A stretch of DNA of 64,000 bases from Herbidospora daliensis. GTDB lineage: Bacteria > Actinomycetota > Actinomycetes > Streptosporangiales > Streptosporangiaceae. Under the pieces are notes generated by a model. The model was not told where the DNA came from, ran no database searches, and saw nothing but the letters and a program-made list of their open reading frames with translations. Positions 1-64,000 of this stretch are shown one piece after another (positions within the stretch are counted from its first letter, which is position 1; the number at the start of each line of letters is the position of its first letter). The DNA lies in the NCBI RefSeq assembly GCF_001570585.1, contig NZ_BBXF01000003.1, positions 903,353 through 967,352 of the forward strand, written 5' to 3'. Both the position numbers and the translations under genes were made by a program.

Positions 1-1638
1 ACCCGGCAGGAACTGCGCCGGACCATCACCGGGCCCGCCGCGGCGGCGAGGCTGCACGTGGAGGAAGGGCTGGCGCAGCAGATCGTCGAGGACCTCGTCA
101 GTCACGTACGCGGATCGTCGGGTCCGGACCTGGCGGGGGCCCTGCCGCTGCTCTCCGTCGCGATGGCGCGCACATGGGCCAACCGGGAAGGCGACCGGTT
201 GACCCACGCCGCCTACGATCGGGCCGGCGGGGTCGCGTCCGCCGTCACCGACGCGGCCGAGGCCACGTACGCCGATCTGGATTCCGGGCAACGGCGGATC
301 GCCCGGCGGATCTTCCTGGCGCTCACCGTCACCGGCGCCGACGGGCAGACCACCCGGCGTCGCGCGTTCCCGGACGAACTGACGTCGGCCTGCGCACCGG
401 AACGGCCCCACGCGGTGTGGCAGGTCGTGGAGGCGTTCACGTCGGCGCGGCTGATGGTCGTCGCGCGGGTCGACGATCAGGGAGGCGACGCCGGAAGTGT
501 CGTCGAACTCGCACACGACGTCCTGGTGACGACGTGGCCACGCCTCCACGAGTGGCTGAAAGAGGACCTCGACGACCGAGTCCTGCACGGAACGATCCTG
601 CGCGACGCCGCCACCTGGCGCGAGTCCGCCGACGACGCCGCATTCCTCTACCGGGGTGGACGCCTGGAGACGGCCCGTTTCGCGGCCGAGCGCTGGCGTG
701 CCGACCCCGTCCGATATCCGGCCCTGACCGCGCTCGCCGGCGAGTTCCTCCGGGCCGGCGCCCGGGCCGCCACCCGCTCCCAGCGTCGTTGGCGCACCCT
801 GTCGATGTTCCTGGCCGCGTTCCTCGTCATCGCGATCACGGCGGGTGTGATCGCTCTGCGCTTCGGTCTCGACGCGCAGACGCGCAACGCCGAGGTGCTT
901 TCCCGGCAGATGGTGACCTACGGCCGGGCGTTCTCCGATGATCCTGCCACCTCGGCCCGTCTCCTCGCCGCGGCCTGGTCCACCGCGCCGACCGAGGAGG
1001 CGCGCGCCGCGATGGTGGCCATGGTCAGTTCGCCGCTACGGGGAATCGTGACCGATTCCGGGGACCTGACGGCGGTCAGTCCGGCCGGGACGATCACGGC
1101 CTCGGCCACGTCCGAACGAATACGGACCTGGAACCTCGCCACGCGTGCACCGGTTCACGACTTCCCGGTGTCCGAATGGCTGACCCCGCCCCACTCCCTG
1201 GCTCTGGACCCCGGCGGGAGATTCCTGGCCACGGGGGAGTTCGCGGACGTTCGCATCTGGGACCTGGCGGACCGTACACCCGTCGGCCGGTCACTGGGCA
1301 GCCATCTCGGCGACGTCACCACTGTGGCCTTCAGTCCTGACGGCGCCCGTCTGGTCTCCGTCTCTCGCGAGGGCATTCAGATCTGGGACATGGCGAGCCG
1401 CCGGAGAGTCGGTCCGATTCTGGGTGAGCCATCGGACTCGATCCAGTCTCTCGCCTACGACCCGGACGGCTCCCGTCTCGCCTCCGGCGAGTTCGGGAAG
1501 GTGCGGATCTGGGATCCGGAAACCGGCCGGCAGGTCGGTCCGACCATCACGGGGTTCGCGGGAGAGGTGCCGTCGCTGGTTTTCAGCCCTGACGGAAGGC
1601 GGCTTGCCTTCGTGATCTCCACGAAGATACACATCTAG
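1..1638 (+). CDS. nSTAND1-WD40 protein, N-terminal part, 5' truncated by window and ended by premature TAG
   Basis: The frame is open from the first base, so the true start lies outside the window. The first ~240 codons match the C-terminal half of an actinobacterial nSTAND1 NTPase (winged-helix region with the ELAHDVLVTTWPRLHEWL signature). A single hydrophobic helix follows (around 798-867), then a linker and WD40 blades with the recurring x-I-W-D core. Four blades are complete. In the fifth, the codon for the conserved Trp of 'IWD' reads TAG instead of TGG (1636-1638), and the same frame then continues through nine further blades. Family knowledge: such proteins are membrane-tethered signalling or conflict NTPases with a propeller sensor. 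I infer a recently inactivated gene; sequencing error or stop read-through are the alternatives. Confidence 0.85.
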   Translation, partial: TRQELRRTITGPAAAARLHVEEGLAQQIVEDLVSHVRGSSGPDLAGALPLLSVAMARTWANREGDRLTHAAYDRAGGVASAVTDAAEATYADLDSGQRRIARRIFLALTVTGADGQTTRRRAFPDELTSACAPERPHAVWQVVEAFTSARLMVVARVDDQGGDAGSVVELAHDVLVTTWPRLHEWLKEDLDDRVLHGTILRDAATWRESADDAAFLYRGGRLETARFAAERWRADPVRYPALTALAGEFLRAGARAATRSQRRWRTLSMFLAAFLVIAITAGVIALRFGLDAQTRNAEVLSRQMVTYGRAFSDDPATSARLLAAAWSTAPTEEARAAMVAMVSSPLRGIVTDSGDLTAVSPAGTITASATSERIRTWNLATRAPVHDFPVSEWLTPPHSLALDPGGRFLATGEFADVRIWDLADRTPVGRSLGSHLGDVTTVAFSPDGARLVSVSREGIQIWDMASRRRVGPILGEPSDSIQSLAYDPDGSRLASGEFGKVRIWDPETGRQVGPTITGFAGEVPSLVFSPDGRRLAFVISTKIHI

Positions 1639-1701
1639 GACACGGTCGCCGGTGAGGAGGTCGGTTCGCCGCTGACCGGTCACACCGGGACGGTCAACTC
1701 A

Positions 1702-2922
1702 ATGGTCTTCAGCGACGACGGCGCGCGTCTGATCTCCGGAGCCGACGACGGGATACGGATCTGGGACACGGCCACACATGAGCAGATCGGCACGATCGGT
1801 GACCCTGATCCCGATCGCGAGGTGGGCGTGGTGGCGTTCGCCGCGAACGGCGGGCTGGTCTCTGACGAAGGCGGAGCCGTCCTCATCTGGGACGCCACCA
1901 CGCACCAGCAGGTGGGCCGCAGCCTGACCGGGCACGAGGCGTGGGTGGAGTCGGTGACCTTCGACCACGGCGGCACCCGAATAGCCTCCGCGTCCGCGGA
2001 CAAGACCGTGCGCGTCTGGGACACCGCCACGCACCGGCAGATCGGAGCACCCATGTCCCACGACGGAGGGGTGACCGCGGTCGCGTTCAGCCCGGACGAC
2101 ACCCGCCTCGCGTCGGCCGCCGGGGACATGACGGTGCGGATTTGGGACCCCGATACCCGGCAACCGGCAGGCGTCGCTCTCCAGGGCCACGTCGACAGGG
2201 CGAATTCCGGGGGAACGGTCACCTCGGTCGCCTTCAGCCCTGACGGCGCCGGCCTGGTGTCCGCCGCAGATGACGCGACGCTGCGGATCTGGGACCTCTC
2301 GACGCGGAAACAGGTCGGCACACCCATCGTCGGCCGTACCCGCTGGATGAACTCGGTGGCCTACAGCCCCGATGGCGAACGTCTCGTGTCCGGTTCGAAC
2401 GACAGGTCCGTCCGGATCTGGGACACCGGCACACACGAGCAGATCGGCCGCACCATGGTCGGGCACACGGGCGCGGTGAACTCCGTGGACTTCAGTCCCG
2501 ACGGCGCCTACGTGGCGTCCGCATCCGACGACGGCACGGTACGGATCTGGGACGCGGCCACCCACAGCCAGGCCGGCACCCCCCTCACCGGCCACACCAC
2601 CAGGGTGACCTCGGTGAAGTTCAGTCCTGATGGCACGTACGCGGCGTCCGCCTCCACGGACGGCACCGTGCGGATGTGGGACACGGCCACGCACGAAGAG
2701 GTCGGCGTCCTGGTGACGGGCCCCGCCGACGACGTGGCCTTCTCTCCGGACGGAAGACGGCTCGTCACGGCGAACACTGACTCGACCATTCGGATCTGGG
2801 ACGTCGGAATCCCGGCCGACCTGCTCGGCGCGGTGTGCGCCATGGCGGGCCGCGGTTTCACCTCACGGGAATGGCGGCAGCACATCGCCGACGTCGACTA
2901 CCGGCCCACCTGCCTCCCGTGA
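1702..2922 (+). CDS. WD40 repeat protein, C-terminal part of the interrupted nSTAND1-WD40 gene
   Basis: This is the same reading frame as the upstream fragment, resuming directly after the TAG; the start given is the first in-frame ATG, and no convincing ribosome-binding site precedes it. It encodes nine WD40 blades, each ending in VRIWD-like motifs followed by T-A-T-H-E/Q-Q. With the five upstream this makes fourteen blades, the number expected for two seven-bladed propellers. It ends in a short tail with two cysteines. Blade-to-blade similarity is high, which suggests recent internal duplication. If translated alone it would be a propeller without its NTPase. I read it as the orphaned half of one gene. 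Confidence 0.8.
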   Translation: MVFSDDGARLISGADDGIRIWDTATHEQIGTIGDPDPDREVGVVAFAANGGLVSDEGGAVLIWDATTHQQVGRSLTGHEAWVESVTFDHGGTRIASASADKTVRVWDTATHRQIGAPMSHDGGVTAVAFSPDDTRLASAAGDMTVRIWDPDTRQPAGVALQGHVDRANSGGTVTSVAFSPDGAGLVSAADDATLRIWDLSTRKQVGTPIVGRTRWMNSVAYSPDGERLVSGSNDRSVRIWDTGTHEQIGRTMVGHTGAVNSVDFSPDGAYVASASDDGTVRIWDAATHSQAGTPLTGHTTRVTSVKFSPDGTYAASASTDGTVRMWDTATHEEVGVLVTGPADDVAFSPDGRRLVTANTDSTIRIWDVGIPADLLGAVCAMAGRGFTSREWRQHIADVDYRPTCLP

Positions 2923-2926
2923 CGAC

Positions 2927-2957
2927 GGAGGCCGGGTCCCGCGCGGGCCCGGCCTCC
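2927..2957. terminator. Intrinsic-type hairpin between convergent genes
   Basis: Perfect 10-bp arms GGAGGCCGGG / CCCGGCCTCC with an 11-base loop that can itself pair. It lies 4 bases after the WD40 stop codon and 21 bases before the stop of the converging lipoprotein gene, so it can serve both strands. There is no T-tract, as is usual in GC-rich actinomycetes. Confidence 0.7.
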
Positions 2958-2978
2958 GGTCATCTCAATGCGGCACCG

Positions 2979-4058
2979 CTAGTCGGCGGCCGGCTCGACC
3001 TTCGTCGCCGGGTCGCCGTCGATCGCCTGGGCCAGTTGCGGCACCAGGCGGTCGAGCACGTACGGCAGGGACAGCACCGTCACGAACGAGAACGCCACGC
3101 CGTAGTTGGTGCTCTCGCCGACGAAGACCTCGCGGCCCTCGGCGACGACCTTCATGTCCTTGTAGACCGCGTCCTTGTGCAGCGTGTCGGAGTCCTTCTT
3201 CACGTCCGGGACCGTCCAGATGATGAGGTCCTGGTCGAGCAGGTCGCTGCGCTCCTTGGAGATGCTGGCGCCGAACTGGTCGCCGATCACCGAGTCGAGG
3301 TCGGCGGGCAGGCCGAAGCCGAGGGAGACGAGGTTGCGGGAGCGGGTGTCCTGGCTGCCGTACACGAAGAAGCCCTCATAGGGCGTGGCCACGACGGCCT
3401 TCTTGCCGGCGAACTCGGGGTGCTCGGCGGCCATCGACTTGAACTTGCCCTCGACCTCGTCGACCAGCGCCTTGGCCTCGGTCTCCTTGCCGAGCGCCTT
3501 GCCGGTGATGAGGGTCTGCTCCTGCCACGGGATGCCGTAGTCGTTGTAGGCCGCGGGCTGCGCGACGACGGGGGCGAACTTCGACAGGGTCTCGTAGTGC
3601 TCCTTGGTGAGACCGGCGTACAGGGCCAGGATCAGGTCGGGCTTGAGGGCGGCGATCTTCTCGACCTGCGGGCCGGTGCCCGGGTCCTCCAGCAGGGTCG
3701 GGACGGGCGCGCCGTTCAGCTTCGGCGTGGCCCACGGGCCGACCGCGCCGGGGAAGCCGCCGAACCAGTTGGTGGTGCCGACCGGGACGACGCCGAGCGC
3801 GATGGCGGCGTCCTGGTCGGTGAGGCCGACGGTGAAGATGCGCTGCGGCGCGGCCGGGACGGTCGTGGAGCCGAACTTGTGCTCGATCGTCACCGGGAAG
3901 GCGGCCGCGGGGGCCGACGTCCCGGCCGGAGGGGCGGCCGGGGCCGACGCCGCGGGGGTTGCCGTCTCCGACGACGACCCGCAGGCGGCGACGGTGCCGA
4001 GCAGGAGGGAGGAGGCGAGCACCGCGGCGAACCGGATGCCTCTCGTAATGCCGAGCAT
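2979..4058 (-). CDS. Iron-siderophore ABC transporter substrate-binding lipoprotein
   Basis: A 359-residue protein with a signal peptide ending in the lipobox L-G-T-V-A-A-C, so it should be lipid-anchored outside the membrane. A low-complexity Ala/Pro/Thr linker follows, then a FepB/FecB-type Fe3+-siderophore binding fold (opening with a strand ending VPAAPQRIFTVG, and the characteristic 'KIAALKPDLILALYAGL' helix). It would capture ferric siderophore for import. It is the last gene of a three-gene operon, starting 9 bases after the second ABC half-transporter, and should share the upstream iron box. The ligand cannot be told from sequence. Confidence 0.9.
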   Translation of the reverse strand: MLGITRGIRFAAVLASSLLLGTVAACGSSSETATPAASAPAAPPAGTSAPAAAFPVTIEHKFGSTTVPAAPQRIFTVGLTDQDAAIALGVVPVGTTNWFGGFPGAVGPWATPKLNGAPVPTLLEDPGTGPQVEKIAALKPDLILALYAGLTKEHYETLSKFAPVVAQPAAYNDYGIPWQEQTLITGKALGKETEAKALVDEVEGKFKSMAAEHPEFAGKKAVVATPYEGFFVYGSQDTRSRNLVSLGFGLPADLDSVIGDQFGASISKERSDLLDQDLIIWTVPDVKKDSDTLHKDAVYKDMKVVAEGREVFVGESTNYGVAFSFVTVLSLPYVLDRLVPQLAQAIDGDPATKVEPAAD

Positions 4059-4067
4059 CGAATTTCC

Positions 4068-5792
4068 TTATTCGAGGGGGTTTTCACTGGTGGGGCGGAC
4101 GCCGGACCACGCCTCCCAGAGGGAGGCGTACCGGCCGCCGGAGGAGCGCAGCCCGTCGTGCGGGCCGCTCTCCACGATGCGGCCGCCGTCCATGACGACG
4201 ACGCGGTCGGTCGCCGCCGCCTGGGTGAGGCGGTGGGCGACGATGAGGGCCGTGCGGCCCTCGACGGTGGTCTCGATGGCCTTCTCCAGCACCCGCGCCC
4301 CGGCGCTGCCCGCCTCGGCGGTCGCCTCGTCGAGCACGGCCACGGGCGGGTCGGCCAGGATCAGCCGGGCCAGCGCGAGCTGCTGGATCTGGGTCGCGGT
4401 GAGGCGGTGGCCGCCCTCGCCGACGACCGTGGCCAGCCCTTCGGGCAGGGTCTCGGCCCAGGTGAGCGCGTCGACCCTGGTCAGCGCCTCGCGCAGGTCG
4501 GCGTCGGTGGCGTCGGGGCGGGCCAGCCGCAGGTCGTCGGCGAGCGGGCCGGCGAACACGTGCACGTCCTGGGTGACCATGCCGACCTCGCCGGGGACGG
4601 CGATCGTCCCGGCCGACGGGCGGTGGATGCCGGCGATCAGCTTCGCCAGGGTGGTCTTCCCGGCGCCACTCGCGCCGACCAGGGCGACCCGTTCGCCCCG
4701 GTCGATCGTCAGGTCGACGTCGTGGAGCACGGGACGGCCCTCGTCGTAGCTGTGGCCGAGCCCGGAGACCTCGATCCGCGCCGACGACGGGCGGTCGAGG
4801 GCGGCCGGCTCCGGCAGGTCGATGACGCCGACCAGGCGGGCCAGCGCCGCGCCCGCCGACTGGGCGTCGTCGATCAGCACCAGGGCGGTGTTCACCGGGG
4901 CGAACAGGGAGTGGAAGTAGAGGGCGGCGGCGGTGGCCGTGCCGATCGAGGCTGCGCCCGAACGCACCATGAAGAACCCGGCGACCAGCACGGCGGCCAG
5001 GCCCGCGTACTCGGCGACGTGCAGGCGGCTGTAGAAGCGCAGCACCAGGTTGACGCCGCGCATGGTCAGGTCGACGGCCGTGTTCGAGCGTTCGGCGACC
5101 CGGGCCGTGTGGTCGGCCTCCAGCCGGAACGCCCGCACGGTCTTCGCGCCGCCGATGGTGTCGAGGAGCTGCTGCTGCTGGGCGCCCCCGGCCACCCGCT
5201 GGCGGGCGTAGAGGGGGCCGGCGTGGCGGACGTACCAGCGCGCGGTGTGCCACTGGACCGGCACCGAGATGAGCGCGGCCAGCAGGAACCGCCAGTCGAG
5301 GATGGCCAGCGCGCCCAGGGTGAGCACGATCGCCAGCCCCGAGCGGGCCATCTCGGGCAGCGCGACCCTGACGGCCTCGGCGATCAGCGAGACGTCGCCG
5401 GTCACCCGGGCGGTCAGGTCGCCCGACCCGGCCCGTTCCACCTGTTCGAGCGGCAGCCGCATCGCCCGGTCGACGAACCTTTCGCGCAGCCGGGCCAGCA
5501 CGGTCTCGCCGAGCCGCGACACCAGCGCGAGCCCGGCGGTCATCGCGCCGCCCTGCGTGACGGCGACCGCGACCAGCGCCAGCACCGGCGCGGTGATCGC
5601 GGCGGCCGACTCCCCGGCGTCGACCAGGTCGACGATGGAGCCGAGCAGCGGCTGGGTCAGCAGGCCGATCGAGGTGGCCACGACCATCACGGCGAACCCG
5701 CCGAGGGCCAGCGCGCGATGGGGGCGGATCAGGTCGAGCAGCACCGCGCGGGTGCGCGCCGCCGTGGCGACGGGGAGCAGTTCGCGGCTCAC
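4068..5792 (-). CDS. ABC half-transporter (permease-ATPase), catalytic-Walker half of a heterodimer
   Basis: A 574-residue protein with an N-terminal six-helix type IV (exporter-fold) membrane domain and a C-terminal nucleotide-binding domain. Walker A is canonical (GASGAGKTT, about residues 372-380), Walker B keeps the catalytic Glu (VAVLDEAT) and the switch His is present (IVAHRL). The signature loop, however, is not LSGGQ but L-T-A-T-Q. Its start overlaps the stop of the preceding half-transporter by 4 bases, so the two are translationally coupled and probably pair. By analogy with IrtAB, exporter-fold pairs next to a siderophore-binding protein can import ferric siderophores; export is the alternative. 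Confidence 0.88.
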   Translation of the reverse strand: MSRELLPVATAARTRAVLLDLIRPHRALALGGFAVMVVATSIGLLTQPLLGSIVDLVDAGESAAAITAPVLALVAVAVTQGGAMTAGLALVSRLGETVLARLRERFVDRAMRLPLEQVERAGSGDLTARVTGDVSLIAEAVRVALPEMARSGLAIVLTLGALAILDWRFLLAALISVPVQWHTARWYVRHAGPLYARQRVAGGAQQQQLLDTIGGAKTVRAFRLEADHTARVAERSNTAVDLTMRGVNLVLRFYSRLHVAEYAGLAAVLVAGFFMVRSGAASIGTATAAALYFHSLFAPVNTALVLIDDAQSAGAALARLVGVIDLPEPAALDRPSSARIEVSGLGHSYDEGRPVLHDVDLTIDRGERVALVGASGAGKTTLAKLIAGIHRPSAGTIAVPGEVGMVTQDVHVFAGPLADDLRLARPDATDADLREALTRVDALTWAETLPEGLATVVGEGGHRLTATQIQQLALARLILADPPVAVLDEATAEAGSAGARVLEKAIETTVEGRTALIVAHRLTQAAATDRVVVMDGGRIVESGPHDGLRSSGGRYASLWEAWSGVRPTSENPLE

Positions 5793-7444
5793 GCGAGCAC
5801 CGCCGTCCGGTAGGTCGCGTTGCGGGTCACCAGGTCGGCGTGCGGGGCGGCGTCGGTGATCCGGCCGCCGTCGAGCAGCACGACCCGGTCGGCCACCGCG
5901 AGCAGGGCGGGGGAGGTGGTCACCAGGATCGTGGTGCGGTCGCGCCGCACGTCGCGCAACCGGGAGGCGATGCGCGCCTCGGTCACCGCGTCGACCGCGG
6001 TGGTGGGGTCGTGGACGACCAGGACCGCGCGGTCGGCCGCCAGCGCCCTGGCCAGGGCGACCCGCTGCCGCTGTCCGCCCGAGAGCGACTGGCCGCGTTC
6101 GCTGACGTGCCCGTCGACGCCGCCGGGCAGCTCGTCGGCCACCTCGTCGGCGCCCGCCGCGGCCATCGCCTCGGGATGCGCGCCGCCGACGTTCTCGCGC
6201 AGGGTGCCCTCGAACAGGTCGGCGTCGTGGTCGGCGACCAGGACCACCGCGCGCAGCGCGGCCGGGTCGAGGTCGGCCAGCGCCACCCCGTCGAGCTCCA
6301 CGGTCCCGGACGCGGGGTCGGCGGTCCGGCCCAGGCAGCTCAGCAGGCTGACCGCGTCGGCCGGGTCGACGGCCGCGACTCCGAGCACCTCGCCGGGGGC
6401 CACCTCCAGGTCGACGCCCTTCAGGGTGTCGTGGGAGACGGCGGACAGGCGGAGCGAACCGCGTACCGGAAGACTCGGTTGTTCGGTGCCGGCGGCGACG
6501 GAGTGGGGGGCGGCGAGCACCTCCGCGATCCGGGCCGCCGAGGCCCGGCCCATCGCGAACTGGGCGTTCACCCAGGCGAAGACCTCCAGCGGGCCGATCA
6601 GGAACAGGGCGAGGCCGACGGCCGAGACGAGCTCGCCAAGCGTGATCTCACCCGAGGCGGCCAGCCGGCCGCCGACCAGCGCCACGACGGCGATGAAGAC
6701 GCCGGTGAGCGCGACGACCAGGCCCGTTTGCAGGGCCTCGGCGCGGGCCGCGCGCAGCGTCGCGGCGAGGGAGTCGCCGCTGGTCACCCGGTAGCGGGCG
6801 ACGGCGGCCGTCTCGGCGCCGATGCCCTTCAGCACCCGCAGCCCCTTGATCAGGTCGGCCGCGACGCCGGACGCGTGCGCGGCGCGATCCTGCTGGTCTT
6901 CGCTGGCCTTCTCCAGCGGCTTGCTCAGCAGGTGGCCGAGGAACAGCAGCAGGGGGGTGCCGGCCAGCACCACCAGGCCGAGCGGCACCGAGATGTTCAG
7001 CAGCACGACCGCCGCGACCACGATGCCCGTCAGCGCCGACACGGCCAGCATCACCGACATGTTGACCGCGCCGACACGCTTGGCGTCCTCGGTCGCGGTG
7101 TTGGTCAGCGCGCCGGGCAGCCGCCCCTCCTCCGCGCCGCCGCGGGCGTCGAGCACCCGCTCGACGAGCTCCATCCGCAGCGCGTGACCGGCGCGTTCGG
7201 CGGCGCGTTCACCGGCGCGGGCGCCGAAGCGGTAGGAGAACGACAGGGCGACGTACACGACGGCCAGCACGACGAGCCACCGGGCCAGCGCGGGCAGGTC
7301 GCCCCCGGCCACCCCCTGGTCGATCACCACGCCGATCAGCACCGGCACCATGACCTCACCGGCCTGGTGGGCGGCGCCCAGCACGGCGCCCACGACGACG
7401 TCGCGGCGCTGCCCCGAGATCGCCCGCCACAGGACAGCCCTCAC
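5789..7444 (-). CDS. ABC half-transporter (permease-ATPase), signature-motif half of a heterodimer
   Basis: A 551-residue protein starting at GTG with a GGAGG ribosome-binding site a few bases upstream. It has an N-terminal exporter-fold membrane domain and a C-terminal ATPase domain that is degenerate in a complementary way to its partner. The Walker A region reads AAVDPADAV with no GKST, Walker B ends in HDPTT with no catalytic Glu, and the switch His is replaced by Thr (VTTSPAL). The signature SLSGGQRQR is perfect. The heterodimer should therefore hold exactly one competent ATP site, made from the partner's Walker A and this protein's LSGGQ. It is the first gene of the iron-box operon. Confidence 0.88.
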   Translation of the reverse strand: MRAVLWRAISGQRRDVVVGAVLGAAHQAGEVMVPVLIGVVIDQGVAGGDLPALARWLVVLAVVYVALSFSYRFGARAGERAAERAGHALRMELVERVLDARGGAEEGRLPGALTNTATEDAKRVGAVNMSVMLAVSALTGIVVAAVVLLNISVPLGLVVLAGTPLLLFLGHLLSKPLEKASEDQQDRAAHASGVAADLIKGLRVLKGIGAETAAVARYRVTSGDSLAATLRAARAEALQTGLVVALTGVFIAVVALVGGRLAASGEITLGELVSAVGLALFLIGPLEVFAWVNAQFAMGRASAARIAEVLAAPHSVAAGTEQPSLPVRGSLRLSAVSHDTLKGVDLEVAPGEVLGVAAVDPADAVSLLSCLGRTADPASGTVELDGVALADLDPAALRAVVLVADHDADLFEGTLRENVGGAHPEAMAAAGADEVADELPGGVDGHVSERGQSLSGGQRQRVALARALAADRAVLVVHDPTTAVDAVTEARIASRLRDVRRDRTTILVTTSPALLAVADRVVLLDGGRITDAAPHADLVTRNATYRTAVLA

Positions 7445-7474
7445 CCGTCACCCTCCGCCTCGCCCCAGTAAAAC

Positions 7475-7493
7475 TTAGGTAAGGCTACACTAA
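7475..7493 (-). promoter_or_regulatory. Iron box (DmdR1/IdeR-type operator)
   Basis: TTAGGTAAGGCTACACTAA matches the 19-bp actinobacterial iron-box consensus TTAGGTTAGGCTAACCTAA at 16 of 19 positions. It sits 31-49 bases upstream of the first ABC gene. The expected behaviour is repression by an Fe2+-loaded DtxR-family regulator when iron is plentiful. Confidence 0.85.
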
Positions 7494-7512
7494 CCCGGTG
7501 GCGCGGGCCAGT

Positions 7513-9243
7513 TCAGAAGTTCGAGATCACCGATGTGAACACCCGCTGGATGTGCGCCGCGTCGCCCGATTCGTAGGCGACGCCGTCGGTCGCCTCGGCC
7601 ATCCGCGTCAGCACCTCCTGGTCGGCCGCGCCCCCGTAGCCGATGGTGAACAGCCGGACCGGTTCGTCGGACTTCGTCTCCTTGATGCGGGTGATCAGGT
7701 TGTCGAGGGTCAGGCCGTCGTCCTCGTTCGCGCCGTCGGTCAGCAGCACCACCGCGTTGATCGACCCCGGTTCGGCCTCGGCCGTCATCGCGCCGAGCGC
7801 GGCCGCCGCGGTGTCGTAGAGGCCGGTGCCGCCGCCCGGCGTGAGCCCGTCGATCAGGCCGCGCAGCTTCTCCCGGTTCTCCTTCATCGGCTCGGTCGTC
7901 ATCAGCTCCAGGTGGTCCCTCTCCCCGTCGAGGTGGGTGGAGAAGATCCACAGGCCGACGCGGTCGGCGTCGGTGAACTGCCCGAGCGACGAGACCGCCG
8001 CCCGTTTGGCCAGCGTCAGCGCGCTCTCGCCGAAGAACTCCACCGAGCTCTCCATCGAGCCCGACACGTCGAGCACCAGCAGCACGTTCGCCGGTTTCCG
8101 CAACTCGCGCCACGAGGTCAGGACCGCGTCGAGCACCCGCGCCGACGGCGGCCGCAGCAGACCCGGGAGCGGCGCGGCGTCCTTCTGCAGCGGCCCCGTG
8201 GCGCCGTCGTGGGCGCGGTAGCCGTACAGGAGGAACCGCTCCTGCACCCGCGGGCTGTGCAGATGCTTCAGGAAGGCGGCCGCGACCGCCCGCTTCGGCG
8301 CGTCCATCCAGGCCAGTTCGATGTACGGATGGTCGGAGACCGTCGTCCCCTCTTCAGGATTGATCGCGACCAGCGGCACCTTCGGCGGCAGATGGTCGCC
8401 CAGCGTCGCCGGGTCGCCCGACGGATTGCCCCGGTTGTAGTCGGTGACGAACTTCTCCTCCAGCGTCACCGCGGAGATGTAGCCCAAGGCCGAGCCCCTG
8501 TCGTCGGCCTTCTGCATGTTCTCCAGGAACGCGATCGCGGTCTCGCCGTAGTGCACGATCGAGCGCTCGATGGCCCGCACGAACTCCCGGTTCTCCTTCT
8601 TCTGTACGTCGCCCGTCGTGAGATCCCCGGTGGTCCCGGTGGCGGCGAAGAAGGCGGCCACGGTCGCGTTCAGCCCCGAGGTGGAGAAGTTCGGATTGGT
8701 CTTGCCGAGCCGGAACGGACCCCATTCGGGATGCCCGTGCGCTCCCCACCCCCGGGGATCACGGGCCAGCGCGGCCAGATCACGCCACCCGATCGGCTTC
8801 TCGGGCCACCCCAGCGCCTCGGCCATCGGACGCGGCATCGCGATCGTCAGCGGCGAGGTGACGATCGGCACGGGTGGCGCCGTGGCAGCGACGCCACCCG
8901 TGTCCTTCGCGCCGTGCTCCAAGAGAGTGAGCCACACCGACGCGGTCGGCGCCCACACGTCGGGCCGCGGACCGTCGAGGTCGGCGTCCCATCCGCGCGC
9001 GAGCGCCTCCATCCCGGTTCCTGAGTTGACCTCGTCGACCACGACCCGGCCACAGTCGCGGGTGCCGAAACCGGCGGCGGCCTCCCGCAGAAGCTCGACC
9101 TTGTCCTGCGACGCGGCGACGCGAATCTCGGTGAGCCCGTTGGGGCAGCCGGGCGCGCCTTCCGGCCGATTGACCCACCACAACCCCGCCACCAGCGCCG
9201 CCGACACCACAACGGCCACCCCGAACGCCGCCGGCTTTCTCAT
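7513..9243 (-). CDS. Extracellular solute-binding protein fused to a VWA domain
   Basis: A 576-residue protein with one N-terminal hydrophobic helix (about residues 7-24), so it is membrane-anchored with an external body. Residues about 40-370 form a periplasmic-binding-protein-like fold. The rest is a von Willebrand factor A domain with an intact MIDAS (D-V-S-G-S-M, then the T-G-L-Y-D and L-T-D-G-A metal-site motifs). Such substrate-binding/VWA fusions are widespread in actinobacteria and their role is unknown. It ends just beyond the iron box on the same strand and is probably transcribed separately from the siderophore operon. Confidence 0.88.
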   Translation of the reverse strand: MRKPAAFGVAVVVSAALVAGLWWVNRPEGAPGCPNGLTEIRVAASQDKVELLREAAAGFGTRDCGRVVVDEVNSGTGMEALARGWDADLDGPRPDVWAPTASVWLTLLEHGAKDTGGVAATAPPVPIVTSPLTIAMPRPMAEALGWPEKPIGWRDLAALARDPRGWGAHGHPEWGPFRLGKTNPNFSTSGLNATVAAFFAATGTTGDLTTGDVQKKENREFVRAIERSIVHYGETAIAFLENMQKADDRGSALGYISAVTLEEKFVTDYNRGNPSGDPATLGDHLPPKVPLVAINPEEGTTVSDHPYIELAWMDAPKRAVAAAFLKHLHSPRVQERFLLYGYRAHDGATGPLQKDAAPLPGLLRPPSARVLDAVLTSWRELRKPANVLLVLDVSGSMESSVEFFGESALTLAKRAAVSSLGQFTDADRVGLWIFSTHLDGERDHLELMTTEPMKENREKLRGLIDGLTPGGGTGLYDTAAAALGAMTAEAEPGSINAVVLLTDGANEDDGLTLDNLITRIKETKSDEPVRLFTIGYGGAADQEVLTRMAEATDGVAYESGDAAHIQRVFTSVISNF

Positions 9244-9318
9244 GTCGGGCCCGCTTCGCCGAGCACGGGCGTGTGGCGCTTCGGGGGAGCGTGGGTTCGT
9301 GCCCGTATGGCGGACGCC

Positions 9319-9729
9319 TCATGTCCCGCACACCTCGTTGAGCGCCTTCGCCTGCTGCCGCAGGGCCGCCTCCAGCTTGTCGACGTTCTCCTGGCGCTGC
9401 CGGTCGGACTCGACCTTCGCGAGGTACTGCTCGGCGATGGTGTCGCCGGTGACGGTCACCTGCGTGGGCCGGAACCCGGTCATCGTCTTCTCCAGCGCGC
9501 TCAGCGCGTTCTTCACGCCCTCGTCGCCGGCTTCGGAGGCGGTGGTGCGCAACCGGTCGCCGACGGCGTCGGTCATCGTGCCCACGACCTCCTCCGGTGC
9601 GACGTCGGTGATGCTCAGCGCGTAGGCGACGAGTTTGCGGCCGTCGCCGCACGCCTTCGTGTCGGCCTCGGTCAGCCCGCCGCAGCCCGCGAGCACCAGC
9701 ACGGAACCGGCGATCAGCAGCCGCCGCAT
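9319..9729 (-). CDS. Small lipoprotein of unknown function
   Basis: 136 residues with a short signal peptide and lipobox (V-L-A-G-C at Cys16). The mature part is about 120 residues, mostly helical, with three further cysteines. Its ATG overlaps the stop of the upstream transporter gene (TGATG), which fixes the start and indicates translational coupling. I recognise no domain. The coupling suggests it is made with the MHS-type transporter or with the downstream VWA protein, but a functional link is only inferred. Confidence 0.75.
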   Translation of the reverse strand: MRRLLIAGSVLVLAGCGGLTEADTKACGDGRKLVAYALSITDVAPEEVVGTMTDAVGDRLRTTASEAGDEGVKNALSALEKTMTGFRPTQVTVTGDTIAEQYLAKVESDRQRQENVDKLEAALRQQAKALNEVCGT

Positions 9730-10988
9730 CAGACCCGCACCTCCGCCTTCGCCGGCGCCGCGACCACGCCGGCGGCGGTGATCCCGAGCGCGACCAGCAC
9801 GTAGAGCGAGATCGCCAGGGTGGTGCCGAACCGGTCGAGCAGCGCCAGCGCGATGATCGGCGCCAGCGCCCCGCCGAGCACCCCCGCCAGCTGGTAGCCC
9901 ATGGACGCCCCGCTGTAGCGCAGCCGGGTGCTGAACAACTCGGCGATGAACGCGGCCTGCGGGCCGTACATGGCCGCGTGGCAGGCCAGCGCCACCACCG
10001 TCGCGAACACGATGAGCGCGAACGACCCGGTGTCGAGCAGCGGGAAGAACACGAACGCCCACACCGCCGCGCCCGCCGCCCCCGCCAGGTAGACGGGCTT
10101 GCGCCCGACCCGGTCGGACAACGCCCCGAACAGCGGGATCAGGAACAACTGGCACGCCGACGCGATCAGCACCGCGTTCAGCCCCGTCTGCCGGTCGAGG
10201 TTCAGCGTGCCGGTGACGTAGGTCAGGATGTAGAGGGTGAACGTGTAGAACGCGACGTCGACCCCGATGCGCGCGGCGATGGCCGACAGCAGGGCCCGCG
10301 GATGCGTGGTGATCACGTCGATCAGCGGCATGCGGGCCTTGGCGGGCATCTCGGCGTACAGGGGCGACTCGGCGACCCGCACCCGGATCCAGAGCCCCAC
10401 CCCCACGAGCACGCCCGACAGCAGGAACGGGATCCGCCACCCCCAGTCGAGGAACGCCTGCTCAGAGAGGGTCGCCGACAACACCCCGAGCGCCCCCGCC
10501 GCCAGCAGGTTCCCGGCCGGCACGCCGACCTGCGGCCAGCTGGCGTTGAAGCCCTTCCGGTCCGGGTCGCCGTGCTCCATCGTCATCACGACCGCCCCGC
10601 CCCACTCGCCGCCGAGGCCGAGCCCCTGCAGGAACCGCAGCGTCACGAGCAGGACCGGCGCGGCCACGCCGATGGCGGCGTAGGTCGGCAACAGCCCGAT
10701 GAGGAACGTCGCCACCCCCATCAGCAGCAGCGTCGCCACGAGCACCCCCCGCCGCCCGACCCGGTCGCCGAAGTGGCCGAACACGATGCCGCCCAGCGGC
10801 CGGGCGACGAAACCGACCGCGTAGGTCGTGAGGGCGAGCAGGGTGCCGGTGAGCGGCTCGAACGTCGGGAAGAACACCTTGCCGAAGACGAGGGTCGCGG
10901 CGGTGCCGTAGAGGAAGAAGTCGTACCACTCCAGGGACGTGCCGATCAGGCTTGCGACGATCACCCGGCGGGACTGCGAGGTTGCCAT
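9729..10988 (-). CDS. MFS transporter, metabolite:H+ symporter (MHS) type
   Basis: 419 residues with twelve predicted membrane helices. The opening S-L-I-G-T-S-L-E-W-Y-D-F-F-L-Y motif, G-D-R-V-G-R-R in loop 2-3 and the L-R-F-L-Q-G-L-G-L-G-G-E-W-G-G stretch are hallmarks of the MHS family (ProP, ShiA, citrate and dicarboxylate symporters). It probably imports a small organic acid or betaine-like solute with protons. The gene is divergent from a GntR/FCD regulator, a common arrangement in which the regulator senses the imported acid. The substrate is unknown. Confidence 0.9.
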   Translation of the reverse strand: MATSQSRRVIVASLIGTSLEWYDFFLYGTAATLVFGKVFFPTFEPLTGTLLALTTYAVGFVARPLGGIVFGHFGDRVGRRGVLVATLLLMGVATFLIGLLPTYAAIGVAAPVLLVTLRFLQGLGLGGEWGGAVVMTMEHGDPDRKGFNASWPQVGVPAGNLLAAGALGVLSATLSEQAFLDWGWRIPFLLSGVLVGVGLWIRVRVAESPLYAEMPAKARMPLIDVITTHPRALLSAIAARIGVDVAFYTFTLYILTYVTGTLNLDRQTGLNAVLIASACQLFLIPLFGALSDRVGRKPVYLAGAAGAAVWAFVFFPLLDTGSFALIVFATVVALACHAAMYGPQAAFIAELFSTRLRYSGASMGYQLAGVLGGALAPIIALALLDRFGTTLAISLYVLVALGITAAGVVAAPAKAEVRV

Positions 10989-11017
10989 GACGCTCCTTCG
11001 TGGGGAGGTGGGCCATT

Positions 11018-11038
11018 TTCAACATAAGAATCGTTGAA
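11018..11038. promoter_or_regulatory. Candidate GntR operator between transporter and regulator
   Basis: TTCAAC-N9-GTTGAA is a perfect 6-bp inverted repeat in an AT-rich 91-bp divergent intergenic region, 30 bases before the transporter start and about 40 before the regulator start. Position and symmetry fit a FadR/FCD-type dimer site. Confidence 0.5.
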
Positions 11039-11079
11039 CAATTCGACAAGGGGTTTGTTCTCATGTTTTTCTTGTCACC

Positions 11080-11751
11080 GTGCGTGAACAGACGACCGGG
11101 CCCCACCTCCTGCGAACCAGCACCGCCGAACTCGTCGCGGGCGTGCTCCGCGACCGCATCGCCCAAGCGGTCTACGCACCCGGCGAACGCCTCTCCGAAG
11201 AGGCCATCGGCGCCGAACTCGAGATCTCCCGCAACACCCTGCGCGAGGCGTTCCGCCTGCTCGGCCACGAGAGACTGCTCGTGCACAAGCTGAACCGGGG
11301 GGTGTTCGTCCGGGTCCTGTCGGCGGCCGACGTGAAAGACCTCTACCTGGTGCGCCGCGTCATCGAATGCGCGGCGGTGCGCAACTCGGCCGGGGGAGAC
11401 GTGGCGGCATGCCGCGAAGCCGTCGACGACGGGGAGCGGGCGGCGGCCGCCGATCAGTGGCGTGACGTGGGGACGGCGAATCTGCGGTTCCACCAGGCTC
11501 TCGTCGCGATGCACGGGAGCTCGCGGCTCGACGAGCTGATGGGGCAGCTGCTGGCCGAGCTGCGGCTCGTTTTTCACGTGATGGAGAACCCGGGGGCGTT
11601 CCACGCGCCGTTCGTGGCCCGGAACCGGGTGCTGACGGGGATGCTGGAGGAGGGGCGGGTGGGGGAGGCGGAGCAGTACCTGTCTCGCTACCTGGATGAC
11701 GCGGAGGCTTTACTGCAGGCGGCGTTCAGTTCCGGATCACAACCTGGCTGA
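11080..11751 (+). CDS. GntR-family transcriptional regulator, FadR/FCD subfamily
   Basis: 223 residues starting at GTG. The N-terminal winged helix-turn-helix (about residues 13-78) has the typical P-G-E-R-L-S-E and S-R-N-T-L-R-E-A-F-R-L-L recognition motifs. The C-terminal part is an all-helical FCD ligand domain, with conserved Asp/His residues that bind a metal and a carboxylate effector in relatives. It is divergent from the MHS transporter, so it most likely controls that gene and itself through the inverted repeat between them. Confidence 0.88.
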   Translation: MREQTTGPHLLRTSTAELVAGVLRDRIAQAVYAPGERLSEEAIGAELEISRNTLREAFRLLGHERLLVHKLNRGVFVRVLSAADVKDLYLVRRVIECAAVRNSAGGDVAACREAVDDGERAAAADQWRDVGTANLRFHQALVAMHGSSRLDELMGQLLAELRLVFHVMENPGAFHAPFVARNRVLTGMLEEGRVGEAEQYLSRYLDDAEALLQAAFSSGSQPG

Positions 11752-12005
11752 CCTTGGGCTGGGCCGGTTCTTTGTCGGCTGTGTGGTTCGGGGTCCCGGC
11801 CGGGTCTCGTGTTTCACGACCGGCGAGAAACCGACCTGGGCTGGGCCGCTGTGGACCGCAGCCGGGTGATCTCGGTCGGAGTGCGGCTTTGAGATGGTGA
11901 TCCGGCCGCGTCTGCAGCTCATGGCCGAATCAACAGGCAGCAGGCGCCCACCCTTGACCGGTGAGAGCGTGTTCGACGCGTCGATGTTCCGCCAGATCTG
12001 GACCC

Positions 12006-12170
12006 GGGGCCTGGTTCGGCGGGGCCTGGTTCGGCGGGGCCTGGTTCGGCGGGGCCTGGTTCGGCGGGGCCTGGTTCGGCGGGGCCTGGTTCGGCGGGGC
12101 CTGGTTCGGCGGGGCCTGGTTCGGCGGGGCCTGGTTCGGCGGGGCCTGGTTCGGCGGGGCCTGGTTCGGC
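12006..12170. repeat. 15-bp minisatellite, 11 perfect copies
   Basis: The unit GGGGCCTGGTTCGGC is repeated head to tail eleven times with no mismatch over 165 bases. There are no spacers, so it is not a CRISPR. Perfect identity points to recent slippage or active homogenisation. Confidence 0.97.
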
Positions 12171-12205
12171 GCGAGTCGATGTTGCCTGGGACTGCTACCC
12201 GGTTG

Positions 12206-12349
12206 TCGGCTCGGTCGGCTCGGTCGGCTCGGTCGGCTCGGTCGGCTCGGTCGGCTCGGTCGGCCCGGTCGGCCCGGTCGGCCCGGTCGGCCCGGTCGGC
12301 CCGGTCGGCCCGGTCGGTTCACTCGGCTCGGTCGATTCGGTCGGTCCGG
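12206..12349. repeat. 9-bp tandem repeat, 16 units in two variants
   Basis: Six copies of TCGGCTCGG are followed by six of TCGGCCCGG, then four diverged units (TCGGTTCAC, TCGGCTCGG, TCGATTCGG, TCGGTCCGG). The block structure shows one C/T variant that spread by duplication. It starts 36 bases after the 15-bp array ends. Confidence 0.95.
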
Positions 12350-12435
12350 GCCGTTGTATGTGGTGACCTCTCAGCAGTTGGACCTATCCGGCTCGCGATC
12401 TCGTAGCTTGGCCCGATCGGTGAGGACGGGCATCT

Positions 12436-14145
12436 TCAGCCGAGGATCGCCATGCCCGCCGGTGGGAGCGTGACCCTGACCAACGCGCGGCCCTCGTGAT
12501 GGACGACCGAGGGCGGCGCCGTCTCCCCATAGAGGACCGACAGGACCGACCCCTCCGGATGGAACGGACGGTGGACGGTGACCAGGGCCGTCATCGGATC
12601 GAGGGTCGGGTTGAGCGCCACCAGGACTTCGCGGTCGTGCAGGATGCGCGACCACGCGGTCAGTTCGCCCGTCGCCGGCAGCCGGAACGGGCCGCCCGTC
12701 GAGATCTCCCGCAGGTACATGCGGCCCCGCCGCAGCGCCAGACCCACGCCGTCGGGGCGGTTGCGCACCGCCGCCAGGGCGCGGATCCTCCGGTACGCCG
12801 GATGCTCCGCATCGAAGAAGTGACACCCCTGGGTGCCGAACGCCCCGAACGTCCCGCCGAACATCGACTCCCGGATGTAGCGGTCGTCGCCCCCGGCGGG
12901 CGACGCACCGTCGAAGGCCTGCTCGGTGCCGTAGTAGACGCACGGGATGCCCAGCGTGGTGAGCTGCACGCCGACCGCGTGGGCGACCTGGGTGTCGGAG
13001 TGGGGCCCGGCGTTGCCCGCCGAGAAGCGGCGGCGTTCGCGGCCGACCATGTCGTGGTCGTCGAACATCGTCACGTGGTAGCGGCCGGTCTCCCGGTGGC
13101 CGCCGAGGATGTCGTGGCCCTGATACTGCGCGAAGAACGCCTGCGGGTCGGCGAAGCCCTTGACCAGCCCGGCGATCAGCGCCGCAGGCTGGCCGATGTC
13201 GAGCACCGCGTCGACGTTGCGGCCGAAGACGTCGAGGTAGTCGCGGGCCATCGCCGCGCCGCCGGTCACCTCGCCGAGCAGCAGGAAGTTCTCCTTGCCG
13301 ATCGACTCGGCGTACTCGCGGATCGCGCCGCAGAAGTTCCGCGACACCTCCCACGGGACGTGCTTCACCGTGTCGATGCGGAACCCGTCACAGTCGGTGA
13401 ACGCGATCCAGTGCTTGTAGACGTCGACGACCGCCGACAGGACGTCGTCGCGGGTGAGGGTCAGGTCTTTCAGCGCCTGGAAGTCGCCCCGCCGGAACTC
13501 GACGTCGGGGTGGAGCGGATCCTCCCACGATTCGGGGTCCCAGCGGCCGATGCTGCCGGCGCGGGTGTACCACTCGGGGTTCTGGAACGGCTCCGGCCAG
13601 ACGCCGTCGCCCCGGGCGGCGATGCGGGGGACGCTGGCGCCGTGAGCCGAACGCCAGCCGTGCATCGGATGGGGCGGGGCGAACCGGTAGGGGAGCTGGG
13701 AGACGGGGGAGCCGCCGTCGTCGTAGAACCAGTTGTCGCCGGTGTGGTTGTAGATGACGTCGAGGAGCACGTACATGCCCAGGTCGTGGGCCTTGGCGAC
13801 GAGGGTGCGTAAGTCGTCGGGAGTGCCGAACCTCGGGTCGACGTCGAGGAAATCCTGGATGCCGTAACCGTGGTAGGTCTCCAGATCGGGACGCTGTTTC
13901 CAGACCGGGCCGAGCCACAGGGTGGTGACGCCGAGGTCGCGCAGGTAGCCGAGTTTGCCGGTGATGCCGTTGATGGTGCCGCCCTGGAAACGCGACCCGG
14001 AGTCGGCCCAGGCGACGGGGTCGGGGGCGCGGTGGGCGTCGGTGCGGTCGTACTTCGGGCGGGTCGCCTCGCGGCCGTCGCTGAAGCGGTCGGGGAGCAG
14101 GAAGTACAGGAACTGGTCACGCCATGTAACCGGGCTCGGATGCAT
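12436..14145 (-). CDS. GH13 alpha-amylase family glycosyl hydrolase
   Basis: 569 residues, no signal peptide, so probably cytoplasmic. It is a (beta/alpha)8 alpha-amylase domain with all four signature regions: I D-V-I-Y-N-H, II G-F-R-I-D-T-V-K-H (nucleophile Asp, about residue 252), III L-L-L-G-E-V (acid/base Glu, about 292) and IV F-D-D-H-D (about 360). A C-terminal beta domain follows. It should hydrolyse or transfer alpha-glucosidic bonds of maltodextrins or related glycans; the exact subfamily is not evident. It is monocistronic, with the minisatellites downstream. Confidence 0.9.
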   Translation of the reverse strand: MHPSPVTWRDQFLYFLLPDRFSDGREATRPKYDRTDAHRAPDPVAWADSGSRFQGGTINGITGKLGYLRDLGVTTLWLGPVWKQRPDLETYHGYGIQDFLDVDPRFGTPDDLRTLVAKAHDLGMYVLLDVIYNHTGDNWFYDDGGSPVSQLPYRFAPPHPMHGWRSAHGASVPRIAARGDGVWPEPFQNPEWYTRAGSIGRWDPESWEDPLHPDVEFRRGDFQALKDLTLTRDDVLSAVVDVYKHWIAFTDCDGFRIDTVKHVPWEVSRNFCGAIREYAESIGKENFLLLGEVTGGAAMARDYLDVFGRNVDAVLDIGQPAALIAGLVKGFADPQAFFAQYQGHDILGGHRETGRYHVTMFDDHDMVGRERRRFSAGNAGPHSDTQVAHAVGVQLTTLGIPCVYYGTEQAFDGASPAGGDDRYIRESMFGGTFGAFGTQGCHFFDAEHPAYRRIRALAAVRNRPDGVGLALRRGRMYLREISTGGPFRLPATGELTAWSRILHDREVLVALNPTLDPMTALVTVHRPFHPEGSVLSVLYGETAPPSVVHHEGRALVRVTLPPAGMAILG

Positions 14146-14332
14146 GGGTTCCTCCCCTACATGTCGGCCTGCCGGGCGTCGTAGGCCCCCGGGCCCGGTG
14201 AATCGCGTCCACGTTTGTCATGGACCAGTCCAACAGCCCGCAAACCGCCTGAACGCAAAGTGTGACCAAGCGGTGTCGTCCTGTAATCAAAGGTGGCGCA
14301 GAGTGACGGACGGTCGGACAACGGATTCGAGG

Positions 14333-16321
14333 TCAAGTACTTCCGAGGCCGAGACCTGCGGACAGTTCCTCCGCCTTGATTCGCAAGTGCGGGGGGAGCG
14401 GCGGGCGGCGGGCGGCCAGGGCGCGGGCGAGGAGGAGCGGGGTGGAGTGCGTGTCCTCCTGGAGATGGCGGATCCTGCACAGGCGGAGCAACATGGGACC
14501 GTGGTCGGCGCCGCTCGTGATCAGCGCGGCGATCTCGGCCTCGGCGTCACGGTGCAGCAGCGTCATCGCCAGAGCTCGGGCGGCCAGACTTGAGATGTCC
14601 TCCGCCAGGCGGACCCGATCGAGGTCGGCCAGTGCCTCCTCGGCGCGGCACAGATCGGCGAGGATCTCTCCGCGCAGCCGATGGGCTTCCAGATCGTCGG
14701 TGCGCTTGAGCAGTGCATTCAAGACATTCAGGGCTTCGTGTTGTGAACCCTTGTGCCACAGGGCGTGCGCGTGCTCTCGATGGGCCGTGCCCGCCAAGGT
14801 GACCGCCAGATCGAATTCCTCCTCCGCCCGGGCGTACCACGCCGCCGCGCGGGTGTCGTCTCGCTCCTGCGCGGCCTCGTCGGCCAGTAGCATCGCCTCG
14901 GCTCCGGCCCGGGCGAACAGTACTCCGGCCTTCGGGGAGCGTCCCGCCACCTCGTAGAGCCCGGCGGCCTGCAGGTGGTTGTCATGGGCCTGCTCGGTCA
15001 GCCCCGCCCGGGAAGCCGACAGCCCGATGATCTCGCGCGCGGTCGCCGCCAGCACGTGCCGTCCCGGCGCCTCGACGCCGAGCGCCGCTTCGGCGTTGGC
15101 CCACGCGTCGTCCAGGTCACCTTCCTCGAGCGCCAGCCAGGCCGCTGCGACATGGTCTGCGGGGTCGGTGGCGCGAAGCGCCTCGATCAGACGATCGTGC
15201 GGGAGTTCGTAGCAGCGCTGGTTGGAGCGGTGCTCGGCGCTCAGCAGGTGACGCGTCTCGAGGTCGCGGACCAGGGCGTTCGGCATGCCGACGGTCTCGT
15301 GGTCGTCCTCGTACGCGGTGTCGCGGGTGCCACGCCGGGTGATGAAGTTCTGCTGCAACCATCGGCGCAACACTGTCGGCTTCAACTCGTGGGCCGCCGC
15401 CACCTCGCCGATGATTTCGGTGCAGAATCGCGTCAGATAGGCGTCGACGTCGACGTTGTGCCGCACATACTCGCGGGTGACGACCCTTGTCCCGGGCGGC
15501 AGCGAGTTCCACAACGCGCTGCAAACGACCTGGAGTTGCACCGGCTCGATGCTGTCGACCTTGGTGGTGCGCCGCTGCGAGCGCCGGTCGGTGACGGTGA
15601 CCTCCAGCAGTTCGTCGACGAGGTCCTCGGCTGCCCCGTCCTCGAACGACCACCAGGTGTCCCGCAGGGGCCCCTTGACCGCTTCCAGCGCTGCCGGTCG
15701 GCCCAGTGGTAGCAGGTGGAACCGCTTCCGTGACCCCCGGCCCAGCCTTCGCTCATGATCGACTATTTCGGCGAGGTACTCCTTGCGAAGGGACAGCAGC
15801 AGCCGCAGGCCCTCGTGCCGCGACAGTGCCGCAGCCAGTTCGGACAGGAACTCGGCCCGCTCCTTTCGCAGATCGGCCGGCCCGGTGAGGAACTCCTCCG
15901 CCTGGTCGATCGCGATGAGCCGCGGTTTGGGGTCGCCGTAGGGGTCGCGCTGCTCTTCGCGCCGGTCGAGATAGTCCGACAACGTCAACTCGGAGAGGTC
16001 GCTCATGGTGGTGCCGGGTTCCCACGCGTTCAGCAAGGCGAGAGTGTACGGATTGCCCCCGTCGGTCCTCGGGGCGACCAGCGACAGGCGGGCCGTCGGC
16101 CAGATCTCGACACGGCTGGGGTCGAGCCGGGGGATCACTCCGGCGTGCAGCAGAGACGTCTTGCCTACGCCAGAGTTGCCGTAGAGGACCGTCAGCACGG
16201 TCGACTGCCACATCATGGCGACGTCGTCGGCCTCGCGGTCGCGGCCGAAGAACCGATTCTGATCGGTCCGGCGGAAGGGGCGCAGTCCGACGAATGGCTG
16301 ATACACCTGTTCATCGGCCAT
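14333..16321 (-). CDS. nSTAND1 NTPase with C-terminal TPR-like repeats, partner of SIR2 protein
   Basis: 662 residues. After the typical opening Y-Q-P-F-V-G-L-R-P-F and F-F-G-R-D-R-E comes a P-loop (G-N-S-G-V-G-K-T-S, residues 48-56) and Walker B I-D-Q-A-E-E-F (138-144), the Novel STAND NTPase 1 pattern. A winged-helix region with P-H-D-R-L-I-E-A-L follows, then about 270 residues of alpha-helical repeats (Ala-rich, TPR-like) as the probable sensor. It starts 9 bases after the SIR2 gene ends, so the two form an operon. In AVAST-type immunity a STAND sensor and an NADase effector share one chain; here they are split, and I infer the same logic. Phage defence is not shown. Confidence 0.85.
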   Translation of the reverse strand: MADEQVYQPFVGLRPFRRTDQNRFFGRDREADDVAMMWQSTVLTVLYGNSGVGKTSLLHAGVIPRLDPSRVEIWPTARLSLVAPRTDGGNPYTLALLNAWEPGTTMSDLSELTLSDYLDRREEQRDPYGDPKPRLIAIDQAEEFLTGPADLRKERAEFLSELAAALSRHEGLRLLLSLRKEYLAEIVDHERRLGRGSRKRFHLLPLGRPAALEAVKGPLRDTWWSFEDGAAEDLVDELLEVTVTDRRSQRRTTKVDSIEPVQLQVVCSALWNSLPPGTRVVTREYVRHNVDVDAYLTRFCTEIIGEVAAAHELKPTVLRRWLQQNFITRRGTRDTAYEDDHETVGMPNALVRDLETRHLLSAEHRSNQRCYELPHDRLIEALRATDPADHVAAAWLALEEGDLDDAWANAEAALGVEAPGRHVLAATAREIIGLSASRAGLTEQAHDNHLQAAGLYEVAGRSPKAGVLFARAGAEAMLLADEAAQERDDTRAAAWYARAEEEFDLAVTLAGTAHREHAHALWHKGSQHEALNVLNALLKRTDDLEAHRLRGEILADLCRAEEALADLDRVRLAEDISSLAARALAMTLLHRDAEAEIAALITSGADHGPMLLRLCRIRHLQEDTHSTPLLLARALAARRPPLPPHLRIKAEELSAGLGLGST

Positions 16322-16330
16322 GCTCTCCTC

Positions 16331-17206
16331 CTACGCGGTGGTGCTCAGGCGCTTTCTCAACTCGATGCAGAAATCACGCGCGGTGCCCCAGAAAATCGCG
16401 ATCTTCAGGTCGCTGCCCAGATACTCGTGCAGATACTTCTTGGCGAGTTCCTCCGCCTCGGGAATCGTCGAGTCGACCGGAGGCATCATCTGCACGCTGA
16501 TGTGCTTGCGCCGATGGATGTCAGGGATGCCGCGGAGCAGCCCCTTGAACAAATAGCGATACGTCATGTCTTCGTGGCTGTAACCGATGAACAGCAAAGG
16601 CTGGGTTTTGATCGCTGAGGCAACGGGAGTGGGCAGCAACTGTCCCCCCTCGCCACGGTCGATGCCGACGGTGAGGAGGAATTCGAGATAGTCGCTCTCC
16701 GTCAGAACCATCGACGGAGGTTCGGTCACCCGGCCGTGCAGATGGAAGACGAGGGGGCGGCTGACGGTGGGATTCGGGCCATCATCGGGCGCCCGGTCGT
16801 TTTCGTACCACTGGCAGATCCGCGAGTCGGGGTTCTTGCCGCGGTCACGCAGTGCCGTGGCGAGAAAGTCGTCGTAATTGGTCGTGATGAAAACGGGGAT
16901 GTTCAGGTCGGCCAGAAATGCATGGGGCTCGCCTGGGGCCGAGAAGTCGTGGGGTCCCGCTCGGCCGAGTCGGGCAGCCAGAAGGCTCTTGACGTAGGGG
17001 GTGTCGCCTTCCTGGATGGCGACGTATTGCATGACGCGCGGGAGTTCGTACGGTGGGGGGAAGGGGTACCGGTAGTGGGCCGCCCACTCTTCGGCCAGCG
17101 CCTTGCCGGTGGGAAGAGTGGGAGTACACGCGCCGGAACCGAGGAATGGAGTGCAGTGACCGTTGCGTAACAGGCGGACCAGTCGATTCCAGTCCTTGTC
17201 TTCCAC
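16331..17206 (-). CDS. SIR2-family NADase-like effector
   Basis: 291 residues forming one SIR2-like domain of the SIR2_2 type: F-L-G-S-G-A (Rossmann nucleotide loop, residues 21-26), T-T-N-Y-D-D-F-L (108-115), F-H-L-H-G (154-158) and F-I-G-Y-S-H-E-D (206-213). The Asn and His that catalyse NAD+ cleavage in defence SIR2 proteins are in place (about N110 and H157). It lacks the zinc-binding cysteines of deacetylase sirtuins, which favours NAD+ hydrolysis over protein deacetylation. It is the first gene of a two-gene operon with the nSTAND1 protein and starts 32 bases beyond the stop codon of the FxSxx precursor, on the same strand. Confidence 0.88.
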   Translation of the reverse strand: MEDKDWNRLVRLLRNGHCTPFLGSGACTPTLPTGKALAEEWAAHYRYPFPPPYELPRVMQYVAIQEGDTPYVKSLLAARLGRAGPHDFSAPGEPHAFLADLNIPVFITTNYDDFLATALRDRGKNPDSRICQWYENDRAPDDGPNPTVSRPLVFHLHGRVTEPPSMVLTESDYLEFLLTVGIDRGEGGQLLPTPVASAIKTQPLLFIGYSHEDMTYRYLFKGLLRGIPDIHRRKHISVQMMPPVDSTIPEAEELAKKYLHEYLGSDLKIAIFWGTARDFCIELRKRLSTTA

Positions 17207-17238
17207 CGCATCACCCCACAGCGAAATCCTTCCTCATC

Positions 17239-17403
17239 TTAGAGGAAGTTTTGGAACCCGGAGAAGACGGATGAGCCGGAGTTTTCTTCCAAAACCTCGC
17301 GCAGTGCATCTTTGAGTGCGTCCGGTAGCGCGTTGAGATCGGTGAGCGAAACCCCGCTCATGTCGAGAAGCGAGGATGTGTACAGGCCGGTTTGATTGCT
17401 CAT
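17239..17403 (-). CDS. fxsA: FxSxx-COOH cyclophane RiPP precursor peptide
   Basis: A 54-residue peptide. The N-terminal leader has the family pattern (Y-T-S-S-L-L-D-M-S-G-V-S-L-T-D-L) and an amphipathic helix, ending in F-S-G-F-Q-N-F-L at the very C-terminus. FxSxx-COOH precursors end in Phe-x-Ser-x-x; here the last five are F-Q-N-F-L, so Asn replaces Ser. Radical-SAM three-residue cyclophane enzymes join an aromatic residue to the beta carbon two residues later, and Asn is a common partner in related families, so F50-Q51-N52 is a plausible crosslink site. A GGGAG ribosome-binding site lies 9 bases before the ATG. It may be co-transcribed with the SIR2 and STAND genes, which begin only 32 bases downstream. 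Confidence 0.85.
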   Translation of the reverse strand: MSNQTGLYTSSLLDMSGVSLTDLNALPDALKDALREVLEENSGSSVFSGFQNFL

Positions 17404-17540
17404 GAGTTCCGACTCCCAATCGACGATCTTGCCTCATGATCTCATGCGCCGGAGGGCATGATCTCACGCCGTGGCTATGGCCCCTCGTTGGCGGCTTGAG
17501 TAAACTTACCGCCACCTCTCGCGACGGAAGGCAGGCCGCG
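17404..17540. promoter_or_regulatory. Divergent promoter region of the fxs locus with direct repeats
   Basis: A 137-bp region between the precursor and the TPR gene. CATGATCTCA occurs twice (17435-17444 and 17457-17466), 22 bp apart, about two helical turns, which fits a dimeric regulator. Base composition is clearly less GC-rich than flanking genes. No -35/-10 pair is strong enough to call. Confidence 0.45.
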
Positions 17541-20069
17541 ATGCCTACGTCCCCCGGCGGCAATGGTGTGAAGACCCCGGCTATCTGGGGTAAGGTGCCG
17601 CAGCGGAACAAGAACTTCACAGGTCGAGAAGACCTTCTGGGTCGCCTTCGTGATGAAATCCGGTCCGAATCGCCGACTGTCCTTTATACCCTTCAAGGAT
17701 GGGGTGGTGTAGGTAAGACCGTTTTGGCTATTGAGTACGCATGGAGGTATGGCGGGGACTATGACCTGGTCTGGTGGGTACCCGCCGACCAGCCGGTTCT
17801 GATCCGTTCGACCCTGGCCGCACTCGCGCCGGAACTGGGTCTCCCGCCGGCGTCCGCGACCGGCATCGACGAGGCCGCTGCCTCGGTGCTCAAGGCGCTC
17901 CGCCGAGGTGATCCCGTCGCCAACTGGTTGATCATTTTTGACAATGCGGAGAAGCCGGCCGATCTCGCCGACGTGATTCCCAACGGCGGCGGCCACGTGC
18001 TGATCACGTCCCGGAACCAAGATTGGCAGACGCTCGCCGAGATGGTCACCGTCGAGGTCTTTGACCGTGCGGAAAGCATCGCCTTCCTGAAGAAGCGCGT
18101 CAAAGGCGTTCAAGAGGAGGACACCAAACGGCTGGCCGAGCAGTTGGGCGACCTGCCGCTCGCTCTTGAACAGGCCGGCGCCCTGCTCGCCCAGACCGGC
18201 ATGGGCGTCGACGAATACCTCGAGCTGCTCGACAAGCAGACCATGCGCATCCTCGACGAGGGCAAGCCGGTCGAATACCCGGCCTCGATGACCGCCTCCT
18301 GGAGCTTATCGGTCGCCAAGCTGGAGGACAGCATGCCGGCGGCGGTGGAACTGCTGCGTGCGTGCGCATTCTTCGGTCCTGAGCCCATCCCGCGCTCGCT
18401 GCTACGCCCGATCCCCGTTGACCTGGCCAACGACGAGCCTCGCGAGACGCTGCGCACCGTCCTGGGAGATCCGATCCTACTCAGCCGGGCCGTCTCCGAA
18501 CTCGGCCGCTACGCTCTGGCCAAGATCGAGTCCGAGACCCGCACCCTTCAGGTGCACCGGCTCGTGCAACAGCTGCTGCGCCAGCAGCTCACGCGTGAGG
18601 ACTTCAACCAGTATCGCCACGAAGTGCACCTCATGCTGACCGCAGCCGCACCGGGGGAGGCCGACGACAGCGACAGCTGGCCACGTTACGCCGAGCTGCT
18701 CGGCCACGTGACGCCATCGAGAGTCGCCGGATGCTGTTACGACAAGGTCCGGGATTTCGCCGTCCGGGTGGTGCGCTATCTGGAACAGTCGGGCGACTAC
18801 AGCTCGGCGCTTACCCTGGGTAAGGACCTTGAGGATGGCTGGACCGAACAGTTCGGCGAAGACCATCCACACGTGCTGGCCGCCCGCCGTCACCAGGGCA
18901 ACGTGCTCCGTGCCCTCGGGCGTTACCAGGACGCCTATGACCTCAATGAGGACACCCTGTCGCGCATGCGCCGCGTGCTGCCCAGCGACGCCGAAGACCT
19001 GCTACTGGTCGAGAGCGGCCGGGGGGTCGACTTACGCGCGCGGGGCGAGTTCGAGGCGGCCCTGGCCGCCGACCGCGAGTCGGTCGAGAAACACACCCGG
19101 CTCTTCGGGGCCGAGCACCACCGCACCCTTCGCTGCCTGAATAACATGGCCATCGCCTATGTGCTCCTCGGCGACTACACCACCGCTCGTGAGCTGCATG
19201 AGCGGACATTCCGGTTGCAGGCCGCACCGAAGTCCAAGGCCAGTGTGCAGAACGTGCTCAGTTCGTGGAACGGCCTGGCCCGTGTCATCCGCCTCAACGG
19301 TCAGTATTCCGATGCGTGCGATTTCGGAAAGGACGCCCACGCGTTCGGCCGTCGTGAACTGCCACCGGACCATCCTGAGACGATGCGGGCGGCTAAGGAC
19401 CTTTCGATCGCGATGCGCCGGAACGGAGCGCTGGAAGACGGTCTCACGCTCGCGGGCGAGACCTATGAGCGCTACAAGTCGGTCTTCAGCGAAGACCATC
19501 CCGACACCCTCGCCGCCGCGCTGAGCTACGCCAACGCCCTCCGGACCCGAGACCGCATCGAGGAAGCACTCGCCTTGGCCGAGGAGACGATGAACTTCTA
19601 TCCCTCCATCTACGGCGACGACCACCCGTTCGTATTCGGCGCAATGTCCAACGTGGCACTGCTGCAGCGAGTGCAGGGCGACGTCGGCCATGCCAGGAAG
19701 CTCAACCGGCTCGCGCTGTCGGGCTTCGACAGTAGGCTCGGCCGCGACCATCTCTACTCTCTGTCGTGCGCCATCAACCTGGCCAGCGACTACGCCATCG
19801 AGGGTGACGGAACCGCCGCCCGCGAACTCGGTGCAGAGACGCTGGAACGGCTGGAGGGTCTGCTCGGGCTGGAACATCCGCTGACCCTTGCCTGCGCGGC
19901 CAACCTGATCATTGACCTGGTAGCGACGGGGGAGAGCGCCGCCGCGTTGAGGTTGAAGAATCGCACCTTCGAGATCTACGACCGCGTCCTTGGCGACGAT
20001 CACCCAGATGTGATCCTCGCCAAGATTGGTCATCGGCTTGACTTCGACTTCGACCCGCCTCCCATCTAG
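17541..20069 (+). CDS. fxsT: FxSxx-COOH system NB-ARC/TPR protein
   Basis: 842 residues from the ATG after a GGAAGGCAGG ribosome-binding site; an upstream in-frame ATG at 17436 lacks family similarity. The opening [15 protein letters not shown] is typical of the FxSxx-COOH system TPR family. An NB-ARC STAND ATPase follows: Walker A G-W-G-G-V-G-K-T (53-60), Walker B I-I-F-D-N (131-135), and G-D-L-P-L-A-L. The C-terminal half is a long array of TPR/Kinesin-light-chain-like repeats with recurring E-D-H-P motifs. It is a signal-sensing ATPase of unknown trigger, always found with fxsA/fxsB. It converges on the HExxH gene with a 4-base overlap. Confidence 0.9.
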
Positions 20070-21286
20070 AGATGCCGCTTGCGCCAGCGGTCGGCGTGCT
20101 CATGCGAGCTGGAGCGGGCATACTCCTCGGCCGTCTCGGGGAGAGAAACCTTGCGGAACTCCGCGAGTGTCTGTTCCATCGCCTCGGTCCAGACACGTCC
20201 GGCCTCCGTCAGTCGCCCTGAGCCGAGGACCACGTGCGCGGCTTGGTGTGCGTCGGCGCGCCAGCGGGCGAACTCGAGTGCCGCGAAGTCGTCGGAGGGA
20301 TCGTGTGTGAACTCCTTCGCCCAGAAACGGGTAACGCCAAGGAAGGCATAAGTGCCCTGGAGGAGCCCGGGCAGTGGGCGTGGATCAGGTCGCCAGGGTG
20401 CGTAGTAGAGCTGGGTGTCCTCGCCCTGGAGCAATGGCACGATGTCGAGCACGGCGCACAGGGTCGCGTGCATTGACTCGTGCACGAGTGTGTTGGCCAG
20501 CCAGCGGGCGTCCGGCTGCGTGGAGAGGGCGACGGTGCCGAACGTCTCCCGAGAGGTGGCGCTCGACTGCCCCCGTTCACCTGGCCGGTCGAGTGGTGTG
20601 AGCACGCGTACCATTTTCGAGAGCCACGGTACGGTTCTTGGGTGACGCTCCACCAGCAGCTTCCACGCTGCTGCGAGGTGCCTCTGCCAGAGGAGAACCT
20701 CAGTCTCTTCGAGCCGAAGCTTTGAGAGCAGACTGTGTCCGGGTAGGCGGAATGGGTCGACATCATCGATCAACACGGCAATGCGGTCGTTTCCGGTTTG
20801 CGCGCTGAGTGGGCGTAGGTGGTGGAAGCTCGGCCCCTCGATTTCAACGTCGCCGATTCTGCCCTCGGCGACAACGGCCGGCCCGTTAATGTCCGCAACG
20901 CCGATCGAGGGCAGTGCGGCATCCGGGATGGTGATTGGCATATCGGCTTGGGATCGGTGGGCGACGGCGGCGGCCACATTTGCCATGCGCTTGGCAGCAG
21001 CCGAACCGTTCATCACATGGCGGGCCCAGGCGCCGACTGAGGGATGCCGTACGACGTCGCTGAGATGGTGGCCGTCAAGCTGCTCCAAGACGGCATACGC
21101 CTCGCGAGCCTCTGCATGGGAGTCGGCGACTGCCCACAGCAACAGGACATTCTTGCTGTACTGCGCAGCGACCAGCAAGTCGAGCGTTGAAGGGAGCCAG
21201 TTCCCGGTGGCCAGTGCGGACAGTTCGATGTCGGATATGGTAAATGGACTAGGGGATGTGTTCTCAGGAGAACGAGATGGCTTCAT
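20066..21286 (-). CDS. HExxH-type (alpha-ketoglutarate-dependent) peptide beta-hydroxylase family protein
   Basis: 406 residues. The C-terminal part carries L-V-H-E-S-M-H (HExxH at 269-273), and the domain around it matches the HEXXH-motif family that co-occurs with radical-SAM RiPP maturases. Recent annotation names these aKG-HExxH-type peptide beta-hydroxylases; from that family I infer iron/2-oxoglutarate-dependent hydroxylation of the precursor or its cyclophane product, rather than proteolysis. The N-terminal ~200 residues are helical and unassigned. It lies between, and opposite to, the TPR and radical-SAM genes, with a 144-bp AT-richer promoter region shared with fxsB. Confidence 0.85.
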
Positions 21287-21430
21287 CCGGAAGAAACTAG
21301 TGGATCATCTGTCATGGGACCAAGTAAAACAGATCGACGTCTCTAGGTTATGCCCACGCCTGGTTCGATTGACTTCATGATGGCCTGGAAAGCTGGCCTT
21401 CCATTGATAACATAAGAAAGTTCACGCTAC

Positions 21431-22651
21431 TTGCTCATGGATATACCTCGTCCTGAATTTCCGGCTACCCTCGACGTCGAGGCTCTGCTGGGCGGTGGCT
21501 GGCGGCCGCTGCCCTTCCATCAGTTCATCCTCAAGATCTACAGCCGGTGCGACCTCCATTGCGACTGGTGTTACGTCTACGAGCACGCCGACCAGAGCTG
21601 GCGCTCCCAGCCCCGCCGCATGTCCGACGCGATCGTCGACCGGACGGCCGCGCGCATCGCCGAACACGCGAAGGCCCACGACCTGCCCGAGGTGACGGTC
21701 GTCCTGCACGGCGGTGAACCGCTGCTGGCCGGAGCCGACATGATCGCCCGCACCGTGCGCACGATCCGGGCGGCCGTGGAGCGGCCGGTGAAGGCGGTCG
21801 TCCAGACCAACGGCGTGCGCCTCGACGAGACGTTCCTCGACGTTTTCGCCGAACTCGACATCCACGTCGGGGTGAGCCTGGACGGTGACCAGGTCGCCAA
21901 TGACCGGCATCGGCTCTTCGCCGACGGGCGGAGCAGTTACCCCCAGGTGGAGAATGCACTGCGGCTGCTCGGCAAGGACGCCTACCGCCACCTGTTCAAC
22001 GGCATCCTGTGCACGATCGACGTGCGCAACCCGGCGATCGCGACCTATGAGGCGTTGCTGGAGTTCGATCCGCCCACTGTCGACTTCCTGCTGCCGCACG
22101 GCAACTGGTCGTCGCCCCCGCCTTTCCGCATCCCGAACGAGGCGGGGGTGCCCTATGCCGATTTTCTCATTCCGATCTTCGACAGGTTCTACCGGACGGA
22201 ACGAAAACGGACCGATGTCCGGCTTTTTACGGAGATCATCCGGCTGTTGGTGGGAGGAAAATCCCATACGGAATCAATCGGCCTGTCTCCGGTATTGATG
22301 GCAGTAGTGGAGACAAACGGGGCAATTCAGCAGTCGGACATCCTCAAGTCCAGTTATCCCGGCGCGCCGGCCACGCCTCTGCATGTGCTCACCGACCCGT
22401 TCGACGCCGCGCTCACTGAGCCGGCGATCATCGCACGGCAGTTGGGAGCCGGCGCGCTCGCCCCCGAGTGCAGGGGGTGCGAGGTGATGTCAGTGTGCGG
22501 TGGCGGTCTGTACGCCCACCGGTACGACGAGCAGTCGGGGTTCATGAACCGCAGCGTCTACTGCCCTGACCTGCTGGCCCTCATCCGGCACATCCACCGG
22601 ACCCTGGAAGCCGACCTGGCCGCTGTTCGGAGCCGGAAGAGTGACAGTTAG
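21431..22651 (+). CDS. fxsB: FxsB-type cyclophane-forming radical SAM/SPASM peptide maturase
   Basis: 406 residues from TTG; an ATG two codons later (21437) is the alternative start. The radical-SAM cluster motif is S-R-C-D-L-H-C-D-W-C (Cys 40, 44, 47), followed by H-G-G-E-P and T-N-G-V. The C-terminal SPASM region has C-R-G-C, V-C-G-G-G and a final Y-C-P, which would hold auxiliary Fe-S clusters. Characterised FxsB-like enzymes form a carbon-carbon bond between an aromatic ring and the beta carbon of the residue two positions on, in the FxS motif of the precursor. The matching substrate here is the 54-residue peptide 4 kb upstream. It converges on a phosphoesterase with a 4-base overlap. Confidence 0.93.
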   Translation: MLMDIPRPEFPATLDVEALLGGGWRPLPFHQFILKIYSRCDLHCDWCYVYEHADQSWRSQPRRMSDAIVDRTAARIAEHAKAHDLPEVTVVLHGGEPLLAGADMIARTVRTIRAAVERPVKAVVQTNGVRLDETFLDVFAELDIHVGVSLDGDQVANDRHRLFADGRSSYPQVENALRLLGKDAYRHLFNGILCTIDVRNPAIATYEALLEFDPPTVDFLLPHGNWSSPPPFRIPNEAGVPYADFLIPIFDRFYRTERKRTDVRLFTEIIRLLVGGKSHTESIGLSPVLMAVVETNGAIQQSDILKSSYPGAPATPLHVLTDPFDAALTEPAIIARQLGAGALAPECRGCEVMSVCGGGLYAHRYDEQSGFMNRSVYCPDLLALIRHIHRTLEADLAAVRSRKSDS

Positions 22652-23475
22652 GCGACCGGGAGGATCTGCCGCAGTTGCCCCGGCGGCGTCGCGCGCGGTC
22701 GCCACTCTCGCGGATAGCCCAGCGACACCTCCTCGAACCGCACCCCGTCGTGCCAGGTCGTCCGCGGAATGTGCAGGTGCCCGTAGACCATCGCCACCGC
22801 GCCGAACCGGGTGTGCCAGTCGGCCGTGCGGTCGGTGCCGCACCAGATGGCGAACTCCGGGTGGCGCAGGACGAACGTGGGGTCGCGGACCAGCGGATAG
22901 TGGTTGACCAGGACCGTCGGCAGGCCGCCGGGGCGGTCGGCCAGGCGGCGTTCGGTCTCCTCGGCGCGGGCGGCGCACCACTCGTCGATGCCGTCGTAGG
23001 GGTCGGGGTGCAGGACCATCTCGTCGGTGCAGACGACGCCCTTGTCGTACGCCAGCTTGAGCGCCGCCTCCTTGGTCGTGACGCCGGGCATGCGGTAGCT
23101 GTAGTCGTAGAGGACCATCAGGGGCGCGACCGTGACCGGGCCGTCGGGGCCCTCCCAGGTCGGATAAGGGTCTTCGGGGGTGACGACGCCCAGGTCGCGG
23201 GCGACCTTCACCAGGTGTTCGTAGCGTTCGACGCCGCGGAGCTGGACCGTCTCGCTCGGGTGGGTCCACAGGTCGTGGTTCCCCGGGGCCCAGACGACCT
23301 TGGCGAAGCGGCTCGCGAGGGTGCCCAGCACCCACTCGAAGTCGGCGACCTTCTCGGACACGTCTCCGGGCAGCAGGAGCCAGTCGGTCTCCGACCGGGG
23401 GCGGAGGCGCTCGACGATCTCCCGGTTCTCGGAGTAGCCGACGTGGACGTCGCTGATGGCCAGAAGAAATGTCAT
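22648..23475 (-). CDS. Metallophosphoesterase
   Basis: 275 residues from the ATG opening M-T-F-L-L-A-I-S-D-V-H; the longer frame upstream has no family similarity. The calcineurin-like metal site is complete: S-D-V-H, L-P-G-D-V, P-G-N-H-D, a later N-H-Y-P and the final Y-G-H-L-H. A two-metal phosphoesterase acting on an unknown cytosolic phosphoester is expected. In many streptomycetes a close relative sits next to a 4'-phosphopantetheinyl transferase; none is seen here. Confidence 0.87.
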   Translation of the reverse strand: MTFLLAISDVHVGYSENREIVERLRPRSETDWLLLPGDVSEKVADFEWVLGTLASRFAKVVWAPGNHDLWTHPSETVQLRGVERYEHLVKVARDLGVVTPEDPYPTWEGPDGPVTVAPLMVLYDYSYRMPGVTTKEAALKLAYDKGVVCTDEMVLHPDPYDGIDEWCAARAEETERRLADRPGGLPTVLVNHYPLVRDPTFVLRHPEFAIWCGTDRTADWHTRFGAVAMVYGHLHIPRTTWHDGVRFEEVSLGYPREWRPRATPPGQLRQILPVA

Positions 23476-23608
23476 AACGGGCAGTCTCTCCAACCTGGAC
23501 GCCCAAATCCACCTGCGAGGTGCTCGCACGGCTGGTTGCGGCGCCGTCACCACGAGTTCTCCGGGTGCGCCGTCGTGGCGGGGTTCGCGGTCGCGGGCGT
23601 TCGGCCGG

Positions 23609-24721
23609 TCAGCCGATCGTTCGGCGGACCAGGTCGCTGATCGTGGTGGCGGTGGTGAAGTCGGTGCTCAGGACGTTCTTCGTCAGGGCGAAGGCCAGGC
23701 CCGTCTTCGTGTCGGCGTAGGCGCTGCTGCCGCCCGCGCCCGGGACGCCGAACGTGGTCGGGCCGGGATCGGCGAACGCGCCCGGATGGCCGATGCCGTA
23801 GCCGAGGCCCCACCTCATGGGGTTGCCGAAGACGGCGTCGACCCCCTCGGCGGAGATCGCGGAGACCTCGCGGAGGCGTTCGGGGGAGATCAGCCGCACC
23901 CCGTCGACCTCGGTCATCAGCGCCGAGTAGAGGCGGGCCATCGCGCGGGCCGTCATCTTGCCGCCGGCCGGGATGTCGGCGGCCAGGATGTCGGGCCGGT
24001 TGCCGAACGCGGCGGTCGGCATCACCGACATCGGGGCCGCCCTGAACATCGGCAGGTCGGGCAGTTCGGCCGGCAGGCCCGGCGGCGGCTCGGGCGACGG
24101 GGCGTCTTCGAGGACGGCCAGCCGGTGCCGCTGGTCGGCCGGCACGCCGAAGTAGAGCTCGTCGGCCACTCCGAGCGGGGCGGCGACCTCGTCGCGCAGG
24201 ACCTCGGAGATCTTCTTCCCGGTCACCCGCCGGACGATCTCGCCGACGATGTAGCCGAAGCTGTAGGCGTGGTAGCCGATCCCACTGCCGGGCTCCCACC
24301 AGGGCTCGGCGGCGGCGATGGCCGCGCACATCTCATCCCAGTCGCAGAGGTCTTCGGCCGTCGTGGTGAGCGGGATGCCGGGCACGCCGACGGTGTGGTT
24401 GAGCGCCATGCGCACCGTGGCCCGGTCTTTGCCGTGGGCGGCGAACTCGGGCCAGACCTCGGCGATCGGCGTGTCGTAGCCGATCAGCCCCCGTTCGGCC
24501 AGCACGTGGAGCACCGTGGAGGTGGCGCCCTTGCCGACGGAGTAGTTGTAGAACGGGGTCTCCGGCGTCACCTCGCGCCCGGTGGCCGGGTCGGCCACCC
24601 CCGCCACCGCCTCGGCCACGGGCTCGCCGCGGAGGTAGACCGCCACCTGGACGCCGCGCTCGACCCCCTTCTCGACGAGTTCGTCGATCGCGGCCTGTAC
24701 GTCCCCCTGGAGATCGCTCAT
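23609..24721 (-). CDS. Serine hydrolase, class C beta-lactamase/esterase family
   Basis: 370 residues with no signal peptide. The nucleophile motif S-V-G-K (SxxK) sits near residue 61 and the second catalytic motif Y-H-A-Y-S-F near residue 149, as in EstB-like and penicillin-binding-protein-related esterases. A C-terminal strand contains G-V-P-G-A-G-G-S-S-A. Cytosolic location makes ester or amide hydrolysis of small molecules more likely than antibiotic resistance. It is divergent from the SWIM gene with a 56-bp gap. Confidence 0.87.
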   Translation of the reverse strand: MSDLQGDVQAAIDELVEKGVERGVQVAVYLRGEPVAEAVAGVADPATGREVTPETPFYNYSVGKGATSTVLHVLAERGLIGYDTPIAEVWPEFAAHGKDRATVRMALNHTVGVPGIPLTTTAEDLCDWDEMCAAIAAAEPWWEPGSGIGYHAYSFGYIVGEIVRRVTGKKISEVLRDEVAAPLGVADELYFGVPADQRHRLAVLEDAPSPEPPPGLPAELPDLPMFRAAPMSVMPTAAFGNRPDILAADIPAGGKMTARAMARLYSALMTEVDGVRLISPERLREVSAISAEGVDAVFGNPMRWGLGYGIGHPGAFADPGPTTFGVPGAGGSSAYADTKTGLAFALTKNVLSTDFTTATTISDLVRRTIG

Positions 24722-24777
24722 GTGTTCGAGTATAGCCAGTTCTTGGAATGTCGGTCGCCGCCGTTAGAGTCCCCGCC

Positions 24778-26118
24778 ATGTCTGACGCGCAGATCGCGTA
24801 CTCCTATTCGCGAGCCTCCGAACTCGATTTCTCCGCCGGCCTCCTGGGCCTGTCCACCTCGGGCGGGTTCACCCCGTCCGGCCTGGTCGCCCGGCCCCAC
24901 TTCTTCAGCGGCGTGCTGACCAACGCCGCGCCCGCCGCGGCCGCCCTGATCGGCCTGGCCGACGTGGCCAAGACCCGCTACTACGAGATGCGCGCCGTGA
25001 CGTTCATGCGCGACCCGGTGGTGACCTGCAACGGCGACCGGCTGCGGTTCGAGTCGTTCTCGGCGTGCGGGGGCGTCTACGCCCGGCTCGACGTGCTGCA
25101 GCAGGCGCTCGACGGCGACGTGGTCGAGGTCGGCACCACCAACGTCGACGTCAACGTGCCGCTGCGCAAGGCGCTGGCCCGGGTCGGCGGCAACGACCCC
25201 CTCCACCTGGCCGTGGGCGACGACGAGGTGGTCGCCACCACCCTCGACGGCGCGGTGGTGGAGAAGAAGGTGCCGCTGCCCGAGCGCTGGTTACGCGGCT
25301 TCGCCGAGGTCCAGGTGATCGCCTCCCGGTTCGACCTGCGCGCCTCGCTGGGCCGGGCCGAGGCCGTGAAGTTCGTGCGCGACCTGCCCAAGCGCGGCGT
25401 GTTGTGGGCGGTGCCCGCCGGGCGGTCGCTGCGGCTGACCGCGCGTCCGGCGCCCGGCGCGGTCTGCCTGGCCGGGCCCGAGCGGCTGGCCGTGCTCGCG
25501 CCGCTGCTGCGGTTCGCGACCGGGCTGCGCGTCTACGGCCCGGTCGTCGAGGGCACCCTGCCGATGGCGTCCGCGTGGGAGCTGGAGCTGCCCGGCATGC
25601 GGTTCACGCTCACCCTGTCGCCCGAGCTCCGGCGAGGATTCTCCGGCGAGGGGGCCGTCCTCGACGATCTGAGCGGCGACACCGTCGCCGACGACGCCGA
25701 CCTGGTCGGCATGCTGCTGCGGTTCGAGCCCCGCCTCGACGCCGACCTGCTGGCCGAGCAGTCGGGCCTGACCCGCGCCCGCGTCGGCGCCGCCCTCACC
25801 CGGCTGGGCACCGGGGGCCGCGTCGGCTACGACGTCGCCGAGGCCGCCCACTTCCACCGCGAGCTGCCCTACGACGCGGGCCGCGTCCTGGCCATGAACC
25901 CCCGCCTGAAGTCGGCGCTCGACCTGGTCGAGCGGGGGGCCGTGCGGTTCACCGGGCCCGGCGTGGCCCAGGTGAACGAACGGACCGTCCGGCTCGCCCC
26001 CGGTTCCGCGCCCACCTGCACCTGTCCCTGGTGGATCGACTACCGGGGGTCGCGAGGGCCGTGCAAACACGTGCTGGCCGCCCAGAAGGTCGCGTCCCTG
26101 GTCGAGGTGACCGCGTGA
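24778..26118 (+). CDS. SWIM zinc finger protein
   Basis: 446 residues from the ATG opening M-S-D-A-Q-I-A-Y; an earlier in-frame ATG at 24748 is less likely. Most of the protein is an uncharacterised alpha/beta region. The C-terminal SWIM motif is C-T-C-P-W-W and then C-K-H, giving CxCx(n)CxH zinc ligands. Family knowledge: SWIM domains bind DNA or protein. The stop overlaps the start of the next gene (GTGA), so the two are coupled and probably act together. Confidence 0.87.
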   Translation: MSDAQIAYSYSRASELDFSAGLLGLSTSGGFTPSGLVARPHFFSGVLTNAAPAAAALIGLADVAKTRYYEMRAVTFMRDPVVTCNGDRLRFESFSACGGVYARLDVLQQALDGDVVEVGTTNVDVNVPLRKALARVGGNDPLHLAVGDDEVVATTLDGAVVEKKVPLPERWLRGFAEVQVIASRFDLRASLGRAEAVKFVRDLPKRGVLWAVPAGRSLRLTARPAPGAVCLAGPERLAVLAPLLRFATGLRVYGPVVEGTLPMASAWELELPGMRFTLTLSPELRRGFSGEGAVLDDLSGDTVADDADLVGMLLRFEPRLDADLLAEQSGLTRARVGAALTRLGTGGRVGYDVAEAAHFHRELPYDAGRVLAMNPRLKSALDLVERGAVRFTGPGVAQVNERTVRLAPGSAPTCTCPWWIDYRGSRGPCKHVLAAQKVASLVEVTA

Positions 26119-28760
26119 ACTCCGTCATCGCGCTGATCGGGCAGAGCAGGCACGCCTTCATCCCCGCCGCGATCGAGGCGCTCGACGCCGCCGGTCGCAA
26201 GGAGCTCCTGGCCGAGCTGACCGCCCGGCTGCGCATGTTCGGCGAGTGGCGGTTCGCGACCGACCACCGCCACGAGGTCACCGGCCTGCGGCTCGCGGGC
26301 GCCCTGTGCCACGGCGGCGCCGGTCAGGTCGCCACCTGGCTCAACCGCCGGGAGCTGCGCGAACCCGACGACCCGTGGGCCGACGCGAAGATCGTCGCCG
26401 GCGGGCTGCGCGGACGTCCACTCGAATGGCGCGCCGACCTGGCGCGGCGGCTCACGGCCGCGCTCCGCGCGCCCCGCGACGCGAACTGGACGTGGCGGCG
26501 GGCCGACAGCGCCCCGCCCGGATTCGCGCTGGCCCGCACGATGCTCCTGGAAACCGGCGTCGAACCCGAGGGCGACGCGTTCGTCGTCTGCTGGGCGTGG
26601 CACGCGTTCGTCACCGGCGACCTGAAGAACGACCCGGTCGCCGAGACGATGGTGCCCCGCCTGTTCGACACCGAAGCCGCCTCGGCGCCCTTCCGCAACA
26701 GCTGGGAGAGCGAGGCCACCACCAAGTTCATCGACCGGCTGCTCGCCGAGACGAAGAAGGGCCGGTTCGACCGGTCGACGCTCCTCGACGGCACGATCGG
26801 CCGGTTCCTGATCGGCGGCGACCTCCGCAACCTCGTCATGTTCGTGGAACTGCGCCGCCGGCTGGAGCCGGGCCTGGACGAGATGGCCGCCCGCGACCTG
26901 GTCCGCTGCCTGCCCGCCTCGCCCGCCAACGTCGCCGACCTCGCCGTCGAGGAACTGCGCGCGCTCGACCTGGCCGGACGCCTCGACGCCGACCTGTTCG
27001 GCGAGGCGGTCGGCGCGCTGGCGCTGCGGGCCGAGAAGAAGCACGTCGGCGCGGCGCTGAAGTGGATCTCCGAGACGTTCAAGGTCACCAAGGCCGACCC
27101 CGTCAGGGCCGAGGGCGCCCTGCTCGCCCTGGCCGACGTGTTCTCCGCCGAGAGCCCCGCGACCCGCGCCCGCGCGATCCGCCTCGCCGTCAAACTCGGC
27201 GCCGCGGGCGACACCGCCCGCACGGCCGTCGCCGACGCGGCCGCCCGGTTGTCCGCCGACGAACGCGCGCCGCTGGCCGACGCGTTCGGGGTGGCCGACA
27301 CGGCCGAGGAGGAGGTGTTCACCGGCGTCCCCCTGGTGAGCGCGCCGCCGCTGCTGCCGCCGATCGGCACCGTGCCGGAACTCGTGATCGAGCTGAAGGA
27401 CGTCCAGCGCACCGACGACCCGGACGCCTGCGAGCGCATCATGGCCGCCCTCGTGGAGCTGAGCCACCGCGACCGCGCCGCCATGGCCGCCGACCTGAAG
27501 ACCGACTTCGAGCCCACCGCCTGGGACTTCTTCCGGACCATCGGCCACGTCCCCGACAACGGCGGCTGGTTGTTGTTCTGGGCCGCGGCCCTGATCGGCG
27601 AACACGCCGACGAAGAGTTCCTCGCCAGGTCCCGCAAGCTGCTCGGGCTGAACCCCTCGTTCCTGCAGCGCATCAAGGAGATGGCGCTGCCGCCCCGCGA
27701 CCCCCACCGCAACCGGCGCACGCCGCACGCCCGCCTGTTCCGGCAGCGGATCACCGAGATCGTGCACATGGCCGCCCAGGGGGAGACCCGGCCCGGCCTG
27801 CTCGCCACCCCGACGCTCCCCGGTCACCTCGTCGACCCCGAGACCCTGCTGGCCCGCCTGGAGGCCCTCGGCGACCGCGAGCCGCTGCCCGCCGACCTCA
27901 CCCAGGCCCTGCTCCGCCTGCCGCGCGAGGTCGACGCCTCGGTCGCCGACCGCGCCGAGAAGATCGGCGGCCACGGGGGCCGCATGCTGGCCGAGTGGAT
28001 CCGCGAGGGCGGCCTGCCCGACCCGATCGTCGAGTGGACGCTGAAGGTCACCAACCGCTACGGCTGGGTCGACCGCAGGCCGGTCGTCACGATGGACCCG
28101 GGCCGACGGCTGCCCGACCACATCGACGCCCTGCTCACCCTGTCCCCCGATGACGACTACGACTACTGGATCCACCCCCGCGACATCTGGGCCGGCACCC
28201 TGCCCGCCCACCCGGAGGCCACCGCGGCCTTCCTGCTCCGCTGGATGTGCCACTGGGCGGAGCAGAGCGACCCCGCCGGCGAGGCCGTCATCCCGCTCGC
28301 CGTGGCCCCCGGCCCGGTCGGCCCCATCGTCGCCGCCACGGTCGTCGCCGCGATGGGCCACCAGCGGGCCGTCCAGCGCTCGGCGGCCGGCGAGGCCTTC
28401 CTGGCCCTCGCGGGCCGCCCCGACTTCCCGGCCGAGGGGGCCGGCGACGCGATCCGCCGCCTGGTGACGGGTGACGTCCTGAAGCTCAACCGCGTCACCG
28501 AGGTGCTCGGCCAGTCGGCCGACGCCGGCGCCCACGCGGCCGTCTGGGAGGTGCTGTCGATCGCCCTGCCCGGCCTGCTGCCGGAGGAGAACGCCAAACC
28601 CCGCTCGGGGCTGGGCGACCTGCTGGGCGTGGCGGTCACGTCGGCCCGCGTGTGCGGGGCGAAGGGGAAGGTGCCGGGGCTGGCGGAACTGGCCGCCCGG
28701 AAGGGGTCCAGCCGGGTGAACATGGAGGCCAGATCTCTGCTGAAACAACTCGCGGAGTGA
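26115..28760 (+). CDS. DUF6493-family large helical repeat protein
   Basis: 881 residues from GTG. It is predominantly alpha-helical with HEAT-like character and no catalytic motif that I can see. It matches the large protein that follows SWIM genes in streptomycetes and relatives (DUF6493). The frame is open far upstream through the SWIM gene, but that is a shadow: the GTGA overlap and family length set the start. Function is unknown; the fixed pairing suggests a complex with the SWIM protein. Confidence 0.85.
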   Translation: MNSVIALIGQSRHAFIPAAIEALDAAGRKELLAELTARLRMFGEWRFATDHRHEVTGLRLAGALCHGGAGQVATWLNRRELREPDDPWADAKIVAGGLRGRPLEWRADLARRLTAALRAPRDANWTWRRADSAPPGFALARTMLLETGVEPEGDAFVVCWAWHAFVTGDLKNDPVAETMVPRLFDTEAASAPFRNSWESEATTKFIDRLLAETKKGRFDRSTLLDGTIGRFLIGGDLRNLVMFVELRRRLEPGLDEMAARDLVRCLPASPANVADLAVEELRALDLAGRLDADLFGEAVGALALRAEKKHVGAALKWISETFKVTKADPVRAEGALLALADVFSAESPATRARAIRLAVKLGAAGDTARTAVADAAARLSADERAPLADAFGVADTAEEEVFTGVPLVSAPPLLPPIGTVPELVIELKDVQRTDDPDACERIMAALVELSHRDRAAMAADLKTDFEPTAWDFFRTIGHVPDNGGWLLFWAAALIGEHADEEFLARSRKLLGLNPSFLQRIKEMALPPRDPHRNRRTPHARLFRQRITEIVHMAAQGETRPGLLATPTLPGHLVDPETLLARLEALGDREPLPADLTQALLRLPREVDASVADRAEKIGGHGGRMLAEWIREGGLPDPIVEWTLKVTNRYGWVDRRPVVTMDPGRRLPDHIDALLTLSPDDDYDYWIHPRDIWAGTLPAHPEATAAFLLRWMCHWAEQSDPAGEAVIPLAVAPGPVGPIVAATVVAAMGHQRAVQRSAAGEAFLALAGRPDFPAEGAGDAIRRLVTGDVLKLNRVTEVLGQSADAGAHAAVWEVLSIALPGLLPEENAKPRSGLGDLLGVAVTSARVCGAKGKVPGLAELAARKGSSRVNMEARSLLKQLAE

Positions 28761-28767
28761 CCGTTCG

Positions 28768-28796
28768 GGTGGGCCGGTCGGCACGACCGGCCCACC
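28768..28796 (+). terminator. Strong hairpin after the SWIM-DUF6493 operon
   Basis: 13-bp perfect arms beginning GGTGGGCCGG with a GCA loop, 8 bases after the DUF6493 stop. The very long GC stem and tight loop mark a factor-independent terminator of actinomycete type, without a T-run. Confidence 0.85.
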
Positions 28797-28842
28797 GCGG
28801 TCCGGGCCGTCGGAAGGGTGAGATCTTCGGGTCTTGCGGTGA

Positions 28843-31065
<2,223 letters not shown>

Positions 31066-31171
31066 GCCCCGTTTTTTCCCGGGCGAGCGGGGTTCGTGAC
31101 CAGATCACGGGCTCCGCTTCGCCGTGCCGGGAAGGCGGGAAAGCTATGTTGGCGGGAGGGGAAGGAGCGAG

Positions 31172-31963
31172 ATGGCCGGTACACCACGGCAGCGCCTCGA
31201 CACCTCAATACCTCATCCGGCACGGGTCTGGGACTACTGGCTCGGCGGCAACGAGAACTTCGCGTCCGATCGCGAGGTGGCCACCCTGATCACGGAAGTC
31301 ATGCCCGACATGCCGATCAACGCCCGGTCCGAACGCCAGTTCATCGGCCGGTGCGTCGGCCTGCTCGCCGGGGAGACCGGCGTCGACCAGTTCCTCGACG
31401 TGGGCGCCGGAATCTCGAACGCCGGGAACACCCATCTGGTGGCCCAGAAGATCAACCCGGCCGCCCGGATCGTGTACGTCGACAACGACCCGATCGTGCT
31501 GATCCACGCGCGGGCCCTGATGGAGAGCACGCCCGACGGCGCCGTCGACTACCTCGACGCCGACCTGCGGCATCCCGACCCGCTCCTGCAGGCCGCCTCG
31601 GAGACCATCGACTTCTCCCGGCCGGTCGGGCTCATGCTGCTGGGGGTGATCGAGTTCGTCACCGACGACACCCTGGCGCTCGACGCGGTGCACACCCTGA
31701 TCGACGCCCTGTCGCCGGGCAGCTACGTCGCCATCGCCAGCAGCATGCCGAGTCCGGGCATGCGGGCGGCCGTCGATGTCTGGCACGCTCGGGGCGGCGC
31801 GCCGCTGGTGTTGCGCACCCCCGAGAACCTGACCCGCTTCTTCGACGGTCTCGACCTGCTGGAGCCCGGCGTGGTCTCGCTGCCGCAGTGGCGGCCCGAC
31901 ACGCTGACCGACTACCGGGACCGGGAGGTCTACCAGTACGGGGGCGTGGCCCGCAAACACTGA
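31172..31963 (+). CDS. SAM-dependent methyltransferase, DUF574 type
   Basis: 263 residues from an ATG preceded by GAAGGAG. It opens with the family signature T-S-I-P-H-P-A-R-V-W-D-Y-W-L-G-G, and the SAM-binding loop is F-L-D-V-G-A-G. DUF574 methyltransferases are abundant in actinobacteria, often near regulators; substrates are unknown. It stands alone between the geosmin synthase and a nucleotide cyclase. Confidence 0.9.
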   Translation: MAGTPRQRLDTSIPHPARVWDYWLGGNENFASDREVATLITEVMPDMPINARSERQFIGRCVGLLAGETGVDQFLDVGAGISNAGNTHLVAQKINPAARIVYVDNDPIVLIHARALMESTPDGAVDYLDADLRHPDPLLQAASETIDFSRPVGLMLLGVIEFVTDDTLALDAVHTLIDALSPGSYVAIASSMPSPGMRAAVDVWHARGGAPLVLRTPENLTRFFDGLDLLEPGVVSLPQWRPDTLTDYRDREVYQYGGVARKH

Positions 31964-32069
31964 GCATTTGGGGAAATAGCCGGATAAAGTGGCTGGTGGC
32001 AAGACTTTTCCCCCACTGAAAGCGCGGGTATCGTGCGTTCTCCGATTTGGGTCGCAGAACGGTTTCCGC

Positions 32070-33032
32070 ATGACGCTTGACGACCCGCGAGTCGACGGGC
32101 TGACGGAGGCCTTCCTCCGGCAGCAGCGTCGCTACACCAGCCACCAGGTCGCCGAACTGGCCGGCGTGCCCTTCCACCGGGCCCGCCGCTTCTGGCGCGC
32201 CCTGGGCTTCGCCAACGTCGCCGACGACGCGATCGAGTTCACCGACGCCGACGTCGAGGCGCTGCGCACCCTCATGGGCCTGCTCGCCGACGGCACCTAC
32301 GACGACGAGCACATCATGCTCATGGCCCGCTCCCTCGGCCGGGCCTCGGCCCGCCTCGCCGAGTCGCAGGCCGAGCTCGGCGCCGAGACCCTCGACCTGG
32401 CCGGGGTCCCGCTCGCCCGGCGCAGCCACGCCTGGCAGCGCCGCGCCGACCGCGTCGTCCCCGACCTGGAACGCCTTCTCGTGTACGCCTGGCGCCGCCA
32501 TCTCGCCGCCTCCGCCGGCCGGATCGTCGACCAGGAGACCGCCTCGGCCCGCCTGGCCGTCGGCTTCGCCGACCTGGTGGGCTTCACCCGGCTGAGCCGC
32601 CAGATCTCCGAGACCGAGCTGGCCCGCCTGGTCGAGCGCTTCGAGAGCCGCTCGGCCGACATCGTGGCCTCCTCGGGCGGCCGCATGATCAAGACCCTGG
32701 GCGACTCGGTGCTCTGGGTGAGCGACTCGGCCGCGCACGCCGCCGACATCGCCCTGTCGCTGGTCGGCGCGCACGCCCGGGTCAAGGGCATGCCGCAGCT
32801 GCGGGTGGGGCTGGCGATCGGGCCGGTGATCGGCCGGATGGGCGACGTCTTCGGGACCACGGTCAACCTGGCGTCGCGGTTGACGTCGCTGGCCCCGGCG
32901 GGCGGCGTGCTGGCCGACCCCGCGATAGCGGGGGAACTGGAGGACCATCCGAGGTTCGGGCTGCGGGCCGAGAGCCTCCAGGTGGTCAGGGGCGTCGGCG
33001 AGCTGGTGCCCTACCTGGTGTCGCGGGCCTGA
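32070..33032 (+). CDS. Class III adenylate/guanylate cyclase with N-terminal helical regulatory domain
   Basis: 320 residues. The N-terminal ~150 residues contain a helix-turn-helix-like segment (Y-T-S-H-Q-V-A-E-L-A-G-V) resembling the autoinhibitory, pH-responsive region of Rv1264-type cyclases. The C-terminal cyclase domain is complete: F-A-D-L-V-G-F-T (metal Asp), K-T-L-G-D (substrate Lys and second Asp) and V-N-L-A-S-R-L (transition-state Asn and Arg). It is therefore expected to be active, making cAMP. The start is the ATG opening M-T-L-D-D-P. Confidence 0.88.
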   Translation: MTLDDPRVDGLTEAFLRQQRRYTSHQVAELAGVPFHRARRFWRALGFANVADDAIEFTDADVEALRTLMGLLADGTYDDEHIMLMARSLGRASARLAESQAELGAETLDLAGVPLARRSHAWQRRADRVVPDLERLLVYAWRRHLAASAGRIVDQETASARLAVGFADLVGFTRLSRQISETELARLVERFESRSADIVASSGGRMIKTLGDSVLWVSDSAAHAADIALSLVGAHARVKGMPQLRVGLAIGPVIGRMGDVFGTTVNLASRLTSLAPAGGVLADPAIAGELEDHPRFGLRAESLQVVRGVGELVPYLVSRA

Positions 33033-33042
33033 ACAGCCTGAG

Positions 33043-33073
33043 GCCGCCCCGGTCGGATGCGTGCCGGGGCGGC
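33043..33073. terminator. Bidirectional hairpin between cyclase and small membrane protein
   Basis: 10-bp perfect arms GCCGCCCCGG / CCGGGGCGGC with an 11-base loop. It lies 10 bases after the cyclase stop and 11 bases before the stop of the converging gene. Confidence 0.8.
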
Positions 33074-33084
33074 TCCAGCGTCTC

Positions 33085-33390
33085 CTACCTGGCGGGCGCG
33101 TGAACCCGGGAACTGCCCGAGGTGCGGGAGCCCATCTCCATGTCGGAGTCCATCTTCCGCATGTCGTCGTCGGTCATGTGGGTCTCCTCGACGCGGAGCG
33201 CCACGCCCATGGCCATGAGTGTGGGCGCCCACTGGCCGATGAAGATCCCCCAGCGGTCGGCCCGGTCGAGACCGGCGTCCTCCATCTGCCTGGAGATCAT
33301 CCAGGTGCAGAAGGACAGCCCGACCGACGCGATGGCGGCGGTGTACATGTGACTGGACCTGAGACCCATACGGTGCAGCTTCTTGATCAC
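33085..33390 (-). CDS. Small membrane protein of unknown function
   Basis: 101 residues. Two hydrophobic segments (about residues 14-34 and 46-66) are followed by a charged, Met/Asp-rich tail (M-T-D-D-D-M-R-K-M-D-S-D-M). It resembles small conserved actinobacterial membrane proteins without assigned role. The tail faces the cytosol if both segments span. Two adjacent DNA palindromes precede it. Confidence 0.65.
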   Translation of the reverse strand: MIKKLHRMGLRSSHMYTAAIASVGLSFCTWMISRQMEDAGLDRADRWGIFIGQWAPTLMAMGVALRVEETHMTDDDMRKMDSDMEMGSRTSGSSRVHAPAR

Positions 33391-33435
33391 TTGCGTACCC
33401 CCTTCGGTTCGGGTTGGGCGTGCCCGCTCCGAAGA

Positions 33436-33463
33436 TCCCGAATTCGGGACATATCACGATATG
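33436..33463. promoter_or_regulatory. Two abutting palindromes upstream of the small membrane protein
   Basis: TCCCGAATTCGGGA, a perfect 14-bp palindrome, is directly followed by CATATC-AC-GATATG, another perfect inverted repeat. They fill the gap between the FetB-like stop and the small-protein start (46-73 bases upstream of it). They could be a paired operator or, less likely, a terminator for the preceding gene. Confidence 0.45.
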
Positions 33464-33473
33464 GGGCAGAAAT

Positions 33474-34208
33474 TTACGGCCGGATCAGCCGTCCCCTGGC
33501 GGCCAACTCGACGGTCAGCGCGACGGCGAAGGCCTCCGCCGACAGCAGCGCCACCAGGACCACCAGCTGCACGATCCCGGCCTCGATCGGCCCCGCCCCG
33601 CCGAGGAGCATGCCAACGAACGCGCCCGGCAGGGTGACCAGCCCGACGGTCCGGGTCTGGTCGAGGGCCGGCACCAGCGCCTGCGCGGCGGCGGGCCGGC
33701 AGATCTCCAGCCGGGCCTCCCGGGGCGTGAACCCCAGCGCCATGGCCGCCTCCACCTCGCCGTGGCGGGTGGCCAGCTCGTCGGCGGCCCGCCGCCCGGC
33801 CAGCCCCGTCGCGATCAGGCAGCCGCCGAAGACGATGCCCGCGATCGGGATGATCACGATCCCGTCGAGGGAGACCACGCCGGTGAGGGTGAGGACCGCC
33901 AGGATCGGGGCGGCGCCCGCCGCGATCGGCAGCGCCGCCCAGTAGGTGCCGATCCTGCGGGCGGCGGTGTGGGTGGCGAAGACGTACATGACCAGGATGA
34001 ACCCCGCGACGGCGAGGCCGTTCGCGACCACCCAGGCGATCACCAGCGAGACCACCCCGAGCTGCACCACGGCCCGCGCGCAGGCCCGCACCACCGCCCA
34101 CCCGTGCCCGAGCCCTCCCAGAGCGGCCACGGCCGCGCCGCCCGCGACCATGAGAACCAGTGCGATCGGCAACGCGGGACTCGGCGAGATCAGGGAGGTG
34201 GCTTCCAC
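33474..34208 (-). CDS. fetB: FetB-like (UPF0014) ABC transporter permease
   Basis: 244 residues from GTG with about seven membrane helices. The motif-rich stretch G-F-T-P-R-E-A and the T-V-G-L-V-T-L-P-G-A-F-V-G-M-L-L-G-G segment identify the UPF0014/FetB family, which in E. coli forms an iron exporter with the ATPase FetA. No FetA partner is adjacent, so an ATPase elsewhere would be needed. The start is set by a GTG just inside the divergent intergenic region; a longer frame upstream is not family-like. Confidence 0.87.
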   Translation of the reverse strand: MEATSLISPSPALPIALVLMVAGGAAVAALGGLGHGWAVVRACARAVVQLGVVSLVIAWVVANGLAVAGFILVMYVFATHTAARRIGTYWAALPIAAGAAPILAVLTLTGVVSLDGIVIIPIAGIVFGGCLIATGLAGRRAADELATRHGEVEAAMALGFTPREARLEICRPAAAQALVPALDQTRTVGLVTLPGAFVGMLLGGAGPIEAGIVQLVVLVALLSAEAFAVALTVELAARGRLIRP

Positions 34209-34241
34209 GCCCCGCAGTATTCCGCCTGCTATAAACCACGC

Positions 34242-34647
34242 GTGACGCTGGAGTGGGCGGACGATCAGTTCACCGTCCGGCTCGGTACGACGGCCGAGGT
34301 GATCCTGTGGAAGTCGTTCCTGTCCTCGGTGCGGAGCATGCTCCGCCACCTGCCCGAAGGGCACTTCGAGGCCCGCATCGGCATGGACGTGACCGCTTTC
34401 GGTGGGCTCTACGACCGATGGGCCGACGACGCCCCGAGCATCGACCTCGGTACGCGAGTTCGAGGCGGTCTTCGCGGCGATGCGGGAACTCGAGCACCTC
34501 GAGTCGCCCACGGAGTTCTGGATCGTGTACGGCGCTCCGAAGCGGCGGCTGCTCGATCTGATCGGTTTCATCGGGGATTCCGGGCGGCCGTCGTCCACCT
34601 GGGCTTTACTCAGGTCAACGATGACTCGAAGAGCTGACTCAAACTAG
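34242..34647 (+). pseudogene. Small hypothetical protein gene broken by a frameshift
   Basis: The GTG-initiated frame gives a normal-looking start (T-L-E-W-A-D-D-Q-F-T-V-R-L-G) up to about base 34448, then turns into Arg/Gly-rich shadow sequence. Exactly there the +1 frame takes over with protein-like sequence (R-E-F-E-A-V-F-A-A-M-R-E-L, then F-W-I-V-Y-G-A-P-K-R-R-L-L-D-L-I-G-F) and runs to the TAG at 34647. A one- or two-base indel between about 34447 and 34458 would explain this. No known domain; the intact product would be about 134 residues. A sequencing error is possible. Confidence 0.6.
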
Positions 34648-36752
34648 AAGTTCTCCCACAGCTGGTCCTCCGGGGCCCGGGTCGGCGGGGTGCCGGCGCG
34701 GGCCGCCAGCGCCATGGCCTCCGCCAGCAGCGGATGCCCGTCACCCAGGGCCGGTTTGCCGTGGGCGAGGGGGCGGCGGTCGAGCAGGGGGGCGAGCAGG
34801 TCGGCCACTTCGGCGGCCCGGTCGGAGCGGACGCGCTGGAGGGCGAGGCCCAGGCGGGCGCCAAGCACCGTTGGGTGGGTGGCGTCGAGCCGGTCACCGG
34901 CCAGGGCGAGCACGGCCTGGCAGGCCTCCTCGCCAGCGGTCTCGCGGCCCAAGGCGGCGGCGACGCGGGCGCGGACGAGGAGGGTCTCGGCCTGTTCGGG
35001 GGCGGCGTCGTCGGGGGTGAGGGCGTCGAGGACGCGGGCGGCCGAGGCCGGGTCGCCCACGGCCAGGCGGGCGGCCGCCTGGGCGCGCAGGACCGCCTTG
35101 GTCTGGGGGAGTTCGGCCAGGTCGGACAGGGCCGTCAGGGCCTCGCCGGAGGCGGTCAGGCCCTGGGAGCGGATCAGCACGGCCTCCTCGTGGAGGCGGG
35201 GGGAGACACGCTCGGCGAACCAGGTCGTGGTCACGGTCGCGTCGTCGAGCAGGCGGACCGCCTGGGCGGGGAAGCCGGCGTGCAGCTCGATCTCGGCGAG
35301 GCGGACCAGGTCGTATTGCGGCCAGTAGCCCTCGCCGGGGAGGTAGAGGGAGCGCAGGCGCATCGCCTCGGTCAGGTGGTGGCGGGCCTGGGCGGGGTGG
35401 GCGGCGGCCAGCAGGGCCTCGGCGAGGGTGACGCGGGCCGAGGCGGTGTTCACGTTGTCCTGGCCGAGGCGGTCTTCGCGGTCGCTCAGGGTGGCCTCGG
35501 CGAGGCTCACGCCCTCGGCGACGCGGCCCGCCCGCGTGGTGGCCCGCGCCAGGGCCTGGCGGGTCAGGGTGTGGCGGCGCCAGGCCGGGCCCGCGCCGGC
35601 CTTGGGCACCCCGGCGCTGCGGCGTTCGGCCACGTCGGCGAGGATCGCGCGGCCCTTCTCGGCCTGGCCCTCGTCGACGAGGAGTTCGGCCAGGTTGTGC
35701 TCGGCGCGGGCGATCAGGGACGCCGGGTCGGCCGAGTCGGGCAGCTTCTCGGCGATGCGCCGCGACTCCTCGAAGCAGCCCCGGGCGGCGGCGGTGTCGC
35801 CCAGGCGCAACAGGGCCAGGCCGCGCCGCGAGGTGACGTCGCACAGGGTCACGCCGTCGGCGGGGGAGCCGGTCAGCAGCGGGATCAGCTCGGCCCCGAC
35901 CTCGGCGGCGCGGGCCAGCAGCGGGCTGCTGTCGAGCAGGACCTGGAAGACCACGACCAGCGCATTGGCCCGGGACCGGCCGTTGGGGCCGATCTTCTCG
36001 ACCAGTTCGGCGGTGCGCTCGGCGGCGTGGAGGCGGTCGGCCCACTCGCCGGTCAGCGGGATCAGGTCGCGGGCCAGCCAGTAGGCGGCCAGGCCCTCGG
36101 CCTGCCGGTCGGCGGGGGCGTCGGCGTCGTCGGACATGGCGCGGAAGGCCAGCTCCGACAGGCGCTCGGCGCTGGTCTTGGCCCAGTTCTCCGGCGGCAC
36201 CGCGACCGCGCGGGCGGCCTGGTCGAGGCGGGGGGCGAGATATTCGGCGTACGCCGTCACGCGCCCCTCCCAGCCCGCGGCGGCGGCCGAGCCGTAGGTG
36301 CCGGTGAGCCAGACGGGCGGGGTCTGCGCGGCCGAGGGGCGCTTCTCGGAGGTCGAGATGTCGCCGATGCCGAGCCGGACCTGCGCGAGCAGGAACCGTT
36401 CGACCTGGTGGAAGCGGGCGATGCGGCGCAGCGCGGCGGCCACCGACTCGGCCGCGCCGAGCATCGAGGAGACCGGCTCGGGGGTGTGCTCGCCGCTGGT
36501 GAACTCGTCGAAGGCGTGTTTGGCGGCCAGGGCGACCAGGACGCGGCGGCTGCGCACCTCGTTGTAGAGCCACACGGCGGACCGGCCGGTGTCCTTCTCG
36601 CCGCCCCGGGGCAGCCGGACCCGCTCGGCGACGTCCTCCGCGCGTACCTGGTGGTAGTCGCTGTGCCGGAAGGCGGCGGCGGAGGCCGCGGCGATCGCGG
36701 CAAGCCTTCGCTCCTGGGCTAGCACCGCTTGGTTCCCCCTATATGAGCTCAT
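34644..36752 (-). CDS. TetR-like N-terminus fused to a long TPR-like repeat protein
   Basis: 702 residues. Residues about 10-80 (A-F-R-H-S-D-Y-H-Q-V-R-A-E-D-V-A-E-R-V then Y-N-E-V-R-S-R-R-V-L-V-A-L) look like a TetR-family DNA-binding head. The remaining ~600 residues are Ala-rich helical hairpins of TPR type, with no TetR ligand domain. A sensory transcription factor is inferred. A long perfect palindrome 14-46 bases upstream of its ATG is the natural candidate for its own operator. Confidence 0.75.
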   Translation of the reverse strand: MSSYRGNQAVLAQERRLAAIAAASAAAFRHSDYHQVRAEDVAERVRLPRGGEKDTGRSAVWLYNEVRSRRVLVALAAKHAFDEFTSGEHTPEPVSSMLGAAESVAAALRRIARFHQVERFLLAQVRLGIGDISTSEKRPSAAQTPPVWLTGTYGSAAAAGWEGRVTAYAEYLAPRLDQAARAVAVPPENWAKTSAERLSELAFRAMSDDADAPADRQAEGLAAYWLARDLIPLTGEWADRLHAAERTAELVEKIGPNGRSRANALVVVFQVLLDSSPLLARAAEVGAELIPLLTGSPADGVTLCDVTSRRGLALLRLGDTAAARGCFEESRRIAEKLPDSADPASLIARAEHNLAELLVDEGQAEKGRAILADVAERRSAGVPKAGAGPAWRRHTLTRQALARATTRAGRVAEGVSLAEATLSDREDRLGQDNVNTASARVTLAEALLAAAHPAQARHHLTEAMRLRSLYLPGEGYWPQYDLVRLAEIELHAGFPAQAVRLLDDATVTTTWFAERVSPRLHEEAVLIRSQGLTASGEALTALSDLAELPQTKAVLRAQAAARLAVGDPASAARVLDALTPDDAAPEQAETLLVRARVAAALGRETAGEEACQAVLALAGDRLDATHPTVLGARLGLALQRVRSDRAAEVADLLAPLLDRRPLAHGKPALGDGHPLLAEAMALAARAGTPPTRAPEDQLWENF

Positions 36753-36765
36753 TACTTGCGAATAT

Positions 36766-36798
36766 ATCTCACTAAGGTTGGGCGAACCTTAGTGAGAT
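36766..36798. promoter_or_regulatory. 14-bp-arm palindrome, candidate autoregulatory operator
   Basis: ATCTCACTAAGGTT-GGGCG-AACCTTAGTGAGAT is perfect over 28 paired bases. It lies just upstream of the TetR-like/TPR gene and 124 bases before the divergent dioxygenase gene. AT content exceeds that of usual local terminators and no transcript ends here, which favours an operator. Confidence 0.65.
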
Positions 36799-36921
36799 GA
36801 GCTGACTCTCGCAAGGGTCAACCCGTAAACGCCCTGACCTCGCCCGCTTCGCGACCGGCCACCGCACCAAGGATGCCGCTTCTCTGGAGACACCACTCAC
36901 CGGCGGAGCAGGAGGCGTCCA

Positions 36922-37710
36922 ATGCGGGCAACCGAAAAGACCGGCGCGGCGGACGGGCCGGCCACGCGGGGATGGGTGGTCGTGCGGGGCGCCTGGGACG
37001 TGCCCACCCACGCCCAGGCGCTCCGTTTCGCCGCCCGCTTCGGCCGGCCCTCGGCCCGCGACGGCGGCCGGGCCGTCTGGGAGGTCAGGCCGCGGCCACT
37101 CGGGGGCACGTTCTCCCAGCGCAGTGGACCGGTGCCGCTGCACACCGACGCGCAGTACCACCCCGACCCCGAGGACCTGGTCTGCCTGTTCGCGGTCCGC
37201 CCGGCCGCCGACGGCGGCGACTCGCTGCTGCTGCCGGCGACCGGCGCCCTCGCCGCGCTGCGCGCCCACCCCGACGGAGCGCGGGCCGAGGCCGCCCTGC
37301 GGCGGCCGCAGTGGTCGTGGAAGACCCCGGCCGTATTCGCCGGAGGCGAGGCCGCGCCGCCCGCGCCAGTGTTTTCCGGCGACGATCAGGATCTCGCCGT
37401 GCGTTGGCGACCCGACAACCTCATGCCCGCAGGAGAGGGGCGACCCGACAATCTCATGTCCGCTGGGGAGGGGTGGGCCGACGACCTCCTGCCAACCGGG
37501 GAGGCGCGGGCCAACGATTTTGTGCCAGCCGAGGAGGGGCGGGCCGTCGCTGAAGCGTTCACTGAGGCGTTGGCGCGGGCCGATCCCGTTCGGGTACGCC
37601 TGACGCCCGGCGACGTCCTCGTCGTCGACAACCGTTGCGTTCTGCACGGCCGGACCGCGTTCGGGGATCCCCGGCGGCTGATGTTGCGCGTTCGGGTGTG
37701 GTCGCGATGA
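36922..37710 (+). CDS. TauD/TfdA-family Fe(II)/2-oxoglutarate dioxygenase with an expanded loop
   Basis: 262 residues. The facial triad is visible: H-T-D (in L-H-T-D-A-Q-Y-H, about residue 75) and the distal His (V-L-H-G-R-T-A-F), followed by Arg for 2-oxoglutarate. Between them, four in-frame 11-residue repeats (R-P-D-N-L-M-P-A-G-E-G and diverged copies, residues 163-206) expand what is normally one R-W-R-P-D-N-L motif. It should hydroxylate an amino-acid-like substrate. It overlaps the next gene by ATGA and may belong to the NRPS cluster's tailoring set. Confidence 0.87.
   Translation: MRATEKTGAADGPATRGWVVVRGAWDVPTHAQALRFAARFGRPSARDGGRAVWEVRPRPLGGTFSQRSGPVPLHTDAQYHPDPEDLVCLFAVRPAADGGDSLLLPATGALAALRAHPDGARAEAALRRPQWSWKTPAVFAGGEAAPPAPVFSGDDQDLAVRWRPDNLMPAGEGRPDNLMSAGEGWADDLLPTGEARANDFVPAEEGRAVAEAFTEALARADPVRVRLTPGDVLVVDNRCVLHGRTAFGDPRRLMLRVRVWSR
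37408..37539 (+). repeat. 33-bp in-frame tandem repeat, 4 copies, inside the dioxygenase gene
   Basis: Units 1 and 2 (37408-37440, 37441-37473) differ at only five or so positions; units 3 and 4 are diverged. Each encodes 11 residues (RPDNLMPAGEG-type). Unit length keeps the frame. Confidence 0.9.
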
Positions 37711-38666
37711 CGCTGACCCGTGACGACTCGGCCATGTGGGCGTGGGCGGCCGGGCGGGCCGTCGCCGCCAGGGACGTCCCGGCGGCGGGGGCGGAGGCCG
37801 CCGCCTGGACGGTCCGGGGCTGGGCCGAGATCGCCCTGGGCTGCGCCCTGCTGGGGCCGGCGGCCTTCGACGGGCTCGACGCGGTCGTCCAGGCCACCGG
37901 TGTGCGCCACGGCGGCCCGGCGGCCGAGCGGCTGCGCGCCCTGCGGGGCCGGTGCGGGCCGGTGCCGCGCGGCTACCCGGACGCCGCCGACCCCGGCCCG
38001 GTCGGCCCGCCGGGGGAGGAGACCCGGGAGGCCTGCCGGCGGCTGGCCGCCTGGTGCGCGGCCATCCCCGACGCCGGGTTCCCGCGCGGCCGGGTTCGCC
38101 CGGTCCGCGACCCGCTGCGCTGGGGCGAGCGCCACCGGCCAGCCGCCACGCGCGACGTCACGGTCGTCGACGGGTCCCGGTTCGCCGGGCTGGCCTGGCG
38201 CACCTGGATGCGCCTCCCGGGCGAGCGCGGGCTGATCACCGTCGTGGTCGACGGCACCCACCGCGCCCCCGAACCACGCCGGCGGGTCTGGCGGGGTGTG
38301 CACGACGGCGCGCACCTCGACCACCTGGCCGCCTGCGGCGACGAGATCGAGTTCGGCCGGGGGCTGCTGGCGGCCGAGAGCTACGCCATGGCCGTCGAGC
38401 TGGTCGCGCTGGCGGAGACCACCGACCCGGTGGTCCGGCACGTGCTGAAGCAGGGGGTGGGGGAGCGCATCGACCGCATCTCGGGCCACCCGGAGCTCGG
38501 CGGCCTGCCGACGCTGGCCGCGACCTACGTCACGGGGGCGCTCGCGCTGCTGGGGGGCGAAGTGGTGGGCGTACCGGAGGAACTGGCGCAGCCCCTGCGG
38601 GGGCGCTGGGTCAGGGCGACAGCTGGCGCAGCACGATGTCGGCCTTCTCCGGTTCCGGCACGCTGA
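37707..38666 (+). CDS. Hypothetical protein coupled to the dioxygenase
   Basis: 319 residues; the ATG overlaps the dioxygenase stop (ATGA). I do not recognise the family. It is Arg/Ala-rich with a pattern recalling metallopeptidase-like helices: H-D-G-A-H-L-D-H (an HxxxH) followed about 22 residues later by A-A-E-S-Y. That looks like a gluzincin HExxH...E site in which Asp stands for Glu, but this is only a resemblance. Coupling to the dioxygenase implies a shared pathway. Its end overlaps the converging macro-domain gene by 56 bases. Confidence 0.7.
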   Translation: MTLTRDDSAMWAWAAGRAVAARDVPAAGAEAAAWTVRGWAEIALGCALLGPAAFDGLDAVVQATGVRHGGPAAERLRALRGRCGPVPRGYPDAADPGPVGPPGEETREACRRLAAWCAAIPDAGFPRGRVRPVRDPLRWGERHRPAATRDVTVVDGSRFAGLAWRTWMRLPGERGLITVVVDGTHRAPEPRRRVWRGVHDGAHLDHLAACGDEIEFGRGLLAAESYAMAVELVALAETTDPVVRHVLKQGVGERIDRISGHPELGGLPTLAATYVTGALALLGGEVVGVPEELAQPLRGRWVRATAGAARCRPSPVPAR

Positions 38667-39651
38667 GGTGCACCTCCCAGCCCCGGCTGCGGGCCAGGTT
38701 CTCGCAGATGGCCGACCACAACCAGTGCAGCCCCGCCCGCACGGCCAGGTTGCCGTTGCCGGTGCCGATCAGCGGGAAGCAGATCGTGGTCAGCCGGTGG
38801 GTCGCCCGCTCCTCCTCGGCGAGCGCGAACACGCGGTGGACGGCGAGCATGATCGTCGGCGGGGTGACGTCGTGGTGGTGGGTGCCGGGCCGGGGCACCG
38901 CGACGGCCGCGTGGTAGACCCGCCGGACCCCGTTGAACGCCAGCGACCCCGGCCCGGTCGGCGCGACCGTGCCCGGGGCGACGGTGAGCCCGGGGCGGTG
39001 GTGCCGGGCCATCCACTCGTGCAGCTCGCGCTGGATCGTGTCGTCGAGCAGCTCCCCGGCCGGGCCGCGCCGCGAACCGGCCTTCCTGATCGCACCCGAC
39101 ACGCTGGGGGAGAACACCCGGGCCATCTCCAGGTAGACGTTCTCGGGGTTGACCAGCACGTCGACCCCGGAGATCAGCTCAATCGGCCGCACCTGGAGCA
39201 CCGCCCGCCCGCCGCCCGACTCGACCGGGATGCGCGCCCCGACCGCGACCCGGGGCAGCACGTCGGCGCCGTCCTCCCCGCAGAGGGCGAGGATCTGGTC
39301 GGCGACCTGGGCGAGCAGCATGCGCTCCTGGTTCTTCCTGAACCGCTCGACGCTGAGCCGGTAGACGTCGGCGGCCCGTTTGCGCCGCGCCGCCGCCGTC
39401 CAGTCGCGGGTGCCCTGGACGAGCCCGAACGTGTACGCCGCCGCCGACCCGAGGTTGCCCTCGCCGAGCCGTTCGACGGCGTGCCGCACCAGCTTCTCCA
39501 CGGCGGCGACGTGGCCGGCGGCCGGGTGGCGCAGAGCGGCGGCCCGGCGGAGATGCGGCAGGTCGGCGTCCCGGAGCCGGATCAGGCCGCGTTCGCGGAG
39601 GGCGGCCAGATCGCGGACGAGCTCCTGGTGCTCCGGCACGTCGGTCTCCAT
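38611..39651 (-). CDS. Macro-domain-like protein with N-terminal helical domain
   Basis: 346 residues from the ATG opening M-E-T-D-V-P-E-H. Residues 1-130 form a helical region (L-V-R-D-L-A-A-L-R-E-R-G-L) resembling effector-associated modules of actinobacterial signalling proteins. Residues about 150-345 resemble a macro (ADP-ribose-binding) domain: V-L-V-N-P-E-N-V-Y-L opening and F-P-L-I-G-T-G-N-G-N-L loop. The substrate may be ADP-ribose or a related nucleotide. It is divergent from the hydrolase gene (75-bp gap); the role is unknown. Confidence 0.65.
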   Translation of the reverse strand: METDVPEHQELVRDLAALRERGLIRLRDADLPHLRRAAALRHPAAGHVAAVEKLVRHAVERLGEGNLGSAAAYTFGLVQGTRDWTAAARRKRAADVYRLSVERFRKNQERMLLAQVADQILALCGEDGADVLPRVAVGARIPVESGGGRAVLQVRPIELISGVDVLVNPENVYLEMARVFSPSVSGAIRKAGSRRGPAGELLDDTIQRELHEWMARHHRPGLTVAPGTVAPTGPGSLAFNGVRRVYHAAVAVPRPGTHHHDVTPPTIMLAVHRVFALAEEERATHRLTTICFPLIGTGNGNLAVRAGLHWLWSAICENLARSRGWEVHLSVPEPEKADIVLRQLSP

Positions 39652-39726
39652 GGGCTCATTAACGCCTCCGTGACGGGGCAGGGGCAACCGACGGCAGAGA
39701 CCGTACGAGCCCGGGAGGAGCCGCGG

Positions 39727-40611
39727 ATGCGAGCGAGCGCGAAGGCACGGCACCGACGCGTCGACGTCGACGGGATCGAGGTCTTCTACCGGGAGGCCGG
39801 CAGCCCGGACCTGCCGTGCGTGCTGCTGCTGCACGGCTTCCCCAGTTCGTCCCACTGCTTCCGGCGGGTGCTCGCGCCGCTGGCCGGCGTCAGCCGGGTC
39901 GTCGCCCCCGACCTGCCCGGCTTCGGCTTCTCCGCCGCGCCGAAGGTGGACGAGTACGCGTACACCTTCGCCAACCTGGCCGACACCATGGAGCGGTTCC
40001 TGGAGCGGATCGGCGTCGAGGAGTTCTTCGTCTACCTGCACGACTTCGGCGCGCCGGTCGGCTACCACCTCGCGCTGCGGCGTCCCGAGCGGGTCCTGGG
40101 GCTGATCGTGCAGAACGGCAACGCCCACGACGACGGGCTGGGCGAGCAGTGGGACGAGGCCCGCGCCTACTGGGCCGACCCGTCGGAGGAGAACCGGGCG
40201 AAGCTGACCGAGTGGCTGAACTTCGAGGGCACCCGGGGGCAGTACCTCGACGGGCTGCCCGAGCGGCTGCGCGTGCTGCACCCGCCGGAGACCTGGCACC
40301 TCGACTGGGAGCGCATGTCGCGGCCGGGCGACCTCGACGTCCAGTTCCAGCTGTTCCGCGACTACGGCGCGCACGTCGCCCGCTTCGGCGAGCTGAGCGA
40401 CTACCACCGCGCCCACCAGCCGCCGTGCCTGCTGCTGTGGGGCCGCCACGACGCGTTCTTCGACCTGGCCGAGATCATGGGCTACGCCCGCGACCTCGAC
40501 CGGATCGAGATGCACGTCTACGACGCCGGCCACTACCTGCTGGAGACCCACGCCGACGAGAGCGCGGACGCCATCGCCGCGTTCGTCACCGACGTCTCAC
40601 AGGCCCAGTAG
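39727..40611 (+). CDS. Alpha/beta hydrolase, epoxide hydrolase/haloalkane dehalogenase type
   Basis: 294 residues. The oxyanion-hole motif is L-L-H-G-F-P; the nucleophile elbow is L-H-D-F-G-A-P-V-G, with Asp as nucleophile, as in haloalkane dehalogenases and epoxide hydrolases rather than Ser esterases. The acid is in the L-L-W-G-R-H-D region and the His in Y-D-A-G-H-Y-L-L. It should open an epoxide or displace halide through an aspartyl ester. It converges on CysNC with a 15-base overlap. Confidence 0.85.
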   Translation: MRASAKARHRRVDVDGIEVFYREAGSPDLPCVLLLHGFPSSSHCFRRVLAPLAGVSRVVAPDLPGFGFSAAPKVDEYAYTFANLADTMERFLERIGVEEFFVYLHDFGAPVGYHLALRRPERVLGLIVQNGNAHDDGLGEQWDEARAYWADPSEENRAKLTEWLNFEGTRGQYLDGLPERLRVLHPPETWHLDWERMSRPGDLDVQFQLFRDYGAHVARFGELSDYHRAHQPPCLLLWGRHDAFFDLAEIMGYARDLDRIEMHVYDAGHYLLETHADESADAIAAFVTDVSQAQ

Positions 40612-42414
40612 CGCGCACACCGCGTCGGCCGCCTCGTCGGCCGGGCTGGTCCCGTCGACCACCAGGTCGGGGTGGTCGGGCGGCTCGTAGGGCTGGCCGT
40701 GGCCGGTCAGGTTCGGCAGCCGCCCCGCCTTCGCCTCGGCGTAGAGGCCCCTCGGGTCGCGGCGGGCGCACTCCTCGGGCGGGGTGTCGACCCACACCTC
40801 GGTGAAGTCGCCGTCGGCGAACAGGGCGCGGGCCGCCGCCCGGTCGGTGCGGTACGGCGACACCAGCGCCACCACGACGACGAGGCCGGCGTCCACCAGG
40901 ATGCGGGCCACCTCGGCGACGCGGCGCACGTTCTCGGCGCGGCCCTGCGGGGTGAACCCGAGGTCCCTGTTCAGCCCGCCGCGCACGTTCTCGCCGTCGA
41001 GCACGTAGGTGTGCAGGCCCCTGCCGTGCAGCCGCCGCTCCAGCGTGTTGGCGAGCGTCGACTTGCCGGCGCCCGGCAGGCCGGTCAGCCACACCACGCG
41101 GGCGTGCTGGCCCTTGAGCCGCTGCCGGGCCTCGCGGTCGACGGTGTAGGCGTGCGGGGCGACGTTGCGGCCGCGCCGCAGGGCGTGCCGGACCATGCCG
41201 GCGGCGACGGTCTCCTTGGTGACGCGGTCGACGAGCAGCAGGCTGCCGGTGTGCCGCGACTTCCGGTAGGCGTCGAGACGGACGGGCGAGTCGGTGGTCA
41301 GCTCGACGGTGCCGATGTCGTTGAGGTCGAGGGTGCGCGCGGCCAGCTTCTCGCCGCTCACCACGTCGAGCCGGTCGCGCACGGCCGTGACCACGGCGGG
41401 CACGGTACGCCCGCCGACACGCAGCAGGTAGGAGCGGCCGTTGCGCAGGGGTTCCCCGGCGGTCCAGATCAGCGTGACGGAGAAGGCGGTCGCCGGGGAG
41501 GGGCCGTCGCCGGGCGGGGCCAGCAGGTCGCCGCGGCGCACGTCGACGTCGTCGGCCAGCGTCACCGTCACGGCGGTGCCGGGCGCGGCCCGGTCGAGGC
41601 CCGCCCCGCCGGGCGCGAGCAGCCGCTCGATCCTGGACGTCGTGCCACCGGCCCTCACCGGGTCGCCCGGACTGACCGGGCCGCCGAACACGGTGCCCGC
41701 GAAGCCGCGGAAGCCGTCGGCGCGGATGACGTACTGGACCGGCAGCCGGTAGCCCTCGCCGGGAGCGGGGCCCGGTTCCCAGGCGGTCAGCGCCTCCAGC
41801 AGGGTCGGGCCGTCGTACCAGGGGAGGTTCTCGGAGGGCTCGGCGACGTTGTCGCCGCCGAGGGCGCTGGCCGGGATGACGTCGGCCCGCATGCCGAAGC
41901 CGTCGGCCGCCGACCGCACCTCGGCCGCCAGGGTCTCGAACACCGGCCGGTCCCAGCCGGCGGCGTCGAGCTTGTTGACCGCCGCGATGACCGACGGCAC
42001 CCCCATCAGCGCGCAGATCGCCAGGTGGCGGCGGGTCTGCTCGCGCACGCCCTTGGTGGCGTCCACGAGCAGCACCGCGACGTCGGCCGTGGACGCCGCG
42101 ACCGCCATGTTGCGGGTGTACTGCTCGTGGCCGGGCGCGTCGGCGACGATCACCCGGCGGCCCGAGGGCAGGTCCATGAACAGGTGGGCGACGTCGATGG
42201 TGATGCCCTGCTCGTGCTCGGCCTCCAGCCCGTCGGTCAGCAGGGAGTAGTCGACCTCCCCGGCCGCCACGGTGGAGCCGCCGCGCCGGGTCTCGCGGGC
42301 GTAGTCGAGCCGGTCGTCGTCGGCGCCGCCGGTGGCGGCCAGCAGCCTGCCGATGAGGGTGGACTTGCCGTCGTCGACCGAGCCGCACGCCACGACTCTC
42401 AGTACCGCGACCAT
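40597..42414 (-). CDS. cysNC: Bifunctional sulfate adenylyltransferase GTPase subunit / APS kinase
   Basis: 605 residues. The N-terminal ~430 are CysN: G-S-V-D-D-G-K-S-T, D-A-P-G-H-E and N-K-L-D GTPase motifs plus EF-Tu-like beta barrels. The C-terminal ~170 are APS kinase CysC: G-L-P-G-A-G-K-S-T and D-G-E-N-V-R-G-G-L-N. With CysD it makes APS and then PAPS, the sulfuryl donor. The start overlaps the CysD stop by one base (TGATG). A sulfotransferase 1.5 kb away is the likely consumer. Confidence 0.95.
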   Translation of the reverse strand: MVAVLRVVACGSVDDGKSTLIGRLLAATGGADDDRLDYARETRRGGSTVAAGEVDYSLLTDGLEAEHEQGITIDVAHLFMDLPSGRRVIVADAPGHEQYTRNMAVAASTADVAVLLVDATKGVREQTRRHLAICALMGVPSVIAAVNKLDAAGWDRPVFETLAAEVRSAADGFGMRADVIPASALGGDNVAEPSENLPWYDGPTLLEALTAWEPGPAPGEGYRLPVQYVIRADGFRGFAGTVFGGPVSPGDPVRAGGTTSRIERLLAPGGAGLDRAAPGTAVTVTLADDVDVRRGDLLAPPGDGPSPATAFSVTLIWTAGEPLRNGRSYLLRVGGRTVPAVVTAVRDRLDVVSGEKLAARTLDLNDIGTVELTTDSPVRLDAYRKSRHTGSLLLVDRVTKETVAAGMVRHALRRGRNVAPHAYTVDREARQRLKGQHARVVWLTGLPGAGKSTLANTLERRLHGRGLHTYVLDGENVRGGLNRDLGFTPQGRAENVRRVAEVARILVDAGLVVVVALVSPYRTDRAAARALFADGDFTEVWVDTPPEECARRDPRGLYAEAKAGRLPNLTGHGQPYEPPDHPDLVVDGTSPADEAADAVCALLGL

Positions 42415-43307
42415 CAGAAATACCCCTCCGACTTCTTGCTCTCCATGGACGTGCCGCCCTCGCCGTCGATGAGCCGGCCGGCCCGTTCCGACCGGCGGTC
42501 GCGCCGCATCTCGTCGATGACCTCGTCGAGGTTCTCCGCCTTGGACTCCACGGCCGCCGTCAGCGGGTAGCAGCCGAGGGTGCGGAACCTGACCCGGCGC
42601 TCCTGCGGCCGCTCGCCGGGCTCCAGGGGGTAGCGGTCGTCGTCCACCATGATCAGTGCGCCGTCCCGCTCGACGACCGGGCGCGGCGCGGCGAAGTAGA
42701 GCGGCACGACGGGGATGTCCTCGCGCCGGACGTAGCGCCAGACGTCGAGCTCGGTCCAGTTCGACAGCGGGAACACCCGCATCGTCTGGCCGTCGGCGAG
42801 TTCGGTGTTGGCCTGCCACCAGAACTCCGGGCGCTGCGAGCGCGGCTCCCAGCGGTGGCCGGGCTCGCGCAGCGAGAAGACGCGCTCCTTGGCCCGCGAC
42901 CGCTCCTCGTCGCGCCGCGCGCCGCCGATCGCCGCCTCGAACCCGCCATCGTCGAGCGCCCGGCGCAGGGTGAGGGTCTTCTTGATCCGGGTGTACTCGT
43001 GGGCGCCGTGGGTGAACGGGGTGGCCTCGTCGGGGCTGGTGTGCACCCGCAGGTCGAGCCCCAGCCGCTCGGCCGTGGCGTCGCGGAAGGCGATCATCTC
43101 GCGGAACTTCCAGCCGGTGTCGACGTGGATCACGGGGAACGGCATCCGGCCGGGCGCGAACGCCTTCAGCGCCAGGTGCAGCAGCACCGAGGAGTCCTTG
43201 CCGATCGAATAGAGCAGCACCGGCCGCCGGAACGCCCCGGCGACCTCGCGCAGGATGTGCACCGCCTCGGCTTCGAGCATGTCGAGGACGTCGTCTTCTC
43301 CGGCCAT
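42414..43307 (-). CDS. cysD: Sulfate adenylyltransferase small subunit
   Basis: 297 residues from the ATG preceded by GGAGG. It is a PP-loop ATP pyrophosphatase domain (Y-S-I-G-K-D-S-S) with the typical [11 protein letters not shown] and C-terminal E-R-A-G-R-L-I-D motifs. It catalyses ATP + sulfate to APS, driven by CysN GTPase activity. A divergent 70-bp region with the GGAGTAACC-N18-GGTTA motif separates it from the acetyltransferase gene. No reductive assimilation genes (cysH, cysI) are adjacent, pointing to sulfation rather than cysteine supply. Confidence 0.95.
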
Positions 43308-43330
43308 GTCCGGACCTCCGGCTTCGGGGT

Positions 43331-43362
43331 GGAGTAACCTGTAAATGGCTTCTGATCGGTTA
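43331..43362. promoter_or_regulatory. Bipartite regulatory motif, copy 1 (cysD / acetyltransferase)
   Basis: GGAGTAACC-N18-GGTTA with the spacer beginning TGTAAAT. The same arrangement recurs at the NRPS promoter. Here it lies 24 bases from the cysD start and 16 from the divergent acetyltransferase start, overlapping the region where transcription of both must begin. Confidence 0.6.
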
Positions 43363-43377
43363 TCTGAAGGAGGCACG

Positions 43378-43944
43378 ATGCGGTCGCTGACCGTGAAAGA
43401 GCTGTCCAAGGAGACCTGGGGCGACTTCGAGTCGGTGCTCGGCGCCAACGGAGGCGCCCGCGGCTGCTGGTGCATGCACTGGCGGTTGTCCATCAAGGAG
43501 TGGACGGAGGGCAAGGGCGAGGGCAACAGGAAGGCGATGAAGCGCCTCGCCGGGCGCGAACCCGTGCCCGGCCTCGTCGTCTACGACGGCGACGCCCCGG
43601 TCGCGTGGTGCTCGCTCGGCCCGCGGTCGGCCTTCCCCCGGCTGGAGCGTTCGCCGCTGCTGAAGGGCCTCGGCGACGAGGAGGTCTGCGCCATCGCGTG
43701 CGTGTACGTCGAGAAGGGACATCGTGGCTCCGGGTTGTTGCCGGGCATCCTGGAAGCGGTCTGCGACTGGGCCTCGGCGGCGGGCTACGCCACCGCCGAG
43801 GGCTACCCGGTCGAACCCCGCGACGGGAGGCGCGCCGGGGCCGACACCGCGATGACGGGCATCGCCGGCGCCTTCCTCGACGCGGGGTTCTCCGAGGTGG
43901 CCCGCCCGCGCGCCGACCGGCCGATCATGCGGCGGAAGGTCTAG
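43378..43944 (+). CDS. GNAT-family N-acetyltransferase
   Basis: 188 residues from the ATG after GAAGGAGG. The acetyl-CoA loop is [11 protein letters not shown]. An N-terminal C-W-C-M-H-W segment is typical of a GNAT subfamily with a conserved Cys/Trp start. The likely role is N-acylation of a small amine or self-resistance; the sequence does not say which. It shares the motif-bearing promoter with cysD and converges on the sulfotransferase with a 20-base overlap. Confidence 0.85.
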
Positions 43945-44641
43945 CCCGCGCGAGCGCCTCGTAGTAGGGCCGGTGGTGGTCGGCGACGCGGCGCAGGTGC
44001 GCGCTGGTCGACGGCGTCTCGCGCGCGGCGGGCGCCGTCGCCGCCAGCCCGCTGCTCCCGGCCACCTCGGTGTGCCACCGGGTGGTGCGCCGCCAGCCCG
44101 TCTGCTCGCCCGGATCCCAGCGCATCGCCTCGGGCCGGAACTCCAGCCCGACGTGGGCGCAGTAGGCGCGGACGGTCTCCTCCGGCCGCGCCACCAGGTC
44201 GTCGCCGTCGATCACCAGCGGGGTCTCGCCGGTGGCCGACCGGACGGCCTCGAATATGGCGTGCAGGTACTCGAAGCCGTACTCGTCGAGCGTCGCGTCG
44301 GGGTTCACCGCGTAGTGGGAGGCGACCGCGCCCTCGGGCTCCCGGATCATGAACGTGTTGATCACGTCGGTGAACAGGCGCTCGTCGTCGAACAGCGGCG
44401 TGTACGTGTAGTCGGAGGTGTCCTTGGCGAAGACCCGCCGGCCGGCGGCCCCGAGGCCGAGCATCACGTCGAGCAGCTCGACCGGCGAGGTCACGGTCTG
44501 GCCCGCGAGGGTGAAGCCGCCGTCGTCCTGGAGGGACGAGAACGGCTCGTGGGCCACCTCCAGGTCGCCGCGCTCCATCATGACGCGCAGGAACGCGGTC
44601 GACCGCGACCGGGGCACCGCCCACAACAGGATCGGCTTCAC
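43925..44641 (-). CDS. Sulfotransferase-family protein
   Basis: 238 residues from a GTG that overlaps the reductase stop (GTGA). The PAPS 5'-phosphosulfate loop is visible as P-R-S-R-S-T-A-F-L-R (residues about 10-19) and the 3'-phosphate region as F-M-I-R-E-P-E-G-A-V-A-S-H. It would transfer a sulfuryl group from PAPS to a hydroxyl or amine. It is the third gene of the operon argininosuccinate-synthase-like / aldo-keto reductase / sulfotransferase, beside the PAPS-forming cysD-cysNC pair. Confidence 0.88.
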   Translation of the reverse strand: MKPILLWAVPRSRSTAFLRVMMERGDLEVAHEPFSSLQDDGGFTLAGQTVTSPVELLDVMLGLGAAGRRVFAKDTSDYTYTPLFDDERLFTDVINTFMIREPEGAVASHYAVNPDATLDEYGFEYLHAIFEAVRSATGETPLVIDGDDLVARPEETVRAYCAHVGLEFRPEAMRWDPGEQTGWRRTTRWHTEVAGSSGLAATAPAARETPSTSAHLRRVADHHRPYYEALARARPSAA

Positions 44642-45621
44642 TGCGACCACTCCGTCGGCCGCCGGTCCCAGCGGTGCTCGCGCAGCTCCGCCATCAGCGC
44701 CTCGCTCAGCGGTTCGGCGTCGCTCGCGGCGAGGTTGGCCCGCACGTGGGCGGGCTTGCGCATGCCCGGGATGACCGTGGAGACGTCGGGGTTCTGGAGG
44801 ATGAACCGCAGCGCGAGCTCGGGCAGGGTCATGCCCTCGGGCACGATGCGGGCCAGCCGCTCGGCCCGGTCGACGCTCGGCCCGAGGTTCTCCGGGACGA
44901 AGTAGGTGTTGCGCCAGTCGCCCTCGGGCCAGCGGCTGTCACGGGTCAGCGTGCCGGTGAGGGTGCCCTCGTCGAAGGGCACCCGGGCGACCACCGCGAC
45001 GTCGAGCTCGCGGCAGGCCGGGAACAGCTCGTCTTCCGGGGCCTGGTCGAAGACGTTGTAGATGACCTGGACGGCGTCGATCAGCCCCGTCCGCAGGGTC
45101 TCCAGCACGTTCCAGGGCTCCCAGCGGTTGACGCTGATCCCCACCCCCTCGATCAGGCCGCGTTCGCGCATCTCGGCGACGGTGTCCTGCCACGAGGGGT
45201 CGTGCGCCCAGGCGTCCTCCCAGACGTGGAACTGGAACAGGCCGACCGATTCCGTGCCGAGTCCGTCGAGGCTCCGGTGCAGGTACTCCCACAGGTGGTC
45301 GGGCGGGTAGACGTCGGCCAGCTTGGAGTCGCGGGTGGACGGCCACGCGAGGTCTTTCGGCGGCGGCTTGGTCGCCACGTGGAGACGGCGCTCCGGATGG
45401 CGTTTCAGCAGGCGGCCGAGCATACGTTCGCTCTCGCCGCGCCCGTAGATCCAGGCGGTGTCGAAGTAGTCGCAGCCGAGCCCGACGGCCTCGTCGAGGG
45501 CGGCGTCGCCGGTCGCGTCGTCGGCGCCGGTCCAGCCGCCCTCGCCGCCGGCGATGCCCCACATGCCGTAGCCGACGTCGCCGACCGTCCAGCCGAGCCG
45601 GCCGAAGCGGCGCTCACGCAT
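44638..45621 (-). CDS. Aldo/keto reductase
   Basis: 327 residues with a TIM barrel. Catalytic residues: F-D-T-A-W-I-Y-G (Asp and Tyr), T-K-P-P-P (Lys) and Q-F-H (His). The C-terminal V-I-P-G-M-R-K motif binds NADP(H). It probably reduces an aldehyde or ketone of the pathway; the aldehyde released by the A-T-R synthetase is an attractive but unproven substrate. Its start overlaps the upstream gene by 8 bases. Confidence 0.93.
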   Translation of the reverse strand: MRERRFGRLGWTVGDVGYGMWGIAGGEGGWTGADDATGDAALDEAVGLGCDYFDTAWIYGRGESERMLGRLLKRHPERRLHVATKPPPKDLAWPSTRDSKLADVYPPDHLWEYLHRSLDGLGTESVGLFQFHVWEDAWAHDPSWQDTVAEMRERGLIEGVGISVNRWEPWNVLETLRTGLIDAVQVIYNVFDQAPEDELFPACRELDVAVVARVPFDEGTLTGTLTRDSRWPEGDWRNTYFVPENLGPSVDRAERLARIVPEGMTLPELALRFILQNPDVSTVIPGMRKPAHVRANLAASDAEPLSEALMAELREHRWDRRPTEWSQ

Positions 45622-46780
45622 GGCCGTCTCCTTCCCGGCTCCAGCGGTTGCCGCCCGAGCCGAACCGGGTCTGCTGCACGACGTGACTGGCCGCCTTCAT
45701 CCCCTCGGGGCGGACCACGCCCCGGTGGACCGACAGCGTCACGCTGCCGCTGAGGTCGCCGACGAGCCGGTCGACCGCCTCGCGCGCCGCCTGGGCGGCG
45801 GGGTCGAGCCAGCGGGCCTCGTACATCGCGGCGCCCAGGACGGCGGCCAGCCGGTCGTAGAGCTCACGGCCGGCCGCGTCGAGACCGGCCTGCAGGACGC
45901 GGGTCCAGGCGCGTTCGAGCAGCTCCAGGCCGGGCGCCTCGTAGACGCCCCGGCAGACCGTGCCGACGATGCGCCGTTCGACGACGTCGCGCAGCCAGAC
46001 GCCGTGGCGGGCGCCGATCGTGTTGGCCGCAGCCATCCACGCGACCGGGTCGGGGCCGCTGCCGTCGACGCCGGCCACCCGCCCGTCGCGGAACTCGACG
46101 GTGACGGTCTGGGGTTCGGTCGGGGCCTCGTGGGGCCAGGCGCTCCAGCGCGGCCGCAGCCGGGTGACCGGCGTCGCGAGGTCTTCGAGCTCGGCCGACT
46201 CGTGGGAGGCGCCGGCGAGGCAGGCGTCGGTGGACCGGTCGGCGGCGCTGCCCCGGTCGAGGCGCAGCCCCTGCCGGGCGACCGCCGCCGCCATGGCCGC
46301 CCGGTCGGGGAACCGGCCGAGGGCGCGCGGGTCGGTCCACGGTTCGACCCGGCTCATGCCGGGGGCGACCAGGCCGCCGTAGCGCGCGAACCGGCGCTGG
46401 TCGTTGCCGCCGCCGACGCAGCCGTGGACGAAGGTCTCGCAGCCGTCGGCCCGCATCCGCGGCAGCAGTTCGGCCGCCAGCACCAAGCGGGACGCGCCGG
46501 TGGTGTTCCAGTAGCCGCCGTCGTGGCGGGCGCGGTACCGCAGCAGATCGGACGCCACGGCGGCCATCGGCGCGCGCAGGTCGGTGACGACGACGTCGGC
46601 GCCGGAATCGCGCAGGGATGACGCGAGCGCGTCGATCTCCGCACGGTCGGACTGGCCGAGGTCGGCGAGGTAGTGCCGGGCCGGGACGGACGTCTCACGG
46701 AGCCATACTCCGACGGCCAGAGAGGACAGCCCTCCTGATTGGAATAACCCCGTCTTGGGGGCGCCATCGGCTGTTTCCAC
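45614..46780 (-). CDS. Argininosuccinate synthase-like protein
   Basis: 388 residues from a GTG 3-6 bases after AAGGAGGAGGTC; an in-frame ATG at 46834 is less well placed. It has the argininosuccinate-synthase fold with the PP-loop as F-Q-S-G-G-L-S-S-L-A, and the catalytic-domain G-C-V-G-G-G-N-D-Q-R-R-F motif (canonical G-C-T-G-K-G-N-D-Q-V-R-F). Substitutions at usually invariant sites suggest an altered substrate. Family chemistry: ATP-dependent adenylation of a ureido carbonyl and attack by an aspartate amine. In this cluster it probably builds a guanidine- or amidine-like bond. It is the first gene of a three-gene operon. Confidence 0.85.
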   Translation of the reverse strand: METADGAPKTGLFQSGGLSSLAVGVWLRETSVPARHYLADLGQSDRAEIDALASSLRDSGADVVVTDLRAPMAAVASDLLRYRARHDGGYWNTTGASRLVLAAELLPRMRADGCETFVHGCVGGGNDQRRFARYGGLVAPGMSRVEPWTDPRALGRFPDRAAMAAAVARQGLRLDRGSAADRSTDACLAGASHESAELEDLATPVTRLRPRWSAWPHEAPTEPQTVTVEFRDGRVAGVDGSGPDPVAWMAAANTIGARHGVWLRDVVERRIVGTVCRGVYEAPGLELLERAWTRVLQAGLDAAGRELYDRLAAVLGAAMYEARWLDPAAQAAREAVDRLVGDLSGSVTLSVHRGVVRPEGMKAASHVVQQTRFGSGGNRWSREGDGHA

Positions 46781-47232
46781 GACCTCCTCCTTGCGCTGGT
46801 GGATTCCTGACAATGTGTCAAGCCTTGCCCACAATGCCCACAGAAATCAAGTCCGTACGCGATGATTCGAAAGTCGACCGCTGTTGCCCCTGTGACCCGA
46901 GAGGTTCGTCGATTCGATTCGACGCTGGTCATCGTGTGTTTCGGAGAAAATGTCGCCGATTCTGATTAGCCCTCACGGGCTCGGGTATCGGGGCGCTCGG
47001 ACCCCGAGCCTGCCGGGGGTGGATCGAATTCACGTCTTCGCAGGTGAACGCGGCACTCACCACTGCCTGGGCACCGTCCGGGCTTGCGTCCCACGGCCCG
47101 CTGACACAGTATGGAGTAACCCGTAAGTCGCTGAATGAGGGTTACTCAACCTCTTATTGGAGGGAGCGTCCGGTCACGCCTGAAATCATTCGACGCCCAT
47201 CTGAATAGTGACTGCCTGACCATGGAAGCACG
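46781..47232. promoter_or_regulatory. 452-bp divergent promoter region of the NRPS cluster
   Basis: No gene is seen. The region is less GC-rich than its neighbours and contains the motif annotated below, which forms a 9-bp inverted repeat. A GGAAG ribosome-binding site precedes the NRPS ATG by four bases. Confidence 0.7.
47113..47147. promoter_or_regulatory. Bipartite regulatory motif, copy 2 (NRPS operon)
   Basis: GGAGTAACC-N18-GGTTA again, spacer CGTAAGTCGCT. In this copy the halves extend to a perfect inverted repeat GAGTAACCC / GGGTTACTC (16-base spacer), which suggests a dimeric operator. It lies 86-120 bases upstream of the first NRPS gene. Confidence 0.65.
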
Positions 47233-50200
47233 ATGCCACGCCATCAGCAGACGCACCTTGACGAAAACGCTCACTTATTCCTCGGACCGCAGCACGCATT
47301 TCCGTCGCGGAGCACCGTCCTCGACCTTTTCCGCGAACAGGTGGAGAACACGCCCGACCGTCCCGCGCTCCGATATCGCGACCTCACGACCACCTACGCC
47401 GAGCTCGACGCGGCGGCGAACGCGACCGCCCGCCGGCTGATCGGCGGCGGCGTGGAGAGGCACCGGCTGATCCCCGTTCTGGTGGCCGACGGACGCGAGT
47501 TCCCGGCCGCGCTCCTGGCGGTGCTGAAGACCGGCGCGGCGTTCGTGCCGCTCGATCCGGCCTGGCCCGCCGACCGGCTCGACGCGATCATGACCGAGCT
47601 GTCGCCGCCCGCCGTCGTGGTCTCCCCGGCCACCGCGGAGATCCTCGCCTCACCCGTCCCCGCGGTGGTCGCCGACTGCGACGCCCCCGGCGACGACCCG
47701 CCGCCCGACGAGCTCCGGCCCGCGCCCGGCGACCTGATCTACGGGTTCTACACCTCCGGCTCGACGGGCCGGCCCAAGTGCGCGCTCAACCGCCACCGCG
47801 GCCTGGTCAACCGCCTGACCACGATGTCGCGCCGGTTCGGCGACGGCCACGTGACGCTGCAGAACAGCCGTTCCACCTTCGACTCCTCGATGTGGCAGGT
47901 GCTCTGGCCGCTGACCTCCGGCGGGCAGGTCGTGCTGCCCGACCGCGACGGCATCCTCGACCTGGAGCGGACCGCCACGACCATCGGCCGCTACGGCGTC
48001 ACGATGACCGACTTCGTGCCGTCGGTGCTGGCCGCGTTCGTCGCCCTGCTGGAGGAGCGCGCCGACCTGCGCGCCGCGACGTCGAGCCTGCGCCGCATGC
48101 TGATCGGCGGCGAACCGGCCGGTCCCGGCGTGGTGCGCCGGCTGCGCGCGCTGCTGCCGGGCCTGGCGGTCACCAACACCTTCGGGCCGACCGAGTGCTC
48201 GATCGGGTCGGTGTTCCACGACGTCACCGACGCCGACGCCGACCGGATCCCCATCGGCCTGCCCATCGACAACACCGCCGCGATCGTGCTCGACGGCGAC
48301 CTGAACCCCGTGCCGGCCGGCACACCCGGCGAGCTCTTCCTCGGCGGCGAGTGCGTCGGCGCGGGCTACCTCGGCGACCCCGCGCGGACCGCCCGCACGT
48401 TCGTGCCCAACCCGTTCCCGCAGGTCCCGGGCGACACCCTCTACCGGACCGGCGACCTGGTGCGGGCCGGCGACGACGGGCTGCTGCACTTCGCCGGCCG
48501 GCTCGACGAGCAGGTCAAGCTCGGCGGCGTGCGGGTGGAGCTCGGTGACGTGGCCGCCGCCCTGGCCGGTCATCCGCTCGTCGGCGACGCGACGGCGGTG
48601 GTGCTCGGCGAGGCCCCCGACGCCACGCTGGTCAGCTGCGTCACCCCGCGCTCGCCCGCCGAGACCCCCTCGGCGGAGCAGCTGCGCGGCTACGCGGCCG
48701 GGAAGCTGCCCGCCGAGCAGGTCCCGCACCGGATCGTGGTGCTCGACGAGCTGCCGCTCAACCACAACGGCAAGGCCGACCGCAAGGCGCTGGCCGCCCT
48801 GATCGTCGCCGACGGCGCGGAGGAGCACGCCGAACCCCCGGCCGATCCCATGGAGGAGCTGGTCTGCGCGGCCTGGTGCGAGGTGCTCGACCGCGACCGC
48901 GTCTCGGTGGTGGTGCCCTTCGCCGACTACGGCGGCACCTCGCTGCTGGCCTACCGCGTCGTCACCGCCGTCGGCGAACGGCTGGGGCGGCCGGTCCGCC
49001 CCCGCGACCTGCTCGCCGAGCCGACCGTGCGGGCCCAGGCCGCGCGGCTGGCGGGCGGCGTCGACGACGACAGCGCCGAACTGGCCTACGTCCGGCAGGA
49101 CCTGGCCTGGCGGCCGCCCCGGACGCTGCTGCTGACCGGCGCGACCGGCTTCATCGGGGCGCACGTCCTGGCCGAGCTGCTGACCCGCACCAACGCCGAG
49201 GTGATCTGCCTGGTCCGGTGCGCCGACCCGGCCGACGGCGCCCGCCGGCTGACCGAGGCCCTCGACCGCTACGGCCTCGCCTCCGCCTGGCGGCAGCTGC
49301 CCGCGGCCGTCGCCGCCGGACGCGTCGAGGTGGTGCCCGGCGACCTGGCCGGGGAACTCCTCGGGTTGTCGCAGCGCCGCTTCGACGCCCTGGCCTCGAC
49401 CGTGTCGGGCGTCGTCAACGCCGCGGGCGCGGTGAACTTCCTGTCGGGCTACCTCGACCACCGGCCGGCCAACGTGCTGGGCGTACAGGAGCTCATCAAG
49501 CTCGCCGCCGGCGGCGGCGCGCGCCTGCACCTGCTGTCGACGCTGAGCATCTTCGGCCCGGCCGACCGGACCGGCCCGCCCATCACCGAAGACCGGCTCC
49601 CGGTCACCCACGAGGTCGCCGCCGACGGCTACAACCGGTCGAAGTTCGTCGCCGAGAGCCTGGTCGCCGACGCGCACCGCCAGGGCGTGAGCTCGGTGGT
49701 CTACCGCCTCGGCGAGGTCTGGCCGCACCGCGCCACCGGCGCGGCCAACCCCGACTCGCTGGCCCACAACCTGCTGTACGCCTGCGCCCGCACCCGCTGC
49801 GTGTTCCCGACGGGCGCGGCGACCGACGTCACCCCGGTCGACGTGGTCGCCGGCTTCCTGGCCCGCGCCGCGACCGGCGACCTCGACGTGCCCGACGGCG
49901 CGATGCACGTGTTGTGGCCGACGGGCCTGCGCTTCGCCGACGCCTTCGACGCGCTGGCCGCGCGGTGCGGCTTCGACCGGGTCGGCTACGCCGAGTTCCG
50001 CGACCGCCTGGACGCCGTCGCCGAGCCCGATGAGCGGCTCACCGGGCTCCGCCTCCTGCTGCCGCCCCCCGACGACGGCCGCGACGCCGCGCCGGCCGAG
50101 TTCGACGAGATGTTCACCGACGGATCCCGCCACTTCGACATCCGGCGGTTCGACCGCCACGGGGCCGCGCTCGCCCGCCCGGAGGCCGACGGCCTCACCG

Positions 50201-50271
50201 CGGTCGGCCGCTACCTCAGCCAGTTGTCCGACACCTCCGCCTTCGTCCCTCAAGAAAGGCAGGCGCAATGA
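47233..50271 (+). CDS. NRPS, adenylation-thiolation-reductase (A-T-R)
   Basis: 1012 residues with no condensation domain. The adenylation domain has [11 protein letters not shown] (core A3, with Cys replacing the usual Gly) and T-F-G-P-T-E. The carrier protein has Y-G-G-T-S-L-L (Ser for phosphopantetheine). The C-terminal thioester reductase has G-A-T-G-F-I-G and Y-N-R-S-K. By family it activates an amino acid and releases it as aldehyde or alcohol with NADPH, as Lys2 and carboxylic acid reductases do. My reading of the specificity residues is D-S-W-D-L-G-T-I-G-K; the acidic residue at position 278 hints at a basic substrate. It leads the + strand operon and overlaps mbtH. Confidence 0.93.
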
Positions 50272-50444
50272 ACGAGCAGTACGCCGTGGTGATCAACCAC
50301 GAGGAGCAGTACTCGATATGGCCCGCCGGCCGCGAGATCCCGAACGGCTGGCGCGCGGCCGGGTTCGAAGGCGGCAAGGACGAGTGCCTGGCGCACGTCG
50401 CGAGCGTGTGGACGGATCTGCGCCCGCTGAGCGTCCGACGGTGA
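50268..50444 (+). CDS. MbtH-family NRPS accessory protein
   Basis: 58 residues with the family core: [19 protein letters not shown] and W-T-D-L-R-P. It binds and activates adenylation domains. The ATG overlaps the A-T-R stop (ATGA) and the gene ends 17 bases before the second NRPS, so both flanking synthetases are candidate partners. Confidence 0.97.
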
Positions 50445-50461
50445 AGGAGGAGAAGGAGACC

Positions 50462-53400
50462 ATGTCCACGCCCGAAGAGCGAAACGTCGGCGACATCAAG
50501 CGCGCTCTGCTGGAGCGAAAGGTCCGCCAGCGGGTGGCCGAGAAGGCCGAGCGGGAGAAGATCGTCCCGGTGCCGCGCACCGGCAAGATGGCCATCGCCG
50601 AGCAGCAGCGCTTCCTGTGGTTCCTGCACCAGATGGTGGCCGGCGCGCCCGTCTACAACGTCCCGTTCGCGATGCGCCTGCGCGGCCCGCTCGACGCCGG
50701 CGCGTTGTCGGCGGCGCTGCGCGGCATCGTGACCCGCCACGAGAGCCTGCGCACCCGGTTCGGCGACGAGCACGGCGTGCCGTTCCAGACCGTCGACCCG
50801 CCGCCCGAGACGTGGGACCTGCCGGTCACCGACGGCACCGAGGCCGAGATCCAGGACTGGATCGACGGCCAGGTGCGCGAGGAGTTCGACCTGCGCAACC
50901 ACCCGCCCTACCGGTTCGGCCTGCTGCGCCTGGGCGACGACGACCACGTGCTGTCGATCGTCTGGCACCACATCGTCATCGACGGCTGGTCCTCACGGCA
51001 GTTCGCCGAGGAGCTGACCGCCCGCTACGCCGACCCCGACGGATCGCGGTTCCCCGACCTGGACCTGCACCCCGCCGACTTCGCGGCCTGGCAGCGGCTC
51101 TGGCTGCTCAGCGAGGAGCCGGCCAGGCAGATCGAGTCGTGGCGCACCGCCCTGGAGGGCATGGAGCCGCTGGAGTGGCGCGGCGACCGCGAGCGCCCCT
51201 CGGCGCCCACCGGGGCCGGCCGCATCTACGAGGGCCGCCTGCCCGACGACCTCGCCCGCGGCGTCCGCGACCTGGCCCAGGCCGAGAACGTCTCCCTGCT
51301 GGCCCTGACGATGACCGCCTACCAGATCGTGATCAACCGCTACACCGGCCAGGACGACATCGCGCTCGGCTCGGTCTTCTCCGGGCGCACCCGCTCGGAG
51401 ACCGAACCCATGATGGGCTTCTTCGCCAACACGGTGGCCGTCCGCGGCGACCTGTCGGGCGACCCGGTCTTCCGCGACCTCGTCCACGTCACCAACGACA
51501 CCGTGCTCGACGCCATGGCCCGCCAGGACATGCCGTTCGGCCGGATGATCGAGGAGCTGAGCCCCGAGCGGGTGCCGGGCCGTAACCCGCTGGTCGCGCA
51601 CCTGTTCACGCTGCTGCCCGAGCCGATGATCGCGCGCTGGGAGTTCCGGGGCCTGGACGTCGAGATGCTCACCCCGCAGCCCGAGACCACCCGGTTCGAC
51701 CTCACCTTCCAGATCAACGACCTGCCCGACGGCGGGCTGGGCGTCTGGATCGAGTACTCGTCCGAGTTGTTCGACCACGAGCGGGTCGAGGCCCTCGTCG
51801 AGCACTTCACCACGGTCCTGGCCGACGCGCTGTCGCGGCCGGCCGCCCGGATCGGCGAGCTCGACCTCATGTCCAACGAGGAGTACCTGCGGGTGCTCAC
51901 CGCGTGGAACCCCGAGCCCCGCGAGCGCGACGGGCGGCTGCTGCACGAGCTGTTCGCGGCCCGCGCCGCCGAGGCGCCCGACGCGGTCGCCATGCGGTTC
52001 GGCGGCGACGACCTGACGTACCGGCAGCTCGACGAACGGTCGAACCGCCTGGCCCACGCCCTCGTCGACGAGTTCAAGGTGACGCCCGGGACCGTGGCCG
52101 GGGTGCTGCTGGAGCGCGGCTTCGACCTGCCCGCCGCCGAGCTCGGCGTGCTCAAGGCGGGGGGCGCGTGGTTGCCGCTCGACCCGCAGTACCCGCCCGA
52201 CCGGCTCGCCTACCAGCTCGGCGACGCCGGGGTCGCGGTGGTCGTGACCACCTCCGACCTGGCCGACAAGGTGCCCGCCGAGGTGCCCAGGATCCTGCTG
52301 GACGCCGACGCGCTCGACGGCCGGGCCGCCGCCCCGCCCTCGGTGACCGTGTCGCCGGAGGACACCGCGTACGTCATCTACACCTCGGGCTCGACCGGCA
52401 CCCCGAAGGGCGTCATGGTGCCCCACCGCGCGGTGGTCAACTTCTGCACCGCGTTCCAGCGCATGTTCCAGGTCACGCCCGACGACCGGATCCTGCAGTT
52501 CTCCAACCCGGCCTTCGACGTGAGCGTCTCGGACGTCTTCTCGACCCTCACCGCGGGCGGCACCATCGTCGGCGCGCCGCGCGCCGAGCTGCTCGACCCC
52601 GAGTCGCTGCAAGAGCTGCTCGCCCGCGAGCGGGTGACGATGGTGGACATCCCGCCCGCCGTGCTCGGGCTGCTCGACCCGTCGGCCCTCGACGACCTGC
52701 GGGTCTGCTTCATCGGCATGGAGCCCTTCGGCCCCGAGCTGGTCAACAGGTGGAGCCGGCCGGGCCGCGAGTTCCACAACGGCTACGGCCCCACCGAGGT
52801 CACGGTCACCTGCGTCGACTACCTGTGCCCGCCCGAGCCCATCGAGGGCGCGCCGCCGATCGGCCGGGCGATGGACAACCAGCGCGCCTACGTCCTGGAC
52901 AGGGGCCTGCGGCCGGTCCCCGTCGGGGTGCCCGGCGAGCTGCACATGGCCGGCGCCGGGCTGGCCGTGGGCTACCTCGGCCGCCCCGACCAGACCGCCG
53001 AGAAGTTCCGGCCCGACCCCTTCGCCGCCACGCCCGGCGAGCGCATGTACGCCACCGGCGACCTGGCCCGCTGGAACGCCGACGGCCAGCTGGAGTTCCT
53101 CGGCCGGGCCGACCGCCAGGTGAAGCTGCGCGGCCTGCGCGTGGAGCTCGGCGAGATCGAGCACGCCATCGAGGCCGCCGACGGCGTGCGCCAGTGCGTC
53201 GTGACCGTGCGCGACCAGGGCACGCCCTCGGCGTGGCTGGCCGCCTACGTGGTCGGCGACGTCGAGCCCGACGCCCTGCGCGAGCACCTGTCGGGGCGGC
53301 TGCCCATGCACATGGTGCCGACCGACTACGTCCTGCTCGACCAGCTCCCGCTGACCTCCGCAGGGAAGGTCGACCACCGGAAGCTGCCCGACCCGCGCCC

Positions 53401-53755
53401 CGGCGGCGGCGCGGCCAAGGTCGAGCTGACCACCGACACCGAGCGCCGCATCGCCGAGATCTGGACCGGCCTGCTCGGGCTGGAGCCCGGCGGCGTCGGC
53501 GCGCAGGACAACTTCTTCGTCCTGGGCGGCAACTCGCTCCAGGTGACCCAGATGATCTCCCGGGTGCGCGACGCCTTCCAGGTGACGCTCGACCCCCGGC
53601 GGCTGTTCAGCTACCCGCTGCTCAGCCAGTTCTCCGCGCAGGTCGACGACGCGCAGCGCGCGCTGCTCGGCGACGACGAGGTGGCGAAGCTGGAGGCGCA
53701 GGTCGCCGACCTGCCCGAGGAGGAGCTCGACCGCCTGCTGAAAGAGCAGAGCTGA
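50462..53755 (+). CDS. NRPS, condensation-adenylation-thiolation (C-A-T)
   Basis: 1097 residues from the ATG opening M-S-T-P-E-E-R. A short N-terminal helical docking-like segment (about 1-40) is followed by a condensation domain (W-H-H-I-V-I-D-G catalytic HHxxxDG), an adenylation domain (Y-T-S-G-S-T-G-T-P-K-G, G-Y-G-P-T-E) and a carrier protein (L-G-G-N-S-L). My reading of the specificity residues is D-V-S-D-F-G-G-V-T-K, which matches no code I know; G-M-E-P-F replaces the common G-G-E-x-L loop. There is no TE domain; the separate thioesterase follows directly (ATG overlapping the stop). Confidence 0.95.
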   Translation: MSTPEERNVGDIKRALLERKVRQRVAEKAEREKIVPVPRTGKMAIAEQQRFLWFLHQMVAGAPVYNVPFAMRLRGPLDAGALSAALRGIVTRHESLRTRFGDEHGVPFQTVDPPPETWDLPVTDGTEAEIQDWIDGQVREEFDLRNHPPYRFGLLRLGDDDHVLSIVWHHIVIDGWSSRQFAEELTARYADPDGSRFPDLDLHPADFAAWQRLWLLSEEPARQIESWRTALEGMEPLEWRGDRERPSAPTGAGRIYEGRLPDDLARGVRDLAQAENVSLLALTMTAYQIVINRYTGQDDIALGSVFSGRTRSETEPMMGFFANTVAVRGDLSGDPVFRDLVHVTNDTVLDAMARQDMPFGRMIEELSPERVPGRNPLVAHLFTLLPEPMIARWEFRGLDVEMLTPQPETTRFDLTFQINDLPDGGLGVWIEYSSELFDHERVEALVEHFTTVLADALSRPAARIGELDLMSNEEYLRVLTAWNPEPRERDGRLLHELFAARAAEAPDAVAMRFGGDDLTYRQLDERSNRLAHALVDEFKVTPGTVAGVLLERGFDLPAAELGVLKAGGAWLPLDPQYPPDRLAYQLGDAGVAVVVTTSDLADKVPAEVPRILLDADALDGRAAAPPSVTVSPEDTAYVIYTSGSTGTPKGVMVPHRAVVNFCTAFQRMFQVTPDDRILQFSNPAFDVSVSDVFSTLTAGGTIVGAPRAELLDPESLQELLARERVTMVDIPPAVLGLLDPSALDDLRVCFIGMEPFGPELVNRWSRPGREFHNGYGPTEVTVTCVDYLCPPEPIEGAPPIGRAMDNQRAYVLDRGLRPVPVGVPGELHMAGAGLAVGYLGRPDQTAEKFRPDPFAATPGERMYATGDLARWNADGQLEFLGRADRQVKLRGLRVELGEIEHAIEAADGVRQCVVTVRDQGTPSAWLAAYVVGDVEPDALREHLSGRLPMHMVPTDYVLLDQLPLTSAGKVDHRKLPDPRPGGGAAKVELTTDTERRIAEIWTGLLGLEPGGVGAQDNFFVLGGNSLQVTQMISRVRDAFQVTLDPRRLFSYPLLSQFSAQVDDAQRALLGDDEVAKLEAQVADLPEEELDRLLKEQS

Positions 53756-54537
53756 TGGACGCCACCCTGGAGGAGAAACGCCGGGCGCTGCTGCGCCGGG
53801 AGCTGCGGCGCAGGCGGGAGGAGGCCCTCCGGCTGCCGCGTCCCGAACGGCGGCCGGAGTCCCCGCTGATCCCCCTCGGAGGAGCCGGGGACGGGCCGCC
53901 GCTGTTCCTGGTGCACGCCGCCGGCGGCTCGGTCGCGCCCTACGTCGCGCTGGCCGCGATCCTGGGCGAGGACCGTCCCGTCTATGCCCTGGAGGACCCG
54001 GGCCTGCACGAGGGCGTCACCGGCGACCGCGACCTCGCCGAGCTGGCCGGGATCTATCTCGACCTGGTCCGCGAGGCCCGGCCGTACGGGCCGCTCTACC
54101 TGGGCGGCTGGTCGGTCGGCGGCGCGGTGGCGCTGGAGATGGCCCGCCTCGACGGCGGCGCGGCGCTGACGTTCCTGCTCGACACCGGCGTCGCCGACGA
54201 GCCGTCGCGGCCCGGCGACGACGAGCTGGGCATGTGGTTCGACGCCGACCTCGCCGCGATGGACGCCGAACTCGACGACGCCGAACGGGCCCGGCGGTTC
54301 CCGGTGTTCGCCGCGAACGTGCGCGGCCTGCTGGCCTTCCGCCCCACGCGGGTGGAGGGCCGGGTGGTGCTGATCTGCGCGGAGAACTGCGAACCGGCCA
54401 AGCTCGACCGCTGGCGGCCCTACGCCGACGAGGTCCTGACCGTGGCGGGCGACCACTACACCATGCTCCAGGCGGCGCGCGCCGAGTCGCTCGCCGCCGT
54501 GATGCGCGAGAGGTTCAGCGAGGTGAGTGTCCGATGA
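53755..54537 (+). CDS. Stand-alone thioesterase of the NRPS cluster
   Basis: 260 residues. After a charged N-terminal helix comes a thioesterase alpha/beta-hydrolase domain with V-H-A-A-G-G (oxyanion), G-W-S-V-G-G (nucleophile Ser) and G-D-H-Y-T (His). The sequence resembles type I TE domains cut off from an NRPS rather than GrsT-like editing enzymes, so it may release the product. Start and stop overlap both neighbours. Confidence 0.92.
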   Translation: MDATLEEKRRALLRRELRRRREEALRLPRPERRPESPLIPLGGAGDGPPLFLVHAAGGSVAPYVALAAILGEDRPVYALEDPGLHEGVTGDRDLAELAGIYLDLVREARPYGPLYLGGWSVGGAVALEMARLDGGAALTFLLDTGVADEPSRPGDDELGMWFDADLAAMDAELDDAERARRFPVFAANVRGLLAFRPTRVEGRVVLICAENCEPAKLDRWRPYADEVLTVAGDHYTMLQAARAESLAAVMRERFSEVSVR

Positions 54538-55646
54538 CCGGCTTCCGGGAAGAGGTCTGCGCGCTGCTGTGCGAGGACGCGGTCCGTTCGGAGATCGCCC
54601 AGACGCGGCGGTTGCCCTACGGGCAGGAGAGCGGGCTGCTCGACGTGCACCGCAGGCTCGGCAAGCTCGGCTGGCTGGCGATCAACTGGCCCGAACGGTA
54701 CGGCGGCTCCGGCGCGACGATCGTCGAGAAGGCGATCGTCACCGAGGAGATGATCCGCCACGGCGTGCCCGAGAACGTGCACTCGCTCGGCGTCGACATC
54801 GTCGGCAACGCCATCAACCTCATGGGCACCGACGAGCAGAAGGAGCGCTACCTGCCCGGCCTGGCGCGCGGCGAGACCACCGCCAACGTGCTGTTCAGCG
54901 AGCCCGACGTCGGATCCGACCTCGGCTCGCTGGCCGCCCGCGCCGAGCCCGACGGCGACGGCTACCGGCTGACCGGCCGCAAGATCTACAACATGAAGGC
55001 GCAGCACAGCGACTTCGCGTTGTGCGCGGCCCGCACCTCGACCGGCCCGGTGAACTACGCGGGCATCACCCTGTTCCTGGTGCCGCTGCACAGCCTGGGC
55101 ACCGTCATCGAGCCGGTGTGGAACCTGTCGGAGGAGCGCTTCGACCTGATCACCCTCGACGGGATCCGGATCGGCCGCGAGGACGTGCTCGGCGAGGTCG
55201 ACGACGGATGGCAGGTGCTGAACCGGGTGCTGCCCTTCGAGCGCACCGGGCTCGACCACTCCGCCAAGGCCGAACGCACGCTGGCCGCGCTGCGCGAGCA
55301 CGCGCCGCCCGGGTGCGGCGACCGCCTCGCGCGGCTGGAGACCCGGGTGCGCGCGGCCCGGCTGCTGGCCTGGCGGTGCATCGCCAACCTGCACGAGGGG
55401 AGGCCCGACGAGATCCACTCGGCGACCGCCAAGTGGTACACGTCCGAGACGGCCAAGGAGGTGTCGGTCGCGGCGGTCGAACTGCTCGGACCGCGGGCCC
55501 TGCTCGACGCGCGCGACCCCGACGCGATCGCCGACGGCCTCTTCGACGCCGCGTTCCGGGAGGCCCCGGGGCTGACGCTGGCCCAGGGCTCCTCGGAGAT
55601 CATGCTCTACTTCGTCGCCACATCGAAACTGGGGTTGCCGTCATGA
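54534..55646 (+). CDS. Acyl-CoA dehydrogenase, FAD-binding subunit
   Basis: 370 residues with full acyl-CoA dehydrogenase architecture (F-S-E-P-D-V-G-S-D and C-terminal Q-G-S-S-E-I). At the place of the MCAD catalytic base (Y-E-G-T) this protein reads A-Q-G-S, so the base must be elsewhere or the reaction may differ. With the following short homologue it probably forms a two-subunit enzyme that desaturates a carrier-bound or CoA-bound intermediate. Overlaps with both neighbours show tight coupling. Confidence 0.92.
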   Translation: MTGFREEVCALLCEDAVRSEIAQTRRLPYGQESGLLDVHRRLGKLGWLAINWPERYGGSGATIVEKAIVTEEMIRHGVPENVHSLGVDIVGNAINLMGTDEQKERYLPGLARGETTANVLFSEPDVGSDLGSLAARAEPDGDGYRLTGRKIYNMKAQHSDFALCAARTSTGPVNYAGITLFLVPLHSLGTVIEPVWNLSEERFDLITLDGIRIGREDVLGEVDDGWQVLNRVLPFERTGLDHSAKAERTLAALREHAPPGCGDRLARLETRVRAARLLAWRCIANLHEGRPDEIHSATAKWYTSETAKEVSVAAVELLGPRALLDARDPDAIADGLFDAAFREAPGLTLAQGSSEIMLYFVATSKLGLPS

Positions 55647-56527
55647 CCGCCACGATCGCCGAGTTCTTCGAAGGAGACCTGGCCCCGCTGGTGCGGCGGA
55701 TGGCCGACCGCCCGCGCGGCGAGGGCGGCGACACCGACGACGACCGCCGCGAGACCCGCGCGATGGTGTGGGAGGGCCTGGTCGGCCTCGGCGCGCTCGA
55801 CGGCGACGACGCCACGGGCCTGGCCGAGCTCCTCGGCTCCGTGCTCTACCAGGGGCCGCTCCTCGACACGCTCACCGCCCGCGCGCTGTTCCCCGATGCC
55901 GGCCTCGGCCAGGCGCCGGTCGCGCTCGCGGCGGGCGAGCCCACCGAGGCGGATGGGACCGTCTCGGCCCGGTGCGACTTCGTCGGGTTCGCCGACGAGG
56001 TCGAGCACTTCGCCGTCGTCGGCGGGGAGCGGTCGGCGCTCGTCCGGGCCGGCCATCCGTCCATCACGACGCGGCGGCACGAGGAGACCGGCCGGGGCGA
56101 GCTCCACCGCGTCGACTTCGCCGGCACGCCCGTCACCGCCTGGGCCGGCCGCCCCGACTGGGAGGGCGCGCGGGTGCGCCAGGCCGCCTATCTCGTGGGC
56201 CTGGCCCAGGCGGCGCTCGACCACGCCGTCGACTACGCCACGACGCGCCGCCAGTTCGGCCGCGCCATCGGCGCCAACCAGGCGTTGTCGTTCCGGCTCG
56301 CCGAGATGTCGATGCGCGTCGACGCGGCCCGCCTGCTGGTCCACGACCCCGGCACGCCCGCGCACGCCGCGGCCACCCTCGGCGAGGTCGCCGACCTGGC
56401 CCGCACGGTCACCACCGCGACCATGCAGATCCACGGCGCGGCGGGCATGCGGTCGGACGACGACGCGCAGCTCTACTACCGCAGGGCGGCGGCCGAGTCG
56501 GTCCGGCTCCCGCAGCCGCGGGGGTGA
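55643..56527 (+). CDS. Acyl-CoA dehydrogenase, second (short) subunit
   Basis: 294 residues. It lacks much of the N-terminal domain; the C-terminal half has the typical T-T-R-R-Q-F-G-R-A-I-G and Q-I-H-G-A-A-G-M stretches. In two-subunit acyl-CoA dehydrogenases (FadE26/27 type) one chain is catalytic and the other shortened, which fits this pair. The ATG overlaps the stop of the first subunit. Confidence 0.9.
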   Translation: MTATIAEFFEGDLAPLVRRMADRPRGEGGDTDDDRRETRAMVWEGLVGLGALDGDDATGLAELLGSVLYQGPLLDTLTARALFPDAGLGQAPVALAAGEPTEADGTVSARCDFVGFADEVEHFAVVGGERSALVRAGHPSITTRRHEETGRGELHRVDFAGTPVTAWAGRPDWEGARVRQAAYLVGLAQAALDHAVDYATTRRQFGRAIGANQALSFRLAEMSMRVDAARLLVHDPGTPAHAAATLGEVADLARTVTTATMQIHGAAGMRSDDDAQLYYRRAAAESVRLPQPRG

Positions 56528-56530
56528 CCG

Positions 56531-57703
56531 ATGAGCCTGGTGATCCAGAAGTACGGCGGCACATCACTGGGTGACGTGGACAGGATCGGCCACGCGGCGC
56601 AGCGCATCGCCGCCGCGAACGGATCGGTGGTGGCCGTCGTGTCCGCGATGGGCGGCGCCACCGACGCCATGCTCGGCCTGGCCCGCGAGCTCACCGACAA
56701 CCCGCACGCCCGGGAACTGGACCTGCTGCTCAGCACCGGCGAGCAGGCGTCCGCCGCCGCGCTCGCCATGGCCCTGCACGAACTGGGCGTGCCGGCCCGC
56801 TCGTTCGGCGCCCGCGACGGCGGCATCGTCACCGACGGCGTGCACGGCTGCGCGAGCATCGTCAACGTCCGGCCCGCATTGATCCGCGAGTGCGTGCAGA
56901 CGGGACACGTCCCGGTGGTGGCCGGGTTCCAGGGCGTCGCGGCCGGGAGCGGCGAGCTGACCACGCTCAGCCGGGGCGGCTCCGACACCACCGCCGTCGC
57001 GCTGGCGGCGGCCCTGCGGGCCGAGGCGTGCGAGATCTTCACCGACGTGGAGGGCGTCTTCACCGCCGATCCCCGGCACGTCGCCGACGCCCGCAAGCTC
57101 AACCGCCTCTCCTATGAGGACATGGCCGAACTGGCCGCCGGGGGAGCCACGGTGCTCGCCCACTCCAGCGTCGAACTCGCGGGGGAGCACCGGGTGCCCG
57201 TCCACGTGCGGTCGAGCACGACCGACGGCGCGGGCACCTGGGTGACCTCGGCCGGGCCGGACGACGGGCGGTTCACCGCCGTCGGCGTCGCCCACCGGAC
57301 CGGGCGGCTGCGCGGCCGGCTCGACGGGGTCGAGCCGGCCGCGCTCACCACGATCGCCGCCGCCCTGGCCGACCTCCCGGAGGGCGCCGACCTGCTCGAC
57401 CACTTCGCCGCCGCGAGCGGCTACTCGCTGCGGTTCACCGTGGACGCCGCCGACCGCGACCAGGTGGACGACCTGGTGACCGGATGCCGGTGGTCCTCGC
57501 CGGTGGGCACGGTGTCGCTGGTCGGCCGCGGGTTCCGGCCGCAGCACCCGCAGGTGCGGCTGCTGCCCGACACGCTCCGGTCCTGCGGCGTCCGGGTGCG
57601 CGACCTGGTCGTCCGCCCCCGGCGCATCTCCGTCACCTGCGCCGAGCCCGACGTCCTGAAGGCGGTGACGCGACTGCACGGCCTGTTCCTGACCCCCGGC
57701 TGA
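56531..57703 (+). CDS. Aspartate kinase (cluster-dedicated copy)
   Basis: 390 residues, near the usual ~420. It has K-Y-G-G-T-S (residues 7-12), S-R-G-G-S-D-T-T-A and F-T-D-V-E-G-V-F-T-A-D-P-R. The C-terminal ACT-type regulatory region is present but diverged, so feedback control by Lys/Thr may be lost. It phosphorylates the Asp side chain to aspartyl-phosphate. A dedicated copy implies that the product contains an Asp-derived unit (semialdehyde, homoserine or diaminobutyrate type); no semialdehyde dehydrogenase is adjacent. Confidence 0.93.
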   Translation: MSLVIQKYGGTSLGDVDRIGHAAQRIAAANGSVVAVVSAMGGATDAMLGLARELTDNPHARELDLLLSTGEQASAAALAMALHELGVPARSFGARDGGIVTDGVHGCASIVNVRPALIRECVQTGHVPVVAGFQGVAAGSGELTTLSRGGSDTTAVALAAALRAEACEIFTDVEGVFTADPRHVADARKLNRLSYEDMAELAAGGATVLAHSSVELAGEHRVPVHVRSSTTDGAGTWVTSAGPDDGRFTAVGVAHRTGRLRGRLDGVEPAALTTIAAALADLPEGADLLDHFAAASGYSLRFTVDAADRDQVDDLVTGCRWSSPVGTVSLVGRGFRPQHPQVRLLPDTLRSCGVRVRDLVVRPRRISVTCAEPDVLKAVTRLHGLFLTPG

Positions 57704-57719
57704 CCCGAAAGGCATCGGC

Positions 57720-59135
57720 ATGAACCTGGCGACGCACGAGCCCGGCACGTCCCGATCGCGGCGGTTCTGGCCGCTGGCCGTCATCTGCGGCACCCAGTTC
57801 CTGATCGCGGTCGACTACTCGATCATCAACGTGGCCGCCCCGAGCATCCGCGCGGGCATGGACTTCGGCCCGGGCGGCGGCGTCGCCTGGGTGTTGTCGG
57901 CCTACCCGCTGACCTTCTGCGGCTTCCTCCTCCTCGGCGGCCGGGTCGCCGACCTCTACGGCCGCAGACGGGTGTTCGTCTGGGGCCTGGCCGCTTTCGG
58001 CCTCGCCTCGCTCCTGGCCGGCCTGGCCTGGTCGCCGGCCGCGCTGATCGCGGGCCGCGCCCTCCAGGGGGTGGCGGCGGCGTTCGTCGCCCCGGCGGGC
58101 CTGGGCCTGCTCCAGGCGACCGTGCCCGAAGGGCCGGAACGCGAACGGGCGCTGGGCGTGTACGGGGCGGCGCTGTCGGCCGGGTTCGTCTCCGGCATGG
58201 TGCTCGGCGGCGTGCTCACCGAGTACGCCGGATGGCGGTCGGTCTTCCTGGTGAACGTGCCGATCGTGGTGCTCTTCGGCGTGCTGGCCATGATGCACCT
58301 CGGCGAGAGCCGCGACACCGGCGCCTCCCGCCACCTCGACCTCGCCGGGGTCGTGCTGGCCGCCACGGGCATGGTCGCCTTCGTGTTCGCGCTGACCGAG
58401 GGGGAGGAGTACGGCTGGACGTCGGCCCCGATCCTGCTGGCGGCGGCGGTCGCGGTCCCGGCGGCGGCACTTTTCGTCTGGGTGGAGTCGCGCAAGCGGG
58501 AGGCGCTGCTGCCGATCTCCGTCTTCCGCACCGCCGCGATCGGCCCGGCCAACCTGATCACCGTGCTGCTGATCTGCTCGTACGGCGGCATGCTCTTCAT
58601 CCTCACGCTCTACCTGCAGACCCACCTCGGCCTGGGCGCGCTGGCGACCGGCCTGGCCTTCGCCGTCTCCGGCGCGGTCGCGGTCGTCACCGGCATCTAC
58701 GCAGGGAAGCTCGTCGAGCGGTTCGGGCTCTACCGGGTGCTGCTCGGCGGCATCGTCGTCGAGACGGCCGGCATCCTCGTCATGGTGGGCCTGCCGGACG
58801 ACCACGGGCTCACGCTCGTCCTGGTGGGCACCTCGGTGAACGCCTTCGGCCACATCCTGGCCCTGATCACGACGAGCATCGCCGGCACGAACGGCGCGGA
58901 GGAGGGCCGCCGGGCCACCGCCGGGGCGCTGATCAACGTCTCGCAGCAGCTCGGGCTGGCCGTCGGGGTCGGCGTGGTGACGTCGGTGGCGGCCCACTTC
59001 GCCACCGGGGCGGGCGGCGAACTCGCGGGCTGGCGCTGGGCCCTGTGGTGCTCGGTCGCCTTCGCGGCGGTGGCGGCCGTGGTGACCGTCGTGCTGCGCG
59101 GACGGCTCAAGGGGGAACCAGATATAGTGGGTTAA
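57720..59135 (+). CDS. MFS drug exporter, DHA2 (14-helix) type
   Basis: 471 residues with about 14 membrane helices. Motif A is G-R-V-A-D-L-Y-G-R-R and the antiporter motif C lies around helix 5 (G-F-V-S-G-M-V-L-G-G). It is the probable exporter and self-resistance determinant for the cluster product. It starts 16 bases after the kinase and abuts the CGNR regulator. Confidence 0.92.
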   Translation: MNLATHEPGTSRSRRFWPLAVICGTQFLIAVDYSIINVAAPSIRAGMDFGPGGGVAWVLSAYPLTFCGFLLLGGRVADLYGRRRVFVWGLAAFGLASLLAGLAWSPAALIAGRALQGVAAAFVAPAGLGLLQATVPEGPERERALGVYGAALSAGFVSGMVLGGVLTEYAGWRSVFLVNVPIVVLFGVLAMMHLGESRDTGASRHLDLAGVVLAATGMVAFVFALTEGEEYGWTSAPILLAAAVAVPAAALFVWVESRKREALLPISVFRTAAIGPANLITVLLICSYGGMLFILTLYLQTHLGLGALATGLAFAVSGAVAVVTGIYAGKLVERFGLYRVLLGGIVVETAGILVMVGLPDDHGLTLVLVGTSVNAFGHILALITTSIAGTNGAEEGRRATAGALINVSQQLGLAVGVGVVTSVAAHFATGAGGELAGWRWALWCSVAFAAVAAVVTVVLRGRLKGEPDIVG

Positions 59136-59693
59136 ATGGTTACTCTGACGTCTCGGGTCAGGCCGCCATGGGAGGACGCCCACTTCGTCGGCGGCCACCT
59201 GGTCCTCGACCTCACGAACACCGTCTTCGACCGGATGCTCCCGGCCGGCGAGGACGTCGAACTGCTGCGATCCCCCTCCGACGTGCTGAGCTGGTGCCTC
59301 TCGGCCGGGTTGTTCGACGAGACGCCCGGCCCGGTCGCGGGCGATCTCGTCGCCGAGACCCGGGCCGTGCGCGAGCAGGCGTGGGCCGTGTTCGACACGA
59401 TCGCCCGGGGCGGGACCGCACCCGGCGCCCCCTTCGGCGCGCTCCTGGAGCGGGCCGGGAAGGGCCTGCGGGCGTCCGCCGGCTGGTCGGCCCCCGGGGC
59501 GATCCCGGCCGCGCTCGCGCTCGCGGCGGTCGAGGCGGTGTTCACCCTCCCGCCGGCCCGGGTCAGGGCGTGCGGCCGGTGCGGCTGGTTGTTCCTCGAC
59601 TCCTCGCGCGGCGGGCGCCGCCGCTGGTGCAGCATGAGCATCTGCGGCAACCGCGAGAAGGCCCGCCGCCACCGGCAGGGCCTCACCGGTTGA
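59136..59693 (+). CDS. CGNR zinc finger regulator
   Basis: 185 residues beginning directly after the exporter stop. The N-terminal domain is the ABATE type (G-G-H-L-V-L-D-L-T-N-T). The C-terminal zinc finger has C-G-R-C-G-W-L-F-L-D and C-S-M-S-I-C-G-N-R. CGNR proteins are putative stress or antibiotic-linked transcription factors. As the last gene of the operon it is a candidate pathway regulator. Its end overlaps a converging hydrolase gene by 11 bases. Confidence 0.9.
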   Translation: MVTLTSRVRPPWEDAHFVGGHLVLDLTNTVFDRMLPAGEDVELLRSPSDVLSWCLSAGLFDETPGPVAGDLVAETRAVREQAWAVFDTIARGGTAPGAPFGALLERAGKGLRASAGWSAPGAIPAALALAAVEAVFTLPPARVRACGRCGWLFLDSSRGGRRRWCSMSICGNREKARRHRQGLTG

Positions 59694-60342
59694 GGAAGGC
59701 CGCGACCTCCTTGACGAACCCTTCGGGGTCCTCGGCGTGCACGCTGTGCCCGGCGCCGAGCACCACCCGCCGCCCGTCGGGCAGCGCCGAGGCGAACGCG
59801 GCCAGCGCCTCCTGCGGCACCAGTTCGCTGTAGGCGCCCCCGACGACCAGCACCGGCATGGTCAGCTCGCCCAGCCGCGCCCACCAGGCGGGATCGACCG
59901 TGCGTACCCCGGTCCTGATCAGGTCGACCACGACCGGGTCGAAGTCGACCTCGTCGCCCAGCACCACGTAGGGCTCGAAGACCTGCGGCTCGTGGGGCGC
60001 CGGGAAGGAGTCCTCCAGCACCAGCCGCCGGACCAGCCCAGGACGCTCGCGCGCCACCAGCGTGGCGACCCGGCCGCCCATCGAGTGGCCGACCAGGTCG
60101 ATCTCGGTGAGGCCCCGGGCGTTGAGGAACGCCAGGGTGTCGGCGGCCATCAGGTCGAGGGTGTAGTCGGAGTGGCGGGGGCTCGCGCCGTGGCCGCGCA
60201 TGTCGGGGGCGATCCAGTGCCGCCCGAGGGCGGGGGCGATCGGGTCCCACGTGCCGGAGGTGCCGGTCAGGCCGTGGATCAGGACGACCGGGACGTCTCC
60301 CGGCGGTCCGCCTTCTTTCCAAGCGAGAGGTAGGGCGTCCAT
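59683..60342 (-). CDS. Alpha/beta hydrolase
   Basis: 219 residues, on the small side for the family. It has I-H-G-L-T-G, the nucleophile elbow G-H-S-M-G-G and the final G-A-G-H-S-V-H. This is a generic serine hydrolase (esterase, lactonase or C-C hydrolase type). It lies outside the NRPS operon on the opposite strand. Confidence 0.9.
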   Translation of the reverse strand: MDALPLAWKEGGPPGDVPVVLIHGLTGTSGTWDPIAPALGRHWIAPDMRGHGASPRHSDYTLDLMAADTLAFLNARGLTEIDLVGHSMGGRVATLVARERPGLVRRLVLEDSFPAPHEPQVFEPYVVLGDEVDFDPVVVDLIRTGVRTVDPAWWARLGELTMPVLVVGGAYSELVPQEALAAFASALPDGRRVVLGAGHSVHAEDPEGFVKEVAAFLNR

Positions 60343-60346
60343 GGCG

Positions 60347-61054
60347 TCACCCTACGGTGATCCAGGTCGCGCGGGCCCGCGCGACGACCCCCTCCGCCGA
60401 CAGCAGAGCCGAGGCGCTGTACGACTTCCTCCCGGACGCCCCCAGCGCCCACCCCACCGCCACCAGACGCTCCCCGGCCCCGACCTCGCGGCCGAGCTCG
60501 GCCTCGATCGTGCCGAGCAGCGCGATGACGTCGGTGCCCCGCGCGAACGGCGGATAGCCGACGCAGTCGAGCGCCGCCCACAGGATCTCCGGCCGCACGA
60601 TCCCGTTCTCGGCGACGGTCGCGTCGGGCTCGAACGGCGACGCGCACACGTCGGCGGGCGCGAGCCGCCCGGGGGTGACCCGCAGGCCGTCGGCCCGGCC
60701 GTGGCCGCAGACGAAGCAGCCGGTCAGCAGGTTGTCGACACCCGTCCACGGGTGCCGGTCGCGCGCCCGCGCCGCCTCCGCGAGGGAGGGCCGGACCGGC
60801 GGGTCGAGGAAGTCGGCGTCGGAAGGCCCGGCCTCGGCCACCAGCGCGCCCTCGTGCAGGACGCGGACCGCGTCGCCGTCGCGCACCACGTCGAGCGGCG
60901 TCTCCAGCGGCGGCGGCAGGCGCAGCGTCACCCGCGCCGGGCCGTCGACGAACGCGGCGGCCAGCCCGGCGGCGTACCCGCCGTTGGCCGAGGCGGGCGG
61001 CCCGTTGAACCGGGCCCCGATCACGATCCGCGCGGTCACGTCCCCAGCTGTCAC
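60347..61054 (-). CDS. Hotdog-fold thioesterase-like protein
   Basis: About 235 residues from GTG (alternative GTG at 61039). The pattern F-N-G-P-P-A-S-A-N-G-G-Y near the N-terminus and a later F-V-C-G-H recall double-hotdog acyl-CoA thioesterase-like proteins of actinobacteria. The substrate is unknown. It starts 45 bases from the divergent DUF2332 gene and ends 4 bases before the hydrolase start, so the two may be co-transcribed. Confidence 0.7.
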   Translation of the reverse strand: MTAGDVTARIVIGARFNGPPASANGGYAAGLAAAFVDGPARVTLRLPPPLETPLDVVRDGDAVRVLHEGALVAEAGPSDADFLDPPVRPSLAEAARARDRHPWTGVDNLLTGCFVCGHGRADGLRVTPGRLAPADVCASPFEPDATVAENGIVRPEILWAALDCVGYPPFARGTDVIALLGTIEAELGREVGAGERLVAVGWALGASGRKSYSASALLSAEGVVARARATWITVG

Positions 61055-61099
61055 GCCCCCAGTGAACCGCACCCGGGCGGCCGGGGAGAGGATCCGGGT

Positions 61100-62035
61100 A
61101 TGGACACCGCCGACGTCTACCGCACCTTCGGCCGCCGCGAGGCCCGGGGCCCGTACCGGGAGCTCGCCGTCGCCATCGCCGCCGACCCCGCCCTGATCGC
61201 CCGCATCGACGCGCTGCCGCAGCCGAAGCGCCAGCCGAACCTGGTTCTGGCCGCGGTCAGGTTCGAGGGCGGCCCGGAGACCGAGGAGGGCGGCTTCCGC
61301 GCGTGGGCGAAGGAGCACTGGCCCCGCGTCGAGCGGACCGTGCTGGCCCGGCGTACCCAGACCAACGAGGCGGGCCGCTGCGCCAGCCTCTTACCCGTCC
61401 TCGCGGGCATCCCCGGTCCGCTGGCCCTCGTCGAGGTCGGCGCGTCGGCGGGCCTCTGCCTCCAGCCCGACCGCTACCGGTACGCCTACGACGACCGCCC
61501 CGCCGTCGGCGCCGGCCCGGTGACGCTGACCTGCGCGACCGAGGGCGACCCGCCCATCCCCGGCGCGGTGCCCGAGATCGCCTGGCGGGCGGGCGTCGAC
61601 CTGGCCCCGATCGACGTCACCGACCCCGAGGAGCGCCGCTGGCTCGAATGCCTCGTCTGGCCCGGCGACGACGCCCGCCGCGACCGGCTGCGCGCCGCCC
61701 TCGCCCTCGCGGCGGAGCACCCGCCCCGGCTGGTGCGCGGCGACGCCGCCGAGGCCCTGCCCGGCCTGGTCGAGGAGGCGAAAGGGCACGGCACGGTGGT
61801 CGTCTACCACTCGGCGATGCTCCCCTACCTGACCCCCGAGGCCAGGGACCGTTTCGTCGGCCTGGTCACCGGCCTGGGGGTGCGCTGGATCTCCAACGAG
61901 GGCACCATGCGCCTCCCGCGGTTGGTGATCCCCGAGGGTGCCGTCCCCGACGACCGGCTCGCGTTCGTGACCGCGCTCGACGGCGTCCCGCGGGCGATCA
62001 CCGACCCGCACGGCTCGTGGTTGCGGTGGCTCTGA
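61100..62035 (+). CDS. DUF2332 family protein
   Basis: 311 residues with the family pattern Q-T-N-E-A-G-R-C-A-S-L-L and V-E-V-G-A-S-A-G-L-C-L, followed by V-V-Y-H-S-A. The G-A-S-A-G-L loop suggests a Rossmann-like, possibly SAM-binding fold. No function is established. Typical family length. Confidence 0.88.
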   Translation: MDTADVYRTFGRREARGPYRELAVAIAADPALIARIDALPQPKRQPNLVLAAVRFEGGPETEEGGFRAWAKEHWPRVERTVLARRTQTNEAGRCASLLPVLAGIPGPLALVEVGASAGLCLQPDRYRYAYDDRPAVGAGPVTLTCATEGDPPIPGAVPEIAWRAGVDLAPIDVTDPEERRWLECLVWPGDDARRDRLRAALALAAEHPPRLVRGDAAEALPGLVEEAKGHGTVVVYHSAMLPYLTPEARDRFVGLVTGLGVRWISNEGTMRLPRLVIPEGAVPDDRLAFVTALDGVPRAITDPHGSWLRWL

Positions 62036-62039
62036 GGCG

Positions 62040-62603
62040 TCAGGCCCGGCGGCCCTCGGCGAGCATCGTCTCGATGCGGATCAGGCGCTCCTCCAGCCGG
62101 GCGACGTCGGCCAGGGTCGCGTTCTCCTCCTCGGGCCGGAGCCGGACCACCACGGTCCCGCCCGGTTCGAGGGTCGCCTCCGCGACGTCCTCGACCCGGC
62201 TGCCGCCCTGCCGCTTGATCGCCACGTCGAGGTCGGCGTGCCGCAGGCCGAGACGTCTCAGCGCGCGGTCGTCGTAGCGGCCGTCGCGGGCCAGCACCGT
62301 CGGCTTGCTCTCGAACAGCTTGGCCAGCCAGCCCCACTGGGCCGCCGCGCGGGTCAGCAGGGCGTTGCCCGACACCAGCACGACCGCGCCGATCACCCCG
62401 CCGAGCAGCGAGTTGTCGGGGCCGATGATGGCGTTCTGCACAACGTTCGACAGCAGCAGCATCACCACCAGGTCGAACGTGTTGAGCTGGGCCATGTCCC
62501 GCTTTCCGACGAGCCGGAGCAGGACCACCACGCAGAGATAGACGGCGACGGTCCGGAGCACCTTGTCCAGCACCGGCACCCCGAGGGTCAGCAGGTCGCT
62601 CAT
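62040..62603 (-). CDS. DUF421 (YetF-like) membrane protein
   Basis: 187 residues: three N-terminal membrane helices with the family motif G-K-R-D-M-A-Q-L-N-T-F-D, then a cytoplasmic YetF-like beta domain. It ends in a short coiled-coil-like segment (A-R-L-E-E-R-L-I-R-I-E). YetF relatives in Bacillus are linked to spore or membrane stress; the role here is unknown. Its start overlaps the stop of the next upstream gene by 4 bases. Confidence 0.9.
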   Translation of the reverse strand: MSDLLTLGVPVLDKVLRTVAVYLCVVVLLRLVGKRDMAQLNTFDLVVMLLLSNVVQNAIIGPDNSLLGGVIGAVVLVSGNALLTRAAAQWGWLAKLFESKPTVLARDGRYDDRALRRLGLRHADLDVAIKRQGGSRVEDVAEATLEPGGTVVVRLRPEEENATLADVARLEERLIRIETMLAEGRRA

Positions 62604-63220
62604 GCGACACGGTAACGCAGCCAGACCAGGCCGCCGCCGAACGTGTCGCTGTCGATCAGCTGGAGCGACCGCTGCGGCGGCCGCGCCTCGCCCCACCAGG
62701 TGCGGGCGCCCACGCCCATCACCGGGTGGACCAGCAGGCTGACCTCGTCGACCAGCCCCGCGGCCAGCAGGCGGCCGACCAGCCGCCCGCCGCTGACCAC
62801 CCGCACCACCGCGGCGCCCGGCCGCCGCCCGATCGCGCGCAGCGCCGCCGCCAGGTCGACCTGCTCGTCGCCGACGACGAGTTCGGGCACGTAGCGGCCG
62901 ACGGGCCGGGGCGGGGTGGCGCGGCAGTGCAGCGCGAGCACCTCCGACCAGTGGCCGGCGTCGCGCAGCTCCTCCCAGCGGGTGACGCGGGCGCGGCCGT
63001 CGACCACGGCCAGCAGCGGGCCCGGGTCGTGCGGCCCGGGGCCGTGGTGCAGCGTGGGTTCGAGGGCCAGGACGGTGTCCGACCCGGCCAGGGTGACGTC
63101 CTCGTGCCAGGTGGTGCCGACGAGCTGGTGGAAGCGGGCGCGGTCGAGGGGGAACCCGTCGGTCTTCCCGTCGAGCGAAACGGCCAGGTGGGCGACCACA
63201 TAGGGCGTGTCGGTCGGCAT
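62600..63220 (-). CDS. Dihydrofolate reductase-family (RibD C-terminal-like) protein
   Basis: 206 residues opening M-P-T-D-T-P-Y-V-V-A-H-L-A-V-S-L-D-G-K. The S-L-D-G and V-S-G-G-R-L-V-G motifs are typical of the RibD-C/DHFR-like reductase fold that binds NADPH. It probably reduces an unknown small heterocycle. Coupled by overlap to the DUF421 gene. Confidence 0.87.
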   Translation of the reverse strand: MPTDTPYVVAHLAVSLDGKTDGFPLDRARFHQLVGTTWHEDVTLAGSDTVLALEPTLHHGPGPHDPGPLLAVVDGRARVTRWEELRDAGHWSEVLALHCRATPPRPVGRYVPELVVGDEQVDLAAALRAIGRRPGAAVVRVVSGGRLVGRLLAAGLVDEVSLLVHPVMGVGARTWWGEARPPQRSLQLIDSDTFGGGLVWLRYRVA

Positions 63221-63284
63221 GTCACCGAGCGTAGTCGAGGGTAAACGGGTTGCCCGGGTCGGCTCGCGTGACCACACTGACCGG

Positions 63285-63794
63285 ATGCTGATCAGACGCG
63301 AGACCCCTGACGACGTGAGCGCGATCCGCGAGGTCGTCCGGCGCGCCTTCGCCCGGCCCGAGACGCCCGACCCGGTCGAGTCGCCGCTGGTCGACGAGCT
63401 GCGCGCCGACAAGGGCTGGATCCCGGCCCTGTCGATGGTCGCCGAGATCGACGGCGCGGTGGCCGGTCACGTGGTCTGCACCCGCGCCGACCTCGGCGGC
63501 GCGCCCGTGCTCGGCCTCGGCCCGCTCGCCGTCGCGCCCGAGCGGCAGCGCCAGGGGGTCGGGCTGGCGCTGATGCACGCGGTCCTCGGGGCCGCCGACG
63601 CGCTCGGCGAGCCGCTCGTGGTGCTGCTGGGCAGCGTCGACTACTACTCCCGGTACGGCTTCCGCCCCGCCGCCGACCTGGGCATCGTCTCCCCCGACCC
63701 GCAGTGGGGCCATCACTTCCAGGCGCGGCCCTTGTCGGCGTACCGAGGAGAGAAGGGCGTGTTCGCCTACGCCGAGCCGTTCACCCGGTTGTGA
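63285..63794 (+). CDS. GNAT-family N-acetyltransferase (YhbS-like)
   Basis: 169 residues with the acetyl-CoA loop R-Q-R-Q-G-V-G-L-A-L and the C-terminal D-Y-Y-S-R-Y-G-F-R-P-A typical of the COG3153/YhbS group. It starts 64 bases from the divergent DHFR-like gene and overlaps the end of the next gene by 14 bases. Confidence 0.9.
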   Translation: MLIRRETPDDVSAIREVVRRAFARPETPDPVESPLVDELRADKGWIPALSMVAEIDGAVAGHVVCTRADLGGAPVLGLGPLAVAPERQRQGVGLALMHAVLGAADALGEPLVVLLGSVDYYSRYGFRPAADLGIVSPDPQWGHHFQARPLSAYRGEKGVFAYAEPFTRL

Positions 63795-64000
63795 ACGGCC
63801 GCAGCGCGGCCAGCTGCTGCTCGAACGGGATGAGCGTCGCCTCGGCCGGCCGCTTGGGCGCGGCGCGGGAGAGCAGGGCGGCCAGTTCGCCCGCCGCCCG
63901 GTCGATCCGGGAGGCCAGGCCGTCGCCGGAGGTCGCGCCCCAGTCCTCCGAGGCCGCGTAGACGGCCGTCGGCACGACGACCGCGCGCAGGTAGGTGAAC
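63781..64000 (-). CDS. Hypothetical protein, C-terminal part, cut by window end
   Basis: The frame is open to the last base, so the start lies beyond the window; about 72 C-terminal residues are visible. They are helical and Ala-rich (R-I-D-R-A-A-G-E-L-A-A-L-L) with no motif that I recognise. Confidence 0.6.
   Translation of the reverse strand, partial: FTYLRAVVVPTAVYAASEDWGATSGDGLASRIDRAAGELAALLSRAAPKRPAEATLIPFEQQLAALRPFTTG

Follow-up and report, generated by a model that had tools for sequence, protein, structure and literature searches.

A spaced palindrome as proposed operator of an ABATE-CGNR protein in a nonribosomal peptide cluster with its own sulfate activation genes

The inverted repeat GAGTAACC-N18-GGTTACTC is likely to be the operator at which the ABATE-CGNR protein encoded at 59136-59693 blocks three promoters of its gene cluster until a signal relieves the block. 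The DNA analysed, hereafter the window, is a stretch of 64,000 nucleotides whose nearest named organisms belong to Herbidospora. According to our model, a dimer of the CGNR protein would bind two half-sites lying 26 bp apart (centre to centre), blocking transcription from the promoter of the CGNR gene itself (leaderless, its -10 box flanked by the operator arms), from that of the nonribosomal peptide synthetase (NRPS) operon in the gap between the NRPS and argininosuccinate-synthase-like (ASS-like) genes (operator just downstream of the NRPS -10 box), and from a third promoter in the gap between the GNAT and CysD genes. The ABATE domain would sense the signal, perhaps an intermediate or the product of the pathway, which would relieve repression of peptide assembly and of a dedicated PAPS supply jointly. 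Binding, dimerisation on DNA, repression and the ligand are all proposed from sequence. The spaced palindrome itself is real and, as judged by comparison of related clusters, functional. It is very probably read by the cluster's own CGNR protein, and repression is the likelier mode of action than activation.

The cluster and its three operator candidates

The CGNR gene is surrounded by two NRPS genes, a thioesterase gene, acyl-CoA-dehydrogenase genes, an amino-acid kinase gene and an MFS transporter gene, while the other side of the cluster carries the ASS-like, aldo-keto reductase, sulfotransferase, GNAT, CysD and CysNC genes. No paper on the cluster product was found in the literature search. 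The CGNR protein scores above the cut-offs both for the ABATE domain (PF07336; 52.3 bits, cut-off 24.4) and for the CGNR zinc finger (PF11706; 59.4 bits, cut-off 24), and its residues C146, C149, C165 and C170 are invariant across a 10-row alignment. The features to which we refer are the following.

40597-42402, minus strand: CysN-CysC fusion, GTPase and APS kinase domains (domain matches; 42402 marks where the GTPase domain begins, and the gene start may differ)
42414-43307, minus strand: CysD-like gene, PAPS_reduct domain (domain match)
43332-43365, no strand: candidate operator 1, GAGTAACC-N18-GGTTATCT (pattern search, and relatives upstream of GNAT)
43378-43944, plus strand: GNAT acetyltransferase (domain match)
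43925-44650, minus strand: sulfotransferase, the expected PAPS user (domain match)
44638-45621, minus strand: aldo-keto reductase (domain match)
45614-46834, minus strand: ASS-like gene (start may be near 46720)
47084-47112, plus strand: predicted NRPS promoter, TTGCGT (47084-47089), 17 bp, CAGTAT (47107-47112)
47114-47147, no strand: candidate operator 2, the perfect palindrome, in the NRPS/ASS-like divergent gap
47233-50271, plus strand: NRPS, A-T-reductase (domain match)
50030-53755, plus strand: NRPS, C-A-T (first position is that of the open frame; a later gene start is possible)
53755-54537, plus strand: thioesterase
57720-59135, plus strand: MFS transporter, adjoining the CGNR gene on its upstream side (domain match)
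59112-59145, no strand: candidate operator 3, GGGGAACC-N18-GGTTACTC, overlapping the MFS 3' end and the initial CGNR codons
59123-59128, plus strand: predicted -10 box TATAGT, within operator 3 and 7 nt ahead of the CGNR start codon
59136-59693, plus strand: ABATE-CGNR regulator gene, 185 aa (zf-CGNR 2.9e-16, ABATE 1.2e-13)

The genome contains two further CysD-like genes with 48-49% identity to the cluster CysD, and the cluster copy thus appears to serve the cluster specifically.

A first-pass annotation of this DNA had described two short blocks with the same 18-base spacing in the GNAT/CysD and NRPS/ASS-like divergent gaps. Pattern search bore this out, as GGAGTAACC-N18-GGTTA is present exactly at both 43331-43362 and 47113-47144, and the second copy is indeed a perfect inverted repeat. 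The right arm of copy 1, GGTTATCT, has three mismatches to the palindrome, and operator 1 fills about half of the 70-bp GNAT/CysD gap (43308-43377). A third copy, absent from the first-pass annotation, was found at 59111-59146; its left arm keeps six of eight bases and its right arm all eight, and it spans the start codon of the CGNR gene. With up to two mismatches allowed, the window contains five strand-matches at these three places, compared with 0.06 expected from shuffles. The strong form is also rare genome-wide: in the 8.52-Mb genome, GAGTAACC-N18-GGTTA occurs with at most one mismatch at four places, namely the three sites of the window and a single further one (G000:C2:1225071). At two mismatches the genome total equals background (23 strand-matches versus 22 for the reversed-pattern control), and hence only strong sites are meaningful.

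A dioxygenase (TauD) gene, upstream of which a weaker copy had been noted, was considered as a further target and rejected. The half-site AACCCGTAA is present at 36820, but a partner arm was not found; by hand estimate, a 9-mer of this kind should turn up by chance about 0.1 times in the window. The block around it is conserved in relatives, with the half-site kept in one locus (L046) and GACCCGTAA in its place in another (L048).

Related clusters and promoter geometry

When species genomes were scanned using the ASS-like protein as query, 21 related loci emerged. A close CGNR orthologue (67-92% identity) was found in 16 of the 20 genomes searched (all but that of L066), once split over two contigs; the other four yielded distant CGNR matches or none. 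At corresponding places of the related clusters GAGTAACC-N17/18-GGTTACTC recurs, arm spacing among relatives being either 17 or 18. Since the species compared are related and their upstream DNA is homologous, the counts that follow are not independent.

The NRPS/ASS-like gap was scanned in all loci except L055, L065 and L066. Of the 16 clusters that possess a CGNR orthologue, 11 have the site there (the cluster studied here plus ten relatives; 0 to 4 mismatches of 16); of the three lacking an orthologue, none has it (6-7 mismatches). One of the clusters counted as positive, L058, has 4 mismatches and a shuffle value of just 0.035, although its position and flanking promoter agree with those of the others. 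Five CGNR-carrying clusters, from three Kibdelosporangium, one Lentzea and one record labelled Rhodococcus, lack the N17/18 site in this gap, with a shuffle-like 5-7 mismatches of 16. Upstream of GNAT the site is present in 18 of 19 loci, comprising five from Herbidospora (3 mismatches each), the ten loci L028-L037 (0-3) and three of Kibdelosporangium type (0, 1 and 3). All 15 loci in which cysD is visible opposite are among them. The sole exception is Lentzea (L076) which, like L035-L037, has no CysD gene adjoining GNAT within the stretch examined. In Nonomuraea, GNAT and CysD adjoin the CGNR gene rather than lying between CysNC and the sulfotransferase gene, and the relocated gap retains the site. 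This is the strongest support for joint control of PAPS supply. The idea put forward in the first-pass annotation, a shared regulatory site linking sulfate activation to the NRPS operon, is supported by conservation at both gaps.

The start of the CGNR gene carries a related form of the site, AACC-N3-TANNNT-N7-ATGGT(T/C)AC, in 21 of 21 orthologous loci (script check; genes fetched more than once were counted once, the C-terminal fragment L043/L085 was discounted and L123 was included). In the window this pattern occurs once. The distance of 7 nt from the -10-like box to the ATG points to a leaderless CGNR transcript. One arm of operator 3 lies upstream of the -10 box and outside the CGNR gene. 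The other begins with the G of the ATG, reaches one base into codon 4 and partly encodes a conserved Met-Val-Thr; its GTT codon is unusual in this gene, which has 95% G+C at third positions. At the NRPS operon, the predicted promoter lies directly upstream of operator 2. In all 11 site-carrying NRPS gaps the pattern TTGC-N19/20-CANNAT (17-18 bp between hexamers) directly precedes the site, with the CANNAT box 3-4 nt before the left-arm core. The NRPS and CGNR promoters are predictions from conservation alone, and both arrangements suit a repressor.

These findings bear on two other readings of the site. Two short blocks with a fixed 18-bp spacing might be the -35 and -10 elements recognized by an ECF sigma factor, as the first-pass annotation had considered. 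We regard this as highly improbable: the blocks are the arms of a palindrome, their spacing is 17 or 18 among relatives, and separate promoter-like boxes lie outside or between the arms, as with those preceding the site in every site-carrying NRPS gap. The CGNR protein, the other reader candidate named there, gained support from the site at its own start and from similar operators at other CGNR genes. Alternatively, the same protein might act at the same sites as a transcription activator. Cluster-situated regulators of actinomycetes are often activators, and the left arm of site 3 falls between -35 and -10, a position likewise occupied by MerR-type activators. However, the NRPS site starts right after the -10 box and the CGNR site straddles both -10 box and start codon; both positions are typical of repressors, and the predicted NRPS promoter has a normal -35/-10 spacing of 17-18 bp. 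Activation therefore seems unlikely to us, and repression by the CGNR protein is the reading followed below.

Inverted repeats at other CGNR genes

Among 338 genomes of the family, the perfect palindrome AGTAACC-N17/18-GGTTACT occurs at 15 places in 13 genomes, and its reversed control at three places in two genomes. Twelve of the 15 lie in clusters of this type that also have a CGNR orthologue, and a thirteenth maps 1.5 kb away from the CGNR member of a GNAT-CGNR gene pair (G144). For the remaining two (G015, G066), CGNR genes are absent to a distance of about 9.5 kb; that of G015 is located between an aldehyde-dehydrogenase (Aldedh) gene and a TetR gene. A further genome (G025) has GNAT and a CGNR gene (37-39% identity) together with an NRPS gene of the A-methyltransferase-T-reductase type, and contains a one-mismatch site about 440 bp upstream of GNAT.

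The G015 and G066 palindromes, the former adjacent to a TetR gene and neither close to a CGNR gene, are what might be expected if a regulator encoded elsewhere read the sites and the CGNR gene were merely a target. This is improbable in our view, because palindromes with 9- or 18-bp spacing are enriched at CGNR paralogues, spacing tracks the phylogeny of the CGNR proteins, and a Pfam scan of 30 open reading frames of the window, some of them probably non-genes, revealed no second regulator family. The cluster's own CGNR protein remains the preferred reader.

The enrichment was determined on 142 CGNR loci, which were reduced to 91 by dropping proteins with at least 75% identity; five of these were cluster orthologues and one was lost to a region-length filter, leaving 85. 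The spacings 9 and 18 and the ACC core were fixed after inspection of the first paralogue loci, with 19 of the 85 rows predating the rule and 66 fetched afterwards. Within the 85 non-redundant paralogues, the palindromic form xxxACC-N9-GGTxxx is present in 19 and the N18 form in 13, versus shuffled means of 1.18 and 1.5, respectively, and a maximum of 4 over 40 shuffles. Other spacings from 5 to 25 yielded 0 to 5 each (shuffle averages 1.15-1.75). The later-fetched 66 alone gave 16 (N9) and 9 (N18) against a shuffle mean of 1.33 each (maximum 4), and background tiles from the same loci gave 5 and 8 of 473. Of the 19 N9 loci, 13 have an ATG or GTG that follows the end of an arm at a distance of 0-3 nt. 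None of the 85 paralogues has N9 together with N17/18, and 48 have no match at 9, 17 or 18, including 18 rows of one 20-row clade. A protein tree, built by a quick method and with L185, L093, L127 and L089 entering as short fragments, needs a single N9/N18 switch among the 32 labelled paralogues, compared with 6-13 in 500 label shuffles.

Two extensions of the rule were tried and dropped. A family-wide N17 spacing is not claimed, as it occurs in 5 of 85 paralogues versus 17 of 473 background tiles, and at this spacing a GCG core also exceeds shuffles (12 of 66; mean 5.5, maximum 9). Nor does the length of the zinc knuckle set the spacing by a simple code, since all 19 N9 rows are CX4C and the 23 N17/18 rows are mixed.

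As a sequence enrichment the wider spacing rule is well supported. That much of the ABATE-CGNR family consists of autorepressors acting on ACC-core inverted repeats, with a half-site distance (9 or 18 bp) fixed by lineage, is an extrapolation which we hold to be slightly better than even. Another CGNR gene of the same genome (G000:C5:669197) is associated with GTAACC-N9-GGTTAC twice, whereas the cluster has GTAACC-N18-GGTTAC; the same half-site at different spacing may keep CGNR paralogues within a single genome separate. ABATE genes are frequent in this actinobacterial class (match in 20 of 40 genomes at E 1e-10), and the similar palindromes before many other CGNR genes offer a testable binding rule for this common and little-studied family, which the predicted site, regulon and spacing rule make directly amenable to experiment. 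Removal of the CGNR gene is a suggested way to wake the cluster. More generally, a peptide pathway with a sulfotransferase may bring its own co-regulated PAPS supply.

Comparison with known systems

Among the matches listed in the literature searched, with most subscription journals outside its scope, none named an operator for the ABATE-CGNR family, and the structure paper on PDB entry 3h0n was the only one with this family as its subject. The listed matches for GTAACC plus GGTTAC included none on bacterial regulators by title. The 3h0n protein, Jann_2411, has an ABATE domain and a CGNR zinc finger and belongs to the same family as the cluster CGNR protein (profile match 3e-06; single-sequence match 0.032). 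In passages of the 2009 paper it is described as a dimer for which DNA binding and ligand sensing were proposed; these passages give no DNA site or target gene, and the word 'promoter' occurs zero times in the main text (PMC2954205). Unlike that account, as far as those passages go, the proposal made here for the cluster CGNR protein specifies a DNA site together with a regulon and a promoter geometry.

Two further classes of regulators invite comparison. Cluster-situated autorepressors of the TetR or MarR type have their operator over their own promoter and over target promoters. The proposed CGNR system would work alike, with the differences that the regulator is a zinc-finger ABATE-CGNR protein, that the centres of its half-sites are 26 bp apart and that its own transcript is probably leaderless. 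Cluster activators of the StrR type recognize long spaced inverted repeats common to the promoters of one cluster, to which the CGNR sites are similar. StrR-type proteins have a ParB/KorB-like DNA-binding domain, for which the 30 open reading frames scanned in the window gave no Pfam match. The CGNR protein belongs to another protein family, and its predicted site, unlike that of StrR-type activators, follows the -10 box or spans it.

Spacing of the proposed operator arms in related clusters

In Kibdelosporangium-type clusters, GTAACC-N11-GGTTAC replaces the N18 form (palindrome arms 18 bp apart) in the divergent region between the NRPS operon and the argininosuccinate-synthase-like gene.

L050, about 9620-9654: N11 palindrome in this region; the equivalent gaps of loci L051 and L060 likewise carry one

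At the N11 palindrome of L052 an arm reads GTAATC. Locus L050 comes from a 12.4 Mb genome whose record is titled Rhodococcus rhodnii NRRL B-16535; by eye it resembles the Kibdelosporangium loci here, and its label is possibly wrong.

N18 sites were also encountered outside the cluster type.

L116 (G025:C26), 6207-12755: separate NRPS gene (A-methyltransferase-T-reductase), adjoining the acetyltransferase (GNAT) gene and a CGNR regulator gene (37-39% identical)
L116, 7792: N18 site with one mismatch
L112, 9375-9408 (G015:C12:49375): perfect GAGTAACC-N18-GGTTACTC, flanked by aldehyde-dehydrogenase and TetR genes

The 19 kb stretch examined around the L112 palindrome contained no CGNR gene.

Inverted repeat upstream of the dioxygenase gene

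Window 36766-36798: ATCTCACTAAGGTT-GGGCG-AACCTTAGTGAGAT, an inverted repeat with perfectly matching 14-bp arms that precedes the TauD-like gene

Comparison of the loci showed that L046 and L048 keep this repeat, altered at no more than one position. It may represent either a site different from the proposed cluster operator or a terminator.

CGNR paralogues and their neighbours

The H. daliensis genome contains four more ABATE genes, and their upstream palindromes differ.

L129: GTAACC-N9, two copies
L155: GTAACC-N19 (by eye)
L178: GACACC-N17 (by eye)
L170: no clear palindrome upstream

Upstream of the paralogues in one CGNR clade (L138, L139, L140-L142, L144, L145, L147, L148, L157, L158, L161-L163, L166, L168, L169, L171, L172 and L174), an xxxACC-Nk-GGTxxx palindrome with a spacing of 9, 17 or 18 was absent from 18 of the 20 rows. 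In the stretches examined of L123, L125-L128 and L039-L041, GNAT adjoins the CGNR gene apart from the other genes of the cluster, which suggests that the two form a functional pair.
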